Source: Thioclava marina (lineage in GTDB: Bacteria; Pseudomonadota; Alphaproteobacteria; Rhodobacterales; Rhodobacteraceae). Taken from it: a stretch of 64,000 nucleotides of DNA. The DNA is taken from the NCBI RefSeq assembly GCF_002020135.1, contig NZ_MPZS01000002.1, forward strand, positions 186,001 through 250,000. Reading direction: 5' to 3'. Numbering within the stretch: the first letter of the stretch is position 1; each line of letters starts with the position of its first letter. A program made the translations under genes and the position numbers. This document shows, piece after piece, positions 1-64,000 of this stretch. Below the pieces are notes generated by a model, which saw only the letters and a list, made by a program, of their open reading frames with translations, was not told where the DNA came from and did not search any database.

Positions 1-44
1 GGTTGGAGGCGAAAAATCGAATTCCAAGCCCATTTTTGTCAACT

Positions 45-257
45 TAACGTAAACCCAATCAGGAAATGTCTAGGTATTATTGGTCGAATTCGGCAACTAA
101 GGGTTAACATAGAGGCGCCATCGAAGCGCGAGCTCTTCCAAAACGTAAAGCGAATTGAGCGTTTTTGCCTTCTTTTCGCCAGCTGAACTTTACGTTTTTT
201 GGCTCTAGCTTTACGTTTTCTTTCCGATTGAAGCTGTCAGGTTAAGTGCACTTTACG
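45..257. repeat. Cluster of TTTACGTT-type motifs
   Basis: Within about 210 bases the motif CTTTACGTTT or its reverse complement occurs repeatedly: inverted at 140-151 (AAAACGTAAAGC), direct at 186-200 and 208-220, with weaker forms at 45-54 (TAACGTAAAC) and 248-257 (CACTTTACG). The stretch is visibly more AT-rich than the rest of the window and holds no credible gene. Repeats like these could be binding sites for a regulator or replication protein; the function is not known from the sequence. Confidence 0.4.
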
Positions 258-656
258 CATGCGAGCCGATCGAAACGCAAACTACAGAGCGATTTCGCTC
301 CGTCATCCCTCACGAGACACAAGAGCTCTGATTTGCTGTGACCCCCGATAATTCCTCCAGTTGATGCTAGAGTCCGACCCAACAGTGCACCGCTCCCCAA
401 GGTTGGATCACCGGAAGCTGACCCTGAAGAACCGCCCCCTGTTCGAGAACCCCTACCTTCCCGGTGCCCTAGTAAACGAGCCAAGCCCTCCGTTCCAGAT
501 CAGCCCCTCGTGTCCCAAACCATCTGACGACGGACATCTCGGGCTAAGGGACGGAGTTCTCTAAACCACTGCTCCGTGGACATGACATTATCGCTGCCGA
601 GAACGGAAATAGTCGCCTGTCCCATCATTGGGCAGGGCCGCCCTTTCAAAAGCGAA
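258..656. other. No supported gene
   Basis: Open frames of 60-80 codons exist on both strands but show no ribosome-binding site, no recognisable family and low-complexity Ser/Gly/Pro/Arg composition. I see no RNA gene or repeat here. It separates the motif cluster on the left from the leftward small-gene group that starts at 657. Confidence 0.4.
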
Positions 657-680
657 GCGGCAGGAGTTTCCTCCTGCCGC
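657..680 (-). terminator. Stem-loop terminator
   Basis: A perfect 10-bp stem (GCGGCAGGAG with CTCCTGCCGC) encloses a 4-base loop. Read on the minus strand it is followed by a T-rich stretch, and it lies about 105 bases past the stop of the leftward 53-codon gene at 787-948, which it probably terminates. Confidence 0.5.
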
Positions 681-786
681 TCCACCTCCCGGCAAGTCGT
701 GTGGCGAGCGTCAGCCGGTTCGCTTGGAACCTCGCGCCGCTCAGCCTTCTTGCCGGGACCCCCACACCCCTGATTTTAGAGAACGA

Positions 787-948
787 TTATTCCTGAACGC
801 CGCGCACCAAGGGGCCACGCTCGTCCGATATCTTGTCGTCGGACAGACTGCGGAAGAAGTGGTGCCAAGCGAGGGCGGCATGGCCCTTATGCGTCGCAAG
901 GTCATTCGTCTGGGGCGTTTTGCCCGAAGGCACTTTTTCAAAAGCCAT
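787..948 (-). CDS. Small hypothetical protein, 53 aa
   Basis: A short leftward gene. The product begins MAFEKVPSGK and ends LVRGVQE; it is rich in charged and aromatic residues (a WHHFF segment in the middle) and its composition looks coding, unlike the overlapping longer frames. It has no signal peptide or membrane segment. It is followed by a good stem-loop at 657-680 and preceded by another leftward small gene and a cold shock gene, so a small leftward group is plausible. I do not recognise the family. Gene reality is inferred from composition and context only. Confidence 0.5.
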   Translation of the reverse strand: MAFEKVPSGKTPQTNDLATHKGHAALAWHHFFRSLSDDKISDERGPLVRGVQE

Positions 949-1014
949 CTTCGGCCCTCCATGTTATTCCCGGGAGACGCCCGGGAAATTCTGTTGGATG
1001 ACCGAATTTTCCGG

Positions 1015-1233
1015 TCAACTTCGCGGTTTCGTCCTGCGAGACGGTGGCTTCAGGTCGTGATCGCCCTCATCCCGCTCCAGTCGCGCCGCGCGCAAAGTCG
1101 CGGTCAGATCCGCTCTTTTTTCAGCTTCCGCCTCTCGGATGATGCGCACTGCGGCATCCGTCTTGTCCTGAGCCGTCCCCGGTTTCGGGGCAAGTTCGCG
1201 GAAGAAGCCGTTCAACTTGTCTTTGCGGGGCAT
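1015..1233 (-). CDS. Small charged hypothetical protein, 72 aa
   Basis: The ATG at 1233 is preceded by a strong ribosome-binding site (GGGAGGG). The product starts MPRKDKLNGFF and carries a highly charged predicted helix (residues about 22-55, alternating Arg/Glu/Ala) with a basic tail. It is soluble with no signal peptide. It lies just downstream of, and in the same direction as, the cold shock gene at 1290-1496, separated by a stem-loop. The family is unknown to me; coding likelihood is supported by the ribosome-binding site and helical, acid/base-balanced composition. Confidence 0.6.
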   Translation of the reverse strand: MPRKDKLNGFFRELAPKPGTAQDKTDAAVRIIREAEAEKRADLTATLRAARLERDEGDHDLKPPSRRTKPRS

Positions 1234-1251
1234 GTGCCCTCCCTGTTCGCG

Positions 1252-1276
1252 GGATCCGGCCCGATGGACCGGATCC
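1252..1276 (-). terminator. Stem-loop after cold shock gene
   Basis: An 8-bp perfect stem (GGATCCGG with CCGGATCC) lies about 15 bases past the stop of the leftward cold shock gene. No strong T-run follows, so it may be a weak terminator or mRNA-stabilising hairpin. Confidence 0.4.
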
Positions 1277-1289
1277 GGAACCGATCCGA

Positions 1290-1496
1290 TCAGGCGAGTG
1301 CCAGATCGCAGGCGGACTCGCGTCCGTCGCGGCCGGTCTCGATCTCGTAAGTCACGGCCTGCCCGTCATTGAGCTGCGAGAGGCCCGCGCGCTCAAGGGC
1401 CGAAATATGGACGAAGATATCCCGTCCGCCGGTCTTCGCCTCGATGAAGCCGAAGCCTTTGGTCTGGTTGAACCATTTCACGGTGCCATTGGCCAT
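1290..1496 (-). CDS. cspA: Cold shock protein (CspA family), 68 aa
   Basis: A single cold shock domain of the usual 68-70 residues that binds single-stranded RNA/DNA and acts as an RNA chaperone. RNP1 is visible as KGFGFI (residues 13-18) and RNP2 as DIFVHIS (26-32). It starts [10 protein letters not shown], the standard family N-terminus, so I chose the internal ATG at 1496 rather than a longer in-frame extension. A paralogue lies at 4574-4780; the two proteins are identical at both ends ([19 protein letters not shown]) and differ mainly in the middle. The roughly 190 bases between this start and the next gene upstream would give a long 5' leader, as is typical for cold-inducible csp genes. 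Confidence 0.95.
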   Translation of the reverse strand: MANGTVKWFNQTKGFGFIEAKTGGRDIFVHISALERAGLSQLNDGQAVTYEIETGRDGRESACDLALA

Positions 1497-1693
1497 CGTG
1501 ATGTCTCCTATGATAAATGCTGCCCGCAAAACGCGACAGCCCGGCTCAGTCAATTCGAAAAGGCAGACTGAAGCCGACAAAGGAGACAGGTTGCAGAAGG
1601 GAATTACGTTGCCCGCTCTCACTACGCCGGTTCGGCGAAAATAGCAAAGGAAATAAGTAGCGTCCGGTTTTGCGCGATTTCGGCTGAGGGGGT

Positions 1694-2554
1694 TCAGAGG
1701 ATCTGATCCGACCAGACTTCGAACCCCTCGAGGACATTCGTTCCGAAGGAATGGATCAGGGGAACGTCGGCCGCATCGCGGCCCTGAGCCACGAGAATGC
1801 GCCCGATGCGCGGGGTGTTGTTGCGCGGATCGAAGACCCACCAGCGCCCCTCCAGCCAGACCTCGATCCAGGCCGCGAAGTCCCCTGGCGGATAGGGCGG
1901 CGGTTCACCGATATCGCCAAGGTAGCCTGTGCAATAGCGGGCGGGGATGTTCATGCATCGGCAGAAGGCGATCGCCAGATGGGCATAGTCGCGGCAAACG
2001 CCCTGCGCCTCGGCATAGGCCTGGGCGGCACTGCGCGTGGCCCGGGCGGCGAGATAGTCGAACTGGATATGCGCATGCACGAAATCGCAGATCGCCTGCA
2101 CCCGGGCGCGCCCGGGCGGGGTATGCTCGAACAGGCGCCAGGCGGTTTCGGACAGGGTGTCGGTCTCGCAATATCGACTGCCAAGGAGGTAGACGAGAAC
2201 CTCGGCCGGCAATGCCTCCACCCGGTCGGACCCGGCCTCGGGCGGCTGCGGGTCAGGCTGGCCGCTATCGGTGATGATCGCTTCTGTGCCGATGCTGAAC
2301 AGGCCCTCGGGCGCGACAAGGCGCGTGCACCAGTTGCCGAACCCGTCGCGATAGGCGCTCAGCGGCACATTCGGCGTGGTTTTCAGATGATCGGGGAATT
2401 CGAGATCTCCGGCGCGGGAGAAATGCACATTGAGCAGCGCGATCATCGGCGTCGGCTGCGTCAGGCGGAGATCAAACCGGCAGCCGATCTTGATGCGCAG
2501 ATCGGCGCGCTCGCCTGCGGCGGCTGATATGTCGGAAGGAGGCGGAAATGCCAT
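1694..2554 (-). CDS. Transglutaminase-like family protein
   Basis: About 286 aa. The N-terminal part (residues about 20-100, with PTPMIALLNVH) matches the bacterial transglutaminase N-terminal region; the C-terminal half is a transglutaminase-like papain fold with the nucleophile in GVCRDYAHL. The segment DFAAWIEVWLEGRWWVFDP aligns with the HAW...D part of the catalytic triad, but the His position is Ala, so activity by the usual triad is doubtful; I believe some relatives also lack this His. The ATG at 2554 has AAGGA upstream; longer upstream frames lack support. It is cytoplasmic with no signal peptide. It lies upstream of the cold shock gene in the same direction. Confidence 0.8.
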   Translation of the reverse strand: MAFPPPSDISAAAGERADLRIKIGCRFDLRLTQPTPMIALLNVHFSRAGDLEFPDHLKTTPNVPLSAYRDGFGNWCTRLVAPEGLFSIGTEAIITDSGQPDPQPPEAGSDRVEALPAEVLVYLLGSRYCETDTLSETAWRLFEHTPPGRARVQAICDFVHAHIQFDYLAARATRSAAQAYAEAQGVCRDYAHLAIAFCRCMNIPARYCTGYLGDIGEPPPYPPGDFAAWIEVWLEGRWWVFDPRNNTPRIGRILVAQGRDAADVPLIHSFGTNVLEGFEVWSDQIL

Positions 2555-3274
2555 CGGGCGGCGTCCTTTATATCTATGCAATAGCCACGCGAGGGCGCGG
2601 CGTGATCGAAATGATCGTTCCTGCGTGGCATGGCGCCCCTGCAAGATTTCGGCAGGACTGTCCCGGCAAGGCGAACCGTCACCAAAGGACAGCCGAAAAC
2701 GCGGGAGGGCCATTACCACGATATGGGCTTGTCGCGTGTGAATGCGAGGCTCATGTGTCCCGATGCCGGGTTTTGCGCGCCGTCAAAGCTCTGCGTGACG
2801 GCGTGTTCCCCCTATCGAGGCGGATTTATTTATCACGCTATCAACACCTTGCGTAGAAACTTCGCTCGAATGGCTCAATTCTCTCGCAATCGCGGGACAA
2901 AGCGCCTACATCTTCCCTGCATCTCTTAATTCTCGGACCCTGTTCCTCCCGGCTCAGCGACGATCTTGAGCTTTGTCGGGCCGCTGCGCTTTGCAGGCGG
3001 CATTTGGAAAAGGAACCTCACGATGGCCTTTGGCGCCGTGAAGCCGTTTGAGCTGAGCAACGATCATGGCATCCAAGCCGAGCTTCGTCTGGCGGGGATC
3101 GCAAATTCTGCTCTCACGCTGTCCCGGCGAGCTTCGTCAGCCAGAAATTGACGGACATGCTGCGCGCTTTGGCGCTGAGCCTGTCCCTATCCGTTCGGGA
3201 AAGATATCTGCGCGCGTGATCGCGCGCCAACCAATCAACCGCACGGTTTCGGAGAAATCCCCTACTGTGCCTTC
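2555..3274. other. Intergenic, no supported gene
   Basis: About 720 bases between the leftward transglutaminase-like gene and the rightward DUF982 gene. Several short frames exist. One at 3023 (start MAFGAVKPFE, preceded by AAGGA) looks locally coding for about 25 codons and then degenerates, so it could be a gene remnant. Promoters for both flanking genes must lie here, but no confident -35/-10 pair was seen. Confidence 0.4.
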
Positions 3275-3601
3275 GTGATCGCGCGACCGTTCAAAACGGA
3301 GCCGTCACGGACACCAAGAAAGACAAGAACCTTGATAGAAATTTACTGGGGCCAACCCATCTCGCTCGTCGTGTCGCCGGAAGGCGACGTGAAAAACTTC
3401 AGCACAATTGAACAAGCGCACTACTGGCTACGCCGGAAATGGCCCGTCGCCGATGCGGCGCTGGATCACGCCATCGAGCGTGTCGAGGCGGCCATGGACT
3501 GCATGGGGACCGTCGGCGACGCACGCGCTGCTTTCCTCGGCGCCGCCAATACCGCTGGTTTCATGCCGTTCGACGCAACGGTTCGCACCCTTGCGGCCTG
3601 A
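3275..3601 (+). CDS. DUF982 domain protein
   Basis: A short protein with the DUF982 layout typical of Rhizobiales and Rhodobacterales: a first segment with SLVVSPEGDVKNFSTIEQA, then HYWLRRKWPV and a helical C-terminal part ending in the AAFLGAANTAG region. The function of the family is unknown. The start is uncertain: the ATG at 3275 lacks a good ribosome-binding site, and a TTG at 3332 would give 89 aa, closer to the family norm. Its 3' end slightly overlaps the likely start of the downstream acyltransferase, suggesting coupling. Confidence 0.75.
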   Translation: MIARPFKTEPSRTPRKTRTLIEIYWGQPISLVVSPEGDVKNFSTIEQAHYWLRRKWPVADAALDHAIERVEAAMDCMGTVGDARAAFLGAANTAGFMPFDATVRTLAA

Positions 3602-4373
3602 GCGCATCACCCAAAAGGCTACCCAACTGCGGGAGGCACGCGGTTTTGCCGCGCCGAGGCCGCAAGCAGCCCGCTCGAAGCTTTTCGACGGGTTGTTCGG
3701 TTTCTGGACGCTGCTGCAGGCGCCGCTGATCCCGTGCCTTGCGCTGGCGCACCGGCCAAGCCTGGTCCGGTCGGCCATTCGGTTTTGGACGGCCGGGTTC
3801 TTCCTGCTGTCACGCGGGATCTTGCGGCAACGCGTGCGCGAAGTGGGACTCGAGAACAAACATCTCGACAGCCCCTGCATCTATGTCTGCAACCACCAGT
3901 CCACATGGGAGACACTGGCCTTCAACCGGCTGGTGCCCGATATCTGCATCATCGCGAAACACGAGTTGCGGCCCATCCCGATTTTCGGGTGGTTCCTCGC
4001 ACATGCGCCGATGATCCTGATCGACCGGAGCGGTGGCGGGCGTGCTCTGGCGGGAATGATCACGCAGGCACGCGAAGAGGCCGCGAAAGGGCGCTCGATC
4101 CTGATCTTCCCGGAAGGCACGCGTGTCGGCGTCGACGACAGATGCGCATTCCAGCCGGGCCTGATCGCGCTTTACCGCAAACTCGGCCTGCCGATCGTGC
4201 CGGTGGCGCACAATGCCGGTCACGTCTGGCGCAAGGGTGTCAAAACCGAGGGCGCGATCACGGTGGCCTATTTCCCCGCGATCCCACCGGGACGTCCGGC
4301 CGCCGAGGCGATTGCGCGTGTCGAGGCCCTTCTCAATGTCGAGAAAGATCGCTTGGCCCCGGCCACGTCGTGA
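3591..4373 (+). CDS. plsC: 1-acyl-sn-glycerol-3-phosphate acyltransferase (PlsC family)
   Basis: A membrane-associated acyltransferase that adds the second acyl chain to lysophosphatidate in phospholipid synthesis. The acyltransferase motifs are visible: NHQSTWET (an HX4E variant of the usual HX4D), the FPEGTR substrate-binding motif and the later LPIVPVAHN motif. One or two hydrophobic N-terminal segments (LFGFWTLLQAPLIPCLALA; AGFFLLS) should anchor it in the inner membrane. The start is unclear: the frame runs back to an ATG at 3408 deep inside the DUF982 gene, but a TTG at 3591 gives a minimal overlap and a normal N-terminus. Several plsC paralogues per genome are common, so the exact substrate is an inference. 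Confidence 0.85.
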   Translation: MRPERITQKATQLREARGFAAPRPQAARSKLFDGLFGFWTLLQAPLIPCLALAHRPSLVRSAIRFWTAGFFLLSRGILRQRVREVGLENKHLDSPCIYVCNHQSTWETLAFNRLVPDICIIAKHELRPIPIFGWFLAHAPMILIDRSGGGRALAGMITQAREEAAKGRSILIFPEGTRVGVDDRCAFQPGLIALYRKLGLPIVPVAHNAGHVWRKGVKTEGAITVAYFPAIPPGRPAAEAIARVEALLNVEKDRLAPATS

Positions 4374-4573
4374 TCGCAAGCGCTCGACGGATCGCGATTT
4401 ACGGGGCTCGATCTTCGGTTCGTCCTTGTTTTCTGCCCGTCAGACCCCATATATAGAGAGCTTCGTTATACCGACCGCACCCTGTCTCCTTCATCGGCCT
4501 CAGTTTGCTTTTCGATCTGACCGGCCGACCTGCCGCATCCTGCGGGCAGAATTCAAAAGAAGGAAACAGCACG

Positions 4574-4780
4574 ATGGCCAATGGCACCGTGAAATGGTTC
4601 AACTCCAGCAAAGGCTTCGGCTTCATCGAACCCGAGACGGGCAGCAAGGACGTGTTCCTGCATATCTCCGCGCTCGAGCGTTCGGGGATCTCGCATGTCG
4701 CTGACGGTCAGAAAGTGACCTTCGAGATCGAGACCGGCCGCGATGGTCGGGAATCCGCCAAGGATCTCGAACTCGTCTGA
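4574..4780 (+). CDS. cspA: Cold shock protein (CspA family), 68 aa, second copy
   Basis: A single cold shock domain, same length as the copy at 1290-1496. RNP1 is KGFGFI and RNP2 is DVFLHIS. The ATG at 4574 follows AAGAAGGAAA, a good ribosome-binding site, and gives the standard [10 protein letters not shown] start. About 200 untranslated bases precede it, fitting a long csp leader. A 10-bp stem-loop follows the stop at 4789-4818. Predicted role: RNA chaperone on cold or growth-phase shift. Confidence 0.95.
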
Positions 4781-4788
4781 TACAGTCC

Positions 4789-4818
4789 TTCGCGGGCCAG
4801 TTCCTTCCGGCCCGCGAA
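4789..4818 (+). terminator. Stem-loop after cold shock gene
   Basis: A perfect 10-bp stem (TTCGCGGGCC with GGCCCGCGAA) with a 10-base loop begins 8 bases after the csp stop codon. It lacks a T-tract, so intrinsic termination would be weak. Confidence 0.5.
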
Positions 4819-4961
4819 AGCGCGCCTGCGACGCGCCGCCCAGAACGAAGAACGCGGTCCGGGCGCCGCATATGCTTCGAGAGACCACAAACGGGTTCTC
4901 GCGCCCTGTGTCGGGATGTTTCGGCGCGTTCACATGTCACCTGTAGAAACGGAGATCGAAC

Positions 4962-5123
4962 TTGGGCTATTCACCTCAAAAGAAGCCACTGGACCTGAAC
5001 GAATTCCTGAGCCAGCCGGCGAAGAAGCAATCCCGGAAAGGCTTTGGATATCGGCGCCCGCCGACGCTGCCGACAGCCGCCAAGCCGGAAACGAAATCGG
5101 CTGAAGGCGACGACAAAGCCTGA
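4962..5123 (+). CDS. Small proline/lysine-rich hypothetical protein, 53 aa, TTG start
   Basis: A small rightward gene. The likely start is the TTG at 4962, preceded by GGAG at an 8-base spacing. The product reads GYSPQKKPLDLNEFLSQP at its N-terminus, has a basic middle (KKQSRKGFGYRRPP) and an acidic tail ending GDDKA; it is probably disordered and soluble. The next frame carries a longer but less convincing ORF. A perfect 10-bp stem-loop begins 14 bases past the stop. The family is unknown to me. Confidence 0.5.
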   Translation: MGYSPQKKPLDLNEFLSQPAKKQSRKGFGYRRPPTLPTAAKPETKSAEGDDKA

Positions 5124-5136
5124 TCGCGCAGTCTGG

Positions 5137-5163
5137 AGCAAAAGCGGATGCGACGCTTTTGCT
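5137..5163 (+). terminator. Stem-loop terminator
   Basis: AGCAAAAGCG pairs perfectly with CGCTTTTGCT around a 7-base loop, directly after the 53-codon gene. It has no long T-run beyond the stem, though the stem itself has a TTTT segment. Confidence 0.5.
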
Positions 5164-5466
5164 GACAAGACCGGACTGTGCGCGATCTTCGCATTGCCGA
5201 CGTTAGTGGCTTGCGCAGCGAATGACGGCTTCTCTGATTGGGTGTCTGGGTCAAGCTCGTTTTCCTTCTTATGAGGGATCGCGTATCCGGGTCACGCTTC
5301 TCTTCGCAGTCTGGTTTGGCGTTCGAAGGGCGCCGCTGCATGCATGTGTCGGATTGGTAGTGGAGAGCCCCGCTTTCCGGCGCGCTTCAAGTTGCGCAGC
5401 AGACATTTTCGGCTTCATCCACACACCTCGTCCGGATGGACGATCCCGTTCAGGTTAGGTGGTGGG
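5164..5466. other. Intergenic, no supported gene
   Basis: The stretch separates the small gene at 4962 from the IS110-type transposase. A leftward frame starting MKPKMSAAQLEARRKAG at about 5429 looks briefly coding, then loses any resemblance to a protein; it may be a truncated gene cut by the insertion. Nothing else is seen. Confidence 0.3.
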
Positions 5467-6509
5467 CTATTGGGTCATGCCTGGCCTCCCACTTTTTTCC
5501 TGACGGAACTCTGTGCCGTCGATCCACATCCGATGTAAAAGGACGGCCAGTTTGCGAGCAACCGCGACGACGGCACGGCGGCGGCCTTTGGTGCGCGTGA
5601 GGCGCATGCCCCAAGACTTGATCTGCGATCCGCCCATCGTTCGCATGAGCAACGCATTTGCGGCAGCGTAGAGCGTCGCTCGGACATTCTGATCACCGGC
5701 TTTGGAGATGCGACCTGGGTTGTCGTGTTCGCCGGACTGGTATCGCCTCGGCGTGAGACCAAAGTGCGCGGCTACTGTGCGAGAACGTTTGAACCGATTG
5801 GGGTTATCGACGGCTGCTTTGAAAGTCAGAGCAGCGATCGGGCCTATACCAGGCACCGACATCATCCGCATGCAGACCTCGTCTTGCGACGCCGCACGCT
5901 TCACCCGTCGATCCAGTTCAAGATAATGCTGGAACAGGACGGCACGTGCATCGAGCAACGGAATGACCGCGTGCGCGAGAACTTCATCCATCTCCATCAT
6001 GGGCCTCACGAGACCGTCGAAGCTACCGTGCTTGACGGTCCGGGGAAGGCGAACACCGAATATCTTCAACAATCCACGCACCTCGTTTGCCAAGTCCATT
6101 GTTTTCTTCAGCAAGGCCTTTCTGGTGCTCAGCAGGGCCCGTAGCCCGTGCGTCTCCCGGCTCTTCATATGCACCGGGCTGAACCAACCCGTCCGCAAAA
6201 TCTGGGCAATGCCCTTGGCGTCCGTCTTGTCTGTCTTGTTCCGCATCGCTGAAAGTGCAGCACTGACCTGGCGAGCTTCCATGCACACGATCTCGAAACC
6301 CATGTCTTGCAGGCCGAAGAAAAGGTGCTGACCAGCGCACCAGCCTCAAAGCCGATCCGCACGATTGGGGCGCCGAACGCATTCAGGCAGTTGGCGATTT
6401 CGTCGACCTCACACGGGAGCTCTCGCTCCATGCAAACCTTGCCACGACCGTCCACAATGCAAAGCGCGCAAGACCGAAGCGACACATCCAAACCAACGAA
6501 GTATTCCAT
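5467..6509 (-). pseudogene. IS110-family transposase, frameshifted
   Basis: The N-terminal part (start MEYFVGLDVSLRS at 6509) has the first catalytic Asp of the DEDD/RuvC-like domain in GLDVS and the Glu in GFEAG. The remainder is in another frame: NKTDKTDAKG with further acidic residues, then the C-terminal IS116/IS110 domain (SVPGIGPIAALTFKAA; HFGLTPRRYQSGE). The frames change at about 6320-6335, where a one-base change replaces the expected Leu-Ser-Gln-His-Leu reading. IS110 elements are not known to need frameshifting, so this copy is probably dead. I could not place the ends, since IS110 elements lack clear terminal inverted repeats. Confidence 0.85.
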
Positions 6510-6667
6510 TTTCTGTCTCCCTATTCTCACAGCAATGCTGAGATCTTATCGGGAGCTCGACCTTAGAGCAGGGTCAGCCCAATTACGCATGCTTTCCGCC
6601 CGAACCGGTCTGCCCAACCAGAGCGAACGCATAAGACGTTTAGAAAATTTAGAAGCCTGTCAATCTA

Positions 6668-7051
6668 TCAGTCTTCCGGACTAGGGCCTTCAATTCCGAG
6701 AGCCTTCAGCACCTTCGACGACCATTCATACGAAAAACAGCTTTCTTGCATGACTTGGATCTCTTCGTCATTCATGTCGCCAAATTTTCGTCCATTGTAT
6801 CGCCCCTCGTCGGAGGGGCGGCCAGACTGCTTTTTGAGCACGAGGAAAGTAAGGGGCGGAAGACTTTTCTCTTTAAGCCACTCTTGGCAATTATAGAAAT
6901 CGCTGCCGAGGCCCCGGCCCGGCATAGCGCCCGTTTTTCCTAGCTTCGTTCCGAGCTCAGAGTAGGTAACCGTTTCCCGCTTCATAGCTGCGCGTGCGAG
7001 TATCCGGGTAATATGGTTTGGATGATATGCCAACTTAGGGTCTGGACTCAT
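6668..7051 (-). CDS. Hypothetical protein, start displaced by IS5 insertion
   Basis: A soluble 127-aa protein. Residues about 15-50 (ILARAAMKRETVTYSELGTKLG) resemble a winged-helix turn as in alkyltransferase DNA-binding domains, but the rest (LPPLTFLVLKKQSGRPS; C-terminal SSKVLKALGIEG) is not familiar. The present ATG at 7051 and the first five codons come from the left end of the adjacent IS5 element. Removing the IS joins GGAGAGCTAAG to the TTG at 7033, a good ribosome-binding site and probably the ancestral start (121 aa). The gene would then have followed the OGG-fold gene at 7909-8622 as a two-gene unit. Current expression is doubtful because the insertion separates start from ribosome-binding site. 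Function unknown. Confidence 0.65.
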   Translation of the reverse strand: MSPDPKLAYHPNHITRILARAAMKRETVTYSELGTKLGKTGAMPGRGLGSDFYNCQEWLKEKSLPPLTFLVLKKQSGRPSDEGRYNGRKFGDMNDEEIQVMQESCFSYEWSSKVLKALGIEGPSPED

Positions 7052-7890
7052 TGAGTTTCACAGCCAGAACATGACGGTGGCAGCGAGGGCGACGGCGGAG
7101 AGGAAGACCTTTGGGCACCTGTCGTAACGGGTGGCAACGCGCCTCCAGTCCTTGAGCCTGCCGAACATGATCTCGATGTGGTTGCGGCGTCTGTAGCGTC
7201 GCTTGTCGTATTTGACGGGCTCGCCGCGGGACTTCCGGCCCGGGATGCAGGGCGTGATCCCCTTGTCTTTCAGGGCGTGGCGGAACCAATCCGCATCATA
7301 GCCTCGGTCGGCGAGCAGCCAGTCCGCCCGAGGCAGGCTGCTCAGCAGCGCCGCCGCACCGGTGTAATCGCTGACTTGGCCGGCCGTCATGAAGAACTTG
7401 AGTGGGCGGCCTGTGGCATCCGTGACGGCATGCAACTTGGTGTTCATACCGCCCTTGGTCCTGCCAATCAGGCGTCCACGCCCCCCTTTTTCAACCGCAG
7501 GCTCGACGCCGTGCGATGGGCTTTCAGATATGTCGCATCGATCATGACAGTCTTCTGATCTGTCGCCTCCGAGGCCAGTCCCTCGAAGATCCTGGCAAAC
7601 ACGCCCATCTCGCTCCAGCGCTTCCACCGGTTGTAGAGCGTCTTGGGCGGGCCATACTCCCGGGGCGCGTCGCACCACCGCAACCCATTGCGATTGATGA
7701 ATATTATGCCGCTCAGAACGCGCCGGTCATCGACCCTCGGCTTACCATGGCTCTTGGGGAAGAACGGCTTCAGCCGCTTCATCTGTTCGTCCGTCAGCCA
7801 GAAAAGATTGGTCATGAAGCCCCCACCTGTTTGGGAGCGTGAATCACGCCGACAGGACGGAATCAAGAAATTTAATGGGTCCTGACCCTA
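7036..7890 (-). mobile_element. IS5-family insertion sequence (IS427-like)
   Basis: An 855-bp element with imperfect terminal inverted repeats: the left end GGGTCTGGACTCATT and the right end read inward GGGTCAGGACCCATT match at 13 of 15 positions, and similarity continues for several more bases. TA dinucleotides at both edges (7036-7037 and 7889-7890) look like the target duplication. It carries one transposase in two overlapping frames. It sits between two leftward genes and has split their spacer. Confidence 0.85.
7058..7815 (-). CDS. IS5-family transposase, two frames joined by -1 frameshift
   Basis: The first frame starts MTNLFWLTDEQM at 7815 and includes the first DDE Asp in VMIDATYLKAHR. 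The second continues KGGRGRLIGRTKGGMNTKL, with the second Asp in LLADRGYDADW and the Glu in YRRRNHIEIMFGRLKDWRR. The frames meet at a run of five A and six G on the coding strand (7481-7491), the kind of slippery site used for programmed -1 frameshifting in this IS group. A -1 shift yields 252 aa with the DUF4096 and DDE domains complete, so the element may be active. Confidence 0.85.
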
Positions 7891-7908
7891 GCTCTCCATT
7901 TGCTGCAA

Positions 7909-8622
7909 TCACTCTGTCTTGACGAGCTCACGCCAAGGGTCAGGTTTTCTTCCTCCTCTAGAAAACAAGCACTGCTCTGTTTCTTCGGGAGTTAGTTCGA
8001 GCCGCAAGGCGAGATCTTCCACGACCTGGCAATAGGTCTCGTATATCGCCGAACCATTTTTGGGGGAAACGTAGCTACGGGACTGCATCCGAATAATGGG
8101 CGGACCGTTGGTGAGGAAATTGCAAGAGCGTGCAGTCTATTGATCCATGATGTAGCCGTCGTGCTTGGGCTCTGCAAAGAAGATCAATTTGGTGAAATAG
8201 GCAGGACCAATTCCTGGTCTTGTGATGCTGTTCATCACCGCGTGGCAAAGCGCATACCCCTCAGAACGGCTCAAATCGCCGCTGCGCAACCGATTGCCCA
8301 CTGCTAGCCACTTGTCCTCATTTCGCGCGAGGGTCCGGGCGTGGTCCCTACGCATTTTACCCCATCCAAGTATCGCCCAAAGCGCGTCGCGATCTGGACA
8401 GTCCGGGTTCTCTGCCATCTCTTTCAGTTCCCGGCGCCCGATGCTGGTCGTTTCAGCCACAGAGGCAAGCGCCGGCAAACCGGCGCTTTGCAGCCATGTC
8501 GAAACGGAAGTCTCGGGCCGAGCACCCGGGCGCGCCACGCTTCGGAAATAGTCGTAACGATCGGCGTGATAACGAAGCTCGCTCGATATGCTTTCCTTTA
8601 AGATCAATGGCATCAAAGACAT
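7909..8622 (-). pseudogene. OGG-fold DNA glycosylase-like protein interrupted by an amber codon
   Basis: The frame from 8622 runs 161 codons to a TAG at 8137-8139, then stays open for exactly 75 more codons to a TGA at 7909-7911 (237 aa in all). The join reads GYIMDQ-stop-TARSCNFL; relatives I recall have Trp here (MDQWTARS), so a TGG to TAG change is the likely lesion. The helix-hairpin-helix-like GIGPAYFTKLIFF and the C-terminal part (YETYCQVVEDLA; RKPDPWRELV) fit OGG-fold proteins related to 8-oxoguanine glycosylase. The truncated product may be inactive unless the amber is suppressed. The gene is divergent from the XRE regulator at 8853. Confidence 0.75.
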
Positions 8623-8852
8623 TCTATCTAATAGCGAATGAGCGTAGCTTTATCGAATCCAAAACGCAAAACTATCGTGTTCGACCCGGAGGGTTCGCTC
8701 GCCCTCGATTGCTGGGCACCCGACACTTCCCCATCAGACTGGTCGCTTATCTCTAAGACTTCGACATCCCATTTTGAGCGATACACTCCCCACCCGCTTG
8801 TCAAACACTCAAGCGCTACGGTCTCTGCAGCACCATCGAAAGAGATCAAGAA

Positions 8853-9251
8853 ATGAAATACCCCTTCCAAAACAGCGAAGCTGCGAAATTCATGCGTGAT
8901 CGGATACTGGCGCTTGGGCACCGCAAGACCCAAGCGGAGATTGCGATCGAAGCTGGCTTCGTCAACGCGAACATGATGTCTTTACTCAAGGCTGGCAAAA
9001 CCAAAATCCCGCTCGATCGCATACCTTCATTAGCCCGCGCACTTGAATGCGACCCTGCGTTCCTCATGCGCCTGTCTCTTGAACAGGCCGTAGGAAAGAC
9101 GGCGGCATTAGCGATCGACGAGATTTTCGGGACGGCCGTGACCGAGAATGAGCGCGGTTGGCTCAACGAACTCCGCGAAGCCTCCGAGAACAGCGACCCT
9201 CGGCTCACGGCGAAGTCTCGCCATGCTCTGCAGGCAATTTTCGGGAAATGA
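8853..9251 (+). CDS. XRE-like helix-turn-helix regulator
   Basis: A 132-aa protein with an N-terminal helix-turn-helix (residues about 24-60: KTQAEIAIEAGFVNANMMSLLKAGKTKIP), followed by LDRIPSLARALECD, the usual second half of an XRE DNA-binding domain. The C-terminal 50 residues are helical and acidic. It is encoded divergently from the OGG-fold gene, with about 230 bases between them, so it may control that promoter region. A 72-codon frame just upstream ends in an ATGA overlap with it but does not look coding. Confidence 0.8.
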   Translation: MKYPFQNSEAAKFMRDRILALGHRKTQAEIAIEAGFVNANMMSLLKAGKTKIPLDRIPSLARALECDPAFLMRLSLEQAVGKTAALAIDEIFGTAVTENERGWLNELREASENSDPRLTAKSRHALQAIFGK

Positions 9252-9538
9252 AGGCGTGCAAGCTCGCTTGCTCAAGGTTGCGGAACAACGGCTGATCCCA
9301 TTCTAGCGAGCAGAAGTTGGATCGTCTCGATCTACTCCCCTCGAGAAATTTTTCTGGAAACCTCGCCCCGTTCCCGTTCCCCGCGGGCGGGGCTAACCCA
9401 CGCCCATTCCTTGGCAAGCAGACCGACGTCGAAAACTGAACCGCATACCTAATTTTTCCTTGTCGGCGCCCTTGCAAATACCACCCTCGCATCCATCTGT
9501 GATTTCTATCGTCACAATCACATTACGAGGTATTTCGA

Positions 9539-10060
9539 ATGGCCATGAGCGCTGCTGAGCGTAAACGCCTGCAAGTCGAGCGTCAGCGTGCGCGCGCGCG
9601 CCAATCTGTTGATCTTGTTCAACCGATATCTAAGCCGCCTTTCGGAGAGTGGTTAGAGAGCAATGCCCAAGAGGAGCTCTGGCAGCACCTTGTGATGTGC
9701 TACGATGGCATGAACAGACAGACACCGGACTTTACGCAAGACACTGATCCAGTCTCCGCATCCGGTGCCTTTGAGTTCCCGACAACACCTGAAGGCGCAC
9801 CAAGCTATATCGGAGCCTTGGGGAGGGCGGAGCTCGAAGTGGAATTGCTGCTTGAAGCTGCAAAGACCCTCGCGAAACTGATCAACCGCTACAAGCGTGA
9901 AGCAATTTCCACCAGGCTTTTGGAAATCGAGAAACAAGACCTTACAGATCCCGACAAGCGCTCAGACAGCTTGCAGCAAGCCGTCATCCTGTCGAAGGCG
10001 GTGGACAAGCTCGACCGGTCAGTTCGGACCGTCGTCCCGCAATGGCAACTCCGAGGTTAA
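9539..10060 (+). CDS. Hypothetical protein, 173 aa
   Basis: The ATG at 9539 is preceded by GAGG at an 8-base spacing. The N-terminus is strongly basic (AERKRLQVERQRARARQ), followed by a soluble helical body rich in Leu/Glu/Lys (residues about 95-150) that could form a coiled coil. Such basic-then-helical proteins often occur in phage DNA-packaging or replication regions, but I do not recognise a family. It lies 21 bases upstream of a 66-codon gene in the same direction, and together they form a small unit next to the recombinase at 10264. Confidence 0.7.
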   Translation: MAMSAAERKRLQVERQRARARQSVDLVQPISKPPFGEWLESNAQEELWQHLVMCYDGMNRQTPDFTQDTDPVSASGAFEFPTTPEGAPSYIGALGRAELEVELLLEAAKTLAKLINRYKREAISTRLLEIEKQDLTDPDKRSDSLQQAVILSKAVDKLDRSVRTVVPQWQLRG

Positions 10061-10081
10061 CTCCATGGAGCCATTGCGAAT

Positions 10082-10282
10082 ATGCAGCCGCCTGAGAAAC
10101 TTGAGTGTGAGCGCGACCGTTTGGAAAAAGCGCGCGATACGCTCGCAACGCTTGTCACAGAAGACACCATCTTCCTGCCCTTCTTCATCCGCATTGAGAA
10201 CGAGCTCATGCGCTTGAACTCTGACTGCTCTGCGCTCGAACGCGCGAGACAGCTCGCGCAAGCTCAGAAGGCCACGCGCTGA
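10082..10282 (+). CDS. Small helical hypothetical protein, 66 aa
   Basis: The product (MQPPEKLECERDRLEKAR...) is almost all helix, with heptad-like Leu/charged spacing, probably a short coiled coil. It follows the 173-aa gene by 21 bases and its end overlaps by 19 bases the 3' end of the convergent recombinase gene. Unknown function. Confidence 0.6.
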   Translation: MQPPEKLECERDRLEKARDTLATLVTEDTIFLPFFIRIENELMRLNSDCSALERARQLAQAQKATR

Positions 10283-11538
10283 ATGATCGTGTGCGCCATC
10301 TCGAGGGACGCACCGGCACCATAGCGCTCCCGGTCTAGAGCGTGTCCCATAAGATCTCTGCGGACACGCTCATCCACCCCAGCCGCCAAGAGGCGATCTT
10401 CAAAGGAATGTCGAAGGCTGTAGAGAACATGGTCTTCGGTTTCTCGTAATCCGTTTTCTCGTAAGAACTTGTTGATCGTCGCAGACAGGCCTGGCTTGTC
10501 TCGATATCGCGGAAATCCGTTTCGACACTCGCGCAACGCATCCAAGCTCACTCCAGCGAGTGGAATATCTCGCTTGGCGTTTCGCGTCTTGAGCTGACGC
10601 CCCTCGGGACGGATCATCACATAGGGGACGGCACCTTCCAAACGAATGTGCTGAGGTAGAAGCGCCGCTCCTTCGCTCGGGCGATAGCCTGTGTTGATCA
10701 TCCCGATAAGGACGCAACGAGCTTCGACATTGAGCCCTGCGAGGGCGCCATTCGTGAGAAGCTTGTTACGTATCCAATCACTTGAAAATGGAGGCCTGAG
10801 CTCTGCCTCATCTTCTTTGAAACTCAATCCACCGAGCGGCAGATCAAGCTTCAAGCGTTTGAGTTCATTGACACGCTTGAGAACCTTTCCAAGGTAGGTC
10901 AGATCCTTGTTCGCGGAGTTCGCGGTTAACCCTTCCCGCTCGAGCCTATCTGCCCACCATTGACGGAAGTCGAGCATATCGTCGCGAGTAATCTCATGGA
11001 TCGGCTTGTCGCCTATAACCTCAATGAAGTTCTTCACCGCCTTTATGACCGGATTGCGAGCGCGACGGACTTGATCCTCGCTCTTCCCCCTCATCTCATC
11101 AGACGTGAGCTCCCAGAAAAGCTCCAGGGCGCGGCTAACCTTTAGGCCTGGGTCAGGCAACGTGCCCAATAGAGCGCGACCTTCCTGCGCTCTCGTCTTG
11201 CGCCCTTTCATTGAAATCGCTTCAACACGCGCGATGATATCAGACACGGGTCCGGCGAGCAGATCTTTCGAGGACAAATAGTCGAACCCTTTAGATCCCA
11301 CTAACGTTCGAGCTGCGTCTAGCTTCAGTTCCGAATTGGCACCTCCGCAGGCAAGCAATGCTTCCCACTCCGAGACCTGCTGTCTCCACGCGGCTCCACT
11401 CCTCTCCCCGGCAACAGACTTCGAGTCCGTATCAAGAGAAATCCAAACCGTCTTACGGCTTTCGACCGACGCATATTTCGTTGGAACACGCTTCACGAGG
11501 TAGAGCTTCTCCCCTTTGCCCCTAGCCATTATCGACAT
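10264..11538 (-). CDS. Tyrosine recombinase/integrase of the left accessory block
   Basis: About 424 aa. The N-terminal arm-type region and SAM-like core-binding domain (residues about 120-220) precede the catalytic domain. Active-site residues are visible: Arg in NTGYRPSEGA, the HxxR-type box in YSLRHSFEDRL, His in LMGHALDRE and the Tyr shortly after in RYGAG. The N-terminus (GEKLYLVKRVPTKYA) is the short strand region common in phage-type integrases of this family. I chose the ATG at 11538, 7 bases after GGGGGAG. Its start points at a three-copy 12-bp repeat (11577-11609) and the 14-bp att copy at 11701, so this enzyme probably served an older element at the same site. Confidence 0.85.
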   Translation of the reverse strand: MSIMARGKGEKLYLVKRVPTKYASVESRKTVWISLDTDSKSVAGERSGAAWRQQVSEWEALLACGGANSELKLDAARTLVGSKGFDYLSSKDLLAGPVSDIIARVEAISMKGRKTRAQEGRALLGTLPDPGLKVSRALELFWELTSDEMRGKSEDQVRRARNPVIKAVKNFIEVIGDKPIHEITRDDMLDFRQWWADRLEREGLTANSANKDLTYLGKVLKRVNELKRLKLDLPLGGLSFKEDEAELRPPFSSDWIRNKLLTNGALAGLNVEARCVLIGMINTGYRPSEGAALLPQHIRLEGAVPYVMIRPEGRQLKTRNAKRDIPLAGVSLDALRECRNGFPRYRDKPGLSATINKFLRENGLRETEDHVLYSLRHSFEDRLLAAGVDERVRRDLMGHALDRERYGAGASLEMAHTIIQRVAF

Positions 11539-11576
11539 CACGGATCTCCCCCGTCACAACCCTCAACAACCGAAAA

Positions 11577-11609
11577 TGTGCAGCAGTTTGTGCAGCAAAA
11601 TGTGCAGCA
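11577..11609. repeat. Three direct repeats TGTGCAGCA, 12-bp period
   Basis: TGTGCAGCA occurs at 11577-11585, 11589-11597 and 11601-11609, exactly one every 12 bases, about 40 bases upstream of the leftward recombinase start. The regular spacing suggests a cooperative DNA-binding site: recombinase arm sites, an excisionase site or an operator. Confidence 0.6.
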
Positions 11610-11700
11610 AATCGGCATAGAAGACCGGCGCCACTCGCGCCAATTTCATTATTTTTCCTAGGAAAACAACTGTCTACGCACATTCAACGCTTGCAGCATA

Positions 11701-11714
11701 TGGCGGAGGAGGTG
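11701..11714. repeat. Left attachment site core
   Basis: TGGCGGAGGAGGTG, identical to the last bases of the tRNA-Ser gene at 23906-23919. The match stops abruptly on both sides, as expected for a crossover core. It lies between two recombinase genes that point away from each other. Confidence 0.85.
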
Positions 11715-11836
11715 TCTGCCGACCTAACGTATCACGTCGCATCCAATCGTAAAAAATTCTCCCTTTGTACACAAACAATTGCAAAGGAAGGTGTATCAGC
11801 ATGTTGCAATCGGCAGCTCGCAATTTAATATCCTAT

Positions 11837-11857
11837 GGTGGGTATTATGACGGGTAT
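11837..11857 (+). repeat. Integrase arm-type repeats, left end
   Basis: Two copies of a G(G/A)(T/C)GGGTAT motif, at 11837-11845 and 11849-11857, spaced 12 bases apart and just before the integrase start. The same pair with the same spacing and orientation appears near the right end at 23843-23863, as expected for integrase arm-binding sites on both sides of attP. Confidence 0.55.
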
Positions 11858-11860
11858 TCC

Positions 11861-13183
11861 ATGCCGAAACGGGCGAAGGAACTTTCTGCGCTTGATGTGA
11901 AGCGCGCCAAGCACAACGGTTGCCGCGGGAACCGAATGTTAGCTGTAGGCGGTATATCCGGGCTGCAGCTGCAAATCACGCCAGCCAACGGTAAGACCTG
12001 GATCCTCCGAGCGATGGTGGGAACCAAGCGCCGTGAGATTGGCTTAGGCGGGTATCCAGACGTCACTCTCGCGCAGGCTCGAGAGCGCGCGCGATCCGTC
12101 AGGGAAGAGATTGCCAACGGCAATGATCCGGTTGAACAAAAGCGCGCCGCACGAGCGGCACTCGCCCAAGCTCAAGCGAAGGCGATGACTTTCTGGCAGG
12201 CAGCCGGACAATTCCTTCCGATCAAACAAGAGGAGCTTTCGAACCCCAAGCATGCCGCGCAATGGCGCTCGACGCTCGAAACCTATGTGAAGCCGTTCAT
12301 AGGTGACATTCCTGTCTCGGAAGTGACGACGTCGGATGTTCTGAATTGCCTTCGCCCGATTTGGCTGACGAAAACGGACACCGCGACCAAAGTCAGAGGC
12401 CGGGTCGAAGCGGTTCTAAGCTGGGCAAAGGCAGCCGGATATCGAGGAGGAGAAAACCCAGCCGCTTGGAAAGACAATCTGGACAAACTTCTCTCCAATC
12501 CCTCCAAAATAACTAAGAAACAAAAGTTTCCGGCAATCCAGCTTGATGATGCAACCGAATGGTTTCGCGACGTTCGGGAAGGCAAAGGAATTTCATATCG
12601 CGCGCTGGAGCTTCTCGCCCTCTCCGCACTCAGATCCGGCTCTCTCCGGAATGCTCAGTGGAGTCACATCAACTTTGAGAAGCGCCTCTGGGTCGTCCCT
12701 GCAGAATTCATGAAAGACACCACCGGAACTGGTGGAGAAGAACACCGTGTGCCCCTGACTGAAGACATGCTGGAGCTTCTAAGCCGAATTCCGCGCCAAA
12801 GTGGTAGTGATTTCATATTCACTGGAAGTCGCGGGCCCATCTCAGATGGCACGATCCGGAAAGTGATGGTCACACTGCATGAGAAGCGCATCAAACGTAC
12901 TCAGGAGCAAAGTGAGCACGCATTTGGTTACATCGACTCTCGGAGCAAAAAAATCGCCGTGCCGCACGGACTCCGCTCGACTTTCAGAGATTGGGTCGCA
13001 GAACGAACTGGGTTCCCGAGAGAAATGGCTGAAATTGCGCTGGCCCACACTGTCGGTAGCGAAGTGGAAAGAGCCTATCGCCGGTCCGACATGGTGGAAA
13101 AACGCAGAAATATGATGAAGGCCTGGGGAGACTTCCTGAACGGGCGCCAAGCCGAAAACCTCATTTTCATGACAGGTTCATAA
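11861..13183 (+). CDS. P4-type tyrosine integrase
   Basis: 440 aa. The N-terminal DUF4102 arm-binding domain is clear (LQLQITPANGKTWILR; GLGGYPDVTLAQARERA), then the SAM-like core-binding domain and the catalytic domain with Arg in LSALRSGSLRNAQW, HxxR in PHGLRSTFRDW, His in LAHTVGSEVE and the nucleophile in RAYRRSD. I chose the ATG at 11861 (MPKRAKELSALDVKRAK), the normal start for this family, rather than an upstream in-frame extension. It catalyses integration and excision of the island at the tRNA-Ser 3' end. Its stop overlaps the next start by one base. Confidence 0.93.
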   Translation: MPKRAKELSALDVKRAKHNGCRGNRMLAVGGISGLQLQITPANGKTWILRAMVGTKRREIGLGGYPDVTLAQARERARSVREEIANGNDPVEQKRAARAALAQAQAKAMTFWQAAGQFLPIKQEELSNPKHAAQWRSTLETYVKPFIGDIPVSEVTTSDVLNCLRPIWLTKTDTATKVRGRVEAVLSWAKAAGYRGGENPAAWKDNLDKLLSNPSKITKKQKFPAIQLDDATEWFRDVREGKGISYRALELLALSALRSGSLRNAQWSHINFEKRLWVVPAEFMKDTTGTGGEEHRVPLTEDMLELLSRIPRQSGSDFIFTGSRGPISDGTIRKVMVTLHEKRIKRTQEQSEHAFGYIDSRSKKIAVPHGLRSTFRDWVAERTGFPREMAEIALAHTVGSEVERAYRRSDMVEKRRNMMKAWGDFLNGRQAENLIFMTGS

Positions 13184-14004
13184 TGGCAGAAACCCAAGAC
13201 ATATTTCCTGCCAGCGAGGGAGACGGCTTCGAGCCATATCGCGAAATCGCCCGCTTTGCCGAGTGTGACGAAGAAGACGTCTACTACGCGCTCATTGGAA
13301 TAGAGCCGCCGGAGTGGAGCAACCGACAGCACCGCAGGCTCGTCGGCGATCATGTTAAAGCACTCAATCGAGCAGTGAAGTCCGCATCAGACCTTCTGTA
13401 TGCGCTGCGACAGCTCCCCCCCGATGAGACCCAATCTCTTGTGCGGTCAGGCGCTGCAACAGTCCCGCAAATTGAAAAGTTGCTTGCAGAGCTACAGGGG
13501 GGCGAGACCTTCTATAACGAATGGCATGGCAGACGGAGCGCCTCTGGGGGCCGCGAGCCAGCTGCATACGAGATTGCGGAAGGGGTTCGGCGCCTCTTTC
13601 GACGTTTGAAAAGAAAGATCACCTTCGGTCAGCAATATGATGGCAGCCCTTCGGGAGCATTTTGTCGGACAGTCGAGGTGGCAATTGCTGCATTTGGCGT
13701 GAGGGCGAGTTGGCGTGGACCAGCCGAGGAGGCGGTGAACAAAACGCGGGAGATAGAGCGTCGGCACATTCGCCTGGTTGAGAATGCAGCGTCGAAATTA
13801 CCTGGTGACGATATCACTCCAGACCCTTGCCTCGTGATCGAGTTCGAAGGCGATAACGTATGCCTGAAATTATCTGACTTTCCGGAAAAACCACCCCTGA
13901 AATTGCGTCAGAAACATTTTGCATCAGGGAAGGAGATCAAAAAATTCGCAGAAAAATGGTCTTCTACTACAAGGGCTTACATGTCTCATACGGAATCAAA
14001 TTGA
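13183..14004 (+). CDS. Unknown 273-aa protein coupled to the integrase
   Basis: The ATG shares its A with the integrase stop (TAATG), so translation is probably coupled. It is a soluble, charged protein with no signal peptide or membrane segment. The N-terminal 60 residues are acidic and aromatic, the middle (residues about 110-170) carries the basic stretch RRLFRRLKRKITFG, and the C-terminal part ends in a Lys-rich region. I do not recognise any domain. Position next to the integrase at the distal end of the island is a usual place for cargo such as defence genes, but that is only a positional inference. Confidence 0.75.
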   Translation: MAETQDIFPASEGDGFEPYREIARFAECDEEDVYYALIGIEPPEWSNRQHRRLVGDHVKALNRAVKSASDLLYALRQLPPDETQSLVRSGAATVPQIEKLLAELQGGETFYNEWHGRRSASGGREPAAYEIAEGVRRLFRRLKRKITFGQQYDGSPSGAFCRTVEVAIAAFGVRASWRGPAEEAVNKTREIERRHIRLVENAASKLPGDDITPDPCLVIEFEGDNVCLKLSDFPEKPPLKLRQKHFASGKEIKKFAEKWSSTTRAYMSHTESN

Positions 14005-14079
14005 TTTTTTTTCGGTTCGCATTTTTCGTTTTTTGAGGATCAGGCCAATCGTTATCGCATCTAAACGAAAGGATGCGAA

Positions 14080-14256
14080 ATGTATCTGTCTGACAAGCAA
14101 GCTGCGGCCCGATTTAGCGTTAGCCGTATCACCATTTGGCGCTGGGCACGCGAAACTGATTTTCCTTCACCGATCCAACTTTCTCCCGGCTGCACACGCT
14201 GGAAGCTTGCCGAAATCGAAGGCTGGGAATCTCAACGCCCGAAGGTCGCAGCATAA
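14080..14256 (+). CDS. AlpA-family regulator, 58 aa
   Basis: The product MYLSDKQAAARFSVSRITIW... has the winged MerR-like helix-turn-helix of AlpA/excisionase proteins, with the characteristic FPSPIQLSPGCTRWKLAEIEGW C-terminal half. These proteins activate integrase/excision or early genes of P4-like satellites and prophages. The ATG at 14080 follows GGATG/GAAAGGA at a short distance; the upstream 75 bases are AT-rich with a T-run and the repeat AACGAAAGGATGCGAA, a likely promoter region. Confidence 0.88.
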   Translation: MYLSDKQAAARFSVSRITIWRWARETDFPSPIQLSPGCTRWKLAEIEGWESQRPKVAA

Positions 14257-14360
14257 GAAACCCCCGCTCAGTCATGGACCGGGCGAGGGCGATAAATCTT
14301 ATCTGCAGCACAGTCGAGATTAGCCAATCGAACCCGGTCCTTCAAGAAAAAGGATCGAGC

Positions 14361-14717
14361 ATGAAACAGAAATCGAAATTCCCGCCCCGGAACGCAAAGC
14401 GCGTTTTTCGCGTGGCGGATCTCCCCAAAGACCGCAACCCGGCTCAATTCGAAATCATCAACGCGAACAGTGAGAGCCGTGTTGTCATCCTCGACAAGCG
14501 CAGGCGTCAGATCCTCGAACTGCTGGCAATCGGCCCCGTCTTCTGCGCCTCGCCTGTTCGGATTTCCGATATCGTCTTCGTCCTCAAGCGCGAAATAGGG
14601 TTGGAAGTGGAAACCGAGTTCTATCCCGGGGACCGAGCAACCGGTGCCGGAGATTTCGGGGTTTACTTCCTCCGTAGCCGGGTGCGCCGCCTCGATGGCG
14701 GGGAGGCGGCGGCATGA
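14361..14717 (+). CDS. Winged-helix domain protein, 118 aa
   Basis: The ATG at 14361 follows AAAAAGGATC. The N-terminus is basic (MKQKSKFPPRNAKRVFRVADLPK), and residues about 50-95 (DKRRRQILELLAIGPVFCAS then VRISDIVFVLKREIGLEVE) fit a winged helix-turn-helix often seen in small regulators of alphaproteobacterial prophages. The stop overlaps the next start by 4 bases (ATGA), beginning a tightly packed replication operon that runs to 16847. Confidence 0.75.
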   Translation: MKQKSKFPPRNAKRVFRVADLPKDRNPAQFEIINANSESRVVILDKRRRQILELLAIGPVFCASPVRISDIVFVLKREIGLEVETEFYPGDRATGAGDFGVYFLRSRVRRLDGGEAAA

Positions 14718-14815
14718 ATTCGCTTCGGCTTGCATATCTCCGTCGTCTGTATGGCCTCTCTGGGGCTATCGCCTGCGCTCTCGCTCAACTCGCCTATGGG
14801 GAGGGTCGCGAATGA
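14714..14815 (+). CDS. 33-aa protein within the replication operon
   Basis: The product MNSLRLAYLRRLYGLSGAI... ends LAYGEGRE. Peptides of this length and pattern recur before primase genes in alphaproteobacterial prophages. It overlaps the preceding stop and the following start by 4 bases each (ATGA), strong evidence that it is translated. It is basic at the start with a short hydrophobic middle. Function unknown. Confidence 0.7.
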   Translation: MNSLRLAYLRRLYGLSGAIACALAQLAYGEGRE

Positions 14816-15672
14816 CGAACGCACGTGAAATCACCCTTTCCTTCCAAGGTGATTGGCATGGGAACCACGGGAGCGCGCCTTGCCCCGTGTGTCAGCCCGA
14901 GCGCCGCAGTGATCAGCGCGCTCTTTCCCTACGCGATGAAGGCGGACGGCTGCTTGCCTTTTGCCACAAGGGCGGGTGCGAATTCCGCGACATCGTCAGA
15001 GCGTCCGGCTTGAATGCCGCACAGTTCATCCCGGATCCAGTAGCCCAGCGCGAAGCCGAAACCAAACGTGTCGAATATGAGCGCGCGAAGCTCGACAAAG
15101 CGCGAGCCCTCTGGTGTCGCTCGCTTCCGATCAACGGCACGAAAGGTGAGGATTACCTTCGCAATCGCGGCATCAAGTGTGATCTGCCGCCGTCCCTGCG
15201 CTGGGCAGCTGATGTTTATCATGGACCCAGCGGACGCTGGCATTCCGCAATGGTGGCGGAGGTCAGCACCGGAGCGGTGCATCGCACCTACTTCGAAAAA
15301 AGCGGCGCGCGCATTTCAGGCACCGCAAAGATGATGCTGGGGCCGTGCGCTGGTGGCGCCGTCGCACTCTCCGAAGGCGCCGGGCCGCTCGTAGTCTGTG
15401 AGGGCATCGAGACCGGCCTGAGCCTCCTCAGTGGACTTCTCGACGGCGCTGCGAAGGTCTGGGCGTCTCTCTCGACCTCAGGGATGAAAGCCCTGCAGCT
15501 TCCTGAGGACCCAAGCGAGCTGATTGTGGCGACTGATGGCGATGAAGCTGGCGCAGATGCTGGCCGGGTGTTGGCTGAAATCGCTCATGCGCGCGGATGG
15601 AATGTATCACTGCTTCCCGCGCCACAAGGGCAGGACTGGAATGACGTCCTGCGGAAAAGGAACGCCGCATGA
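14812..15672 (+). CDS. Toprim domain primase-like protein
   Basis: 286 aa. An N-terminal zinc-ribbon (CPVCQPERRSD ... FCHKGGCEF, four Cys) resembles a CHC2-type DNA-primase finger. A central DUF7146-like region follows, and a C-terminal Toprim domain has the Glu in LVVCEGIETGLSL and the DxD-type acidic pair in IVATDGDEAGADAG. It probably synthesises primers for element replication with the helicase encoded next. The start ATG overlaps the 33-aa gene stop, and its end overlaps the helicase start by 4 bases, so these form one translational unit. Confidence 0.88.
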   Translation: MTNAREITLSFQGDWHGNHGSAPCPVCQPERRSDQRALSLRDEGGRLLAFCHKGGCEFRDIVRASGLNAAQFIPDPVAQREAETKRVEYERAKLDKARALWCRSLPINGTKGEDYLRNRGIKCDLPPSLRWAADVYHGPSGRWHSAMVAEVSTGAVHRTYFEKSGARISGTAKMMLGPCAGGAVALSEGAGPLVVCEGIETGLSLLSGLLDGAAKVWASLSTSGMKALQLPEDPSELIVATDGDEAGADAGRVLAEIAHARGWNVSLLPAPQGQDWNDVLRKRNAA

Positions 15673-16847
15673 ATGCCTCGATTCCGCAACCGATCCAGTT
15701 CGCGCCCGCGAATTCGCCGCTTCCATTGAGGGCAACACCTTTCGAATGGCGCGATCCTGCATCCCTACCCGCTCGGCGGTGGGTGTATGGTCGTCACCTG
15801 ATCCGACGCTTCACCAGTGTAACGGTCGCCCCGGGAGGGGTCGGCAAATCGTCACTGACAATCTGCGAAGCGCTCGCGATGGTTTCAGGGAAGAAGCTGC
15901 TTGGTGACGAAATTCCAGCTCCGCTCCGAGTCTGGATACTCAACCTCGAAGACCCACGCGACGAACTCGAGCGCCGGATCGCCGCGACGATGCTGCACCA
16001 TTCGATTTCGCCGGAAGCTGTCGTAGGTCGGCTCTTCGTAGACAGTGGACGAGAGAGAGGTCTTTGCACTGCCACGCAAGGCCGCGAAGGCGTTCATATC
16101 AATGTGCCTGAGGTTGAGGCGCTTGTCGCGGAAATCGAAGCGCGACAAATCGACGTGCTGATCGTTGATCCGTTCGTCTCATCGCATCGCGTGAACGAAA
16201 ACGACAACGGCGCGATTGACCTCGTCGCGAAGGAGTGGGGCCGGGTCGCGGAGCGTTGCAACTGCGCAATCGACCTCGTCCATCACACCCGCAAACTCGG
16301 CGGCGAAGAGGCTTCCTCGGAGAATAGCCGGGGCGCCGTGGCCTTGCTGGGCGCGGCGCGTTCGGCCCGTGTCCTGAACCGAATGAATGATGCTCAGAAA
16401 GCGGATGCGGGCGTTGCCGATGATCCTCTCACCTATTTCAGTGTCGAGCGCGACAAGGCAAACCTCGCGCCCCCCGGAAAGCGCGTGTGGCGGCGCATGG
16501 TCTCCGTGAACCTGGCTAACGGCGATAGTGTGGGGGTTACGGAATCCTGGGAATGGCCTGACGATTTCGACGGCATCAGCGTCAAAGACCTCCTCTCGGT
16601 CCAGAACGCGATTCAAGCGGCGTGGGGCGCCGGAAGCCCACCGCGCGCAAGTAACCAGGCCAAGTCGGCTTGGGCGGGTCTGATCGTCGCAGACGTTCTC
16701 GGCCTCGATGCCAACCGCGACAAAGCCAGAATATCGCGAATGCTGAAGACATGGATCGGGACCGGCGCGCTCCGCGAGGTTCAGCACGAAGACGCGAAAC
16801 GCAACAAACGGCCATGTCTGGAGGTAGGAGAATGGGCAACTGTGTAA
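15669..16847 (+). CDS. RepA-like helicase ATPase (AAA family)
   Basis: 392 aa. The P-loop is VAPGGVGKSSLTI (about residues 53-65) and the Walker B region is IDVLIVDPFVSSH. Downstream, DLVHHTRKLGG and the SRGAVALLGAARSARVLNRM stretch are typical of RSF1010 RepA-like hexameric helicases found in plasmids and prophages. It probably unwinds DNA at the element's origin, in partnership with the Toprim protein. A GC-rich inverted-repeat region follows at once (16850-16960) and is a candidate origin. Confidence 0.88.
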   Translation: MNASIPQPIQFAPANSPLPLRATPFEWRDPASLPARRWVYGRHLIRRFTSVTVAPGGVGKSSLTICEALAMVSGKKLLGDEIPAPLRVWILNLEDPRDELERRIAATMLHHSISPEAVVGRLFVDSGRERGLCTATQGREGVHINVPEVEALVAEIEARQIDVLIVDPFVSSHRVNENDNGAIDLVAKEWGRVAERCNCAIDLVHHTRKLGGEEASSENSRGAVALLGAARSARVLNRMNDAQKADAGVADDPLTYFSVERDKANLAPPGKRVWRRMVSVNLANGDSVGVTESWEWPDDFDGISVKDLLSVQNAIQAAWGAGSPPRASNQAKSAWAGLIVADVLGLDANRDKARISRMLKTWIGTGALREVQHEDAKRNKRPCLEVGEWATV

Positions 16848-16849
16848 CC

Positions 16850-16960
16850 CCCACCACCTTGAAATGCGAGGTGAGGCAAGGTGTGGCAGTGGGGCGCTTT
16901 TTCCGACCTGCCCCACTGCCCCACTACCCCACCCCTAAAGGGGTGGTGAGGTGGTGGGGC
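16850..16960. repeat. Long GC-rich inverted repeat region after the helicase
   Basis: CCCCACCACCTT (about 16851) is inverted as AGGTGGTGGGG (about 16947), and between them runs of CCCCAC(T/C) and GGGGTGGTG face each other around a TAAA centre at 16931-16934, making a large imperfect hairpin. GTGGGGC occurs several times. It could be a terminator for the replication operon or an origin with single-stranded folding potential. Overlapping short frames here do not look coding. Confidence 0.5.
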
Positions 16961-17073
16961 ATATGGAGCGGTCATCGGTCGGCTCCGGAAGGTGGGGCAG
17001 TTCCGAGCACAGGATCTGCTGCCGAAGTTCAATCAAGAGAAAATCAAGCTATCGAGCGAAAGGAATAATACAG

Positions 17074-18888
17074 ATGGCAACCTTCGATGAAATCATGGCG
17101 ATAGCCAAACGAGCGGATGAAGCTGGGAGAACTGCCGATGCGCAGGCTCTGGTGGATATGGCGCGAAAGATGCTTCCCACGCAGCCAGAAAGCGGAAAGA
17201 GCGTGGCGAATTCCCCGCAGCCTTCCGCCGCCGCCAAGACTTGGCTGATCACGGCACCAGACGGGCGCCAGTTCAAGGTGTCCGGTGAAAATCAAGCCGG
17301 GGCGCTGGCTGCGCTGCAGAAGATGTTTTCTGGGCCGGAAGCAGGGCAAGCGAGCGGAGCGCCCCCGGTGAATCTCGACGCAATTGCGCAAGAGGCACAA
17401 CAGAGAAAGCGCTCTGCGAGCAGCTATGCTGGCCTCATGGCGGCGGCGCGGGAAGCTTATAAATATGGTGATACCAACAAAGCGCGAGAGCTTGCCAAAC
17501 AGGCCTTGGCAATCCGTGATGGATCGCCAGCAACACAGGCCAAAGGTAGCGCGTCCCCTTCCATGGTCGGCGGCATGAGCGGCGCTGCCACTGATGGGGC
17601 TTTGTTCGGCTTCGGGGATGAATACCTTGCAGGCCTTTCAGCGGCGCTTGGCGTTCAACCGGACGGGAACGGTGGGGCGAACTGGTTCGACTACTCGCGG
17701 CCCATCGGAGACCGCTACAACACCGCTCTCGATGCGATCCGCAAAGAACAGGGCCAATTCCAAGCGGCGCACCCCGGCGCTTCGATGGGCGCTGAAATCG
17801 CGGGATCACTGATCGGCCCCGGAAAGGGCGCTGGAGCCTTCGTAAACGGTGCAACGAAGACAAGCGGGCGCATTGCCCGTGGTATCGTCGCAGGCGGCGC
17901 TGCAGGCGGCCTATACGGCTTTGGAGAAGGCGAAGGCGGGACGACTGCCCGTGCATCCTCCGCGCTAACGGGTGGCGTGATCGGAGCCGCCAGCGGTGGC
18001 CTCCTAACGGGCCTTGGAGAAGGCATTGCCAGAGCAATTCCCAAGATTGCTAATTCGCCCAGCGCGAAGAACGTTGTGCCGACGCTCGAAGCCATGCGGG
18101 AGAAGGCAGGGCAGCTCTACGAAGCCGCCAAGGAATCCGGCGGTGTCGTCAACGAAGGACGTATGAAGCTTCTGGTCGGTCAAGTCTCACAGACGCTGCG
18201 CAATGAAGGCTTCGACCCTCAACTGCACCCACGCATCGCGGCCACGCTCACCAGGCTTCAAAATGAAGCTGGCCCGAAGTCTCTCGCGGATATGGAAATC
18301 CTGCGCAGGGTCGCAAGCAATGCCGCTGCCAGCTTGCAACCCGACGAGCGGAGGCTTGCTGGCAAGGTCATCGATCATATCGATAACACGGTGGCGCGCT
18401 TGTCCGGATCTGAAGGGCTGGCGGAGGCCCGCAAGGTATGGGCGCAGATACGGCGCCTGGAGACCGTTGAAACAGCCATCGAGAAGGCGAGCCTGACCGA
18501 TGACTTCGCGCGGGGTCTACGAACTCAGTTCAAGGCCCTCCTGCGCAATCCAAAGCGGCTTCGCGGCTTCTCAGGTGCTGAGCTCAAAGCAATCGCTGCC
18601 GTCGCAAAGGGAGCGCCGCTTGAGCATACACTCCGAGGCCTCGGAAAGCTCATGGCTCCCACAGGGATCAGCGGGGCGGCTCTGACGGGAGGCGCAGCGT
18701 TTGGGGGTGCAGGTCTGGGGGCTGCTGCCATTCCCCTCGTTGGGATGACAGCGAAATCCGCAGCCAACGCAATGACGAAGGCGAGCGCTCAGCAGGCCAG
18801 AGACTTCATCGCAAGCGGTGTGGCAAGGACAGCTCCGCGCAATGCTCTCGCCGCGACTACGGTCATTCCTGGCACGATGGCACAGTGA
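17074..18888 (+). CDS. Phage virion/ejection-like protein, 604 aa
   Basis: The ATG at 17074 follows GAAAGGAA. The N-terminal 60 residues have a TPR-like helical pair (MAIAKRADEAGRTADAQALVD), followed by a WLITAPDGRQFKVSG segment resembling the short GYF/PDZ-like module of phage proteins, then a second helical pair. The middle (residues about 160-330) alternates glycine-rich hydrophobic stretches (GAATDGALFGFGDEYLAGL; AGGAAGGLYGFGEGEGG; GGVIGAASGGLLTGLGEG) as in internal virion or DNA-ejection proteins of tailed phages. The C-terminal part is helical, ending with another Gly/Ala stretch. No capsid genes accompany it, which is unusual. Confidence 0.7.
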   Translation: MATFDEIMAIAKRADEAGRTADAQALVDMARKMLPTQPESGKSVANSPQPSAAAKTWLITAPDGRQFKVSGENQAGALAALQKMFSGPEAGQASGAPPVNLDAIAQEAQQRKRSASSYAGLMAAAREAYKYGDTNKARELAKQALAIRDGSPATQAKGSASPSMVGGMSGAATDGALFGFGDEYLAGLSAALGVQPDGNGGANWFDYSRPIGDRYNTALDAIRKEQGQFQAAHPGASMGAEIAGSLIGPGKGAGAFVNGATKTSGRIARGIVAGGAAGGLYGFGEGEGGTTARASSALTGGVIGAASGGLLTGLGEGIARAIPKIANSPSAKNVVPTLEAMREKAGQLYEAAKESGGVVNEGRMKLLVGQVSQTLRNEGFDPQLHPRIAATLTRLQNEAGPKSLADMEILRRVASNAAASLQPDERRLAGKVIDHIDNTVARLSGSEGLAEARKVWAQIRRLETVETAIEKASLTDDFARGLRTQFKALLRNPKRLRGFSGAELKAIAAVAKGAPLEHTLRGLGKLMAPTGISGAALTGGAAFGGAGLGAAAIPLVGMTAKSAANAMTKASAQQARDFIASGVARTAPRNALAATTVIPGTMAQ

Positions 18889-18962
18889 CCCCATCCAACA
18901 CAGCTAAGTGCGGCCCATTCGCGGGCCGTGCTTTCAACCATACTCGCGAGATATGAAGGGAA

Positions 18963-19511
18963 ATGCCGATGACCGGAGCGGAGCTTGCAAAGATCAGAAA
19001 AGCCTCTCGTCTCTCGCAGTCGGGCCTCGCTATCAAGGCGGGCATCGGGCGTCACGCTGTGAGCTATTGGGAAAACAAAGCGAAGGTGGATCTGAACTCG
19101 TGGGCGGTTCGGAAGATGGGCGAGATTCTACCGCTGCCGTATTTTGCCACACCAATACGCACGCGCACGGGATGGGGTGTTAGTGGGCATGAGGAATTCA
19201 CTGCATCGATCGAAGCCAAGCTATTGGCAGCATTTGAGCGTGCAGCAGCCAGAGCGGCCAAACGCCGAGTTCGGTGCGGAGCGAAAACGAGGAAGGGCGT
19301 TCCGTGCCGCTGCTTGAGCGAACCAGGGAAGCGTAGGTGCAAGTTCCACGGGGGGCGATCCACTGGACCAAAGACAACAGAAGGGATTGAGCGCATTCGC
19401 GAGGCGCAGCTGCGCCGCTGGCAGGCTTCGCGAGCATCATTGCTGCTCGCGAAGCCCTCCGGCCATGAAGAGACCACGGCGCCCTTAAGGAACCAAGCAG
19501 TCGGTATTTAG
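18963..19511 (+). CDS. HTH protein with HGG-STGPKT motif
   Basis: 182 aa. An N-terminal XRE-type helix-turn-helix (GAELAKIRKASRLSQSGLAIKAGIGRHAVSYWE) is joined to a Cys-containing basic module: RCGAKTRKGVPCRCLSEPGKRRCKFHGGRSTGPKT then EGIERIREAQLRRW. That second module, with its C-x-C-x-C-x-H spacing, is common in small proteins of phages and mobile elements and probably binds zinc. The role could be regulation of the element or DNA recognition. The start ATG at 18963 lies just after GAAGGGAAATGCCG. Confidence 0.75.
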   Translation: MPMTGAELAKIRKASRLSQSGLAIKAGIGRHAVSYWENKAKVDLNSWAVRKMGEILPLPYFATPIRTRTGWGVSGHEEFTASIEAKLLAAFERAAARAAKRRVRCGAKTRKGVPCRCLSEPGKRRCKFHGGRSTGPKTTEGIERIREAQLRRWQASRASLLLAKPSGHEETTAPLRNQAVGI

Positions 19512-19614
19512 AGGTCGGGCGGATCGCTCAGCGGTCACTTATGCCTTTCTCTTCGACATTGGGGTTTCGCGGCCAAGTCTATCGTTGAGACGGCGACGCT
19601 CCACCCTCGATGCA

Positions 19615-20031
19615 TCAAGGCGCATTCCGCTTTTCAGAACACGGAAACGCCTTTGAGAGCGCAGACTGCATCAGCGCCCGCGCCGAATTGTGCCGCGTCT
19701 CGGGATTGTTTCTTAGGTATTGGACAAAGACGTCGCGATATTGCCCAACTGTAATCCCGTCCGGCAGGCAAAAGGAAAGAAGAGCGTCCACTCTTTGGTT
19801 GACTTCTGAGGCAGGGACTCCAGAGACGACGAGAGGAGCTGCGGCCCCCCAGCGCATGCCTTCGACAAGTCCGTCAACGTAGCCAATACAAAAACCTTCC
19901 CTTGCGAGGTCGTCAGAGGCTTCGCAGATAGATAAAATCTCGTTCCCTGTAAGATTTCGCCCAAGGTTTTGAGCTGCCGATGGGATGGCGAAAGCAGTGG
20001 CCATCAAAGTCATTAAACAAAGCTTTTTCAT
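19615..20031 (-). CDS. Secreted Rap1a/Tai-family-like protein
   Basis: 138 aa with a clear signal peptide (MKKLCLMTLMATAFAIPSAAQ). The mature part matches Rap1a/Tai immunity proteins: ILSICEASDD ... REGFCIGYVDGLVEG ... FCLPDGITVGQYRDVFVQYLRNNPETRH ... SKAFPC, with the paired Cys positions kept. In type VI secretion such proteins neutralise periplasmic amidase effectors, but many orphan members have unknown roles. It follows the 79-aa HTH gene by 2 bases in a leftward pair, so it is probably under that regulator's control. No effector gene was recognised nearby. Confidence 0.75.
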   Translation of the reverse strand: MKKLCLMTLMATAFAIPSAAQNLGRNLTGNEILSICEASDDLAREGFCIGYVDGLVEGMRWGAAAPLVVSGVPASEVNQRVDALLSFCLPDGITVGQYRDVFVQYLRNNPETRHNSARALMQSALSKAFPCSEKRNAP

Positions 20032-20033
20032 CT

Positions 20034-20273
20034 CTAATCCTTTCGGATGGTTACCCCCGTTCCGGCGGACATTTGTCCGTCTTCGAGGAACTGAATACCT
20101 CTCGCTTCGAGAGTTTTCCTGATCGCCTCGGCGGTTGAGTGCTGCAAGCCGCTCTTGCCCGTCTCAAAGCGGCTGATCGTCGTGAACGAAACCCCCGCAA
20201 TTTCCGCCAATTCTCGCACGCCAAGCTGTAGTGCTGCGCGTGCCATTCTCACCTGCTCCGGCCTCATCCGCAT
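20034..20273 (-). CDS. XRE-family regulator, 79 aa
   Basis: A compact helix-turn-helix protein (VRMARAALQLGVRELAEIAGVSFTTISRFETGKS) with the typical TAEAIRKTLEARGIQFL tail. It is divergent from the 206-aa gene at 20372 and lies directly upstream of the Rap1a-like gene, so it is a good candidate for a repressor acting on the 20274-20371 spacer. Confidence 0.88.
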   Translation of the reverse strand: MRMRPEQVRMARAALQLGVRELAEIAGVSFTTISRFETGKSGLQHSTAEAIRKTLEARGIQFLEDGQMSAGTGVTIRKD

Positions 20274-20303
20274 ACCTTGTTACATATTTCGCTAACAGGG
20301 TTA

Positions 20304-20338
20304 TTGACAAAGCGCCTACCCTGTATCATATCTATAAC
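20304..20338 (+). promoter_or_regulatory. Candidate promoter in divergent spacer
   Basis: A perfect TTGACA at 20304-20309 is followed by an AT-rich segment (ATCATATCTATAAC, about 20325-20338) that could supply the -10 region for the rightward gene at 20372. No single hexamer stands out at the ideal 17-base spacing. The leftward XRE gene starts just upstream. Confidence 0.35.
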
Positions 20339-20371
20339 ACGGTAAGCGAAAACGCAAACGGAGTTGCCGCC

Positions 20372-20992
20372 ATGACCTACGACCGCACCGCCATCATGAA
20401 AGCCGCCTGGGTGATCGTTCGCCGCTTCCTCGGCCGCACCCGCGAAACGCTGGCTCAGATCCTGTCGCGCGCGCTCAAGCTCGCATGGTGGGATGCAAAG
20501 CAAGAGGCTCAGGTGGCAAAGGCGGTCGCAACGAAGCGCGCCGAAGCGGACACGCTCGCCCAGCGCTCCAGTGCGGATCTCAAAGTCGCAATCGTAGCGC
20601 TCGAAAACACCGATACGCTGGGCGGCGCTGGGCGTGATCGTCTTTCGGATCTGCAAGCTGCTCTTCGCCACGCAGAAGCGCGCGAGGCTGCTGACTACGC
20701 CGCAAAGCGCAAGCTGATAGCGAGCGCCAAGGGACGCTTCGCCTCGATCACCTTCACTAAGAAAGACGGCACGCACCGTGTGATGCGCGTCCAGCCAGCT
20801 ACGCTGCGCCAGCATGTCAAAGGTGCCGATGCCTCCGATGCTGGCCGTAGAGCCGCTGAGACGCGCGCTCAGCGCCATCCCAACCTTCTGCCGGTTTGGG
20901 ATGCCGAAAGGAAGGCGCCTCGCTCTGTGAACCTCGCGACCGTCAGCCAGATCAAGGTGAACGGTGTTACCCATGAATTCTGCGCCCGCTGA
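20372..20992 (+). CDS. Hypothetical phage-type protein, 206 aa
   Basis: The ATG at 20372 follows GGAG at 8 bases and gives MTYDRTAIMKAAWVIVRRF. The N-terminal third is a helical DNA-associated-looking region, the middle is a coiled-coil-like stretch (residues about 55-110), and the C-terminal part (SITFTKKDGTHRVMRV ... VNLATVSQIKVNGVTHEF) looks like a small beta domain seen in many phage hypothetical proteins. Function unknown. It leads a rightward run of small genes to 22036. Confidence 0.7.
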   Translation: MTYDRTAIMKAAWVIVRRFLGRTRETLAQILSRALKLAWWDAKQEAQVAKAVATKRAEADTLAQRSSADLKVAIVALENTDTLGGAGRDRLSDLQAALRHAEAREAADYAAKRKLIASAKGRFASITFTKKDGTHRVMRVQPATLRQHVKGADASDAGRRAAETRAQRHPNLLPVWDAERKAPRSVNLATVSQIKVNGVTHEFCAR

Positions 20993-21035
20993 TCGCAGGC
21001 GCATCAACCAACCGAATAAAATAACGGAGAGAAAC

Positions 21036-21269
21036 ATGCAGACCCAAAGAGATATCCTGAACGAGCTGAATGATGCTCTGGACGCAATGGATGAGACGGC
21101 GAGCCTTCTCGAACTGCTGAGCATGGCGGCGAATGACCTTGGAAAACCCATGCAGGACGCGATTGCGGCTGGCATCTCGCTGACGCAGGACAAGCTGAAT
21201 TCCGCACGAAAGCTGGGGTATGCAGCGGCGAAGAGCATGCGTGATCAACGTATGGAGGCTGCCGAATGA
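21036..21269 (+). CDS. Small hypothetical protein, 77 aa
   Basis: The ATG at 21036 follows CGGAGAGAAAC. The product (MQTQRDILNELNDALDAMDETASLLE...) is acidic and wholly helical, with a basic C-terminus. Its stop overlaps the next start by 4 bases (ATGA). No family recognised. Confidence 0.65.
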   Translation: MQTQRDILNELNDALDAMDETASLLELLSMAANDLGKPMQDAIAAGISLTQDKLNSARKLGYAAAKSMRDQRMEAAE

Positions 21270-21475
21270 ACGACGCGTCTAACACATTCGAGCTTCTGAG
21301 TGGGGCGCAGGCCCTGCGTGCTTTGGCGCGCGACTTGTCGGAACATGGCGCAGGGGAGCCGCTCAGCGCTGAAACGCGTGATCATTTGATCTTCGTCATG
21401 AAAGCCATGGCCGACCGAACCGAAGCGAGTGCTTCAGCGTGGATCGACGCGCTTGAAACAGGCGCTGCTGCCTAA
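21266..21475 (+). CDS. Small hypothetical protein, 69 aa
   Basis: A helical acidic protein (MNDASNTFELLSGAQALRALARDL...) that overlaps the preceding gene by 4 bases, implying coupled translation of a pair. A 7-bp stem-loop terminator follows at 21492-21516. No family recognised. Confidence 0.65.
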   Translation: MNDASNTFELLSGAQALRALARDLSEHGAGEPLSAETRDHLIFVMKAMADRTEASASAWIDALETGAAA

Positions 21476-21491
21476 ACCAGAGCGACTGAGT

Positions 21492-21516
21492 GCCCCGCCG
21501 ATGCGGGGCCTCTTTA
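21492..21516 (+). terminator. Rho-independent terminator
   Basis: GCCCCGC (21492-21498) and GCGGGGC (21503-21509) form a 7-bp stem with loop CGAT, followed by CTCTTT, after the stop of the 69-aa gene. Confidence 0.7.
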
Positions 21517-21535
21517 CGTAAAATAGGCTGATAAA

Positions 21536-22036
21536 ATGAATTCGCCCTACAGCATCAATCGCCAGTGGTCCGACCGATACCTGCCCGAGATACGGCGGAT
21601 AGTCGGCTCACACTTGCTGCAGGTCGCACCTGACCACCTCGATCGACACCACGCCACAGATTTGCTGATGCTTGATGGCCGCGACCTGCGGATTGCAGCG
21701 CGCGTGCGCCGCCCAGGCTATGCCTCCCACTACCCCTACGAGTTCACGATCCGCTCGCAAGTAGCGTCCGGCGCAATGACGGAGCTGGCGAAGATTGTGA
21801 ACGGTGAAGGAGACTGGCTCTTCTACGGACACGCCAGCGAGGATGGTCGCGGGATGGATCTCTGGTGGCTGATTGATCTACGAGCATTCAGGGCGGCGCT
21901 TATCCGGCGTAGTGCAAACGGCTTCCCCATCCGGTGTGGAGACAAGGCCAATGCCGACGGCACCTGTTTCAAATGGTTTGATATTCGCTCGTTTCCGAAT
22001 GAGCCGCCACTGATCGTTGCCTCCGGGCGGCGGTGA
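21536..22036 (+). CDS. Hypothetical protein, 166 aa
   Basis: A soluble protein starting MNSPYSINRQWSDRYLPEIRRIVG, with a compact mixed alpha/beta body: ATDLLMLDGRDLRIAARVRRPGY, the FTIRSQ strand, then GDWLFYGHASEDG and WLIDLRAFRAAL. This pattern (a short sensor of D-L-x-x-x-D plus a strand-rich core) recurs in small phage and plasmid proteins and faintly resembles a PD-(D/E)XK nuclease or Holliday-junction-resolvase-like core, but I cannot assign it. It stands alone between a terminator and a 120-base spacer. Confidence 0.7.
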   Translation: MNSPYSINRQWSDRYLPEIRRIVGSHLLQVAPDHLDRHHATDLLMLDGRDLRIAARVRRPGYASHYPYEFTIRSQVASGAMTELAKIVNGEGDWLFYGHASEDGRGMDLWWLIDLRAFRAALIRRSANGFPIRCGDKANADGTCFKWFDIRSFPNEPPLIVASGRR

Positions 22037-22156
22037 GGGCCTGCAATCGATTGTAGTGACGCTTCGGAACCCATCACGAGAACGCGATCATTATTCTTGA
22101 TCGTAGATAGCAGCCCGCTACGATCCCATGCATTGACTTGTAAGGGAGGGATTCAA

Positions 22157-22339
22157 GTGAAGGTTGTTCTTACGTTTCTGGGTGCTGTATTCGCTCTTTC
22201 GATGCCGCTGCACGCAGTGCCTACCGCAGCTGGGCTAAGCCAAGACGAAATCGCGCATGGCGGCGGCTGCCGGAAAAGCTCGCCTGCCGGGCAATGCTGC
22301 CACATGGACAAGAAAGCGGGGCAGGTGCATTGCCACTGA
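22157..22339 (+). CDS. Small secreted Cys/His-rich protein, 60 aa, GTG start
   Basis: The GTG at 22157 follows GGGAGGG, and the product has a signal peptide (MKVVLTFLGAVFALSMPLHAVP) and a C-terminal cluster GGGCRKSSPAGQCCHMDKKAG ending VHCH. That cluster, with four Cys and three His, resembles the YHYH-like/excalibur-type ends found before or fused to secreted SNase nucleases. Its end overlaps by 10 bases the TTG start of the nuclease gene, so the pair is probably made together. Confidence 0.65.
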   Translation: MKVVLTFLGAVFALSMPLHAVPTAAGLSQDEIAHGGGCRKSSPAGQCCHMDKKAGQVHCH

Positions 22340-22800
22340 GATTCTTTCTGGCTCTTCTTCTTGCAGCGGTTCTTTGTGGGCCGCTGCATGCTCAGACCAT
22401 CACCGGAACCGCCTCCGTAATTGATGGCGACACCATCGACATTCACGGAAACCGGATTCGGCTTCACGCCATCGATGCAATCGAAAGCCGCCAGCGCTGT
22501 CGTTTGCCAAACGGGAAGCTGTGGAACTGCGGCAAGGATGCGGCATTCGCGCTCGCGGATAAGATTGGCCGCGCGCCGGTTTCCTGCAAAGTCACAGATG
22601 TCGATCGATATGGGCGCTACGTCGCAATTTGCCGCCAGAATGGCGAAGACCTAAATGCCTGGCTCGTGCGCAACGGGTGGGCGGTGGCCTATCGTCGCTA
22701 TGGCCGTGATTACGTGCGAGATGAAGATGCTGCGCGGAAGCAGAGCGCAGGCATCTGGGCAAGTGAATTCATGATGCCTTGGGATTGGCGAAAGCGCTGA
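22330..22800 (+). CDS. Secreted thermonuclease (SNase) family protein
   Basis: The likely start is TTG at 22330, giving MPLRFFLALLLAAVLCGPLHAQ, a good signal peptide. The mature SNase-like OB-fold has VIDGDTIDIHGNRIRLHAIDAIE (with the Ca/catalytic Asp and Arg), CGKDAAFALADKIG and RYGRYVAICR, and LVRNGWAVAYRRY. It probably cuts DNA/RNA in the periplasm or outside the cell. Earlier ATG codons in frame lie inside the preceding gene and would remove the signal peptide. No terminator is obvious. Confidence 0.88.
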   Translation: MPLRFFLALLLAAVLCGPLHAQTITGTASVIDGDTIDIHGNRIRLHAIDAIESRQRCRLPNGKLWNCGKDAAFALADKIGRAPVSCKVTDVDRYGRYVAICRQNGEDLNAWLVRNGWAVAYRRYGRDYVRDEDAARKQSAGIWASEFMMPWDWRKR

Positions 22801-22839
22801 GCGCGCGAACGCCAAAACCAAATTCGTTACATCAGAAAA

Positions 22840-23286
22840 CTATGCTGCGGCATCTTCCCATCCGCCCGGCATGTGCGCAAATTTCAAAGTGAGCTCCGTC
22901 ACTCTTCGGTCTGTTTCTGCCAGCTTTTGCATCAAGTCGCGCAGATTTCCGCCATTAATACTTTCGAGGTAGTAACCGGCCAATGCTCGCTGCGCAGGCC
23001 CAGGAATCTTCGTCTCACCCAACTCCCATCGCCTTAGTGTATTTTCCTGCACATCGAGCAGACCCGCCAAAACACGTTGTGAAAGGTCAAGCTCAGTTCG
23101 CAGAAATCTTACTTCAGGACCGGTCATCTGTCGGTTTGCTTTGGCAATAGCCGTTCCGATGAGTTCATGAAGCTCCTCTACAGCAGGAATAGACACAGCA
23201 GGTCCGTAGGGTGTATCGATTGGCTCGATCCCCTCCAGATAAACATTCGGCAATCCGCTCTCGCGGTAGTGATAGCCATTGGTCAT
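22840..23286 (-). CDS. HTH protein, probable antitoxin of the DUF4258 pair
   Basis: 148 aa. Residues about 55-105 (MTGPEVRFLRTELDLSQRVLAGLLDVQENTLRRWELG) form an MqsA/HigA-like helix-turn-helix, followed by a helical tail. The N-terminal part (NGYHYRESGLPNVYLEGI) is the type seen in HTH partners of small toxins. It follows the DUF4258 gene by 9 bases in the same leftward transcription unit, so it probably both neutralises and represses it. DNA target candidate: the palindrome at 23639-23655. Confidence 0.8.
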   Translation of the reverse strand: MTNGYHYRESGLPNVYLEGIEPIDTPYGPAVSIPAVEELHELIGTAIAKANRQMTGPEVRFLRTELDLSQRVLAGLLDVQENTLRRWELGETKIPGPAQRALAGYYLESINGGNLRDLMQKLAETDRRVTELTLKFAHMPGGWEDAAA

Positions 23287-23295
23287 TTTTACCTC

Positions 23296-23637
23296 CTATT
23301 CCGCGCCTCTATTGATCACCGTAACTACGATGGTGTGCGGATCGCTTTCCCGGATCGCACAGACGACATCAATTTCGACACCCGCAGTAACCCCTCTGAC
23401 GGGGGCCACCCATGAAGAATTCTGGTCATCCCAACGAAACTTCTGCGTCACGATGGTGCCACGCCGAAGCACGCGGAGCGCCATTATGCGCGTCACCTCT
23501 CGAGCCTCCATCTGCTCGGCTGCGTGGAGCGTGACGATCATCATGTGATCGAACCCCTTCGCGACCCGCTTGCGGACCTCATCTTGAAACCAAGCAGGAC
23601 TCTTCGGTTTTTGTAATGGAACGACTTTTCCTCTCAT
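23296..23637 (-). CDS. DUF4258 domain protein, probable toxin
   Basis: 113 aa from the ATG at 23637. The C-terminal DUF4258-like part (HAAEQMEAREVTRIMALRVLRRGTIVTQ ... VEIDVVCAIRESDPHTIVVTVI) is the MqsR/RelE-like beta-fold seen in toxins and orphan proteins. Earlier TTG starts exist, but the ATG lies one base from a perfect palindrome, leaving little room for a ribosome-binding site; translation may be leaderless. It is the first gene of the toxin-first pair with the HTH protein. Confidence 0.75.
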   Translation of the reverse strand: MRGKVVPLQKPKSPAWFQDEVRKRVAKGFDHMMIVTLHAAEQMEAREVTRIMALRVLRRGTIVTQKFRWDDQNSSWVAPVRGVTAGVEIDVVCAIRESDPHTIVVTVINRGAE

Positions 23638-23638
23638 G

Positions 23639-23655
23639 CCTACCAATTTGGTAGG
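23639..23655. promoter_or_regulatory. Palindromic operator of the DUF4258/HTH pair
   Basis: CCTACCAA and TTGGTAGG are perfect inverted repeats around one central T, adjoining the DUF4258 start codon. This is the expected place for autoregulation by the HTH partner. Confidence 0.6.
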
Positions 23656-23842
23656 TTGAGCAGGTAAAGGCAAGATGAACGCAACGGAAAATAGTCTTTT
23701 TTCGTTCCTCGATCAGAGGAACTGCGCGCAAAGCGCCACATCTTGCGACCGTCGCAAGATAGGACACAAGCGCTCTGGCAAAGCCGATTCTCGATGCCTG
23801 CGAAAACGAAGTCGACGACACACCAGCAAGCAAAAATCGAAT

Positions 23843-23863
23843 GGCGGGCATTTTGGCGGGTAT
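23843..23863 (+). repeat. Integrase arm-type repeats, right end
   Basis: GGCGGGCAT (23843-23851) and GGCGGGTAT (23855-23863) are direct repeats 12 bases apart, in the same orientation and spacing as the pair at 11837-11857 inside the left end. They lie about 45 bases inside the right att core. Confidence 0.55.
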
Positions 23864-23905
23864 GATGTAAAAGAAGTGGTTTTTCTCAATAAAAACAACA
23901 ACTAT

Positions 23906-23919
23906 TGGCGGAGGAGGTG
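23906..23919. repeat. Right attachment site core
   Basis: TGGCGGAGGAGGTG forms the 3' end of the tRNA-Ser acceptor stem including its CCA (read on the minus strand) and is identical to 11701-11714. The crossover leaves the tRNA intact. Confidence 0.85.
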
Positions 23920-23995
23920 GGATTCGAACCCACGGTAGGCTTTCACCTACGTCGGTTTTCAAGACCGGTGCATTAAACCACTCTGCCACTCCTCC
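23906..23995 (-). tRNA. tRNA-Ser (anticodon UGA)
   Basis: Read leftward it begins GGAGGAGTGGCAGAGTGG and ends with the T-loop GGTTCGAATCC, an acceptor stem matching the 5' GGAGGAG, discriminator G and an encoded CCA (23906-23908). The anticodon loop CUUGAAA gives UGA. The variable arm GTAGGTGAAAGCCTAC is the long form expected for Ser. Its 3' end is the attachment site of the island at 11701-23919. Confidence 0.95.
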
Positions 23996-24201
23996 GACGC
24001 GCCCCGATTAGACCGCTTCACGCGATTCTGAAAGTGTTTCGCGCCGATTTCCGCGCGTGGGGCTCGGGCCTGCTTTTCATGGGCTGTGCAAATCGCTAGG
24101 ATCGCGCGAGTTTGCGCGCAAGCAGGCGCATGAGAGACCCGCGGAGGCGGGTCAGGCGGGCATCAAGAGGCGGGACAACCGCGCGAAGAGGGGGCACGGA
24201 A

Positions 24202-25218
24202 ATGACGGGGCAGGATGGGAAGACGGGCAAGCGCATCGCCGGGCTCGCGCTGATGCTGGGGGCGGGCTTCGCACTCGCCGGCTGTCAGGAAAGCGGCGGC
24301 GGTCTCGGGTTCCTCAAGGCAAAACCGGATGGTGAGGCAGCGACGTCCGCTGGCGAGGTCGCCCCTCAGACCGAACAGAAGATGGTCGAACGCGACATCG
24401 AGGCTCCGCAGGTCTTCTCGACCGACGAGAAGGGCCTGTGGGACGGGCGCCCCTCGCTCGGCGGCGTCTGGGTCGCGCATCCCACTGTGAAGGACCCCGA
24501 GCGGGTCATCATCCGCAACACCGCCAATGGCAAGTTCGTCATCGGCGCGCTCTTCAAGCGTGAGACCGATAATCCGGGGCCGAAGCTGCAGGTGAGCTCG
24601 GACGCAGCCGATGCGCTTGGCATGCTCGCAGGCGCGCCGACCGAGCTTTCGGTCGTGGCGCTGCGTCGCGAGACGGTCCCGGTCGAACAGCCCAAGCCGC
24701 TCGTCGACAAGCCGGTGATCGCCAAGCCCGAGACGGTCGAGCAGAAATCGCTCGACGAGGTGAAAGCGGCCGCCTCGGCAGGCATCGCCAAGGCAGAGGC
24801 CGACAAGACGGGCAAAGCGACCGAGAAAGCCGCCAAGGCCACCGCTGCGGCGGACCTCGCGAAACCGGCTGCACCGGTCAAGGCGCCCACGCCTGCCAAG
24901 CCCGCGATCGGTGCCGCGCCCAGCCCGGCGCCCGCCCCCGCGCCACCGGTCGCCAGCGCCCAACCTGCCAAGCCGAAGCCCCCTGCGGGCAACATGTATA
25001 TCCAGATCGGGATCTTCTCGGTCGAGGCCAATGCAAAGCGGGCCGTGGACCAGATGTCCAAGGCCGGTGTGATCGCCCAGATCACCAAGGAAACGAGCCA
25101 CGACAAGACCTTCTGGCGCGTGATCGCGGGACCGGCACCCACGAAAGCCGACCTCAAGTCGCTTGAGACAACAATTCACGGGCTCGGCTATCCCGACGCC
25201 TATCCCGTTTCGAAATAG
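24202..25218 (+). CDS. SPOR domain lipoprotein
   Basis: 338 aa. The signal ends in a lipobox (LALMLGAGFALAGC), so the protein is a lipid-anchored envelope lipoprotein. A septal RlpA/DPBB-like region follows (LGGVWVAHPTVKDPERVIIRN ... VIGALFKRE), a long Pro/Ala/Lys-rich linker, and a C-terminal SPOR domain (NMYIQIGIFSVEANAKRAVDQM ... WRVIAGPAPTKADL) that binds denuded septal peptidoglycan. It begins an operon-like order with the D,D-carboxypeptidase 16 bases downstream, a conserved pairing in Rhodobacterales. I chose the ATG at 24202 over a basic upstream extension. Confidence 0.9.
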   Translation: MTGQDGKTGKRIAGLALMLGAGFALAGCQESGGGLGFLKAKPDGEAATSAGEVAPQTEQKMVERDIEAPQVFSTDEKGLWDGRPSLGGVWVAHPTVKDPERVIIRNTANGKFVIGALFKRETDNPGPKLQVSSDAADALGMLAGAPTELSVVALRRETVPVEQPKPLVDKPVIAKPETVEQKSLDEVKAAASAGIAKAEADKTGKATEKAAKATAAADLAKPAAPVKAPTPAKPAIGAAPSPAPAPAPPVASAQPAKPKPPAGNMYIQIGIFSVEANAKRAVDQMSKAGVIAQITKETSHDKTFWRVIAGPAPTKADLKSLETTIHGLGYPDAYPVSK

Positions 25219-25234
25219 GACCGGTGCGAAAGAC

Positions 25235-26410
25235 ATGACCTTCTTCCGACTGATCGCCGCAACGCTCATCGCGAGCCTGACCGCGCTGCCCGCCCTCGCC
25301 TTCGACACCAAGGCACGGGCCGCCTGGGTCTACGACCTGACGACCCAGACGGTGCTTCTGGCCAAGAACGCGGATATTCCGATCCCACCCGCCTCGATGT
25401 CGAAGCTGATGACGCTCAACATGCTCTTCGAGGCGCTCGAGGATGGGCGCGTGACGATGGACACGACCTTCCCGGTCTCCGCCCATGCGCAGTCGATGGG
25501 TGGTTCGACGATGTTTCTCAACACCACCGACCGTCCGGCGGTGCGCGACCTGATCCAGGGCATCATCATCAATTCGGGCAACGATGCCTGCGTGACGGTG
25601 GCCGAAGGGCTCGCGGGGTCCGAATCCGCCTTCGCGGAACTGATGACCGAGCGTGCGCATCAGCTCGGGATGAATGACTCGATGTTTGCCAATGCGAGCG
25701 GCTGGCCCGATCCCGGTCAGCGCATGTCGGTGCATGATCTGGGCGTCATCGCGAGCCGGATCATCACCCATTTCCCGCAATACTATCACTTCTTCAGCGA
25801 GACCCATTTCAATTACAAGGATCGTGCCCCGGCCAATGCCGAGAACCGCAATCCGCTGCTCGAGATCAAGGCCGCCGACTGGAAAGCGGACGGGATGAAG
25901 ACCGGCCACACAGAGGAAGCCGGATATGGCCTCGTCGGATCCGCCGTGATGGGTGATCGGCGCATCGTCTTCGTGCTCGCGGGGATGCCGTCCGAGCAGG
26001 CGCGCCGTCAGGAAGGTGAGGCCGTCGCGAACTGGGCGTTTCGGCAATTCGTGATGAAGGATGTGGCGAAGGCGGGCACGAAGCTCGCCGAGGCGCCGGT
26101 TTGGCTTGGCAACAAGGCCGCCGTGGGCCTTGCGCCGGAGAAGGATCTCTCGCTCCTGATACCCGCAGGCGCCAAGGACAAGGTGACGGCAGAGGCGGTT
26201 TTCGACGCCCCGATCGCAGCCCCCGTCAAGCAAGGCCAGCAGATCGGCAAGCTCGTGATCACCGTGCCCGGGCTCGACGCGCCGACCGAGGTGCCGCTGA
26301 TCGCCACCGAAGACGTGAAAAAAGGCGGCTTCGTGGTGCGCGTGAAAGCGGCGCTGGCGCGGCTCTCGGGCAAGGCCTTCGACGCGGCGATGGAACGCGT
26401 CAACAGCTAA
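25235..26410 (+). CDS. dacC: D-alanyl-D-alanine carboxypeptidase (PBP5/6 type)
   Basis: 391 aa periplasmic enzyme that trims pentapeptide stems of peptidoglycan. It has a signal peptide (MTFFRLIAATLIASLTALPALA), the SxxK nucleophile motif SMSK, the SGN motif in INSGNDACV and the KTG motif in MKTGHTEEAGY. A C-terminal beta-rich domain (residues about 285-370) and an amphipathic tail follow, as in PBP5 proteins that attach to the inner membrane. It lies between the SPOR gene and tmk, only 7 bases before the latter. Confidence 0.93.
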   Translation: MTFFRLIAATLIASLTALPALAFDTKARAAWVYDLTTQTVLLAKNADIPIPPASMSKLMTLNMLFEALEDGRVTMDTTFPVSAHAQSMGGSTMFLNTTDRPAVRDLIQGIIINSGNDACVTVAEGLAGSESAFAELMTERAHQLGMNDSMFANASGWPDPGQRMSVHDLGVIASRIITHFPQYYHFFSETHFNYKDRAPANAENRNPLLEIKAADWKADGMKTGHTEEAGYGLVGSAVMGDRRIVFVLAGMPSEQARRQEGEAVANWAFRQFVMKDVAKAGTKLAEAPVWLGNKAAVGLAPEKDLSLLIPAGAKDKVTAEAVFDAPIAAPVKQGQQIGKLVITVPGLDAPTEVPLIATEDVKKGGFVVRVKAALARLSGKAFDAAMERVNS

Positions 26411-26417
26411 GTTCCAC

Positions 26418-27032
26418 ATGTTCATCAGCTTCGAAGGTATCGACGGGTCAGGTAAATCCACGCAGGCGCGGATGCTGGCAGAGGCGTTGCGTAATGAGGG
26501 CCACGAGGTGGTCCTGACCCGCGAGCCGGGCGGCTCTCCGGGCGCCGAGGAAATCCGCAGGCTCGTGCTTGAAGGCGACCCCGACCGCTGGTCGGCGGAG
26601 ACGGAGATCCTGCTGTTCACCGCCGCACGGCGCGACCATCTGGAGCGCGTGATCGAGCCCTCGCTTGCCGCTGGCAAGGTGGTGATCTGCGACCGCTTCG
26701 CGGATTCGACGCGAATGTATCAGGGCCTCTCGCGCGGCGATCTGCGCGCCGTGGTGGATCAGTTGCACACACTGATGATCGGGCGCGAGCCGGACCTGAC
26801 GGTGCTGATCGACATCGACCCTTCAGTCGGCCTTTCGCGCGCCAAGGGTCGGCAAGGCACCGAGGAACGGTTCGAGGATTTCGGCGTCGGTTTGCAGGAA
26901 AAGATGCGCGCAGGGTTCCTGTCGCTCGCCAAGGAATTCGCGAGCCGGTTCCGCGTCATCGATGGAGCGCGGGAGCCGGATGCGATTGCCGCCGACGTGC
27001 TGGGTGTCGTGCAGCTCGAACTGAAAAGTTGA
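26418..27032 (+). CDS. tmk: Thymidylate kinase
   Basis: 204 aa cytoplasmic enzyme that phosphorylates dTMP to dTDP. The P-loop FEGIDGSGKSTQ is near the N-terminus, the DR(F/Y) motif is CDRFADSTRMYQG and the LID region is RAKGRQGTEERFE. The length is normal. It is 7 bases after dacC and about 80 bases before holB, a common alphaproteobacterial order tmk-holB. Confidence 0.96.
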   Translation: MFISFEGIDGSGKSTQARMLAEALRNEGHEVVLTREPGGSPGAEEIRRLVLEGDPDRWSAETEILLFTAARRDHLERVIEPSLAAGKVVICDRFADSTRMYQGLSRGDLRAVVDQLHTLMIGREPDLTVLIDIDPSVGLSRAKGRQGTEERFEDFGVGLQEKMRAGFLSLAKEFASRFRVIDGAREPDAIAADVLGVVQLELKS

Positions 27033-27114
27033 GAGCCGCGCGCCCGTGCCGAATTGCCTTCGAACTACCAAAACCACGCTGGAAACCGCCCGCGCCCGCA
27101 ACTAGAGTGCCGCC

Positions 27115-28239
27115 ATGAGCCTCGCCGACCTTCCCGATCCGACCCTAGCCCCCGGAGCGCGCCATCCGCGCGACACGGCGCGGCTGGTCGGTCAGACGCG
27201 GGCGGAAGAGGATTTTCTCGACGCGTTCAACATGGGGCGACTGCATCACGGCTGGCTGCTGACCGGCCCGCGCGGCGTGGGCAAGGCCACGCTGGCGTGG
27301 CGGATCACGCGCTTTCTGCTGACCCAGCCCGGGGATGACGGACCGGGCCTCTTCGGGGAGCCGGAAAAGCCCGCGAGCCTTGAGCCCGACCCGAACCACC
27401 CTGCCCTCAGCCGGATCCATGCAGGGTCCGAACCGGGTATTTTCGTGCTCAGGCGCGGCCCCAACGCCACTGAATCCGCGCTCTCGCAAGACATCCGCGT
27501 CGATGAAGTGCGCAAGCTGAAATCCTTCCTGCATCTCTCGGCAGCCGAGGGCGGGCGGCGCGTGGTAATCGTCGACGCCGCCGACGAGATGAACGTGCAG
27601 GCGGCCAATGCGCTGTTGAAGCTGCTCGAAGAGCCGCCCGCGCGCGTCACATTTCTGCTGATTGCGCATCAACCCGCGCGGTTGCTGCCGACGATCCGTT
27701 CGCGCTGCCGCGAATTGCGGCTGGGCACGCTGGAGCCCGCGCAGATGGAGGCCGCGATCGCTGCCGCCGAGGATGACGGCGAGCCCCCTGAGATCGACCA
27801 CCTTGCGCTGGCCGCATTGTCGGGCGGTTCGGTGGGGGCCGCGATCCGTCTCATCAATCAGGACGGGCTGGCGACCTATGCCAAGCTGGTGAGCCTGATG
27901 GCCACCCTGCCCCGGCTCGACCGGCTGGGCGCACTGGCGCTGGCTGAAAGCTGCACCGGCAAGGCCAATGAAAACCGCTATGAACTGGTGCTGAACCTGA
28001 TCGACCTCTTCCTGTCGCGCGCCGCCCGCGCGGGCGTGATGGGGCCGCCCCAGCCCGAAGCCGCGCCCGGCGAGGCCGAGCTGCTCGCCCGACTTTCGCC
28101 CGATGAACAGGCAGCGATGAAATGGGCGACGCTCCATGATGCAATGGGAGCGCGCGCCCGCCATGGCCGGGCGGTCAACCTTGACCCTGCCGCGCTCGTG
28201 ATGGATATCGTTCTGGAGATCACAGCCGCGGCGTCCTGA
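27115..28239 (+). CDS. holB: DNA polymerase III delta' subunit
   Basis: 374 aa clamp-loader subunit. An AAA+ core with a degenerate P-loop (GPRGVGKATLAW), the sensor region IVDAADEMNVQAANALLKLLEEPP and the RSRCRELRL stretch are all visible. Alpha-type delta' proteins carry an extended N-terminus, as here (DLPDPTLAPGARHPRDTARLVGQ). It loads the beta clamp with the other DnaX-complex subunits. It is followed closely by tatD. Confidence 0.94.
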   Translation: MSLADLPDPTLAPGARHPRDTARLVGQTRAEEDFLDAFNMGRLHHGWLLTGPRGVGKATLAWRITRFLLTQPGDDGPGLFGEPEKPASLEPDPNHPALSRIHAGSEPGIFVLRRGPNATESALSQDIRVDEVRKLKSFLHLSAAEGGRRVVIVDAADEMNVQAANALLKLLEEPPARVTFLLIAHQPARLLPTIRSRCRELRLGTLEPAQMEAAIAAAEDDGEPPEIDHLALAALSGGSVGAAIRLINQDGLATYAKLVSLMATLPRLDRLGALALAESCTGKANENRYELVLNLIDLFLSRAARAGVMGPPQPEAAPGEAELLARLSPDEQAAMKWATLHDAMGARARHGRAVNLDPAALVMDIVLEITAAAS

Positions 28240-28261
28240 GCCCGCGCGAAAGGAGCCAGAC

Positions 28262-29080
28262 TTGACCCTCCCGCCCGAGATCACAGACAGCCATTGCCAT
28301 CTCGACTTCCCCGATTTCGACGGCGAGCGCGACGCGATCGTGGCCCGCGCGAATGCGGCCGGGGTGACGCGGATGGTGACGATCTGCACGCGGCTGAAAA
28401 ACGAGCCTTCCGTGCGCGCGATCGCCGAAGCGCATCGCGGCGTCTTCTACGCCGCCGGCACCCACCCGATGAGCGTGGTCGAGGAGCCGATGGCGACACT
28501 CGAGCAACTGGTGACGCTGGCCAAGCATCCGAAATTCGTGGGCATCGGCGAGACCGGGCTCGACTATCACTACACGGCCGAAAGCGCCGAGGTGCAGAAG
28601 GTCTCGCTGCGGCTTCATATCGAGGCTGCGCAGGAGACCGGGCTGCCGCTCATCATCCACTCGCGCGATGCCGACGAGGACATGGAGGCGATCCTGACCG
28701 AGGGCATGAAGGCCAAGCCGTACAGCTGCGTCATGCATTGCTATTCCTCGGGCCCGCGTCTGGCGCAGGCCTCGGTGGATCTGGGCTTCTACCTGTCGAT
28801 GTCAGGCATCGCGACCTTCCCGAAATCGCAGGAAGTCCGCGATATCTTCGCCGCCGCCCCGCTTGATCGGATCCTCTTGGAAACCGACAGCCCCTATCTC
28901 GCGCCGCCGCCCCATCGCGGCAAGCGCAACGAGCCCGCCTATACCGCCCACACCGCCGAGGTCGGCGCCGAGGTGTTCGGCCTGCCCCTGGAAGAATTCG
29001 CCGCCGCGACCCAGGCCAATTTCGATCGCCTGTTCTGGAAAGCCGCCGAACATGGCGAACGGGGGAGCCTCGCCGCATGA
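28262..29080 (+). CDS. tatD: TatD-family metal-dependent DNase
   Basis: 272 aa TIM-barrel hydrolase. Metal ligands are in DSHCHLDF (HxH), IGETGLDYHY (Glu), IIHSRDAD (His), MHCYSSG (His) and LLETDSPYLAPPP (Asp). TatD proteins act as 3'-5' exonucleases or deoxyribonucleases in DNA repair. The start is TTG at 28262. The ATGA overlap with the next gene suggests coupled translation. Confidence 0.93.
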   Translation: MTLPPEITDSHCHLDFPDFDGERDAIVARANAAGVTRMVTICTRLKNEPSVRAIAEAHRGVFYAAGTHPMSVVEEPMATLEQLVTLAKHPKFVGIGETGLDYHYTAESAEVQKVSLRLHIEAAQETGLPLIIHSRDADEDMEAILTEGMKAKPYSCVMHCYSSGPRLAQASVDLGFYLSMSGIATFPKSQEVRDIFAAAPLDRILLETDSPYLAPPPHRGKRNEPAYTAHTAEVGAEVFGLPLEEFAAATQANFDRLFWKAAEHGERGSLAA

Positions 29081-29883
29081 ACCGGATGCGTTTCACCATC
29101 CTCGGTTGCGGCTCCTCGGGTGGCGTGCCTCGGATCGGCAATCACTGGGGCGAATGCGATCCGGCCAATCCGAAGAACCGCCGGCTGCGCTGCTCGATGC
29201 TGGTCGAGCGGGTAAGTCCCGCCGGCACCACCCGGGTGCTGATCGACACCACGCCAGACATGCGCCAGCAGCTGCTGAATGCGGGCGTGGGCGAGCTTGA
29301 TGCCGTGGTCTTCACACATAGCCATGCCGACCATGTCCACGGGATCGACGACCTGCGCCAGATCGTCTTCAACATGCGCACCCGCCTGCCCGTCTGGGCC
29401 GATGCCGATACCGAAGCCGCCCTTCTCGATCGCTTCGCCTATGCCTTCGTGCAGCCCGCCGACAGCAATTACAAACCGATCTGCGAGCTGAACGCGATTC
29501 ACCGCGAGCGCGCCTTCGAGATCACCGGCGCGGGCGGGTCGATCCGCTTCCAGCCTTTCGAAGTCGAGCATGGCAATATCGACGCGCTTGGCTTCCGCAT
29601 TGGCGGGCTCGCCTATCTGCCTGACGTCTCCGCGATCCCCGAGACCGCTTGGGCGCATTTGGAGGGGCTCGATTGCTGGGTGCTCGACGCGCTGCGCCGG
29701 ACGCCGCATCCGACCCACGCCCATCTGGCCCGCGCGCTGGAATGGATCGAGCGCGCCAAGCCTGCCAGCGCGATCCTGACCAATATGCATATCGACCTCG
29801 ACCACGATGCCGTGGCCGCCGAGACGCCCGATCACGTGCGCCCGGCCCATGACGGGATGGTGCTGGACTTCGCGCTCGAATGA
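29077..29883 (+). CDS. MBL-fold metallo-hydrolase (PhnP-like)
   Basis: 268 aa. Metal-binding motif THSHADHVHGIDD is clear, along with further His/Asp ligands in the later part (VEHGN; TNMHIDLDHD). Similar to PhnP/beta-lactamase-fold phosphodiesterases; the substrate is unknown. It overlaps tatD and the next gene by 4 bases each, so it sits in a translationally coupled trio. The tatD-MBL pair recurs in Rhodobacterales. Confidence 0.9.
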   Translation: MNRMRFTILGCGSSGGVPRIGNHWGECDPANPKNRRLRCSMLVERVSPAGTTRVLIDTTPDMRQQLLNAGVGELDAVVFTHSHADHVHGIDDLRQIVFNMRTRLPVWADADTEAALLDRFAYAFVQPADSNYKPICELNAIHRERAFEITGAGGSIRFQPFEVEHGNIDALGFRIGGLAYLPDVSAIPETAWAHLEGLDCWVLDALRRTPHPTHAHLARALEWIERAKPASAILTNMHIDLDHDAVAAETPDHVRPAHDGMVLDFALE

Positions 29884-30827
29884 GCGCGCTGATCGACGTC
29901 ATTCTTCCGGTCTTCCTCGTGATCGGTTTCGGCTATGTCGTGGCGTGGCGGGGGCTCTTTTCGGAGAGCGCGGTCGACGGGCTGATGCGGTTTGCGCAGA
30001 ACTTCGCGGTGCCTGTGCTGCTGGCGCGCTCGATCGCCAATCTCGACCTCTCGCAAAGCTATAACTGGCCGATGATGGCGGCGTTCTATGCGGGGGCGCT
30101 GATCTCCTTCGCGATCGGGATCAGCGGCGCGCGCATGATGGGGCGCAATGGCCCCGAAAGTGTCGCGATCGGTTTTGCCTGCCTGTTCTCGAACTCGCTG
30201 CTCCTGGGCGTGCCGATCACCGAGCGTGCCTATGGCGAGGCTGCGCTTTCGGGCAATTTCGCGATCATCTCGGTGCATTCGCCCTTCCTTTACACCATCG
30301 GCATCCTCGCTATGGAAATGGTGCGCTCGTCGGGCACCGGCACGAGCCTTGGGCGCGTTGGCCTCAATGCGCTGGTGGGGGTGCTGCGCACGCCGCTCGT
30401 GATCGGCATCCTCACGGGGTTCGCGATCAAGATCGTGACCAGCCTGACGGGGCTGCCTTTGCCCCATCCGATTCAGGTCTCGATGGACATGATGGCGCGC
30501 GCAGCCCTCCCGGCGGCTTTGTTCGGGCTCGGTGGCGTTCTCTATCGTTACCGCCCCGAGGGCGACGCGAAGGCAATCGCGATGATTACGGGCCTGTCGC
30601 TGCTGCTGCACCCTGCAATCACCTACGGGCTGGCTCATTTCGCCTTCAAGGTGGACAGTTCTGCCTTGCGCTCGGCCACGTTGACTGCGGCAATGGCGCC
30701 AGGGGTGAACGCCTACCTCTTCGCCAATATCTACGGCGTGGCACGACGGGTGGCCGCCTCTGCGGTTCTGATCGCCACGGCGCTCTCGATCCTGACGATC
30801 TGGGCCTGGCTCGCGATCCTTCCCTGA
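29880..30827 (+). CDS. AEC-family transporter (auxin efflux carrier-like)
   Basis: 315 aa with about ten hydrophobic segments spread over the whole length (first: LIDVILPVFLVIGFGYVVAW; last: SAVLIATALSILTIWAWLAIL). The pattern FAQNFAVPVLLARSIANL and the FSNSLLLGVPI loop is characteristic of AEC permeases, which export or exchange organic acids such as malate. Substrate not determinable. It ends the tatD-MBL-AEC coupled set; a leftward terminator for adhC follows. Confidence 0.9.
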   Translation: MSALIDVILPVFLVIGFGYVVAWRGLFSESAVDGLMRFAQNFAVPVLLARSIANLDLSQSYNWPMMAAFYAGALISFAIGISGARMMGRNGPESVAIGFACLFSNSLLLGVPITERAYGEAALSGNFAIISVHSPFLYTIGILAMEMVRSSGTGTSLGRVGLNALVGVLRTPLVIGILTGFAIKIVTSLTGLPLPHPIQVSMDMMARAALPAALFGLGGVLYRYRPEGDAKAIAMITGLSLLLHPAITYGLAHFAFKVDSSALRSATLTAAMAPGVNAYLFANIYGVARRVAASAVLIATALSILTIWAWLAILP

Positions 30828-30842
30828 CCCGGAAATGCGAAA

Positions 30843-30864
30843 CGCCCGGCGGTGAGGCCGGGCG
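30843..30864 (-). terminator. Terminator after adhC
   Basis: An 8-bp stem (CGCCCGGC with GCCGGGCG) with a 6-base loop, followed on the minus strand by TTTCGCATTT. It lies about 25 bases past the leftward adhC stop. Confidence 0.6.
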
Positions 30865-30888
30865 CGCGCAGGAACTTCCTGGGTCGGA

Positions 30889-32019
30889 TCAGTAAATCAC
30901 GACCGAGCGGATCGACTCGCCCGCATGCATCAGATCGAAGGCCTTGTTGATGTCTTCGAGCGGCATGGTGTGAGTGATCATCGAGTCGATCTCGATCTTG
31001 TCGTTCATGTACCACTCGACGAATTTCGGCACATCCGTGCGACCTTTCGCGCCGCCGAACGCGGTACCTTTCCAGGTGCGGCCAGTGACGAGTTGGAACG
31101 GACGGGTCGAGATCTCTGCACCGGACGGGGCCACCCCGATGATGACAGAAACGCCCCAGCCGCGATGCGAGCATTCCAGCGCGTCGCGCATCACCTGCAC
31201 ATTGCCCGTGGCATCGAAGGAGTAATCCACTCCCCCGATCTGGTCGCGCTCGGTCTTGGTGAGGTTGACGATCTGCTGCACCACCGGAACGTCCGATTTC
31301 GAGGGATTCACGAAATGGGTCATGCCGAATTTGCGCGCCATTTCCTCTTTGCCGTCATTCAGATCAACACCGATGATCATGTCCGCGCCTGCCATGCGCA
31401 GCCCCTGAATCACGTTCAGGCCGATCCCGCCGAGGCCGAACACAGCGGCGGTCGATCCGATCTCGACGCCGGCCGTGTTGATTACCGCACCGATCCCGGT
31501 GGTCACGCCGCAGCCGATATAGCAGATCTTGTCGAAAGGCGCGTCGTCACGAACCTTGGCCAGTGCGATCTCGGGCATCACCGTGTGATTGGCGAAGGTC
31601 GAGCACCCCATGTAGTGGTAGATCGGCGTGCCATCGAGCATCTTGAAGCGCGTGGTGCCGTCCGGCATCAGGCCCTGACCTTGGGTGTTGCGGATCGCGG
31701 TGCACAGGTTCGTCTTGCCCGACAGGCAGGACGGGCATTCGCGACATTCGGGCGTATAGAGCGGAATGACGTGATCGCCGGGCTTGAGCGTGGTGACACC
31801 TTCACCCACTTCCAGCACGACGCCCGCGCCCTCATGGCCGAGAATCGTCGGGAAGATGCCTTCGGGATCCGCGCCCGACCGGGTAAACTCGTCAGTGTGG
31901 CAGATGCCCGTGGCCTTGATCTCAACAAGCACCTCGCCCGCTTTCGGGCCTTCGAGCTCCACTTCCATGATTTCGAGCGGCTTTCCCGCCTCCAGGGCGA
32001 CTGCGGCACGGGTTCTCAT
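30889..32019 (-). CDS. adhC: S-(hydroxymethyl)glutathione dehydrogenase / class III alcohol dehydrogenase
   Basis: 376 aa, the family's standard length. The Zn sites are visible: catalytic Cys in [11 protein letters not shown] and structural four Cys in [15 protein letters not shown]. The NAD-binding [12 protein letters not shown] motif and the C-terminal [11 protein letters not shown] are typical. It oxidises the glutathione adduct of formaldehyde to S-formylglutathione, a main C1 detoxification step in methylotrophic and marine Rhodobacterales. A good ribosome-binding site (GGAGG) precedes the ATG. Confidence 0.97.
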
Positions 32020-32092
32020 GGGCGTTTCCTCCTTGTATAGAATTGGCAGGAGACTGCGCTATCGGCGCGGCGTTTGCAATCAAGGGTGCGAC

Positions 32093-32443
32093 ATGTTGAG
32101 ACCGTTTTCCGCTATCGCTGCCGTTCTGGCACTGGCAGCCTGCAATCCCGATACCGCGCTCGAGGACACGCCCGATCAGGCCATGTCCTCGCCAGCGCCG
32201 CACATGACGCCGGCGGTGACGCTCGGAGCGGGCGGCCTGGAAGAGCGCGAGCCTGACACCTGCGGCGCGGTAAATTACGTTTCGGTACTCGGTCAGCCGG
32301 CATCGCAGATCCAGACCCTGGCTATCACCCGCCCCTATCGCGTCGTCGAGTGGCGGGGCGTCGAGGACCAGATCTACAACCCGCAGCGCGTGGTCTTCCG
32401 CCTCGATGCGGCGGGCAATATCTACAATATCGACTGCGGCTGA
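32093..32443 (+). CDS. I78-family peptidase inhibitor lipoprotein (first copy)
   Basis: 116 aa. Lipobox LALAAC near residue 17 marks a lipoprotein. The mature C-terminal part has the I78 inhibitor pattern: EPDTCGAVNYVSVLGQPAS, RVVEWRGVEDQIYNPQRVVFRLDAAGNIYNIDCG, with the paired Cys. It probably inhibits serine proteases in the periplasm. It is followed, 2 bases later, by a second I78-like gene. Confidence 0.85.
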   Translation: MLRPFSAIAAVLALAACNPDTALEDTPDQAMSSPAPHMTPAVTLGAGGLEEREPDTCGAVNYVSVLGQPASQIQTLAITRPYRVVEWRGVEDQIYNPQRVVFRLDAAGNIYNIDCG

Positions 32444-32445
32444 GA

Positions 32446-32727
32446 ATGCGGGCGGCGCTCACCCTGTGTGCCGGGATGCTTGCCTTGTCGGGCTGCAAAT
32501 CCGGAGAGAGCCCGGCTCCCGGCGAGGCGGGCGATCCCGGCATATGCCCTCCGCCCGCGATCGCGGCGCTAGTCGGGCGTGATGTGGCGGCGCTCGACGC
32601 GATCTATTTCAAGGGCGCGCTGCGCGTGATCCGTCCGGACGAGGCGGTAACGATGGATTACAATGCCGAACGCGTGAACGTCCTGCTCGACGCACATGAT
32701 GTGATCACCGAGGTGAGGTGCTACTGA
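32446..32727 (+). CDS. I78-family inhibitor-like lipoprotein (second copy)
   Basis: 93 aa, with lipobox GMLALSGC. The mature part CPPPAIAALVGRDVAALDAIY ... TMDYNAERVNVLLDAHDVITEVRCY matches the I78 layout (Cys pair, DYNxxRxNxxxD). It starts 2 bases after the first copy's stop and is followed by a strong terminator, so the two form one operon. Divergence between the copies suggests different target proteases. Confidence 0.82.
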   Translation: MRAALTLCAGMLALSGCKSGESPAPGEAGDPGICPPPAIAALVGRDVAALDAIYFKGALRVIRPDEAVTMDYNAERVNVLLDAHDVITEVRCY

Positions 32728-32748
32728 GGACGATGGCCTGCGGGCAAG

Positions 32749-32786
32749 AAAAAGCCCTCGTCCCGGTAATTGAGCGAGGGCTTTTT
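32749..32786 (+). terminator. Rho-independent terminator
   Basis: A 12-bp perfect stem (AAAAAGCCCTCG with CGAGGGCTTTTT) with a 14-base loop just past the I78 pair. The A/T ends of the stem give U-tracts on both strands, so it may work in both directions. Confidence 0.85.
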
Positions 32787-32999
32787 GCTGCCAGTGCGGA
32801 AAGCTCCCCGACGGTGCGAACTGGGTGGGGGCTGTTAACGACACCGCCGGGGGTTTAGCGTTTTCCGCTGAGTTCTTTATCGCCCCGAAAATCGGCAGGA
32901 ACTCGCGCGGAGTGGGGCGATTCCAGGATTTTTTTGCGGCAAGAATGCGGCGCGCGCTGCGAGGCTTGATTTGCGCCCCGCGCGATGTACCATTTCGAA

Positions 33000-33347
33000 A
33001 TGACGGTTCAGACGCCGACCCCCTTCCCGAACGCCTCCGGCCAGCCCCAGCAGGTCGCCTTTGACCGCGCCGAGCTTTCGGTGATCCTCTCGCTCTACGG
33101 ACGCGCGGTCGCTGCGGGGGAATGGCGCGATTACGGGATGAGTTTTCTGCGCGACGTTGCAATCTTCTCGATCTTCCGCCGCACCGCCGAGGTGCCCGTA
33201 TTCCGCATCGAGAAACGCCCTGCCCTGCGCAGCAAGCAAGGCCAATACGCGGTGATCGGCCAACAGGGTCAGATCCTGCGGCGCGGCCATGATCTGCGCA
33301 CCGTTCTGCGCGTGCTCGAACGCAAGCTGATCCGCTCGGTCGACTGA
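33000..33347 (+). CDS. DUF2794 domain protein
   Basis: 115 aa. The segment VAFDRAELSVILSLYGRAVAAGEWRDYGMSFLRDVAIFSIFRRTAE and the later VFRIEKRPALRSKQGQYAVIGQQGQILRRGHDL fit DUF2794, a family of unknown function restricted largely to Alphaproteobacteria. The ATG at 33000 is chosen because the upstream in-frame extension lacks conservation and a ribosome-binding site. Confidence 0.85.
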   Translation: MTVQTPTPFPNASGQPQQVAFDRAELSVILSLYGRAVAAGEWRDYGMSFLRDVAIFSIFRRTAEVPVFRIEKRPALRSKQGQYAVIGQQGQILRRGHDLRTVLRVLERKLIRSVD

Positions 33348-33469
33348 GGCCCCGCCCGAACGGGAAAATATCGCCCTGTCCCAGCGACATGCCGCCCAGC
33401 CCTTACCAGATCGCTTGCATCAGGCCACGCCACGCCGCAGGCTCGCGATAACCGATTAGGGAGGACCCG

Positions 33470-35065
33470 ATGCGCATTTCTCTGACCGCAGCCCTCATGG
33501 CCGCGACCGCACTGCCCGTTTTCGCCGATACGATCGAAGCGCCCGCGAAAATCACCGCCGTCACGCTGTTCCCGCGCGGCGCGCAGGTCGTGCGGGAGGT
33601 TACGCTCACAGCGCCTGAGGGCACGCATGAGCTCTATGTGCCAGGCCTGCCCGCGGATACCGATATCCAGAGCCTCCGGATCGCGGGCGAGGGCGTCCGC
33701 GTGGGCGCAGTCAGTCTGATCTCGGGGCGCGCGCCCGCGCTCGATCCGGCGGGCTCTCCACAGGTGGAGGCCGCGCGCGCCGCGCTGAAGGCCGCACAGG
33801 AGACGCTGGCGGCACAGGAGGACGGGCTTGCCGCAATCCGCGCCAAGGCCCAGGCCGCGCGCGATCAGATCGCTTTCCTCAAGGGGGCCCAGCCCCAAGT
33901 CGTCGACCCTGCGCAATTGCAGGCGCTTGCCGAGATGGTCGGCACGCAGATCCTCGCCGCGAGCGAGGCCGCGATCGCAGCCGAGGCCGAAGCCCGCAAG
34001 GCCGAGGCCGGGCTGGAGCCAGCGCAAGAGGCAGTCAAACAGGCACAGGCGGCGCTTGATGCGCTTCTGAACCCCGCCGAGGATCACGACGTGCTGCGCG
34101 CCACCGTGCAAGGCGCGGGCACGCTTACGATCACTACGTTTACCGGCGATGCGGGCTGGCAGCCCTCTTACGATCTGCGCCTAGATCGCGCGGCCGACGC
34201 CGTGCAGATGGAGCGTTTCGTCTCCGTGCATCAGGCAAGCGGCGAGGATTGGCGCGGGGTGGATCTCACGCTTTCAACGGCGCGCCCCGGCGGGCAGGCC
34301 GAACCCGGCGAAGTCTATCCGCGCCTTGCCCGTATTGGCGATCCGATCGAAATCTCGCCCGCGCCCAAAACCTTCGCGCGCACCTCCGGTGCCGCCCCCG
34401 AGCCGGTTGCCGAAGCCATGTTGAGCGATCGCGCCGAGATGGAGATGCAGGGCGAAACGGTCACCTATCACTACCCCGCTTCCGTCGATATCCGCGACGG
34501 GGTGGATGACCTGCGGCTGAGCCTCGACGAGAAGACCCTGCCGATGGAGGTGCTCGCCGAGGCCGCACCGCTGTCCGACGAGACCGCTTATCGCATCGCA
34601 GAAGGGACCAACGCGACCGGGGAGATCCTGCTGCCGGGCAACGCCACGCTCTTTGCCGATGGCGCGGTGGTGGGACAGACCTGGCTTCCGCTGGTGGCCG
34701 CCGGCGACGAGATGACCCTCGGGTTCGGCCCCATCGAGGGGATCCGGGTGAGCCGCCGCATGCCCGATACGATGGAGGGGGATCACGGGATCCTGACGAA
34801 ATCGAACGAGCGCCGCGAGGTGGTGGAGATCGAGGTGAACAACCTGACCGGGCAGGACTGGCCGATGCGGGTGATCGACCGCGTGCCCTATTCGGAGCAG
34901 GAAGACCTCAAGATCACTACGAAGGTCGAGCCCCCCGCGAGCGAGACCGATTACGATCACAAGCGCGGCGTGTTGGCCTGGCGGTTCGACCTGCCGACCG
35001 GGGCCGAGAAGATGCTGCGCACCGAAACGACGCTGCGCTGGCCCACCGACAAGACCCTGCGCTAA
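33470..35065 (+). CDS. DUF4139 domain protein (mucoidy-inhibitor-MuiA-like)
   Basis: 531 aa with a signal peptide (MRISLTAALMAATALPVFA). It has the N-terminal DUF4140-like beta region (KITAVTLFPRGAQVVREV), a long helical coiled-coil hairpin (residues about 95-200) and a C-terminal DUF4139 beta domain with NLTGQDWPMRVIDRVPYSEQEDLKI. It is secreted to the periplasm or surface; the family's function is poorly known. It is followed immediately by a leftward RHH gene whose stop lies 6 bases away. Confidence 0.88.
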   Translation: MRISLTAALMAATALPVFADTIEAPAKITAVTLFPRGAQVVREVTLTAPEGTHELYVPGLPADTDIQSLRIAGEGVRVGAVSLISGRAPALDPAGSPQVEAARAALKAAQETLAAQEDGLAAIRAKAQAARDQIAFLKGAQPQVVDPAQLQALAEMVGTQILAASEAAIAAEAEARKAEAGLEPAQEAVKQAQAALDALLNPAEDHDVLRATVQGAGTLTITTFTGDAGWQPSYDLRLDRAADAVQMERFVSVHQASGEDWRGVDLTLSTARPGGQAEPGEVYPRLARIGDPIEISPAPKTFARTSGAAPEPVAEAMLSDRAEMEMQGETVTYHYPASVDIRDGVDDLRLSLDEKTLPMEVLAEAAPLSDETAYRIAEGTNATGEILLPGNATLFADGAVVGQTWLPLVAAGDEMTLGFGPIEGIRVSRRMPDTMEGDHGILTKSNERREVVEIEVNNLTGQDWPMRVIDRVPYSEQEDLKITTKVEPPASETDYDHKRGVLAWRFDLPTGAEKMLRTETTLRWPTDKTLR

Positions 35066-35071
35066 TCACAC

Positions 35072-35581
35072 TCAGGCCGCGTCGCGCGCGGCTTTGGTCA
35101 GGTAAGCCCGCAACGCCGTGGAAACCGGGGTTGCGGGTCTTTTCATTCCCAGCATTCGTTGCGCGGGCGGCACGGACAGTTCGGGCGCGGCGGCTCTGCC
35201 CGGAAAGGGCGCGCGATAACGCAGAACAAGTTCCGCGGGGCTTGTGCCCACCTCATCAAGCGGAATGAGAAAACGGTTCGCGGGCCAGTCGTGCAAGCCA
35301 ATCGCCCCGCACGCACCTGCCCGCAATACGAAGCCCGCATTCCGCAATCTCTGTTGCAGTTCAAACCAATCGGAAGCGCGATCGAGCGCCTCCTGCACCG
35401 CGCGCATTTCGGGCAGCATCGCCGATGCCTCTTCGTCATCTGCCGTGTCGGAGGTCAGCCCCTGTCGCAATGCCTGTCGCGCCATCTCCGCCGGAGACAG
35501 GCCCAAGGCGCGGGCCTCCCGCCCGAGCTGGTCAATCAGGTCGAGCGGAAGGCGCAGGGAGACGAGTCGATGCTGTTTCAT
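35072..35581 (-). CDS. Ribbon-helix-helix-like protein, 169 aa
   Basis: The N-terminus MKQHRLVSLRLPLDLIDQLGREARALGLSPAEMARQALRQGL is a typical ribbon-helix-helix/CopG DNA-binding motif; the C-terminal 100 residues are an unknown module (AGFVLRAGACGAIGLHDWPANRFLIPL). The start could also be an ATG 18 bases upstream. It may be an orphan regulator; no toxin partner is adjacent. Confidence 0.7.
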   Translation of the reverse strand: MKQHRLVSLRLPLDLIDQLGREARALGLSPAEMARQALRQGLTSDTADDEEASAMLPEMRAVQEALDRASDWFELQQRLRNAGFVLRAGACGAIGLHDWPANRFLIPLDEVGTSPAELVLRYRAPFPGRAAAPELSVPPAQRMLGMKRPATPVSTALRAYLTKAARDAA

Positions 35582-35650
35582 GGGCCGAGCATCGCGCATC
35601 GGGCTTAATGCCCGGTGAACGCGATCCCGGCCCGTTCAGGACAGGTGGGT

Positions 35651-36301
35651 TCAGATCACTTCAAAGCGATCGGTCGCCGCGTCATATTGCTCGAGCGTGC
35701 CTTCCCCGATGTCATGACGCAGCCCGTGCAGCGTCATGCGGTCGGAATCAAGCGCCTCGCGCACGAAGGGGAAAGTCATCAGGTTCTCGAGGCTGATCTT
35801 CACCGCCTCGCGTTCCATTGCCAGAACCTGTTCCTCGGCGGGCAGCTCGGTCACGCGCTCATAGCCCGGGCGCAGAAGGTTCAGCCAGGTGCCGACGAAA
35901 GAGCTCTTTTCTTCCAGCTCCGGCGCATGGCCCGAGCACATCGCATGGCAGCCGGCAACGCCACCGCAATTCGAATGCCCAAGCACGATCAGATGCGCGA
36001 CCTTGAGGCTCGTCACCGCGTATTCAACCGCGGCCGAGGTGCCGTGGTGATCGCCATCGGGGGTGAATTCCGGCACGAGGTTCGCGATGTTGCGGTGAAT
36101 GAAGAACTCTCCCTGATCCGCGCCGAACATCGAGGTGACATGCACGCGCGAGTCACAACAGGCGATGATCATCGAGCGCGGGCGCTGCCCTTCCTCGGCA
36201 AGGCGGCGATACCAGGCGCGGTTCTCGGCATAGGAGGTGGCATGCCACCCCTGATAGCGGCTCACCAGATAGCTCGGCAGCGGTTTCACATGGTCTCTCA
36301 T
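35651..36301 (-). CDS. Beta-class carbonic anhydrase
   Basis: 216 aa from the ATG at 36301 (MRDHVKPLPSYLVSRYQG), the usual length; a 30-residue in-frame extension to 36391 is less likely. Zn ligands are in MIIACCDSRV (Cys-Asp-Ser-Arg) and VLGHSNCGGVAG (His, Cys). It interconverts CO2 and bicarbonate in the cytoplasm to supply carboxylases and buffer pH. Confidence 0.93.
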   Translation of the reverse strand: MRDHVKPLPSYLVSRYQGWHATSYAENRAWYRRLAEEGQRPRSMIIACCDSRVHVTSMFGADQGEFFIHRNIANLVPEFTPDGDHHGTSAAVEYAVTSLKVAHLIVLGHSNCGGVAGCHAMCSGHAPELEEKSSFVGTWLNLLRPGYERVTELPAEEQVLAMEREAVKISLENLMTFPFVREALDSDRMTLHGLRHDIGEGTLEQYDAATDRFEVI

Positions 36302-36465
36302 CGGTTCTTGGATCTCCGTTTCATGCTCCCGCAGCGTCACATAGCGTGCAGCATGCGCATTTTCGAGACGTTTCGAGAAGATTTTCCGCATCGCTCAACC
36401 GAATCTTGAGACGTCGACGCGAGAGTGCCCCTCGGTGAGAGTGATCAGACGAAAGGGGTGCGGGG

Positions 36466-36846
36466 ATGGCACAGGTTTCAAGGTTGCGCTGCGACGAGGC
36501 AATGGCGCTCGATCCGGCGCGGCTCGTCGTGCTTTACGCAGAGCTTGGACAGGACGGGGCAGAGCGGGTGATATCAGCGGCGATGGAGGATCTCGCGGGC
36601 CTTCTCACCACACTTGAGGACACCGCGAAGATCGCTCATCGCGCACGGCTTCGCGCGACCATCGCAGAGATCTGCGAACTGGCAGAGCAGGTCGGGCTGA
36701 CCTCGATGGTCCGCGCAGCGCGCCACCTCGCGCAATGCGTCGAGCAGGACGATCCGGTCGCGCAATCGGCGGTCATGGCGCGTCTGGGCCGGATTGCCGA
36801 ACGGTCGCTGACCGAGGTCTGGGATCTGGGCGATCTGAGTTCGTGA
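36466..36846 (+). CDS. Hypothetical protein, 126 aa
   Basis: A soluble, all-helical protein with VISAAMEDLAGLLTTLEDTAKIAHRARLRATIAEICELAEQVGLTSMVRAARHLAQCVEQDD. The organisation resembles an HPt four-helix bundle, but the phospho-accepting His motif is not clear. It is preceded by GGGGTGCGGGG at a normal distance. It lies alone between the carbonic anhydrase and the aminopeptidase. Confidence 0.6.
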   Translation: MAQVSRLRCDEAMALDPARLVVLYAELGQDGAERVISAAMEDLAGLLTTLEDTAKIAHRARLRATIAEICELAEQVGLTSMVRAARHLAQCVEQDDPVAQSAVMARLGRIAERSLTEVWDLGDLSS

Positions 36847-36922
36847 CCGGGCCTGTCTGATCGGGCCTTGCGGGCGCGCGCGGGGGCGTTAGGCTTGGGC
36901 GCGAACAGCCCAAGGAGCCGCG

Positions 36923-38335
36923 ATGTCCGCCGAATTTTTCTTCCTCTCCGATCGTCCCGCGATGCGTTTCGCCCAAAGCGGTGAGGAATCGCGCCCGCTC
37001 ATCCCGGTCGCGCCCGACGGGTTGGAGGCGGCGCTTGGCGAGCTGCCCCCGGCACAGGCGGCTTTCGTGACGGCGCAGGGCTTCAAGGCGGGGGCCGGTC
37101 AGGTGATCTTGTTGCCCGGTGCGGAAGGGGTCGAGGGGGCGCTTGTGGGGCTTGGCGCAGCCGCCAAACGTGCTCGAGAGCGCTTCGCCCTTGCGCGCGC
37201 GACAGAGGCCTTGCCCGAAGGCGCGTGGGAATTCACCGGCGCTTGGCCGAAGGAGATGGCGGAAGAAGCCGCGCTCGGCTGGCTGTTCGCGGGCTATCGC
37301 TTTGCTCGCTATGCAGAAAGCGCGCCGCCGAAGGCGCGGCTTGTCTGCCCGGAGGGACTCGACGCGGCGCGGCTCGAGGCGATCGCCGAGGGCGAGGCCT
37401 TCACCCGCGATCTGATCAACACACCCGCGTCCGACATGGGGCCTGATGAGCTCGAAGGGGCCGCACGGCTGCTGGCCGAGCGGCATAGCGCAACGGTCAA
37501 GGTGGTCAAAGGCGAGGATCTTCTGGCCCAGAACTTCCCGATGATCCACGCGGTTGGCCGCGCCTCGCCGCGCGCCGCGCGTCTGATCGAGTTGAACTGG
37601 GGCAGCGAAGGCCCGGCGCTGACGCTGGTCGGCAAGGGGGTCTGTTTCGACACCGGCGGGCTGAACCTCAAACCCGGCGCCTCGATGGGGCTGATGAAAA
37701 AGGACATGGGTGGCTCGGCCACGGTGCTGGGGCTTGCGCATATGATCATGGCGACGGGCGCGGCGTTGCGGCTGCGCGTGCTGATCCCGGCGGTGGAGAA
37801 CTCGGTCGGCGGCGACAGTTTCCGCCCCGGCGATATCCTGACCAGCCGCAAGGGGCTGACGGTCGAGATCAACAACACCGATGCCGAAGGGCGGTTGGTG
37901 CTGGCCGACGCGCTGGCCTATGCCGATGAAACCCCGGCCGATCTGATGATCTGCATGGCGACGCTGACCGGCGCGGCGCGGGTGGCGCTGGGGCCGGATG
38001 TCCCGCCCTTCTATACCGACGATGACACGCTGGCCGAGGCGCTGGCGACGGCCTCGCGAACGGTGGCCGATCCGCTCTGGCGGATGCCGTTCTGGGAACC
38101 CTACGAGGCGAAGATCGAGCCCGGCATCGCCGATCTCGACAACGCACCTTCGGGCGGCATGGCCGGTTCGATCACCGCCGCGCTATTCCTGCGCCGTTTC
38201 GTGACAGAGACCCCGCGTTTCGCCCATTTCGACATCTACGGCTGGCAGCCTGCAAATGCCCCAGCCCGACCCAAAGGCGGGGTCGGCCAGGGCGCGCGGG
38301 CGATCTTCGCCGCCCTGCCGGAGGTGCTGAAATGA
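36923..38335 (+). CDS. Leucyl aminopeptidase family protein (M17)
   Basis: 470 aa cytosolic metallopeptidase. The C-terminal M17 domain shows the signature NTDAEGRLVLADAL (about residue 315), plus LVGKGVCFDTGGLNLKP and KKDMGGSA with the Lys/Asp metal ligands. The shorter N-terminal domain is degenerate. It releases N-terminal amino acids from peptides. Its end overlaps the next gene by 4 bases (ATGA). Confidence 0.93.
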   Translation: MSAEFFFLSDRPAMRFAQSGEESRPLIPVAPDGLEAALGELPPAQAAFVTAQGFKAGAGQVILLPGAEGVEGALVGLGAAAKRARERFALARATEALPEGAWEFTGAWPKEMAEEAALGWLFAGYRFARYAESAPPKARLVCPEGLDAARLEAIAEGEAFTRDLINTPASDMGPDELEGAARLLAERHSATVKVVKGEDLLAQNFPMIHAVGRASPRAARLIELNWGSEGPALTLVGKGVCFDTGGLNLKPGASMGLMKKDMGGSATVLGLAHMIMATGAALRLRVLIPAVENSVGGDSFRPGDILTSRKGLTVEINNTDAEGRLVLADALAYADETPADLMICMATLTGAARVALGPDVPPFYTDDDTLAEALATASRTVADPLWRMPFWEPYEAKIEPGIADLDNAPSGGMAGSITAALFLRRFVTETPRFAHFDIYGWQPANAPARPKGGVGQGARAIFAALPEVLK

Positions 38336-39162
38336 GCGATCGCCGCCGCCTGCCCTTTTCCGGTGAGGTCGCGCTGGAGACCCTGCGCGGCCAGCTAAAG
38401 GCCGCGCGTTTCACCAATGGCGCACCCGCGCGAGTGATTGCCCCCGTCACCGACCTCTGCCCCGATCCGGGCGGCTTGCGCGATCGGCAGGTCTTGTTCG
38501 GTGCCGAGGTCACGATGATCGACCGGCGCGGGGAGCATACTTTCGTGCAAGCCACATGGGACGGCTATTGCGGCTGGGTCGCGGATGCAGCCCTTGGCGC
38601 GCCGGTGGGCGCAACCCATGTGGTCAGCGCGCCGGCAACGCATCTCTACCGCGAGGCCTCTATCAAGCGCGGCGAGGTGATGGCGCTCTCGATGGGCGCG
38701 CGGTTGGCGGTCACTGGCGAAGAGGGCATGTTCGCTGTGACCCCCGAGGGCTATGTGCCCCGCCAACATCTGCGCCCGCTCGATGCCCCCGAGAGCGATC
38801 CCGTCGCCGTTGCCGAGAGGCTTCTGGGCACGCCCTACCTGTGGGGCGGCAACAGCCGCACCGGCATCGACTGCTCGGGGCTTGCGCAGATGGGATATGC
38901 GCTCTGCGGCCGATCCGTGCCGGGAGACACCGACATGCAATGGGCCGAGCTGGGAGAGGTTTTGCCCGAGGGAACGCCGGTCCAACGGGGCGATCTGCTA
39001 TTCTGGAAAGGGCACATCGCGCTCGTCTGCGATGCCGAGACGATGATCCATGCGAACGGCCACACGATGAGCGTGGCCTATGAGGGGATCGAGGCCGGCA
39101 AGGCCCGGATCGCGGCCGCGGGCGACGGGGCCTATCTCGGGGTGAAGCGGGTGACGCGGTAG
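38332..39162 (+). CDS. NlpC/P60 family C40 peptidase
   Basis: 276 aa. Two SH3b-like regions come first (residues about 30-150), then the NlpC/P60 domain with the catalytic Cys in GIDCSGLAQM, the His in GHIALVCDA and the His/Asn in IHANGH. It probably cleaves peptidoglycan stem peptides, but there is no signal peptide, so it may act on internalised muropeptides. It is translationally coupled to the M17 peptidase, a pair that recurs in Rhodobacterales. Confidence 0.92.
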   Translation: MSDRRRLPFSGEVALETLRGQLKAARFTNGAPARVIAPVTDLCPDPGGLRDRQVLFGAEVTMIDRRGEHTFVQATWDGYCGWVADAALGAPVGATHVVSAPATHLYREASIKRGEVMALSMGARLAVTGEEGMFAVTPEGYVPRQHLRPLDAPESDPVAVAERLLGTPYLWGGNSRTGIDCSGLAQMGYALCGRSVPGDTDMQWAELGEVLPEGTPVQRGDLLFWKGHIALVCDAETMIHANGHTMSVAYEGIEAGKARIAAAGDGAYLGVKRVTR

Positions 39163-39252
39163 GCTCTCTTGGCACGGGGCGACCAGCCCCGGGCCGCGCC
39201 CGACTCTCCCCCGGGAGGCCGCATTGGTGATGTCAGTGCGCGCTCAAACGAA

Positions 39253-39280
39253 AAACGCCCGGCCTTCCGACCGGGCGTTT
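39253..39280. terminator. Bidirectional terminator
   Basis: AAACGCCCGG pairs perfectly with CCGGGCGTTT around an 8-base loop, between the convergent C40 peptidase and asd genes. Both outer edges are A/T-rich. Confidence 0.75.
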
Positions 39281-39302
39281 CCAAATCTCTCAAGGCCGAA
39301 GC

Positions 39303-40325
39303 TCAGCCTTTTTTCAGGCAGCGCTTGCCCAGCGTCTCAGCGATCTGCACCGCGTTCAGCGCCGCGCCCTTGCGCAGGTTGTCGGAGACGCACCACAGGT
39401 TGATGCCGTTCTCGATCGTCGAGTCCTGACGGATCCGCGAGATATAGGTCGCGAATTCACCCACGCATTCGACCGGGGTAACGTAGCCACCCGGCTCGCG
39501 CTTGTCGACGACCATGATGCCCGGCGCCTCGCGCAGGATGTCGCGCGCTTCGTCCTCGTCGAGGAATTCCTCGAACTCGATGTTGATCGCTTCCGAGTGG
39601 CCCACGAAGACCGGCACGCGCACGCAGGTCGCGGTCAGCTTGATCGCCGGGTCGACGATCTTCTTGGTCTCGGCGACCATCTTCCATTCTTCCTTGGTCG
39701 AACCATCGTCGAGGAAGACATCGATATGCGGGATCACGTTGAAGGCGATCTGCTTGGGGTAGACCTTCGGCTCCACTTCCTGGCCCGGCACATACATGCC
39801 CTTGGTCTGGTTCCAGAGCTCGTCGATCGCTTCCTTGCCCGAGCCGGAGACCGACTGGTAGGTCGAAACCACGACGCGCTTGATCTTCGCGCGGTCATGC
39901 AGCGGCTTGAGCGCCACGACCATCTGCGCGGTCGAGCAGTTCGGGTTCGCGATGATGTTCTTGTTCTTGTAGTTGTCGACCGCCTCGGGGTTCACCTCCG
40001 GCACGACCAGCGGGATCTCCGGGTCGTAGCGGTAGAGCGACGAGTTGTCGATCACCACGCAGCCCTGCGCGGCCGCGATCGGGGCGTATTTCTTCGTGGC
40101 GTCCGAACCGATCGCGAAGAGCGCGATGTCATAGCCCGAGAAGTCGAACCCCTCGATGTCCTTGGTAGTCAGGGTCTTGTCGCCAAAGCTGACCTCGGTG
40201 CCGAGCGACCGGCGCGAGGCGAGCGCGGCGATCTCATCGACCGGGAACTGGCGCTCAGCCAGAATGTTCAGCATTTCGCGGCCCACATTACCCGTGGCGC
40301 CCGCAACGACGACTTTATAGCCCAT
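39303..40325 (-). CDS. asd: Aspartate-semialdehyde dehydrogenase
   Basis: 340 aa cytoplasmic enzyme that reduces aspartyl-4-phosphate with NADPH, feeding lysine, threonine, methionine and diaminopimelate synthesis. The NADP-binding VVAGATGNVGREML motif, the active-site Cys in ANPNCSTAQMV and HSEAINIEFE of the catalytic region are visible. The length is normal. It ends at the bidirectional terminator. Confidence 0.97.
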   Translation of the reverse strand: MGYKVVVAGATGNVGREMLNILAERQFPVDEIAALASRRSLGTEVSFGDKTLTTKDIEGFDFSGYDIALFAIGSDATKKYAPIAAAQGCVVIDNSSLYRYDPEIPLVVPEVNPEAVDNYKNKNIIANPNCSTAQMVVALKPLHDRAKIKRVVVSTYQSVSGSGKEAIDELWNQTKGMYVPGQEVEPKVYPKQIAFNVIPHIDVFLDDGSTKEEWKMVAETKKIVDPAIKLTATCVRVPVFVGHSEAINIEFEEFLDEDEARDILREAPGIMVVDKREPGGYVTPVECVGEFATYISRIRQDSTIENGINLWCVSDNLRKGAALNAVQIAETLGKRCLKKG

Positions 40326-40400
40326 CTAGGACCTCCTTGCTCCAAAAGAACGCGGCTTCCTACCGCTTTGCTTGCAGAAATGAAAGGGATTCGACGCAGA

Positions 40401-41015
40401 TCAGTTCCGAATGATGCGCGGATCACGTTCCGTCAACCGCGCGACCATTTCGGCCTCGGCGGCGAAGTCATGGGGGACCTTGTCGGCCGTGCGCCGCCCC
40501 GAGAGCGAGAGCGAGGCGAAGAAATCGAACCCGTAGAGGTCGAGCCGCGCAAGGCCCGAGCGCGCCAGCATGTCGATCAGCATCGCGCCGGTGGTGGGCT
40601 GCGCGCCGAGCCGGGCCTTCAGCGCCTCGTATTCGCTCAGCGGGTGCAGGTAGAACCCGGGGCTGGAGGCGGTCTCCCAATCGAGCCGTTTGCGCTTGTG
40701 GCTCATCCAGAGAATGCGGCCCGGATTGATGCGGGCACGTTCGGCCTGCGGCAGCGAGGTCGCGAGTGCCAGCCAATCGGTGCGCGTCCCGTGGCTCGCC
40801 GCCGAGGGCATCGGCGCGCGGTTGATCCGGATCACCACGTCATGCGCGTCGATTTCGGCCCCCGCCTTCCCCTCGGCCAGCGCGCGCGCATTGCCCACCA
40901 GCGCGACCGATTTGCCGGATAGCTCGCGCAGCAATGCCTCTTGCGAGACCGAAAGCGCGGCCAACGGCGCCTCACGGCGCAGCGTGCGATTGATGAAAAA
41001 TCCGAGCCGGGTCAT
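40401..41015 (-). CDS. GT29-like (sialyltransferase-motif) glycosyltransferase
   Basis: 204 aa, no signal peptide. Sialylmotif-L is recognisable as SVALVGNARALAEGKAGAEID-HDVVIRINRAP, sialylmotif-S as QPTTGAMLIDMLARSGLARLDLYGFDFFAS and the C-terminal His and Glu as KVPHDFAAEAEMVARL. This arrangement is that of family GT29 in short bacterial form. Donor and acceptor are not determinable; CMP-activated sugars are likely by family. It lies beside asd and an MFS transporter in a leftward run. Confidence 0.75.
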   Translation of the reverse strand: MTRLGFFINRTLRREAPLAALSVSQEALLRELSGKSVALVGNARALAEGKAGAEIDAHDVVIRINRAPMPSAASHGTRTDWLALATSLPQAERARINPGRILWMSHKRKRLDWETASSPGFYLHPLSEYEALKARLGAQPTTGAMLIDMLARSGLARLDLYGFDFFASLSLSGRRTADKVPHDFAAEAEMVARLTERDPRIIRN

Positions 41016-41024
41016 GGGCCGGTT

Positions 41025-42308
41025 CTAGCGCAACCCGTCCCCACTGTCGCGGGCGAAAACGTAGAAGGCCAGCCCGATCACCACCGGCGCGAGGAAGAAG
41101 GCAAAAAGCATCCCATAGGCCACCGGCGCGGTATGGCCTGCCGAGGCCGCGTCAAAGACGGGCCGCGAGGCAAACTGCATCGCGGCCACGCCCGTGATCG
41201 AGAACATGTTGTGCAGCGTCACGCCCCGCCCCGTCAGATGCGGCGGGTAAAAAGTGCGCCCATGCGCCATGATCACCGGGAAAGAGGCGCCGAAAAACCC
41301 GATTGCCGCCAGAAACGCGGTCGCCAGCCACAGCGACTGCCCCGGCATCAGCCACAGCCCCGTCAGCGCCAGCGCCAGCACCGCATTGCCGTAAAGCGCC
41401 ACGCGCTTGTGGCTGCCAAAGATCTTGTCGGCCGGGCCATAGGCGAAATTGCCCGCGATCATCGCAAGCCCCATCACCAGCGTCACCTTGCCGATCAGAT
41501 GCGCGTCCGCCCCGAAGACATCCGCGAGATAGGGCCCTGCCCAGACTCCGCGAATACCGGCGGCGGCGGTGTAATTCGCGACCGTCAGCGGCAACAGCAC
41601 CCAGAAGCCCGGCAGGCGCAGCACGTCAAGCGCGGTGCCGCGGCGGCCTGCGGGTTGTTCGACCCGCTCGGGATCGCGCGCGAAAATCAGGATGAGCGCT
41701 GCGACCACCAGCGTGATCGCGGCCAGCGCCCAGAGTGAGGGCCGCCAGCCAAATGCCTCGATCGCGGCGGCCAGCGGCGCGGCCCCAGCAAGGTTACCCA
41801 GGCTCCCCGCCCCGATCATCGAGGCCGCGAGCGTGCCGAAGAGCACTGGCGCAAAGGCGCGCGCGAAGATGAAATAGCTGCCCACCAGCACCGGCGCGCA
41901 GCCTGCCCCGATCAGGATCATCGCCAGATGGATGCCCATCGGCCCCTGCGCCATCGCGAAAACGGCAGCCCCTCCGCCGCCGCCAAGACCCAGAAGCACG
42001 CCGACCGTCCGGCGCGGCCCGATCCGGTCCAGCGCCTCGCCGATCGGGATCTGGATCAGTGCAAACGCCCCGTACCAGAGCCCCAGCGACACCGCGAGAT
42101 CGCCCGCCGTCACCCCGATCTCGTGGTTCAGAACCGGGGTCAGCACCGCGAGGCATGTGCGGTAGAACTGGCTGAGAAGATAGGCCCCCACGAGGCAGGC
42201 GATCGAGACGTACATGAAGGCTCCGAAATAGTGCGCGCCACGCTCGCCGAAGCACGCGGGGAGTGCAAGGGGGGTGGGCGCTTCGTAACGGTCAATCGCG
42301 ACGGTCAA
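41025..42308 (-). CDS. MFS transporter
   Basis: 427 aa with about twelve hydrophobic segments and the loop GEALDRIGPRRTVGVLLG, the MFS motif A between segments 2 and 3. The FYPPHLTGRGVTLHN stretch late in the protein resembles permeases of organic acids or drugs. Substrate unknown. It is divergent from the ModE-like regulator at 42419. Confidence 0.88.
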   Translation of the reverse strand: MTVAIDRYEAPTPLALPACFGERGAHYFGAFMYVSIACLVGAYLLSQFYRTCLAVLTPVLNHEIGVTAGDLAVSLGLWYGAFALIQIPIGEALDRIGPRRTVGVLLGLGGGGGAAVFAMAQGPMGIHLAMILIGAGCAPVLVGSYFIFARAFAPVLFGTLAASMIGAGSLGNLAGAAPLAAAIEAFGWRPSLWALAAITLVVAALILIFARDPERVEQPAGRRGTALDVLRLPGFWVLLPLTVANYTAAAGIRGVWAGPYLADVFGADAHLIGKVTLVMGLAMIAGNFAYGPADKIFGSHKRVALYGNAVLALALTGLWLMPGQSLWLATAFLAAIGFFGASFPVIMAHGRTFYPPHLTGRGVTLHNMFSITGVAAMQFASRPVFDAASAGHTAPVAYGMLFAFFLAPVVIGLAFYVFARDSGDGLR

Positions 42309-42418
42309 TCACCATGGGCCATCGCGACACGGCCGCGTGACCGGACGACCTCTTGAACTCGCACGCGGATAGGATCAGACTCTGGCTTGGGGACGCGAAA
42401 GGCTTAAGGAGCGCCAAG

Positions 42419-42760
42419 ATGGAACTGACCCGGCTGATGCTGCGCCTCTACTTCGGAGAAGCGATGCTGGGCCCGGGCAAGGCGCGGCTGCTCGAAGAAA
42501 TCGCCCGCGAGGGCTCGATCTCGGCGGCCGGTCGCGCGATGGGAATGAGCTACAAGCGCGCCTGGTCCCTCGTCGAGGTGATGAACGCGAATTTTCGTGC
42601 CCCCCTGGTGGAAAGCTCGCGCGGGGGTGCCAAAGGTGGCGGCGCGTCACTGACCCCTGAGGGCGAGGCGGTGCTGGCTGCCTATCGCCGTCTCGAGGAA
42701 AAGACCCGTGCAGCAGGGGCGGAAGAAATCAAGCTGATCGGCGACATGATCGCGCCGTGA
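42419..42760 (+). CDS. ModE-type winged-helix regulator
   Basis: 113 aa LysR-like winged helix (KARLLEEIAREGSISAAGRAMGMSYKRAWSLVEVMN) followed by SSRGGAKGGGASLTPEGEAVL, the ModE N-terminal DNA-binding domain without the molybdate-binding MOP domains. It may be an orphan regulator of molybdenum genes or of the divergent MFS gene. The ATG at 42419 follows AAGGAG at 8 bases. Confidence 0.85.
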   Translation: MELTRLMLRLYFGEAMLGPGKARLLEEIAREGSISAAGRAMGMSYKRAWSLVEVMNANFRAPLVESSRGGAKGGGASLTPEGEAVLAAYRRLEEKTRAAGAEEIKLIGDMIAP

Positions 42761-43275
42761 GGCGCTGTCCCGGGCGCGAGTTGCGCGAGAAAAATGGAGC
42801 TTCCTCCGAACCGGCAACCCTGTGGCCTGCCACGTGGCTGAGTTGAGAGAGGCCGTCCAGACATCCACCCGTTTTCCCAGTTCCACCGCCCGGATCTTCA
42901 CACGGCGGGGTCGTCATCTGGAACGCGCGATGCCGTGCGATCAGCCCGAGCGCTACGCTATTATTTCGACGGCAATTCCCGCGTCGCGACCTGCGGCCAT
43001 CCACTGTGCGGCACCTGGATCATGCTCTACCCCTTTTTCCAGCTCGGCGTCCGTTCGACCTCAGCCTCGCTGACGCTATCCCGCACGTGGGACGCCGCTC
43101 TTCAAGGCGGATGGCGCGCTGGTAGGATGTGTTTCGACAGATCGGAGGCCGAGGTCGCGGGCGGAGCACCAAAGATCTCAGACCGCTGTGAGATGTTTTA
43201 CCCGTTCTCAATTATGACGCTGGCGCAGGGCGACTAGCCAGGGGCCACGGTCGACCTTCCCCCCACAAAACAAAA
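42761..43275. other. Intergenic, no supported gene
   Basis: About 500 bases between the ModE-like gene and the Hsp20 terminator. A rightward frame at 42935-43237 (start MRSARALRYYFDG) and its neighbours have unusual composition, no ribosome-binding site and no recognised family; decayed gene material is possible. No tRNA or repeat seen. Confidence 0.35.
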
Positions 43276-43297
43276 GCGCGGGGGAAATCCCCCGCGC
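43276..43297 (-). terminator. Rho-independent terminator after hsp20
   Basis: A 9-bp stem (GCGCGGGGG with CCCCCGCGC) with tetraloop AAAT, followed on the minus strand by TTTTGTTTTG. It begins about 25 bases past the Hsp20 stop. Confidence 0.8.
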
Positions 43298-43321
43298 CCG
43301 TCTCATGAACCGTGATGCGCC

Positions 43322-43786
43322 TCAGGCGTCGACGGTCTCGACCTGCTTGGTCTCGGCCTTGCTCGGCCCGGCGATCTCGATCCGGCGGGGCTTGAGCGCC
43401 TCGGGAACCTCGCGCACGAGATCAAGGTGGAGCATCCCATCTTCATGGGTGGCGCCCGTCACCTTCACATGGTCGGCCAGCGCGAAGCGGCGTTCGAAGG
43501 CGCGGGTCGCGATGCCGCGATGGAGGTAGGTGCGGTCGGTCGTGTCCTCGGCCTTCCGACCGGTCACGATCAGCGCGCCGTCCTTGAGTTCGACGGTCAG
43601 CTCATCCGAGCAGAACCCGGCGACGGCGATCGAGATGCGATAGGCATTCGCGTCGGTCTTCTCGATGTTGTAGGGCGGATAGGTCGGCTGCGCGAGGTCG
43701 GTGGAGAGCGCGCGGTCCATCAGGTCAGCCACGCGATCGAAACCGACAGTGGCGCGGTAAAGGGGCGAAAGATCAAAGCTTCGCAT
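43322..43786 (-). CDS. Small heat shock protein, Hsp20 family
   Basis: 154 aa from the ATG at 43786 (MRSFDLSPLYRATVGFDRV), the standard IbpA-like N-terminus. The alpha-crystallin domain (residues about 45-130) includes YRISIAVAGF, LIVTGRKAED and the conserved AFERRFALADHVKV-A. It holds unfolded proteins for refolding. The longer in-frame extension upstream is not needed. The terminator at 43276 follows. Confidence 0.93.
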   Translation of the reverse strand: MRSFDLSPLYRATVGFDRVADLMDRALSTDLAQPTYPPYNIEKTDANAYRISIAVAGFCSDELTVELKDGALIVTGRKAEDTTDRTYLHRGIATRAFERRFALADHVKVTGATHEDGMLHLDLVREVPEALKPRRIEIAGPSKAETKQVETVDA

Positions 43787-43944
43787 GGTGTCATCCTCTC
43801 TTGAGCGATGTCTATGGTAACCCGCCCCTGTCGCGGGGCCGGGCAGTTGAAGCGTCGGAACCCTCATCAGGCATCCCGACACAACAGAATTTGGGTGTGG
43901 AAAAACGGCGTTTCAAGAGGGGCGCGCTGGCGCGTGAAACCCGT

Positions 43945-44817
43945 TCAGGGGCGCAGGAATTTCGCGCCGCTGGCGCTGCCGCCCGACAGTACGCGCGTGC
44001 CGCTGCCCGTCTGCCCGACACTGCGGATGCTCGGGGCGGGGGCCTGCGCCTGCGGGCTTGTCCCTTCGATCACGCCGCGCCCGGAGCGCAGCGCCGATTT
44101 GAGCGTCTCGACGATGGCCGGCAGCTCCATCCCGTAGGCCCTCACCTCGCCATCCTTGCGCGAGCCCGCGGAAACGAGCGAGACAACACGCGCACGTTCT
44201 CCCGCAGCCACGCCCGAGCGATCGAAGACCGGCGCGCCCGAAGAGCCATGGTTCACGTCGCAATCGAAGCCCACCAGCCCCTCGCCGCGCCCGAACACGG
44301 AACAACTCTTCTGCCAGGACAGCATATCCGCGCGACCCCGCGCATAAGAGACGACCGAGACCTGCGTACCTTTGGGCCCGACCGTGCCGACCCGGAAGGG
44401 CGCGGCGACCGAACTGGGGATTGGGCGCGCGAGTTGCAGCAGCGCCACGTCATGGCGCACCGTCTCGGCGGAAATCGGGACGAAAGGCGCGTAATCGGGA
44501 TCGGCCACCATGCGCGCGACCGGCTGGGCGGCGATTTCCATATCGCCGGTCTGTCCGGCGAGGAAACGGATTTCCGAGGGCGGGCGCGCGGCTTTGCGCG
44601 AGCGATCGAAGATGCAGTGACCCGCCGTCAGAACCAGATCGGGCGCGATCAGAACGCCGGTGCAAAAACCGCCTTCTCCGATTGCGACCTTGCCCACGGC
44701 CTCCCAGCCGAACAGATCGGCGCGTTGCGACAGCCGGTCGAGCGAACTTTCCGCCTGCGCCGCCGAGCCCAGAAGCCCGACAAAAAGAACACCCGCGATG
44801 AGGCCCGTGATCCGCAT
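43945..44817 (-). CDS. Secreted trypsin-like serine protease 1
   Basis: 290 aa. Signal peptide (MRITGLIAGVLFVGLLGSAAQA). The catalytic triad is His in LVLTAGHC, Asp in RHDVALLQL and Ser in NHGSSGAPVF. The catalytic domain is followed by a Ser/Gly/Gln-rich tail ending SGAKFLRP. It lies directly downstream of the second protease, 10 bases away in the same leftward unit, and is probably part of an extracellular or periplasmic protease pair. Confidence 0.88.
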   Translation of the reverse strand: MRITGLIAGVLFVGLLGSAAQAESSLDRLSQRADLFGWEAVGKVAIGEGGFCTGVLIAPDLVLTAGHCIFDRSRKAARPPSEIRFLAGQTGDMEIAAQPVARMVADPDYAPFVPISAETVRHDVALLQLARPIPSSVAAPFRVGTVGPKGTQVSVVSYARGRADMLSWQKSCSVFGRGEGLVGFDCDVNHGSSGAPVFDRSGVAAGERARVVSLVSAGSRKDGEVRAYGMELPAIVETLKSALRSGRGVIEGTSPQAQAPAPSIRSVGQTGSGTRVLSGGSASGAKFLRP

Positions 44818-44827
44818 CCTCGCCTCC

Positions 44828-45613
44828 TCAGTTCGGCCGCACGAATTTTGCCCCGCCCGCGCGGATTTCCTGCGCGCCGCGCGGCGTATCGCGCGCCTCG
44901 ATCTCCTGACGCAGATCGGCGACGCCACTCACCAGCGAACCGATGGAGACCGGCTCCTTGCCCAGTTCCGCCTTGGCCGAGACGATCGAGACGATGCGCG
45001 GCGTGCCATCGGCAAAGCTGAAGACCGGCGCGCCCGACGCCCCGTAATCGACCGAGCAGCTCATGATGACGGTGGCGTTCTCGCGCGCGATGACCGCGCA
45101 GGCCTTTTGCAGCGAGGGCGCTTCGGAACGCCCCTTGGCGTAGGAAAGAACTCCCACCTGCTCGCCGCTATAGGGGGCTGCGTCGGAGAGCGCGAAGGGC
45201 TGAAGCTGCGGCAACCGGATCGGCTGGGCGAGTTTGACCAGCGCAAGATCGAAGGAAGAGCGCTTCATCCCCTGCGGTCCCTCATAGCGATAGGAGGGAT
45301 GCGCCATGGCGCGCGAGACCTTGCGATAGGCTTCGGCCCGACCATTGCGCCAGCCCGCACGAAACTCCATGTCGCGCGCGTCGATCATCGCGCCCGTGCG
45401 CCGATCAAACAGGCAATGCGCTGCCGTCAGCACGAGATCGGCAGCGATCAACGTACCGGTGCAGAAACTGCCCTGCCCCAGATCGAGTCGCCCGACTGCT
45501 TCCCAGCCGCGCGTCTGATCGCCGGTCTCAAGCTGCGTAAGCGGCGCGCCGACATCTTCGGCCAGCGCCGGCACGGCGAAAAGCAGCGAGATCAGCAGGG
45601 CAAGCGCGCGCAT
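44828..45613 (-). CDS. Secreted trypsin-like serine protease 2
   Basis: 261 aa, with signal peptide MRALALLISLLFAVPALA. The triad is His in LTAAHCLFD, Asp in SSFDLALVKL and Ser in DYGASGAPVF. Its C-terminus ends GGAKFVRPN, nearly the same as protease 1 (GAKFLRP), a shared tail of unknown role. The two genes are a tandem duplicate. No propeptide is obvious, so activation may be autocatalytic or by another protease. Confidence 0.88.
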   Translation of the reverse strand: MRALALLISLLFAVPALAEDVGAPLTQLETGDQTRGWEAVGRLDLGQGSFCTGTLIAADLVLTAAHCLFDRRTGAMIDARDMEFRAGWRNGRAEAYRKVSRAMAHPSYRYEGPQGMKRSSFDLALVKLAQPIRLPQLQPFALSDAAPYSGEQVGVLSYAKGRSEAPSLQKACAVIARENATVIMSCSVDYGASGAPVFSFADGTPRIVSIVSAKAELGKEPVSIGSLVSGVADLRQEIEARDTPRGAQEIRAGGAKFVRPN

Positions 45614-45682
45614 CAGGGCTCCGATAGAAAAGGGGCGTCACGGTTTTCGTAACGCCCCGATACGGCCAGATTGTGGCGCAGA

Positions 45683-46960
45683 TCAGCTTTGTGCAAGAGC
45701 GGGCGGCTTCGGCCCGCCCGTGGCCCAGTCCAGCAACTCGACCGTATGGACGACCGGCACGCCGGTGCCGCCCCCGATCTGGACCATGCAGCCGATATTG
45801 CCCGCCGCGATCACCTCTGGTTGCTTGGCCTCGAGCGTCGCCACCTTGCGACGTTTCAGCTCTTCCGAGATCTCGGGTTGCAGCAGGTTGTAGGTACCAG
45901 CCGAGCCACAGCACAGATGGCTGTCGGCGGGCTCGACCACCTCGAAGCCCGCACGCTTCAACAGATCCTTCGGGGCAGATTTCACCTGCTGTCCATGCTG
46001 CAGCGAACAGGCGGCGTGATAGGCGACGCGCATCCCGCCCTGGCCTTCGGGCAGGCCGATCTTCACGAGGAATTCCGAGATATCGCAGGCCAGCCCCGCG
46101 ACCTTCGCGGCCTCCTCGGCCAGCGGATCGTTACGGAACATATGCCCGTAATCCTTCACCGTCGTGCCGCAACCCGAAGTGTTGATGATCACCGCATCCA
46201 GATCGCCCTCGCCCAGGTAAGCGCGGATATTGCGCGCCGCCTGCGAGTGGCTCTCGTCCTCGCGGCCCATGTGGTGCGAGAGCGCCCCGCAGCACCCAAG
46301 GTTCTTCGGGATCACCACCTCGCAACCCAACCGCCGCAACAGCCGGATCGTGGCATCGTTGATATCGGTGTTGAGCGCGCGCTGCGCACAGCCGATCTGC
46401 AGCGCGACGCGGTATTTCTTCTCTCCGATCGGCGCGAAAACCTGCGGATCGTCATTGCGGCTGACCGGCGGGATGGTCTTGGGTGCCATCGACACCATCG
46501 CGCGCAGCCGCTTGTCGGGCAGCAGACCCGCAAAGGGCTTCGCCAGCTTCGCCCCGCCCATCGCCAGACGGAAGCGCCCCGGATAGGGAACGATCTTGGC
46601 CAGCGTCCAGCGCAGCAACCGATCCATCATCGGCCGTTTGTAAGTCTTCTCGACATGGGCACGCGCATGGTCGATCAGGTGCATGTAATGTACCCCCGAC
46701 GGGCAGGTCGTCATGCAGGCCAGACAGCTCAGGCAGCGGTCGATATGCTTGACCGTCTTCTCATCCGCCGGGCGCCCGCTTTCGAGCATGTCCTTGATCA
46801 GGTAGATCCGCCCGCGCGGGCTGTCGAGCTCGTCGCCCAGCACCTGATACGAGGGGCAGGTCGCGGTACAAAATCCGCAATGCACACAGGCCCGCAGGAT
46901 CTCGTTGGCGCGCGCGACGCCGGGATCTTCCAGCTGTTCGGGCGTGAAATTCGTCTGCAT
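45683..46960 (-). CDS. glcF: Glycolate oxidase iron-sulfur subunit
   Basis: 425 aa subunit of the membrane-associated glycolate oxidase. Two 4Fe-4S motifs: CVHCGFCTATCPSY and CLSCLACMTTCPSG, followed by two CCG domains (e.g. NLGCCGALSHHMG; SHLCCGSAGTYN). It accepts electrons from the GlcD flavin and passes them to quinone. It is the last gene of glcDEF, with only 1 base between it and glcE. Confidence 0.94.
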   Translation of the reverse strand: MQTNFTPEQLEDPGVARANEILRACVHCGFCTATCPSYQVLGDELDSPRGRIYLIKDMLESGRPADEKTVKHIDRCLSCLACMTTCPSGVHYMHLIDHARAHVEKTYKRPMMDRLLRWTLAKIVPYPGRFRLAMGGAKLAKPFAGLLPDKRLRAMVSMAPKTIPPVSRNDDPQVFAPIGEKKYRVALQIGCAQRALNTDINDATIRLLRRLGCEVVIPKNLGCCGALSHHMGREDESHSQAARNIRAYLGEGDLDAVIINTSGCGTTVKDYGHMFRNDPLAEEAAKVAGLACDISEFLVKIGLPEGQGGMRVAYHAACSLQHGQQVKSAPKDLLKRAGFEVVEPADSHLCCGSAGTYNLLQPEISEELKRRKVATLEAKQPEVIAAGNIGCMVQIGGGTGVPVVHTVELLDWATGGPKPPALAQS

Positions 46961-46961
46961 G

Positions 46962-48041
46962 TCAGCCCATCCTTCCGGGGTTCAGAATACCGCGCGGGTC
47001 GAATTGCGCCCGAAGCGCGGTCGTGAGCGTGGCGATCGGCGCGGGTTCGGGCTCGAAGGTGACGCCCGCCGCTCCGCGCATGCAGGTCGCATGGCCCGAA
47101 TAGGGCGCTGCCAGAGCGCGCGCCTCGGCCCCCTCGGGCAATAGCGCCCAGATCAACCCGCCGCCCCAATCAAGGAGCACCTCCCCGCCCAGACGTGCCA
47201 CAATCTCCGAGGCCTCCGAGGGTTTGACCGAAAAGCGCCACAGATCGCCCGGTTTGCCGACGAACGGCTCCAGATCGCGCAGGCTGGCCCAGATCGCGGC
47301 CGATCCCTCTTCCTCGATCCGAACCGGGCCGAATTTCTCCAGAAGCTTGCGAAGCTCACCCGCGCGATAGGCGACCGACTCGGCCAGCCCCTCGACCCGC
47401 ACCACCGCGCCGACATCCGGCACCCAGCCCGCGCCAGAAACATCGAAGGGCGAACCCAGCGCCGCCGCCAGCGCCACCGGCGCGGCCCCTGCCGGAAGGT
47501 CGATCACGACGGTCGCCTGCGCGGGCGCTGCGGGCAGCAGCTTGAAGGCCACCTCGCTCATCACGCCGAGCGTGCCCCAGCTCCCGGCCATCAGCTTGAC
47601 CAGATCGTATCCGGTGACGTTCTTCATCACCCGTCCACCGTTCTTCACCACCTGACCGCGCCCGTCGACGAACCGCACCCCGATGAGGCTGTCGCGACAG
47701 GCCCCGGCCTGCACCCGGCGCGGGCCCGAGACATTCGCCGCAACGACGCCGCCCACCGTGCTCACGCCCGGAGCCCCCAGAACCGGCCCCCAATTCGCGG
47801 GCTCAAACGGCAGACGCTGGCCCTCCGCCGCAATCGCCGCCTCGACCTCGGCCAGAGGCGTCCCGGCCCCGACCACCAGCGTCAGCGCGCCCGGCTCGTA
47901 AAGCGTGATCCCCGTGATCCCGACTTCCAAAGGCTCGCCCAGACAGCGCCCCACCGGCCGCGTGCCCCCTCCTCGCACGGCCAGCGCGCCACCCGCATCG
48001 CGGACGGCCTCGGCCAGCTGCGCTTCGCTTTCAACTCTCAT
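46962..48041 (-). CDS. glcE: Glycolate oxidase FAD-binding subunit GlcE
   Basis: 359 aa. FAD_binding_4 (PCMH-type) domain at the N-terminus: ALAVRGGGTRPVG ... GVSTVGGVVAANVSGPRR, and GGRVMKNVTGYDLVKLMAGSWGTLGVM. The shorter C-terminal part is typical of GlcE. The start at 48041 (MRVESEAQLAEAV) is preferred over the longer frame. It cooperates with GlcD to oxidise glycolate to glyoxylate. Confidence 0.93.
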   Translation of the reverse strand: MRVESEAQLAEAVRDAGGALAVRGGGTRPVGRCLGEPLEVGITGITLYEPGALTLVVGAGTPLAEVEAAIAAEGQRLPFEPANWGPVLGAPGVSTVGGVVAANVSGPRRVQAGACRDSLIGVRFVDGRGQVVKNGGRVMKNVTGYDLVKLMAGSWGTLGVMSEVAFKLLPAAPAQATVVIDLPAGAAPVALAAALGSPFDVSGAGWVPDVGAVVRVEGLAESVAYRAGELRKLLEKFGPVRIEEEGSAAIWASLRDLEPFVGKPGDLWRFSVKPSEASEIVARLGGEVLLDWGGGLIWALLPEGAEARALAAPYSGHATCMRGAAGVTFEPEPAPIATLTTALRAQFDPRGILNPGRMG

Positions 48042-48057
48042 GAAATCTGCCTTCCTC

Positions 48058-48080
48058 TTGGCAAAAATATCCCGGGGGCT
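48058..48080 (-). repeat. Interspersed repeat with AAATATCCCGGGGG core
   Basis: The glcD-glcE spacer contains TTGGC-A-rich-TATCCCGGGGG-CT (23 bases). Nearly the same sequence (core AAATATCCCGGGGG) occurs on the other strand at 62457-62480, beyond the hemerythrin gene. The sharing of 20 or so positions in two unrelated spacers suggests a short interspersed element of this lineage. Confidence 0.55.
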
Positions 48081-48130
48081 CGCGACAGCGAACGGGGCAG
48101 CGCCCCTCCCCGCCCTCAACCCGCGCCCCG

Positions 48131-49564
48131 TCAGCTCACACGGCGGCTCGCACTCGCGCCCAGCGGAAACACCTTCGCGGGGTTCAAAAGCCATTTCGGA
48201 TCGAACACATCCTTTACCCGCATCTGCGCCTCCAGATCGGCGGGCGCGAACTGCACATCCATCAGGTCGCGCTTCTCGATGCCCACGCCATGTTCGCCGG
48301 TCAGGCAGCCGCCCGCCTCGACGCAGAGCTTGAGGATCTCGGCACCCAGCTTCTCGCACAGCTCCTGATCGCCCGGCTTGTTGGCGTTATAGAGGATCAG
48401 CGGGTGCATATTGCCGTCACCCGCATGGAAGACGTTCGCCACATCGAGCCCGTATTCCTTCGACAGCTCGCCAATGCGGCGCAGCACGAAAGGCAGTTCC
48501 GAAACCGGGATCGTGCCGTCGAGGCACATGTAATCGTTGATCTGCCCCATCGCGCCGAAGGCGGATTTGCGGCCGAGCCAGATCCGCGCGGCCTCGTCAG
48601 CCGATTGCGCTTCGCGGAACTCGACCGGATCGTGACGGCCCGCGATCTGGCGGATCATGCCGATCTGCTCGTCGATCTCCGCCGCGGAGCCCTCGCATTC
48701 GACGATCAGCAGCGCCTCGCAATCGGGGTAGCCCGCATGGCAGAAGGCCTCGGTCGCGACGATGCAGGGGCGATCCATGAACTCGATCGCGACCGGCAGA
48801 ATGCCCGCCTTGATGATATCGGCGACGCAGGCGCCCGCGACCTCGTTCGAATTGAACCCGATCAGCACCGGGCGCGCGCCTTCGGGCTTGGGCAGGATCT
48901 TCAGCGTGGCCTCGGTCACGACGCCCAGCTGCCCCTCCGAGCCGCAGATGAGCCCCAGCAGATCGAGCCCGCCCGCATCCAGATAGGGCCCGCCGATCTC
49001 GACCACCTCGCCCTCCATCGTGACCAGCGTCACGCCAAGGAGGTTATTCGTCGTCACCCCGTATTTCAGGCAATGCGCGCCTCCCGAATTCATCGCGATA
49101 TTGCCCGAGATCGCGCAGGCCAGCTGCGACGAGGGGTCGGGCGCGTAGAACCAGCCGTCGCTCTCCACTGCGCCGGTGACGGAGAGGTTCGTGCGCCCCG
49201 CCTCGACCCGGATGAAGCGGTTCGCGTAATCGGTCTCGAGCACGGAATTCATCCGCGCGAGCCCCAGCACCACCGAATCCGCCTGCGGCATCGAACCCCC
49301 TGCAAGCGATGTGCCCGCGCCGCGCGGCACTACAGGAACGCCCATCTCGTGACAGGCTTTCAGGGCCGCCGCGACTTCGGCCGTCGAGCGCGGCAGCACC
49401 ACGCCCAGAGGCTGGCAGCGGTAGGCCGAGAGCGCATCGCATTCGTAGGCCCGCGTCTCGTTCGGGTCATCGATCACCGCATCGGCGGGCAGCACTTCGC
49501 GCAGACGGGCGATAATCTGCGGCTTGCGCGCCAGCAGATCGTCATTCGGCTTCGGCATTTCCAT
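48131..49564 (-). CDS. glcD: Glycolate oxidase FAD-linked subunit GlcD
   Basis: 477 aa flavoprotein. PCMH-type FAD domain: PVVPRGAGTSLAGGSMP, MNSGGAHCLKYGVTTNNLLG and PEGARPVLIGFNS; the C-terminal FAD-linked oxidase region includes HAGDGNMHPLILYN and CVEAGGCLTGEHGVGIEKRDLM. It oxidises glycolate with GlcE and GlcF. The ATG at 49564 follows GGGAGGAG. It leads the leftward operon glcDEF. Confidence 0.95.
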   Translation of the reverse strand: MEMPKPNDDLLARKPQIIARLREVLPADAVIDDPNETRAYECDALSAYRCQPLGVVLPRSTAEVAAALKACHEMGVPVVPRGAGTSLAGGSMPQADSVVLGLARMNSVLETDYANRFIRVEAGRTNLSVTGAVESDGWFYAPDPSSQLACAISGNIAMNSGGAHCLKYGVTTNNLLGVTLVTMEGEVVEIGGPYLDAGGLDLLGLICGSEGQLGVVTEATLKILPKPEGARPVLIGFNSNEVAGACVADIIKAGILPVAIEFMDRPCIVATEAFCHAGYPDCEALLIVECEGSAAEIDEQIGMIRQIAGRHDPVEFREAQSADEAARIWLGRKSAFGAMGQINDYMCLDGTIPVSELPFVLRRIGELSKEYGLDVANVFHAGDGNMHPLILYNANKPGDQELCEKLGAEILKLCVEAGGCLTGEHGVGIEKRDLMDVQFAPADLEAQMRVKDVFDPKWLLNPAKVFPLGASASRRVS

Positions 49565-49646
49565 GAGCAACTCCTCCCGGTTGGTCAGAAAATATAACCA
49601 ATAAGCCCCGGTGACAAGACAAGCTGCATCACGCTAACTGATCAGC

Positions 49647-50348
49647 ATGACCGAGTCCTTGCAAATCGGCCCACTTGGGCCGCTCGACCTTGCCGCATTG
49701 GCGCTTCTGGTGGTCTCCTGGATGGTGATCGGCTGGATGACCGAGCATTCGAGCCCGTCGCGCCCATCCATGGGCAAGTTGATGGCGGGTTACCGGCGCG
49801 AGTGGATGCGACAGCTGGTGACGCGCCAGCCGCGCATCTTCGATTCGGCGATGGTGGACGGGCTTCGGCAATCGACGACCTTCTTCGCCTCGACCTCGCT
49901 TCTGGCCATCGGCGCGGGGCTTGCGCTGATCGCCAATCCGCAGCCCCTGGCGAATATCGCGAGCGATTTCGCCCTCGATCGCGGGCCGGATCTGCTCTGG
50001 GAAGCGCGCATCCTGACCGCCGTTCTCTTCGGGGCGAACGCGTTCTTGAAATTCGTCTGGTCGCACCGGCTCTTTTCCTATGCCGCGATCGCGATGGCGG
50101 CGGTGCCCAACGATCCTCAGGATCCGCTCGCCTATCCGCGCGCGGCACAGGCGGCGCAGATCAACATCAACGCCGCGAAAAGTTTCAATCGCGGGCTGCG
50201 CTCGGTCTATTTCGCGCTGGCGACGCTGGCCTGGCTGTTGGGGCCTTACGCGCTGATCGGGGCCGTGGTCTTCACCACCGGCATGCTCTGGCGGCGCGAG
50301 TTTGCCTCGGACTCGCGTCAGGCACTGCTGGAAAATCGCCCCGACTAG
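49647..50348 (+). CDS. DUF599 domain membrane protein
   Basis: 233 aa with four hydrophobic segments (LAALALLVVSWMVIGW; TSLLAIGAGLALI; LFSYAAIAMAAV; FALATLAWLLGPYALIGAVVF). It matches DUF599: RREWMRQLVTRQPRIFDSAMVDGLRQSTTFFASTSL and YPRAAQAAQININAAKSFNRGLRSVYF. Inner-membrane protein of unknown function. It is divergent from glcD. Confidence 0.88.
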   Translation: MTESLQIGPLGPLDLAALALLVVSWMVIGWMTEHSSPSRPSMGKLMAGYRREWMRQLVTRQPRIFDSAMVDGLRQSTTFFASTSLLAIGAGLALIANPQPLANIASDFALDRGPDLLWEARILTAVLFGANAFLKFVWSHRLFSYAAIAMAAVPNDPQDPLAYPRAAQAAQININAAKSFNRGLRSVYFALATLAWLLGPYALIGAVVFTTGMLWRREFASDSRQALLENRPD

Positions 50349-50387
50349 GCGCTGGAAGGCCGGATCGGATTTGGCTAAACCCGGCTC

Positions 50388-52130
50388 ATGAGCAGTTTTC
50401 TTTCCGTCGACCAATCACTGACCGGCCGGCGCTGGGTGGGGCCCTCGCCCGAGGCCGACCGGCTGGCCGAGGCAATGGCGCAACAGACGCGCCTGCCCCT
50501 GCCGCTGGCGCGCATCCTCGTGGCGCGCGGCGTAGCCCCGGAAGAGGCCGAGGGGTTCCTCGAGCCGACCCTGCGCGAGCTGCTGCCCGACCCGCGGAGC
50601 TTGCGCGACATGGAGGCGGCGGCGACCCGTTTCCTCAAGGCGGTGAAATCGGGCGAGAAGATCGCCGTTTTTGCCGATTACGACGTGGATGGCGGCTCGT
50701 CGGCGGCACTCCTGATCCATTGGCTGCGCGCTATGGGACGTGAGGCCACGCTTTATATCCCCGACCGGATCGACGAGGGCTATGGGCCGAACGTCCCGGC
50801 GATGGAGGCCCTTGGCGCCGAGCATCCGCTGATCGTCTGCGTCGATTGCGGTACGCTGAGCCACGAGCCCGTCGCCGCCGCCAAACCCGCCGACGTCGTC
50901 ATTCTCGACCACCACCTTGGCGGCGAGACCCTGCCCCCGGCGCTGGCCGTGGTGAACCCCAACCGTCAGGACGAAACCGGCGAACTGGGGCATCTTTGTG
51001 CGGCGTCGGTTGTCTTCCTGATGCTGGTCGAGGCGAACCGGCAGCTGCGCGAAGAAGGTGTGCAGGGCCCGCCCTTGATGGCGCTCTTGGATCTCGTGGC
51101 ACTGGCGACCGTGGCCGATGTGGCACCACTCACAGGCTGCAACCGCGCGCTCGTGCGACAAGGGCTCAAGATCATGGCGTTGCGCGAAAGGCCCGGTCTT
51201 GTGGCGCTGTCGGATGTGGCGCGGCTCGACCGGGCGCCTGCCGCCTATCATCTGGGCTTCGTGCTGGGCCCCCGGATCAACGCGGGCGGGCGGATCGGCG
51301 CGGCGGATCTGGGCGCGCGATTGCTGGCGACCGACGATCCGCATGAGGCGCAATCCATCGCGGAACGCCTCGATGCACTCAACACCGAGCGTCGCGATGT
51401 CGAAAACGCCGTGCGCGAGGCGGCGCTCAGCCAGGCCGAAGAGCGTGGCGCCGACGCTCCGCTCGTCTGGGCCGCCGGTCCCGGTTGGCATCCGGGCGTC
51501 GTGGGGATCGTGGCCGCAAGGCTGAAAGAGGCGACGAACCGCCCCTCGGTCGTGATCGGCCTGGAGGACGGGATCGGCAAGGGCTCGGCCCGCTCGGTCG
51601 CGGGCGTCGATATCGGCGCGGCGATCCAGCGCGTCGCGGCGGAAGGGCTGCTCTTGAAAGGCGGCGGGCACAAGATGGCGGCGGGGCTGACCGTCGAGGA
51701 AGACAAGCTCGAGGCCGCGATGGCGCGGCTCTCGGAGTTGCTGGCCAAACAGGGCGCGGGTGAAATCGGCCCGCGTGATCTGCGCCTCGACGGGCTCCTG
51801 ATGCCCGGCGCCGCGAGCGCGCAGCTGATCGAAGACCTCGAGCGCGCCGGCCCCTTCGGACAGGGCGCCCCTGCCCCACGTTTTGCCTTTGCGGGCATGG
51901 AGATCACCGGCGTGCGCCGCATCGGAGAAAGCCACTTGCGCTTCCATTTTGGCGACGGGATGGGCGCGCGGATCGAGGCGGTTTGCTTTGGCGCGTTCGA
52001 TGGCCCGCTCGGCCCGGTGCTGAGCCAGCCCGGGGCCGGGCGCTTCCACCTCGCGGGGCGGCTCGAGATCAACTCCTGGGGCGGGCGCAACAAGGTTCAG
52101 CTGCGTCTCGAGGATGCCGCGCGCGCCTGA
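50388..52130 (+). CDS. recJ: Single-stranded-DNA-specific exonuclease RecJ
   Basis: 580 aa 5'-3' exonuclease of recombination and mismatch repair. DHH phosphoesterase motifs: AVFADYDVDGGSSAALL, VILDHHLGGE and DHHA1 GGGHKMAAGLTV. The C-terminal OB domain (LEINSWGGRNKVQLRLED) is typical. Length normal. It is preceded by the DUF599 gene and followed by two tRNA-Glu genes. Confidence 0.94.
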   Translation: MSSFLSVDQSLTGRRWVGPSPEADRLAEAMAQQTRLPLPLARILVARGVAPEEAEGFLEPTLRELLPDPRSLRDMEAAATRFLKAVKSGEKIAVFADYDVDGGSSAALLIHWLRAMGREATLYIPDRIDEGYGPNVPAMEALGAEHPLIVCVDCGTLSHEPVAAAKPADVVILDHHLGGETLPPALAVVNPNRQDETGELGHLCAASVVFLMLVEANRQLREEGVQGPPLMALLDLVALATVADVAPLTGCNRALVRQGLKIMALRERPGLVALSDVARLDRAPAAYHLGFVLGPRINAGGRIGAADLGARLLATDDPHEAQSIAERLDALNTERRDVENAVREAALSQAEERGADAPLVWAAGPGWHPGVVGIVAARLKEATNRPSVVIGLEDGIGKGSARSVAGVDIGAAIQRVAAEGLLLKGGGHKMAAGLTVEEDKLEAAMARLSELLAKQGAGEIGPRDLRLDGLLMPGAASAQLIEDLERAGPFGQGAPAPRFAFAGMEITGVRRIGESHLRFHFGDGMGARIEAVCFGAFDGPLGPVLSQPGAGRFHLAGRLEINSWGGRNKVQLRLEDAARA

Positions 52131-52300
52131 GACGAAGCTTCGGCATCCGCACCGAAACCAATGTTTTTCAACGCTTTCCGGGCAGGCGTCACGGGAGAAG
52201 AAAAACTTTCCGCAAATCCGCAAAAACCCTCTTGCGAGTCACGGTTCTCTGGCCTAAACACCGCTCCACCTCACGCAGGTACTGCCGGAAGGCTTCGCGT

Positions 52301-52375
52301 GGTCCGTTCGTCTATCGGTTAGGACGCCAGGTTTTCAACCTGGAAAGAGGGGTTCGATTCCCCTACGGACTGCCA
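52301..52375 (+). tRNA. tRNA-Glu (anticodon UUC), copy 1
   Basis: 75 bases including an encoded CCA. Acceptor GGTCCGT pairs with ACGGACT (a G-U first pair), the D-arm is TCTATCGGTTAGGA, the anticodon loop GTTTTCAAC gives UUC and the T-loop is GGTTCGATTCC. The next copy lies 26 bases downstream. Confidence 0.95.
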
Positions 52376-52401
52376 CTTCCCATCCTGCAAGAGCGACGCG
52401 T

Positions 52402-52476
52402 GGCCCGTTCGTCTATCGGTTAGGACGCCAGGTTTTCAACCTGGAAAGAGGGGTTCGATTCCCCTACGGGCTGCCA
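52402..52476 (+). tRNA. tRNA-Glu (anticodon UUC), copy 2
   Basis: 75 bases including CCA, identical to copy 1 except in the acceptor stem: GGCCCGT with ACGGGCT. The third base pair is C-G here and U-A in copy 1, a compensatory double change that keeps the stem intact. Confidence 0.95.
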
Positions 52477-52727
52477 TCGTCTCCCCCTGAAACCATCGCG
52501 AAATCAAATCGCTACGGAAAATCGCCACGGCCCGCATTCGATTTGCGGAATACCGGATCACGCGGCAAGACCCGGTCTCTTTCCCTTTCGGGTCCCCTTT
52601 TTCCATCGTGTCGATTTCATGCGCTGACGCGACGCTCCCTTGATCTGGCGACGCGCGCTGGCACACTAACCTGAAAGACGCCCCGCAACCCCGCCGTCAA
52701 CCTGCGCCCGCCCTTTGGATCTTGTCG

Positions 52728-53435
52728 ATGACCCTGCCCCTGTCCGAGACCACCCCCGAGAGCCCGCCGCACCTGTGCGACCTGCCGGACTGGCTTTATT
52801 TGCTGCGCGAGTTCGACACGCTTTACCGCCACGGCTCTGCGGGTGGCAGTCGGCTGATCCGCTCGCATCGCAAACGGGTCCGCGACACGCTTTCGCAACT
52901 CATCGACGCCAATCCCGAGATCACCCCGCGCCGCCCCGAGGCAAAGCCCGTCACCGCACATCTGCCGCGCGCGCTCGACTTGGGCGAGAGAGGCGCGGTT
53001 GCCGGGCTCGCACGCGCTCTGGGCCGCGTGGCCCCGGCGCTGACCTGGGAATATGGCTACGAGAAAGCCCCAAAGGCGCTCGCGCGCAAATATGCCTATT
53101 GCGAGGTGCTTGGCCCCCGCGGCCCGGTTCGCTCGGAGCGGCTGATCCTCGGCTTCGTGCTTTTTGCGCCGAAGACGACCTATCCGCAGCACAGCCATAG
53201 TGAGATCGAGGAAAGCTATATTTCCGTGTCCGGCCCGTGGTCGGAAAAGGACACGGCCGTGCATGCGCCGGGATCGCTGATCCTTAACCGTCCCGATCAT
53301 GAGCATCGCATCACAACAGCCGATATCGACCCCTGTCTGCTCGCCTATGCATGGGTTGGCCCGGAAGAGCGGCTGACCGCGCCGGGCATGAAGCTCAGCT
53401 CGACCCGAAAAGCCCGCGTGGCGCAGGGGATCTGA
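52728..53435 (+). CDS. DMSP lyase-like cupin (Ddd type)
   Basis: 235 aa. The C-terminal cupin has KTTYPQHSHSEIEESYISVSG, a HxHxxxEExY metal site, and the second-motif His in NRPDHEHRITT; LILGFVLFAPKTTYP precedes it. This fits the DMSP lyase family (DddL/DddQ/DddW-like) that splits dimethylsulfoniopropionate into DMS and acrylate. The N-terminal half is helical, as in that family. DddL is the most likely member by overall length; the exact type needs alignment. Cytoplasmic. The neighbours give no acrylate pathway genes. Confidence 0.75.
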   Translation: MTLPLSETTPESPPHLCDLPDWLYLLREFDTLYRHGSAGGSRLIRSHRKRVRDTLSQLIDANPEITPRRPEAKPVTAHLPRALDLGERGAVAGLARALGRVAPALTWEYGYEKAPKALARKYAYCEVLGPRGPVRSERLILGFVLFAPKTTYPQHSHSEIEESYISVSGPWSEKDTAVHAPGSLILNRPDHEHRITTADIDPCLLAYAWVGPEERLTAPGMKLSSTRKARVAQGI

Positions 53436-53508
53436 AGGTCGGGGCGAAAGAGCGCGATCAGCTTTCCCGGAAGCTGCCACGCAAGCTGTCGGCGAACGGA
53501 CGCAGAAT

Positions 53509-54450
53509 TTAGTAGAAGAGTGAGCGCCCCCCGGTCTGAAGCATCACATCGGCAGGCATCCCTGAGATGAAAGCGAGCGTCTTGCCTGCGGGCACGCGCA
53601 TCGAGATAGCGTTCAGGCTCGCTTCGCGGCTCCTCGGGGCTTGATACCTTAGACCACCGCAAGCTTGCTGCTGGAACGTAGCCGCGCCCATGGCTCATCA
53701 CGTTCCGGGACAAATTTCCGTCAAGGATTGCCACGCATTTCCGGAGTAATCCCCGTCGAGGATGTAGATCTGGCTACCGACGCCATCAGAGGCTGAGGGC
53801 CTGGCCGCATAAACGCACGAGACATCGCTATCGCGGCCTACAACCTTCACCTCAGGCTCATCACCCGGCGTCGGAATTGCGCTGCGGCCGTTCCTCCACC
53901 GGCCGAGAGTGTAGCCAACCCATCGGCAAGGCTCGCATTGGTGGAACCACCTCCTCTGGCGGCGTTCAAAAGGAAGGTCTTATTCAGGGAGGCATCCGGG
54001 TTCACATGCCATTCGGTAACGACGTTGCCTTTGGCCTCACCGTTGAGATCGGCCTCGTCTCTATCGATCACCATCCCGCTGCCATGGCCGCCACGCGCCA
54101 GATCGACTGTGATGTCGTCGGCGGTCCCGTAGACGCCATAGGGGACCGGATCGGTAACGTGATCGACCTCGAAAGTCACGCCGCCCCCCGACCTCGACGC
54201 CCTCGGTGGTGATGATCGCGCTGGAGCCGGGGGAGTAATCCGCCTTGTCCGTGGGCACCGTGAGATCGGCAATGCCGACAATCTGCTCATCATCGAGAAC
54301 AATCCCGGGTGTCTTCTTTCAGCGCCATTGGTCAGCCCCAAAATCCCGCCCTTGCCGGTCGGGACGTTGCCTTGCCTTAGCGCCTCGGGACGGTCGGAAA
54401 GGGATGGCCTTCGCGCTCGGGCCATCATCGGGTAATTCAAGCCTTCACGA
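53509..54450 (-). pseudogene. Decayed fragment of a large repeat-rich secreted protein
   Basis: Several leftward frames together read like one degraded coding region. Joined through frame changes: IVGIADLTVPTDKADYSPGS with ITTEGVEVGG, then VTFEVDHVTDPVPYGVYGTADDITVDLARG and VVTEWHVNPDASLNKTFLLNAARGG, then PTPGDEPEVKVVGRDSDVS and YILDGDYSGNAWQSLTE. This repeats the pattern of Ig-like units found in very large surface proteins of Alphaproteobacteria. One shift sits in a run of six G (54184-54189 as C). An outlying fragment at 53509-53600 (RVPAGKTLAFISGMPADVM) may be unrelated. No complete gene remains. Confidence 0.6.
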
Positions 54451-54804
54451 GAGTATCGGCTTCGTTGTGTTTGGTATGTTTTTCCGCCCCGCACATTGGG
54501 GCGAAGGGGCTCACAGGGTCACCAACCCGTCAACGTGCCTACGAATGAAAATTATGGGCTGCATCTTTTCTAGGGAAGCTAAGCCGCGGCGGGATTTTTT
54601 TTCGGATAATTTCGGGGATCTTCAGCCACAGCGCAGTACCACTTGCCAACGGCCGACGGCTCGGAGCGTGCCCAATCCGACAAGGCCCTGCTTGCAGCGA
54701 TCAGCATAGCCGATCAGGCCGCACCGGTCGTTAAAAAAGCGAAGAAAGCACACGAACGAAAAGTGAGAGGCGACCGGATCGCCTCGTCACCGATTGCGCG
54801 GCGC
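54451..54804. other. Intergenic, no supported gene
   Basis: About 350 bases between the decayed repeat-protein fragment and the DUF6455 pair. A rightward frame at 54643 (MPTADGSERAQSDKALLAAISIADQ...) looks coding for some 40 codons, then runs antisense into DUF6455; it may be another remnant. No RNA or repeat seen. Confidence 0.3.
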
Positions 54805-55068
54805 TCAGTGCAGCGCGCGCAGAGAGTTGAGGATCGCGGAATTGGGGCAATCCTCGGGGATCGGTTCGGGGTCCGCGCCCTTCTCGGCGAGGATCGCCAA
54901 GCACAGCTCGGTACGCCCGCAGGTCCGGCATGTCGTGATCATCTGCGCGAAATCGGCCTGGGTCAGAAAACCGTCATGCATTGCCTCGGAGATATTCACT
55001 CCGATCCGCCGCGCCATGCCGCGGGTCAGCCAGAAATTCAGGTCGATACTGTTTTGCATACCCATCAT
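54805..55068 (-). CDS. DUF6455 family protein (downstream copy)
   Basis: 87 aa. The Cys pattern ITTCRTCGRTELCLAILAE and the terminal CPNSAILNSL fit DUF6455, small Cys-containing proteins typical of Rhodobacterales with unknown function. The start at 55068 overlaps the upstream DUF6455 copy's stop by 4 bases (ATGA), so the two are translated together. The first Met residues are duplicated (MMGMQ). Confidence 0.85.
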   Translation of the reverse strand: MMGMQNSIDLNFWLTRGMARRIGVNISEAMHDGFLTQADFAQMITTCRTCGRTELCLAILAEKGADPEPIPEDCPNSAILNSLRALH

Positions 55069-55358
55069 TCCACTCCTTCGGTCCGGGCCCGGGCTGCATC
55101 GCGCAACCGGGACATCATCAGGCGGTTTTCACAGTAGGAGGGTGGCGCGTGTAAAGGCGTTTGCTCGGGATCGTTCTCCGAAAGCCAGACTACGCAGGCT
55201 TCGGGGTCGCGACATTCGGTGCAGCGGACCAAGGCATCCTTCCAGCCCTCTGCGCTCAATCGGCCCTGTGCCATCTCGGCGCTCAGATCGGCCCCCATGA
55301 GCTGCGCCATGCGGTTCATCATGGCGGCGTGACGGTTGAGATTCTTCGCTGCGCACAT
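55065..55358 (-). CDS. DUF6455 family protein (upstream copy)
   Basis: 97 aa from the ATG at 55358 (MCAAKNLNRHAAMMNRMAQLMG). The pattern LVRCTECRDPEACVVWLSE and SYCENRLMMSRLRD matches DUF6455. It precedes and overlaps its sister gene. A longer in-frame extension upstream lacks a ribosome-binding site; the chosen start follows GGGAGAC. Confidence 0.85.
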   Translation of the reverse strand: MCAAKNLNRHAAMMNRMAQLMGADLSAEMAQGRLSAEGWKDALVRCTECRDPEACVVWLSENDPEQTPLHAPPSYCENRLMMSRLRDAARARTEGVE

Positions 55359-55422
55359 GGCCGGTCTCCCTGTGTGATACGGCCACTGTGCCGTGGCGTC
55401 AGCGAGCCAGCCATGATTCAGA

Positions 55423-56715
55423 TCAAGCTCCGGTTGTCTCTCCCGGCCCGCCGAATCGCGCGGCGGTTTCCTGCGCAAGCGCAGTGATGCGCGTGCGCTC
55501 CGCCTCGACGACGAGCGCCGATTGCGAGAGCTCGGCCGCGCGCAAAGCCTGAATTGCCGCCGGTTCCCCGAAATGCTCGGGCTGGATCTTCGCCAGTGCC
55601 GAGAGCACCTCCTGAAGCCGCAACGCGACCTCGAACATCCCCGCCCCGTCGCGACCGATCGCCGAGAAGGCATCCTCGATCAGTTGGCCCGGCGCGATGG
55701 GACGCACGAGAACGCGCTCGAACTCGCGATGCGGGGTGCCCGGCGGGTGCCAGTCGGCCAGCACGCGGATCAACCGCCCGAGAATGTCGATGCCTGTGCC
55801 CGGGTCGTTGATCCCGGGAGAAAGCGCGCGCGAGGCGATCTCGGCCAGAGCGATCAGGCCGAATTGCGGGTCCTGATCGAAATCGCGGGCGTGGTCGATG
55901 GTGAAGGCGTCGCGGACGGCCTCTTCGATTGCCTCGCGCCCCTCGGCATCGACGGGAAGCGCGTCGCACAGAACCAGATCGACGGCGCGATGAACGAACT
56001 CGCCGGGCGGCGCGCATAGCCAGATGCGGCACTCATTAGCACGTGCGATCTTCTCGAGCGCACCGATATCGACATGCTGGACATGGCCGGTCCGGTCCGA
56101 CGCCACCCCGAAGACACCTGTTGGCGGGTCTTTCCAAAATTGCGCACGCAGCCAGGGCTCGGCACAGCGGGTAACAAGCGCCGCACGCGCAGCCTTCTCC
56201 ACCCGCGAGATCACGTCGCCCAAGCGGCCGAACTCACTTAGATGCTGCACCCATCGCAACAGCGACAACACCACGATCGCGACTACGAAAAGCGTCACCA
56301 CCAGCAGGATGAAACGTCCGGAGTCGTCGTAGATCTGGGTCTCGAGCGCGATGATGCCCACCAGCGAGAAGACAAAGGCGCCGATGAAGCTCGCCAGCAC
56401 GTTCTGGGTGATGCGGTCGGTCTGTAGCAGCTTGATCGCGCGCGGCGTGGCGCCGGTCTGGGCCGAACCGAAGGCGGTCACCATAATCTGGAGCGAGAAG
56501 GTCGTGACGGTGAGCATCGCGGTGGCGATGATCTGGAGGATCGGCTCGACCGAGCCCGCCCCCATCTTCATGCCAAGTTCGGGCGGCACGATATAGCCAA
56601 ACCCCGCTGCGCCAAGCGCGGTCACGATGCCGAGCAGGCCGAAGGCGCTCACCCGCACCCAGATCTCGCGCAAGACATTCTTCAACCGCCAGCGCAGTTG
56701 CGAAAAGATCGCCAT
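55423..56715 (-). CDS. DUF2254 membrane protein
   Basis: 430 aa. Four hydrophobic segments in the first half (FGLLGIVTALGAAGFGYIV; PILQIIATAMLTVTTFSLQI; NVLASFIGAFVFSLVGIIAL; LLVVTLFVVAIVVLSLLRW) and a soluble C-terminal half with LGLIALAEIASRALSPGINDPGTGIDILGRLIRVLADW match DUF2254. Inner membrane, unknown function. It stands alone, with the M48 gene upstream. Confidence 0.9.
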   Translation of the reverse strand: MAIFSQLRWRLKNVLREIWVRVSAFGLLGIVTALGAAGFGYIVPPELGMKMGAGSVEPILQIIATAMLTVTTFSLQIMVTAFGSAQTGATPRAIKLLQTDRITQNVLASFIGAFVFSLVGIIALETQIYDDSGRFILLVVTLFVVAIVVLSLLRWVQHLSEFGRLGDVISRVEKAARAALVTRCAEPWLRAQFWKDPPTGVFGVASDRTGHVQHVDIGALEKIARANECRIWLCAPPGEFVHRAVDLVLCDALPVDAEGREAIEEAVRDAFTIDHARDFDQDPQFGLIALAEIASRALSPGINDPGTGIDILGRLIRVLADWHPPGTPHREFERVLVRPIAPGQLIEDAFSAIGRDGAGMFEVALRLQEVLSALAKIQPEHFGEPAAIQALRAAELSQSALVVEAERTRITALAQETAARFGGPGETTGA

Positions 56716-56768
56716 CCGTCCCCCGTGTCAGGCGCATCGTGGCGCCCTTGTGTTTCAGCCTCAATCGC

Positions 56769-57542
56769 TCAAGGGCGTGCAAGGTTCCCTGCCCCTGCGC
56801 CCCGGCGCAGTTCGGCCACGGTGTCGCGAACCACGTCGATGCGCAAGGCATTGGGCGGGTGCGTGCCCAGGACCCGGTCGCCGGGATCGGGCAGGCGCAT
56901 GAAGAAGGCCGCGCCCTTGAGCGGATCATAGCCCGCATCCCAGGTGATGATCGTGCCGAGCCGATCCGCCTCGAGCTCGTAATCCTTCGAATAGATCCGC
57001 GACCCGAGTTCCGCGCCCAGTTGCCGCGCCTGCTGGATCGTGTGCGCATCCGCGCCCTGCGCCTGCGCCGCACGCCCCAGGAACACCGCGCCGATCACCG
57101 CGTCGCGCTGGCGCGATGCGATATGGTCGGCGATGTGATGGGCGGCCTCGTGGCCGATCACGAAGGCCAGCTCATCGGCATTGCGCACCTCGCCCACCAG
57201 CGCGAGCGTGACCCCGATGACCGGACGACCGGCGCGGTCGGTGGTCTGGAACGCATTGGGTGGCTCGTCGAGCCGGTCATCGACCACGAGGAGATAATCG
57301 CAATTGCGCCCGGTCGTGCGCGCGCGACACTCCGCCTCGATCTGCGGCTCCATGCGCTGTGCCACCGCCACGAGTCGATCCACCGCTTGTTCGGCGCGTG
57401 CGGTGATCTCTGGCGAAGGGGGTGGCGCGTTCGGAACCTGCGCGACCGGCGTCGCCACGCAGCCTGCAAGTGCGACCAGAAAAGGCAGAAGGATCAGGCG
57501 AAGCGGGCGTGTGATCGGCATCGACTCGGACAAACGGTTCAT
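56769..57542 (-). CDS. M48-family metalloprotease lipoprotein
   Basis: 257 aa. A lipobox (LPFLVALAGC) follows a short N-terminus; the ATG at 57521 (MPITRPLRL) would give a more typical signal peptide than that at 57542. The catalytic zinc motif is GHEAAHH, the third ligand is in ELEADRLGTII and GTHPPNALRI is the C-terminal His region. It may degrade misfolded envelope proteins, similar to LoiP/YggG or BepA-type M48 proteases. Confidence 0.9.
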   Translation of the reverse strand: MNRLSESMPITRPLRLILLPFLVALAGCVATPVAQVPNAPPPSPEITARAEQAVDRLVAVAQRMEPQIEAECRARTTGRNCDYLLVVDDRLDEPPNAFQTTDRAGRPVIGVTLALVGEVRNADELAFVIGHEAAHHIADHIASRQRDAVIGAVFLGRAAQAQGADAHTIQQARQLGAELGSRIYSKDYELEADRLGTIITWDAGYDPLKGAAFFMRLPDPGDRVLGTHPPNALRIDVVRDTVAELRRGAGAGNLARP

Positions 57543-57679
57543 AAACAGCGTGAAATTTCGTCGCTCTTGCGTCAGCTTAGCCCGCCCCCGCCCGTTCGAC
57601 TAGCGCAACGGTGATCAACTGTTACACGACGCGCGCGATTTCGCTTCCGCAGCCGCCAGCGCCGCGCTAGCATCATTTC

Positions 57680-57943
57680 ATGTTTACCATCGAACACGAA
57701 TTCGACGCGACCGTGATCACCCTCGTCGACGAGGGGGCCGATCCGCGCGACTATCTTCAGGAAGACATCACGATTTCCTCTTTCGAGGATTGCGTGGTGG
57801 TCGAACAGCTCGACGAGCAGACCGATCAGGTGCAAACGATCACCTTCAGCCATGCGCAGCTGCGCGAACTGGCCGCGGCGCTCAACCTGCCCGAGGGGGT
57901 CTATCGCCTCAAGAAGAGCGAAGCCCCGACCGAGGACGGCTGA
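57680..57943 (+). CDS. Conserved hypothetical protein, 87 aa
   Basis: A compact beta/alpha protein: MFTIEHEFDATVITLVDEGA, then DITISSFEDCVVVEQLDEQTDQVQTITFSHAQLRELAAALNLPEGVYRL. The composition, length and lone position are those of a small conserved Rhodobacterales protein, but no function is known. Its stop is 3 bases from the stop of the convergent DUF167 gene. Confidence 0.75.
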   Translation: MFTIEHEFDATVITLVDEGADPRDYLQEDITISSFEDCVVVEQLDEQTDQVQTITFSHAQLRELAAALNLPEGVYRLKKSEAPTEDG

Positions 57944-57946
57944 GGA

Positions 57947-58195
57947 TCAGTCGAGACGGAAGACCTTGTCGCGGGCGGTCTCGCCCCGGATCAGCGTGAG
58001 CCGCGTCTTCGCGACCCCCAGCGCCTTCGCGAGCAATTTCTGCACGGCCGCATTTGCCTTGCCGCCCTCGGGCACCACCGTCACATAGGCGCGCAACCTC
58101 TCCTCGACCATGCGAATCTCGTTGCGCGAGGCCTTGGGCGTCACGCGCAGCGCAATTTCGGTGCCGGACACGGCGAGGTGGCTCAGATCTGTCAT
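57947..58195 (-). CDS. DUF167 (YggU-like) family protein
   Basis: 82 aa from the ATG at 58195 (MTDLSHLAVSG). VTPKASRNEIRM, VTVVPEGGKANAAVQKLLAKALGVAKTRLTLIRGETARDKVF is the DUF167 fold signature. Function unknown; members are widespread. The longer frame is not needed. Confidence 0.88.
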   Translation of the reverse strand: MTDLSHLAVSGTEIALRVTPKASRNEIRMVEERLRAYVTVVPEGGKANAAVQKLLAKALGVAKTRLTLIRGETARDKVFRLD

Positions 58196-58315
58196 CGACG
58201 CGCAGCATAGGCGCTGCAATCTTGCGCACAAGACGCCCGCGCTGGCGTTGCGGGATCATGTGGTTGTAATCCGCCCGCGCTCGCCCGATATCTGGCGCAG
58301 GAAACGGAGACGCTG

Positions 58316-58918
58316 ATGACCGAAATGACCCCCGTGAACCCGGCCCGACGCAACGAGGCGGCAGTGGAGTTTCTGCTCACCCGTCGTTCGCGCCCGGCCA
58401 AGACTCTCGTGGCGCCCGCGCCGGACAGCGAGGCGCTGCGTGAAATCCTGACGGCAGGCGCACGCAGCCCCGATCATGGCAAGCTCGAGCCGTGGCGGTT
58501 TCTGGTGATCACCCGCGACGCCGCGCTGCGCCTCGGTGCCGAAGCCGAAGCCCGCGCCGAAGCTCAGGGCCTGCCGGCGGACAAGGTCGCGAAGGCGGGC
58601 AAGCAGTTTCTCGACAGCCAGCTTTGCGTGGCGGTGATCCTCTCGCCCAAGGAAAGCGACAAGGTGCCCCATATCGAGCAGGTCTATTCCGCGGGCGCGG
58701 TGTGCCTCTCCCTTCTCAATGCCGCGCTGGCGGCGGGCTGGGGCGCGAACTGGCTCACCGGTTGGGCTGCGCATGACGCGGCCTTCGGGCGAGATCTGCT
58801 CGGGTTGCAGCCGGGCGAGAGCGTCGCGGGCTTCATCCATCTCGGCACCGAGGCCGTCACCCCGGTCGACCGCCCCCGCCCCGATCTCGATGCGATCACC
58901 AGCTGGATGACCGAATGA
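58316..58918 (+). CDS. Nitroreductase family protein
   Basis: 200 aa FMN-binding oxidoreductase. RRSRPAK near the N-terminus and ILTAGARSPDHGKLEPWRF are the family's FMN-binding motifs; SAGAVCLSLLNAALAAGWGANWLTGW and GLQPGESVAGFIHLG complete it. It reduces nitro compounds or quinones with NAD(P)H. Its stop overlaps the next start (ATGA). Confidence 0.9.
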   Translation: MTEMTPVNPARRNEAAVEFLLTRRSRPAKTLVAPAPDSEALREILTAGARSPDHGKLEPWRFLVITRDAALRLGAEAEARAEAQGLPADKVAKAGKQFLDSQLCVAVILSPKESDKVPHIEQVYSAGAVCLSLLNAALAAGWGANWLTGWAAHDAAFGRDLLGLQPGESVAGFIHLGTEAVTPVDRPRPDLDAITSWMTE

Positions 58919-59610
58919 TCTTCGCAAGTTACGTGAAAGCCTGGGGCGATCTGTTGCGCCCCGGCGCGATGAAAGTTGTGGGTATCGGCGTTGCACTGTC
59001 GCTGGGCCTGCTGATCGCGATCTATGTCGCAATGGTCTGGCTGATCGGCTGGCTCGTGCCCGACAGCTTCTCGCTGCCCTTCATCGGAGAGATCGGCCAT
59101 ATCGACACCGCGCTCTCGATCGTCTCGGCGGGCGTGATGCTGATCGCGAGCATGTTCCTGATGGTGCCCGTGGCCTCGGCCTTTACCGGTTTCTTCCTCG
59201 AGGATGTGGCCGAGATGGTCGAGGATGCGCATTACCCCGCCCTGCCCCCGGTGCGCAAACTGACCCTCTCCGAAAGCCTCTCGGACACGCTGCGCTTCTT
59301 CGGGGTGATCATCGTGGCGAACCTGATCGCACTGGCGATCTATCCCTTCGTGATCCCGCTCGCGCCGTTCCTGTTCTTCGGGCTCAACGGTTACCTTCTG
59401 GGGCGCGAATATTTCCAGATGGCTGCGCTGCGCCGGATGGAACGTGACGAGGCGCTCGCGCTTTATGAGCGCAACAAGGCGACTGTCTGGGCAGCCGGCG
59501 CGCTGATGGCGGTGCCGCTCTCGATCCCGCTCCTGAACCTCTTCGTGCCGGTTCTGGGCGCTGCGGGCTTCACCCACCTGTTCCACGCGATCATGGGCCG
59601 GCGCGGGTAA
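58915..59610 (+). CDS. EI24/CysZ-like membrane protein
   Basis: 231 aa with four hydrophobic segments (LSLGLLIAIYVAMVWLIGW; AGVMLIASMFLMVPVASAF; FFGVIIVANLIALAIY; WAAGALMAVPLSIPLLNLFVPVLGAA). The EDVAEMVEDAHYPALP loop and GREYFQMAALRRM match the EI24/CysZ family (sulfate transport-associated in E. coli). Its role here is unproven. It is translationally coupled to the nitroreductase gene. Confidence 0.88.
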   Translation: MIFASYVKAWGDLLRPGAMKVVGIGVALSLGLLIAIYVAMVWLIGWLVPDSFSLPFIGEIGHIDTALSIVSAGVMLIASMFLMVPVASAFTGFFLEDVAEMVEDAHYPALPPVRKLTLSESLSDTLRFFGVIIVANLIALAIYPFVIPLAPFLFFGLNGYLLGREYFQMAALRRMERDEALALYERNKATVWAAGALMAVPLSIPLLNLFVPVLGAAGFTHLFHAIMGRRG

Positions 59611-59626
59611 TCCCGCGCCGCGCGCC

Positions 59627-60304
59627 TCACATTTCTTCCTTGATGCCCTCGCGGATCAGCAGCCAGTTGACCGGATAGGCGGTCACGAATCCCGCCAGCA
59701 TCGCGATCTGCATCGCGAACCAGAACTCGGGATCGGCTGCCGTGACATCGGCGCCCCAAAGCCCCTTGAAGACGGCGAAATGGAAGATCGCCATCATCCC
59801 ATACATCCCGATTTGCCAGAAGGTGAGCGAGGCGACATCCGCCTTGGCCGCTTCTTTAAGCCCCTCCACCGGCCCCAGCCCACGCATCGGCGCGATCGCG
59901 AAATACTGAAACACGATCCCGATCGCGAGGGCGAAAACATAGTCGATCCCCCAGAGCGCGAAGATCCTCTCGCTCCAGAACCCCGGCCAGCCGAAGGGGA
60001 TCAAGATGGACGGGATCACCAGCGCAAGGCTCTCGGCGGCGATGTCGCCCAGGGTGCACCCCGCGCCGCAATGCAGCGTGCCCTTCGCGACCGAAACCGG
60101 AAAAGGCGCGTTCCGGTGGCCCGACCAGCGCCGGTGAAACCAGACCGCCAACGGCCCGGCGAACAGCCCGCAGATCGGCCAGACCCAGGCCATGATCGCC
60201 ATATGGGGCGGATCGCGGCGCATCTCGCGCAGCAGATAGAGAAAAGACAGCACGCCCGTCGCGAGCGCAAGCCAGCTAAACAGGGTGAACCATTGCGGGA
60301 TCAT
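59627..60304 (-). CDS. DUF4396 membrane protein
   Basis: 225 aa from the ATG at 60304 (MIPQWFTLFSWLALATGVL). Several hydrophobic segments and the segment GTLHCGAGCTLGDIAAE match DUF4396, which may be a metal- or copper-related membrane protein. It faces the EI24 gene and is followed by DUF1467 upstream. Confidence 0.85.
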   Translation of the reverse strand: MIPQWFTLFSWLALATGVLSFLYLLREMRRDPPHMAIMAWVWPICGLFAGPLAVWFHRRWSGHRNAPFPVSVAKGTLHCGAGCTLGDIAAESLALVIPSILIPFGWPGFWSERIFALWGIDYVFALAIGIVFQYFAIAPMRGLGPVEGLKEAAKADVASLTFWQIGMYGMMAIFHFAVFKGLWGADVTAADPEFWFAMQIAMLAGFVTAYPVNWLLIREGIKEEM

Positions 60305-60358
60305 GGGGCCTCTCTTCCAGCCCCCCAACCCGTCAGCGCCGGTCTCTGTTCCGAGCGC

Positions 60359-60628
60359 TCAGCGGCGCAGGCGGCCGAAGAAGTCGATATCTTCCAGCGT
60401 GATCATCCCCGACAGGAGGACCGTGGCGATGATCGCCCAGAGCACGACCGTCACCGCCGTCGTGATCTTCACCTTCGCGCCCAGATGCGCCTCGTGCGGC
60501 GCGCCTGCATGGGTGCCCGGCACGATCTGGTCCACGTCCCCTTGCGTCTTCAGCTTGATCGGCAGGACCATGAAGAAGACGAGAAACCAGATGACCGCGA
60601 AGAGGATGATCCCGCCGGTGAGGCTCAT
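60359..60628 (-). CDS. DUF1467 membrane protein
   Basis: 89 aa with two hydrophobic segments (GGIILFAVIWFLVFFMVLPI; VTVVLWAIIATVLLSGMI), the intervening loop KLKTQGDVDQIVPGTHAGAPHEAHLGAK fitting DUF1467. Its start overlaps the epimerase stop by one base (TGATG). Family function unknown; the mce-DUF1467 pair recurs in Alphaproteobacteria. Confidence 0.88.
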   Translation of the reverse strand: MSLTGGIILFAVIWFLVFFMVLPIKLKTQGDVDQIVPGTHAGAPHEAHLGAKVKITTAVTVVLWAIIATVLLSGMITLEDIDFFGRLRR

Positions 60629-61032
60629 CAGACCTGCTCCAGCTCGATCAGGCAGCCATTGAAGTCCTTCGGATGCAGGAACAGCACGGGCTTGCCATGC
60701 GCGCCGATCTTCGGTTCGCCGGCACCCAGAACGCGCGCGCCCTCGGCCTTGAGTTTGTCGCGTGCGACGAGGATGTCATCGACTTCGAAGCACATGTGAT
60801 GGATGCCGCCCGAAGGGTTCTTCTCGAGGAACCCGTTGATCGGGCTGTCTTCGCCCAGCGGGTAGAGCAGTTCGATCTTGGTGTTGGGCAGCTCGATGAA
60901 TACGACCGTGACGCCATGATCGGGTTCGTCCTGCGGCGCGCCGACAGTGGCGCCGAGCGTGTCGCGATATTGCGCCGAAGCGGCCTCTAGGTCGGGCACG
61001 GCAATGGCGACATGGTTCAGGCGTCCGATCAT
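60628..61032 (-). CDS. mce: Methylmalonyl-CoA epimerase
   Basis: 134 aa VOC-fold enzyme. Metal ligands are His in LNHVAIAVPDL, the later Asp/His region DHGVTVVFIELPN and HHMCFEVDDI, and Glu in CLIELEQV. It racemises methylmalonyl-CoA in propionate and branched-chain amino acid breakdown. Length normal. It is followed directly by DUF1467. Confidence 0.93.
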   Translation of the reverse strand: MIGRLNHVAIAVPDLEAASAQYRDTLGATVGAPQDEPDHGVTVVFIELPNTKIELLYPLGEDSPINGFLEKNPSGGIHHMCFEVDDILVARDKLKAEGARVLGAGEPKIGAHGKPVLFLHPKDFNGCLIELEQV

Positions 61033-61178
61033 CTGGCTCTCCTTCGTGACTGTGCGCCCTTTGCCTAGCGGGGCGAAGAGGTTCGCGCAAGCCTCGTCAC
61101 CCCTGTTCGCGTTAACGCCGCGTTAGGCAGTTTGCGCCCTACTGAAGCAGACAAGCGAATCTCGCCAGGGGGCCAGAC

Positions 61179-61886
61179 ATGAGTGACACGATCGACACCA
61201 TCACCAACAAACCGCCGACGCCCGGGCGCCCGCTGACCGGGTTGACTGTGCTGCTGGTCGAAGACAGCCGCGTCGCCTCTGAGGCGGTGCGGCTGTTATG
61301 CTTGCGCTCGGGTGCGCGGATCCGGCGCGCGGATTGCCTGCGCTCGGCCCATCGCCACCTTAGGACCTATCGACCAGGCGTCGTGATCGTCGATATGGGC
61401 CTGCCCGACGGATCGGGCGCCGAGCTGATCGCCGAGATCCGCGGCATGCGCAGCGCGCTGCCGGTTGTGCTGGGAACTTCGGGCGACACGACATTGCGTG
61501 CGGAAGCGCTCGCCGCCGGCGCGGACGGTTTTCTTGAAAAACCTGTCGAGAGCCTCGCGGTCTTTCAGGAAGCGATCCTTGCCGCCCTGCCGCCCGAATT
61601 GCGCCCGCCGGGGCTGCGCGTCCTGTGCGACACAGTCATCATCCCGGACCCGATCGCGCTGCGCGACGACCTCCAGCATCTCGCAGAGGTGCTCAAGGCC
61701 GGGCGCGACGGTGCGCAGATCCCCTACGCGGCACATTTCCTCGCCAGCATCGCGCGTTCGGCCCATGACGCGGCGCTCGATCAGGCCGCGCGGCGACTGG
61801 GGCGCACGGGTGGCCCGTCACAAGCCGACATACGTGCGGTGAGCGGGCTGCTCGAGGCACGCATCGCGGCGGGGGGCGCACTCTGA
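61179..61886 (+). CDS. Response regulator with helical output part
   Basis: 235 aa. A REC domain (residues about 20-145) has the phospho-acceptor Asp in VVIVDMGLPDGSG, GTSGD at the Thr/Ser position and Lys in FLEKPVES. The C-terminal 85 residues form an all-helical bundle (RDDLQHLAEVLKAGRDGAQIPYAAHFLASIARSAHD) resembling an HPt-like or phosphatase partner domain rather than a DNA-binding one. It is an orphan, with no histidine kinase adjacent. Confidence 0.85.
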   Translation: MSDTIDTITNKPPTPGRPLTGLTVLLVEDSRVASEAVRLLCLRSGARIRRADCLRSAHRHLRTYRPGVVIVDMGLPDGSGAELIAEIRGMRSALPVVLGTSGDTTLRAEALAAGADGFLEKPVESLAVFQEAILAALPPELRPPGLRVLCDTVIIPDPIALRDDLQHLAEVLKAGRDGAQIPYAAHFLASIARSAHDAALDQAARRLGRTGGPSQADIRAVSGLLEARIAAGGAL

Positions 61887-61973
61887 GGCGCCTTACGCGC
61901 GCAGGCTGGCCGGAACCTGCGGCACCCGCCTCGCGTTAAGCCGTCAAATTCCATTTTGACGGAGGATTCCCCG

Positions 61974-62450
61974 ATGACCTCGATCTATGATGCGATCAAG
62001 GCCGATCACGACCATCACCGCGCGCTGCTCAAGACCATCGCCGATACGACCGGCGCGAGCGTGGCCCGCAAGAAAGCCTGGGACGAATTCTATTACGACA
62101 TCAAGTCCCACGCCGCTGCCGAGGAAGAGACGTTCTATTCGAAGCTGATGAGCAAGACCTGGGGTCAGGATTCTGCGCGCCACTCGGTCGAGGAACATGC
62201 CGAGCTCGACGATCTTCTCGAAGAGCTCAACGAGATGGACATGGCGAGCCCCGGCTGGCTCAACAAGTTCCACAAGCTCGAACACGATTACAACCACCAC
62301 ATGGACGAGGAAGAAGATGAAGTCTTCACCCGCGCCCGCGAGGTGATCGACAACAGCGAGATCGAGAATTACGGCGAGAAATTCCGTGCCCGGAAGAAAA
62401 AGGAAATGTCGCTGGTCGACGAGAAGAAAAAGGACTCGCTCGAAGACTGA
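61974..62450 (+). CDS. Hemerythrin domain protein
   Basis: 158 aa. Iron ligands of a hemerythrin HHE four-helix bundle: DHDHHRALLKTI, HAAAEEETFY, HAELDDLLEEL and HKLEHDYNHHMDEEEDEVF. A Lys/Glu-rich C-terminal tail follows. It may sense or bind O2/NO or iron. The ATG at 61974 follows GGAGGATT. A strong terminator is at 62489. Confidence 0.9.
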   Translation: MTSIYDAIKADHDHHRALLKTIADTTGASVARKKAWDEFYYDIKSHAAAEEETFYSKLMSKTWGQDSARHSVEEHAELDDLLEELNEMDMASPGWLNKFHKLEHDYNHHMDEEEDEVFTRAREVIDNSEIENYGEKFRARKKKEMSLVDEKKKDSLED

Positions 62451-62456
62451 GCCGCC

Positions 62457-62480
62457 AGCCCCCCGGGATATTTCCGCCAA
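62457..62480 (+). repeat. Interspersed repeat with AAATATCCCGGGGG core (inverted copy)
   Basis: On this strand it reads AGCCCCCCGGGATATTTCC then GCCAA; the reverse complement matches 48058-48080 over all but a few positions. It lies between the hemerythrin stop and its terminator. Confidence 0.55.
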
Positions 62481-62488
62481 GTCGAATG

Positions 62489-62524
62489 AAGAAGGCCCCG
62501 CTCGATCCTGAGCGGGGCCTTCTT
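62489..62524 (+). terminator. Rho-independent terminator
   Basis: A perfect 15-bp stem (AAGAAGGCCCCGCTC with GAGCGGGGCCTTCTT) around a 6-base loop, between the convergent hemerythrin and aspS genes. A/T-rich outer ends make it likely bidirectional. Confidence 0.8.
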
Positions 62525-62547
62525 GATGTGCGGCGCTGGCGCGCGGA

Positions 62548-64000
62548 TCAGTCCTCTTTGGGCAGCACCCGCAGGCGCAGCTCGCGCAGCTGCTCGTTCA
62601 TCGGCTCGGAGGGCGCGCCCATCATCAGGTCTTCGGCGCGCTGGTTCATCGGGAACATGATGACTTCGCGGATATTCGCGGTATCGGCGAGAATCATCAC
62701 GATCCGGTCGATCCCGGCCGCGCAACCGCCGTGGGGCGGAGCGCCATATTTGAACGCCTTGACCATGCCGCCGAAGCGCTTTTCGACCTCGTCCTTGCCA
62801 TAGCCGGCGATCTCGAAGGCGCGATACATGATGTCGAGCTTGTGGTTTCGGATCGCGCCCGAGAGGATTTCGTAGCCGTTGCAGGCGAGGTCATACTGGT
62901 AGCCCTTGACCTGCAGCGGGTCGCCATCGAGCGCATCCGTGCCACCCTGGGGCATCGAGAACGGGTTGTGGCTGAAGTCGATCTTGCCCTCGTCATCGGC
63001 CTCATACATCGGGAAATCGACGACCCAGGCGAATTTGAACTGGCTCTTGTCGGTCAGGCCAAGCTCCTCGCCGATCACGTTGCGCGCACGGCCTGCAACC
63101 GCTTCGAAGCTGGCAGGCGCGCCACCAAGGAAGAAGGCCGCATCGCCCTCGCCCAGACCCAGCTGCTGGCGGATCGCCTCGGTCCGCTCGGGACCGATAT
63201 TCTTCGCCAGCGGGCCCGCGCCCTCGAGACCCGAGCCGTCTTCGGCCTTGCGCCAGAAGATATAGCCCATGCCCGGCAGGCCCTGTTCCTGCGCGAATTT
63301 GTTCATCCGGTCGCAGAATTTGCGCGAGCCGCCCGTGGGGGCCGGGATCGCGCGGATTTCGGTGCCCTCTTGCTCGAGAAGTTTCGCGAAGATCGCAAAG
63401 CCCGAGTCGCGGAAGTGATCGGAGACCACCTGCATCTCGATCGGGTTGCGCAGATCGGGCTTGTCGGAGCCGTATTTCAGCATCGACTCGGCGTAAGGGA
63501 TGCGCGGCCAGACCGGATCGACGGTGCGGCCATCGGCGAATTCCTCGAACACGCCCTGAAGAACCGGCTGCATCGTGTTGAAGATGTCTTCCTGCTCGAC
63601 GAAGCTCATCTCCACGTCGAGCTGGTAGAAATCGGTGGGCGAGCGATCGGCGCGCGGGTCTTCGTCACGGAAGCACGGCGCGATCTGGAAATACTTGTCG
63701 AAGCCGCCGACCATGATCAGCTGCTTGAACTGCTGCGGCGCCTGGGGCAGCGCGTAGAACTTGCCCGGGTGCAGGCGCGAGGGTACGAGGAAATCGCGCG
63801 CGCCTTCGGGCGAGGACGCGGTGATGATCGGGGTCTGGAATTCGTTGAACTCCGCTTCCCACATCCGCTTGCGCATCGACTTTACCACGTTCGAGCGCAG
63901 GATCATGTTGTCGTGCAGGCTCTCGCGGCGCAGATCGAGGAAGCGATAGGCCAGACGGGTTTCTTCCGGATAGTCGAGCTCGCCGAAGACCGGCAGCGGC
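62548..64000 (-). CDS. aspS: Aspartyl-tRNA synthetase, 5' end cut by the window
   Basis: A class II synthetase of which the last 484 codons or so are present; the start lies beyond 64000. Motif 2 is [25 protein letters not shown] and motif 3 is [16 protein letters not shown], with the GAD insertion region between them (residues about 170-260 of the visible part). It charges tRNA-Asp; many alphaproteobacterial AspRS are non-discriminating and also charge tRNA-Asn, which cannot be judged here. The stop lies just inside a terminator. Confidence 0.95.

Follow-up and report, generated by a model that had tools for sequence, protein, structure and literature searches.

A phage-satellite-like island in a tRNA-Ser(UGA) array of Thioclava marina carries a podovirus-type ejection gene

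Overview

Thioclava marina carries, at the 3' end of its tRNA-Ser(UGA) gene, a complete integrative element of 12.2 kb (positions 11701-23919 of the window, the whole 64-kb stretch of DNA analysed here). It belongs to a Rhodobacterales family of phage-satellite-like elements. With a probability of about one half, we read it as resembling a satellite of podoviruses and as furnishing helper particles with an ejection protein of its own. The boundaries, the family and the exchange of the ejection gene can be read directly from sequence; the helper, its packaging of the element and the function of the ejection protein are inferred.

Boundaries and insertion site

The sequence TGGCGGAGGAGGTG forms an exact 14-bp direct repeat at 11701..11714 and 23906..23919, and these are its only matches in the window even with one mismatch allowed. 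A shuffled window would be expected to hold 0.04 matches, and two matches occurred in none of 100 shuffles. Identity stops at 14 bp, the copies diverging immediately on both sides. The left core lies 160 bp before the integrase gene of the island. ARAGORN places the insertion target, a tRNA-Ser(TGA), at 23906..23995 on the minus strand, so that the right core is the 3' end of tRNA-Ser(UGA), including the CCA. Both the perfect flanking repeat and its overlap with the tRNA end had been proposed in an earlier note on this DNA, and both hold.

The same note had described a complete island between the two cores; the boundaries proved exact, but the island is not alone at the site. Genome-wide, the 14-mer has three copies (C2:172363, 197701 and 209906, the latter two being the 11701 and 23906 cores), with none on the reverse strand of the genome and none for a reversed control pattern. 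Since the third copy lies 25.3 kb to the left of the 11701 core, that core also closes, on the right, an adjoining unit of 25.3 kb, which has its own integrase gene (10264-11541). A lone insertion is thus ruled out, and the 12.2-kb island stands second in a tandem array at tRNA-Ser(UGA). The array offers a clear natural case of two units with different integrases around one common short core.

The tRNA-Ser(UGA) locus was compared in 15 relatives, where one exact core was found in seven, two cores in one (G015), a core with one mismatch in another (G022) and none in six. In G015, the element between the two cores measures 8.75 kb and has homologues of the integrase and Toprim genes; in G001, the chromosomal site is empty. 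The earlier note had suggested a comparison with relatives lacking the island, and G014 is such a relative. There, the right end of the neighbouring element (96.7% identity over 514 bp, core included) abuts the tRNA directly through a single core, which makes this locus a natural pre-insertion site without the island.

The note had also considered that the same genes might sit at unrelated sites with no repeat. Relatives at other tRNA genes instead carry a repeat of their own tRNA 3' end, found at the far end of the element in 19 of 30 related loci, and in a further set the core was at the tRNA 3' end in five of nine. Neither of the two outcomes that the note had named as refuting was borne out. 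A reversed tRNA end, used as a chance control, was matched in 1 of 25 cases. In a foreign-pair control, at least 14 bp were common somewhere in 131 of 725 pairs, a control that is not clean because tRNAs and cores of like type are among the pairs.

Gene content

The first gene encodes a tyrosine integrase of 440 aa (11861..13183, +; Pfam Arm-DNA-bind_3, Phage_int_M and Phage_integrase), with its start set from the amino ends of relatives, the longest frame beginning at 11765. Its stop codon is overlapped by one base by the start codon of a predicted 273-aa protein (13183..14004, +), which has a homologue in G041. There follow an AlpA family regulator or excisionase of 58 aa (14080..14256, +; PF05930, E 5.6e-8; phrog_66) and a small winged-helix-like protein of uncertain start (14274..14717, +), with a weak HTH_91 match and homologues in related elements. 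The replication module comprises a Toprim/DUF7146 primase (14812..15672, +; Pfam and PHROGs) and an AAA_25 (RepA-like) helicase of 392 aa (15669..16847, +; PF13481, E 1.4e-40). After it comes the 604-aa ejection-protein homologue (17074..18888, +). Sequence searches recovered every gene that the earlier note had named, there called a P4-type integrase, AlpA, a Toprim protein, a RepA-like helicase and an ejection-like protein.

Further right are a 182-aa HTH and HGGxSTG protein (18963..19511, +; NF041373), a Rap1a-family protein with a signal-like amino end (19615..20031, -; PF18602, E 9.9e-21) and HTH79, a 79-aa HTH regulator (Pfam) that is conserved in related elements (20034..20273, -). Divergent from HTH79 is a WYL_2-like protein (20231..20992, +; weak PF10902, phrog_1086 and phrog_2267), whose start is uncertain, with an internal ATG near 20372. 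Predicted frames of 101 aa (20964..21269, +) and 69 aa (21266..21475, +) are followed by orf166, a conserved sub-family marker (21536..22036, +), and an 80-aa small protein (22097..22339, +), both with homologues in related elements. The right end holds an SNase-family nuclease with a signal-like amino end (22294..22800, +; PF00565, E 1.2e-13), an HTH protein that may be an antitoxin (22840..23286, -; Pfam/PHROGs) and, beside it, a DUF4258 protein that may be its toxin partner (23296..23673, -; PF14076, E 1.7e-8).

Codon changes in orf166 (64 synonymous against 8 other) point to purifying selection. It had no match in phages or in a PDB fold search at E <= 0.001, and its AlphaFold model has a mean pLDDT of 55.7. 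IMG/VR held no relatives of either the Toprim protein or orf166. A plasmid search gave no match, PDB sequence searches no useful match, and PADLOC, run on nine element proteins, weak matches only.

The search for virion genes and a helper

Apart from a phrog_21712 label discussed below, no capsid, portal or terminase gene was found among the 18 island ORFs with Pfam and PHROGs, which separates the island from a prophage. Across 37 element spans, none matched any of 30 phage queries for head, tail and terminase genes, and the phage controls were recovered in 11 of 11 cases. In ten of the first 29 spans no repeat could be located, so their limits were set by hand, as were those of the eight added later; three of these eight (P. 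siganidrum, P. litorisediminis and Limimaricola) are without an integrase end, and G016 was excluded. The ejection homologue is the island's only virion-type gene among those looked for, and the gene content fits the earlier description of a satellite or replicating element without a capsid. The host genome has no P22-type portal and a single PF03237 terminase match, so no resident helper was found.

The integrase and the ejection protein are both of phage type, as would be expected if the island were a decayed prophage that retained a single late gene besides its integration and replication functions. We consider this very improbable, given that the same compact architecture recurs in many elements at different tRNAs and that no other structural gene is present in the 37 spans. 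Moreover, the frames are intact, and orf166 is under purifying selection.

It is also unlikely, to a lesser degree, that the island moves without phages, by conjugation of another element, competence or gene-transfer agents, with the ejection gene as accidental cargo. That no helper or packaging gene was identified, that a replication module is present and that a satellite spread by competence is reported in the available text of PMC13376191 all accord with such movement. Pfam and PHROGs scans of the 18 ORFs gave no relaxase, conjugation or other transfer gene, however, which sets the island apart from ICEs and mobilisable elements. The ejection genes also lie at an equivalent position in several elements and were taken from phages more than once, which speaks against accidental cargo.

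The ejection-protein homologue

The 604-aa protein matches phrog_5880 (E 1.8e-18), and is 36% identical over 496 aa to L127 and 29% identical over 448 aa to phiGT1. It is a homologue of the P22-like podovirus protein that comes third in the ejection set. The phage genes (phiGT1_19 and relatives) close a group of three ejection-type genes that precedes the tail fibre, and for this reason the competing label of 'major head protein' (phrog_21712) was rejected. The AlphaFold model of the protein has a mean pLDDT of 45.8.

Ejection homologues occur in 9 of the 37 spans, that of the island included; an 882-aa P. versutus protein (37% over 88 aa) and a P. fontiphilus protein of another type, with a hydrolase domain, are left out of this count. 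As 28 of the 37 spans are without such genes, they are dispensable for the family as a whole. Among 394 genomes, 12 have phrog_5880 matches: four in a satellite-like context (the island's own genome, G041, G259 and G330), four beside podovirus tail genes (G339, G253, G348 and G232) and four assigned to neither (G277, G094, G114 and G340). In G259, G281, G330, T. sediminum and Limimaricola, DUF5681 lies ahead of the ejection gene; the island does not have it. Its identification as a terminase small subunit was dropped, DUF5681 being present in none of four podovirus contigs with ejection homologues; the search controls also gave none.

The ejection-protein tree requires at least four changes of label between phage and element. 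In the Thioclava sediminum element, the neighbouring genes are 81-95% identical to those of the island, but the ejection gene is phiGT1-like, a case of replacement in place between the two. The genes have thus been exchanged repeatedly between elements and phages, and acquired from phages more than once.

Such swapping would be compatible, too, with an arms race against phages that change, in which the homologue works against the helper or against rival phages, as a false particle part or by superinfection exclusion, and has no part in delivery. One ejection protein on its own, as in the island, could not make up a complete ejection set. Two elements nevertheless hold three consecutive ejection-type genes and another holds two, which points to the supply of a functional set more than to a decoy, and we regard interference as unlikely, if the least so of the alternatives.

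Comparison with known satellites

Like a satellite, the island spans between 7 and 20 kb (12.2 kb) between direct repeats (14 bp), one of them upstream of int, and contains integrase, regulatory and replication modules. Satellites should also have no structural genes, and here the island departs with its one ejection-protein homologue. Other satellite families (P4, cf-PICI) encode virion parts, so the ejection gene conflicts with the strict definition only. That definition, as given for Streptococcus thermophilus StCI in the available text of PMC13376191, excludes viral structural genes, of which the island has one. According to the same text, satellites of this kind resemble the island in an att site upstream of int, in regulatory and replication modules and in flanking direct repeats that are about as long (16-18 bp).

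The PICMI (phage-inducible chromosomal minimalist islands) of Vibrionaceae, as described in the available text of PMC10803314, share with the island an integrase, next to it a gene whose overlap with it is one or a few bases, AlpA and a primase; both are without capsid-remodelling genes, and PICMI helpers come from outside, as that of the island would. They differ in insertion site (fis against tRNA-Ser) and in primase (DUF3987/DUF5906 against Toprim and AAA_25, with DUF3987 in many relatives of the island), and that text does not mention an ejection gene. Despite its Int and AlpA, the island thus falls outside PICMI by its Toprim/AAA_25 genes and tRNA-Ser site. The Gram-negative PICI EcCIMP1, from E. 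coli, is likewise similar in integrase, AlpA and primase/helicase, and neither element has identified capsid or terminase genes (PMC11773190, available text). Its helper is the P22-like podovirus Kapi1, and the helper of the island would be a podovirus as well; the word 'ejection' is absent from the main text of that paper.

In P22-like phages the third ejection gene (phiGT1_19) lies within the phage set, whereas the island homologue follows the replication module with no head, portal or tail genes. A literature search at the level of titles and abstract openings found no description of ejection genes in a satellite. SaPI transduction was unaffected when phage 80alpha lost its ejection protein gp44 (PMC7290940, available text), so that such a protein is not necessarily important to a satellite.

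Proposed role and significance

If the island is a satellite-like element of podoviruses, AlpA and the integrase would excise it, and upon podovirus infection the primase and helicase would copy it. Its DNA would be packaged in helper heads, and the helper particles would incorporate its ejection protein, either beside that of the helper or in its place. A particle with element DNA would thus also hold the protein that delivers, or guards, that DNA in the next cell. More tentatively, and somewhat short of an even chance, Rhodobacterales satellites may hold a dedicated, repeatedly refilled slot for one to three podovirus ejection genes, equipping the particles of their helpers with satellite-encoded delivery proteins and taking over ejection, not the capsid. 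A satellite-bearing particle would then differ from that of its helper in how DNA enters cells.

Because the ejection genes are swapped between similar elements and related to known podovirus proteins, the likely type of helper can be guessed from sequence. Known satellite tricks act on head size, on the choice of packaged DNA and, as recently found, on tails. Ejection genes without head or tail genes would make entry into the next cell another point of conflict between satellite and phage.

Integration site and tandem array

The 14-mer TGGCGGAGGAGGTG occurs at two sites in the window, 11701 and 23906, far more than chance predicts. Identity between the two copies extends over exactly 14 bp. 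As the earlier note had proposed, the right copy coincides with the 3' end of a tRNA-Ser(UGA) and takes in its CCA; this tRNA is encoded on the minus strand. That note had also described one complete island (11701-23919, 12.2 kb) between these cores. Its boundaries hold, but it is not a lone insertion: the whole genome contains three core copies on the same strand (C2:172363, 197701 and 209906) and the window covers C2:186001-250000, so the element forms unit 2 in a tandem array. Its G+C content is 57.7%, compared with 65.3% on its right side.

Unit 1 (25.3 kb) extends leftward beyond the window, comprising 1-11714 and C2:172363-186000, the latter in the fetched piece L004. At its right end lies its own integrase (10264-11541), distinct from that of unit 2. 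Its genes, several of them named by sequence resemblance only, include type I restriction, a trypsin-like protease, a DUF927-like primase-helicase, two cold-shock genes, a transglutaminase, and IS110 and IS5 transposases. Homologues of the protease (L004:13253-14698; 39-45%) are found in five of nine satellite-like loci, so unit-1-type and satellite-like elements have genes in common. The left end of the array is less simple, with 5.9 kb (L004:436-6362), including a 1247-aa autotransporter frame, separating the chromosomal match from the first core. A search at the left junction of this stretch for a core-like site with up to three mismatches found none; the stretch is perhaps an older insertion.

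Comparison of the tRNA-Ser/dacA neighbourhoods of 15 relatives revealed a single exact core in seven, two cores in one (G015), one core with a mismatch in one (G022) and none in six. In the core-less genome G013, where the right end of unit 1 (93.7% over 573 bp) is fused to tRNA-Ser, the tRNA end itself is slightly different; presumably this also applies to the remaining core-less relatives. The earlier note had called for relatives with an empty tRNA-Ser site. In relative G001, the biotinyl gene of the chromosome, whose DNA is 91% identical to C2:166001-166435 over 436 bp, stops approximately 30 bp from the tRNA, and this site is thus empty. Relative G014 lacks unit 2: its copy of the unit 1 right end (96.7% identity over 514 bp; the right 3 kb is present at 96%) leads through one core directly into the tRNA, the arrangement to be expected ahead of unit 2 entry.

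A family of related elements

Homologues of the unit 2 integrase (int2, 11861-13183) were present in 31 of 41 genomes, own genome counted, at the broad threshold of E <= 0.001. At E <= 1e-12, the Toprim protein had matches in 80 and the AAA_25 helicase (15669-16847) in 12 of 295 family genomes. Rather than occupying unrelated sites without a repeat, which the earlier note had considered, the relatives mostly have tRNA-end repeats of their own. In 19 of 30 loci the tRNA 3' end is repeated over at least 14 bp at the other end of the element, the targets being Ser (four anticodons), Thr (two), Ala, Arg, Leu and Phe; in the other 11, the fetched piece lacked a tRNA (seven) or contained one without a repeat (four). 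The non-tRNA copy lies immediately upstream of the int2 homologue in 18 of the 19, the exception (G244) having been located via AAA_25. Five of nine additional loci also have such repeats (Thioclava sediminum, tRNA-Lys, at least 50 bp; Paracoccus versutus; Oceanicola; P. fontiphilus; D. aestuarii). Defluviimonas (now Albidovulum) denitrificans belongs to the order Rhodobacterales, as do the other genera named here.

Repeat-to-repeat sizes range from ~5.6 to 20.5 kb. Gene clusters across 29 spans comprised integrase (26), AlpA (22), Toprim (22), DUF3987 helicase (18), HGGxSTG protein (10) and SNase (6); our element has AAA_25 where others have DUF3987. Near its right end, DUF4258 and HTH genes lie side by side (22840-23673) in a toxin-antitoxin-like arrangement.

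The sub-family marker orf166 (21536-22036, plus strand) was found at 15 loci by a contig scan with three orf166 proteins as queries, mainly in Paracoccus, Defluviimonas, Limimaricola and Thioclava, with additional copies in P. siganidrum and P. versutus. Six loci (L155, L157, L158, L159, L162, L166) carry ejection genes of the 604-aa family and one (L164) an internal-virion-like gene of another kind, while the remaining eight are incomplete at an end, partial or without a visible ejection gene. Between our element and T. sediminum, 91 orf166 codons are identical, 64 differ synonymously and 8 carry other changes, indicating that the gene is under selection. An IMG/VR search returned no relative of orf166 or the Toprim protein.

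Ejection genes and their exchange with phages

The 604-aa protein (17074-18888, plus strand) matches phrog_5880, phrog_21712 and proteins of six phage records, including phiGT1_19, annotated as an internal virion/injection protein weakly similar to P22 gene 16. Relatives are encoded on four IMG/VR contigs, and for two of these the resemblance is confined to the first 33-36 residues (64-67%); the contig order is a P22 gp10-like gene, two more ejection-type genes, then the homologue (names by resemblance). As a query, the 604-aa sequence found 3 of 295 family genomes, own counted, and phrog_5880 found 12 of 394 genomes. No phage genes were seen around the phrog_5880 matches in G277, G094, G114 and G340 (loci L144, L150, L151 and L152).

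Ejection-gene matches (E <= 1e-6) occurred in nine of 37 element spans: our own and those of D. denitrificans (G041), G281, G259, an Oceanicola MAG (G330), T. sediminum, Limimaricola cinnabarinus, P. siganidrum and P. litorisediminis. They lie downstream of the replication genes, and an HGGxSTG-type gene directly follows in our element, G041, P. siganidrum and P. versutus. Three consecutive ejection-type genes are present in G259 (phrog_4287 'DNA ejection protein', VanY/tape-measure-like, phrog_5880) and in P. siganidrum (phrog_598 'DNA ejection', ejB-like, phrog_5880); P. litorisediminis has two ejection-type genes. The same slot in P. fontiphilus (L164:5543-8723) holds a different large internal-virion-like protein; it contains a hydrolase domain with a match to a Paracoccus podovirus structural protein. 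In related elements, a DUF5681 protein often lies immediately upstream of the ejection gene (L111:7570-8058, L066:7809-8318).

Portal, capsid, terminase, scaffold and tail genes were sought with 30 queries, drawn from six phages and a prophage, and none of the 37 spans matched (E <= 1e-3); as a positive control, all 11 phage or prophage pieces were matched by a query from a different phage. Profile scans of 18 ORFs of our element point the same way, in agreement with the capsid-free content noted earlier; in the other elements such scans covered selected proteins.

In a tree of 22 ejection proteins (nine element, 13 phage or prophage), four changes of element label are required even when counting well-supported branches alone, although these proteins have diverged from one another and three of the phage rows form long branches. 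The T. sediminum ejection gene clusters with phiGT1 (54% identity) and is just 25% identical to ours over 578 aa, whereas its neighbours wHTH147 (14274-14717, plus strand; 81%), HTH79 (20034-20273, minus strand; 86%), WYL253 (20231-20992, plus strand; 86%) and orf166 (95%) are far more similar to ours, indicating that the ejection gene was replaced in place. At the level of sequence, ejection genes have been exchanged between elements and phages.

Proposed life cycle and classification

Integration site, tandem array, pre-insertion state and module content are established at the level of sequence; the life cycle that follows is proposed. A helper would induce excision, the Toprim/AAA_25 pair would replicate the element, and its DNA would be packaged into podovirus heads, in which the element's ejection protein would be used. 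Passages of the cited papers report that AlpA is required for excision of EcCIMP1, a Gram-negative PICI (PMC11773190), and for the cycle of phage-inducible chromosomal minimalist islands (PICMI; PMC10803314). The ejection protein may also have a second use, guarding entering DNA. According to passages of PMC7290940, gp44, the ejection protein of phage 80alpha, binds and protects genome ends, although SaPI transduction was undiminished there when gp44 was missing. No resident P22-type portal was found in the host genome, so a P22-type helper would have to be external, a feature of PICMI that would then hold here.

Relative to the satellite definition, as worded in a passage of PMC13376191, the element has every sequence feature except one, in that a virion-protein gene is present. 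Its site and primase are not those of PICMI. We therefore term the element phage-satellite-like and regard it as a new variant. No satellite with ejection genes was described in the titles and abstract openings searched, which lie mostly outside the subscription literature.
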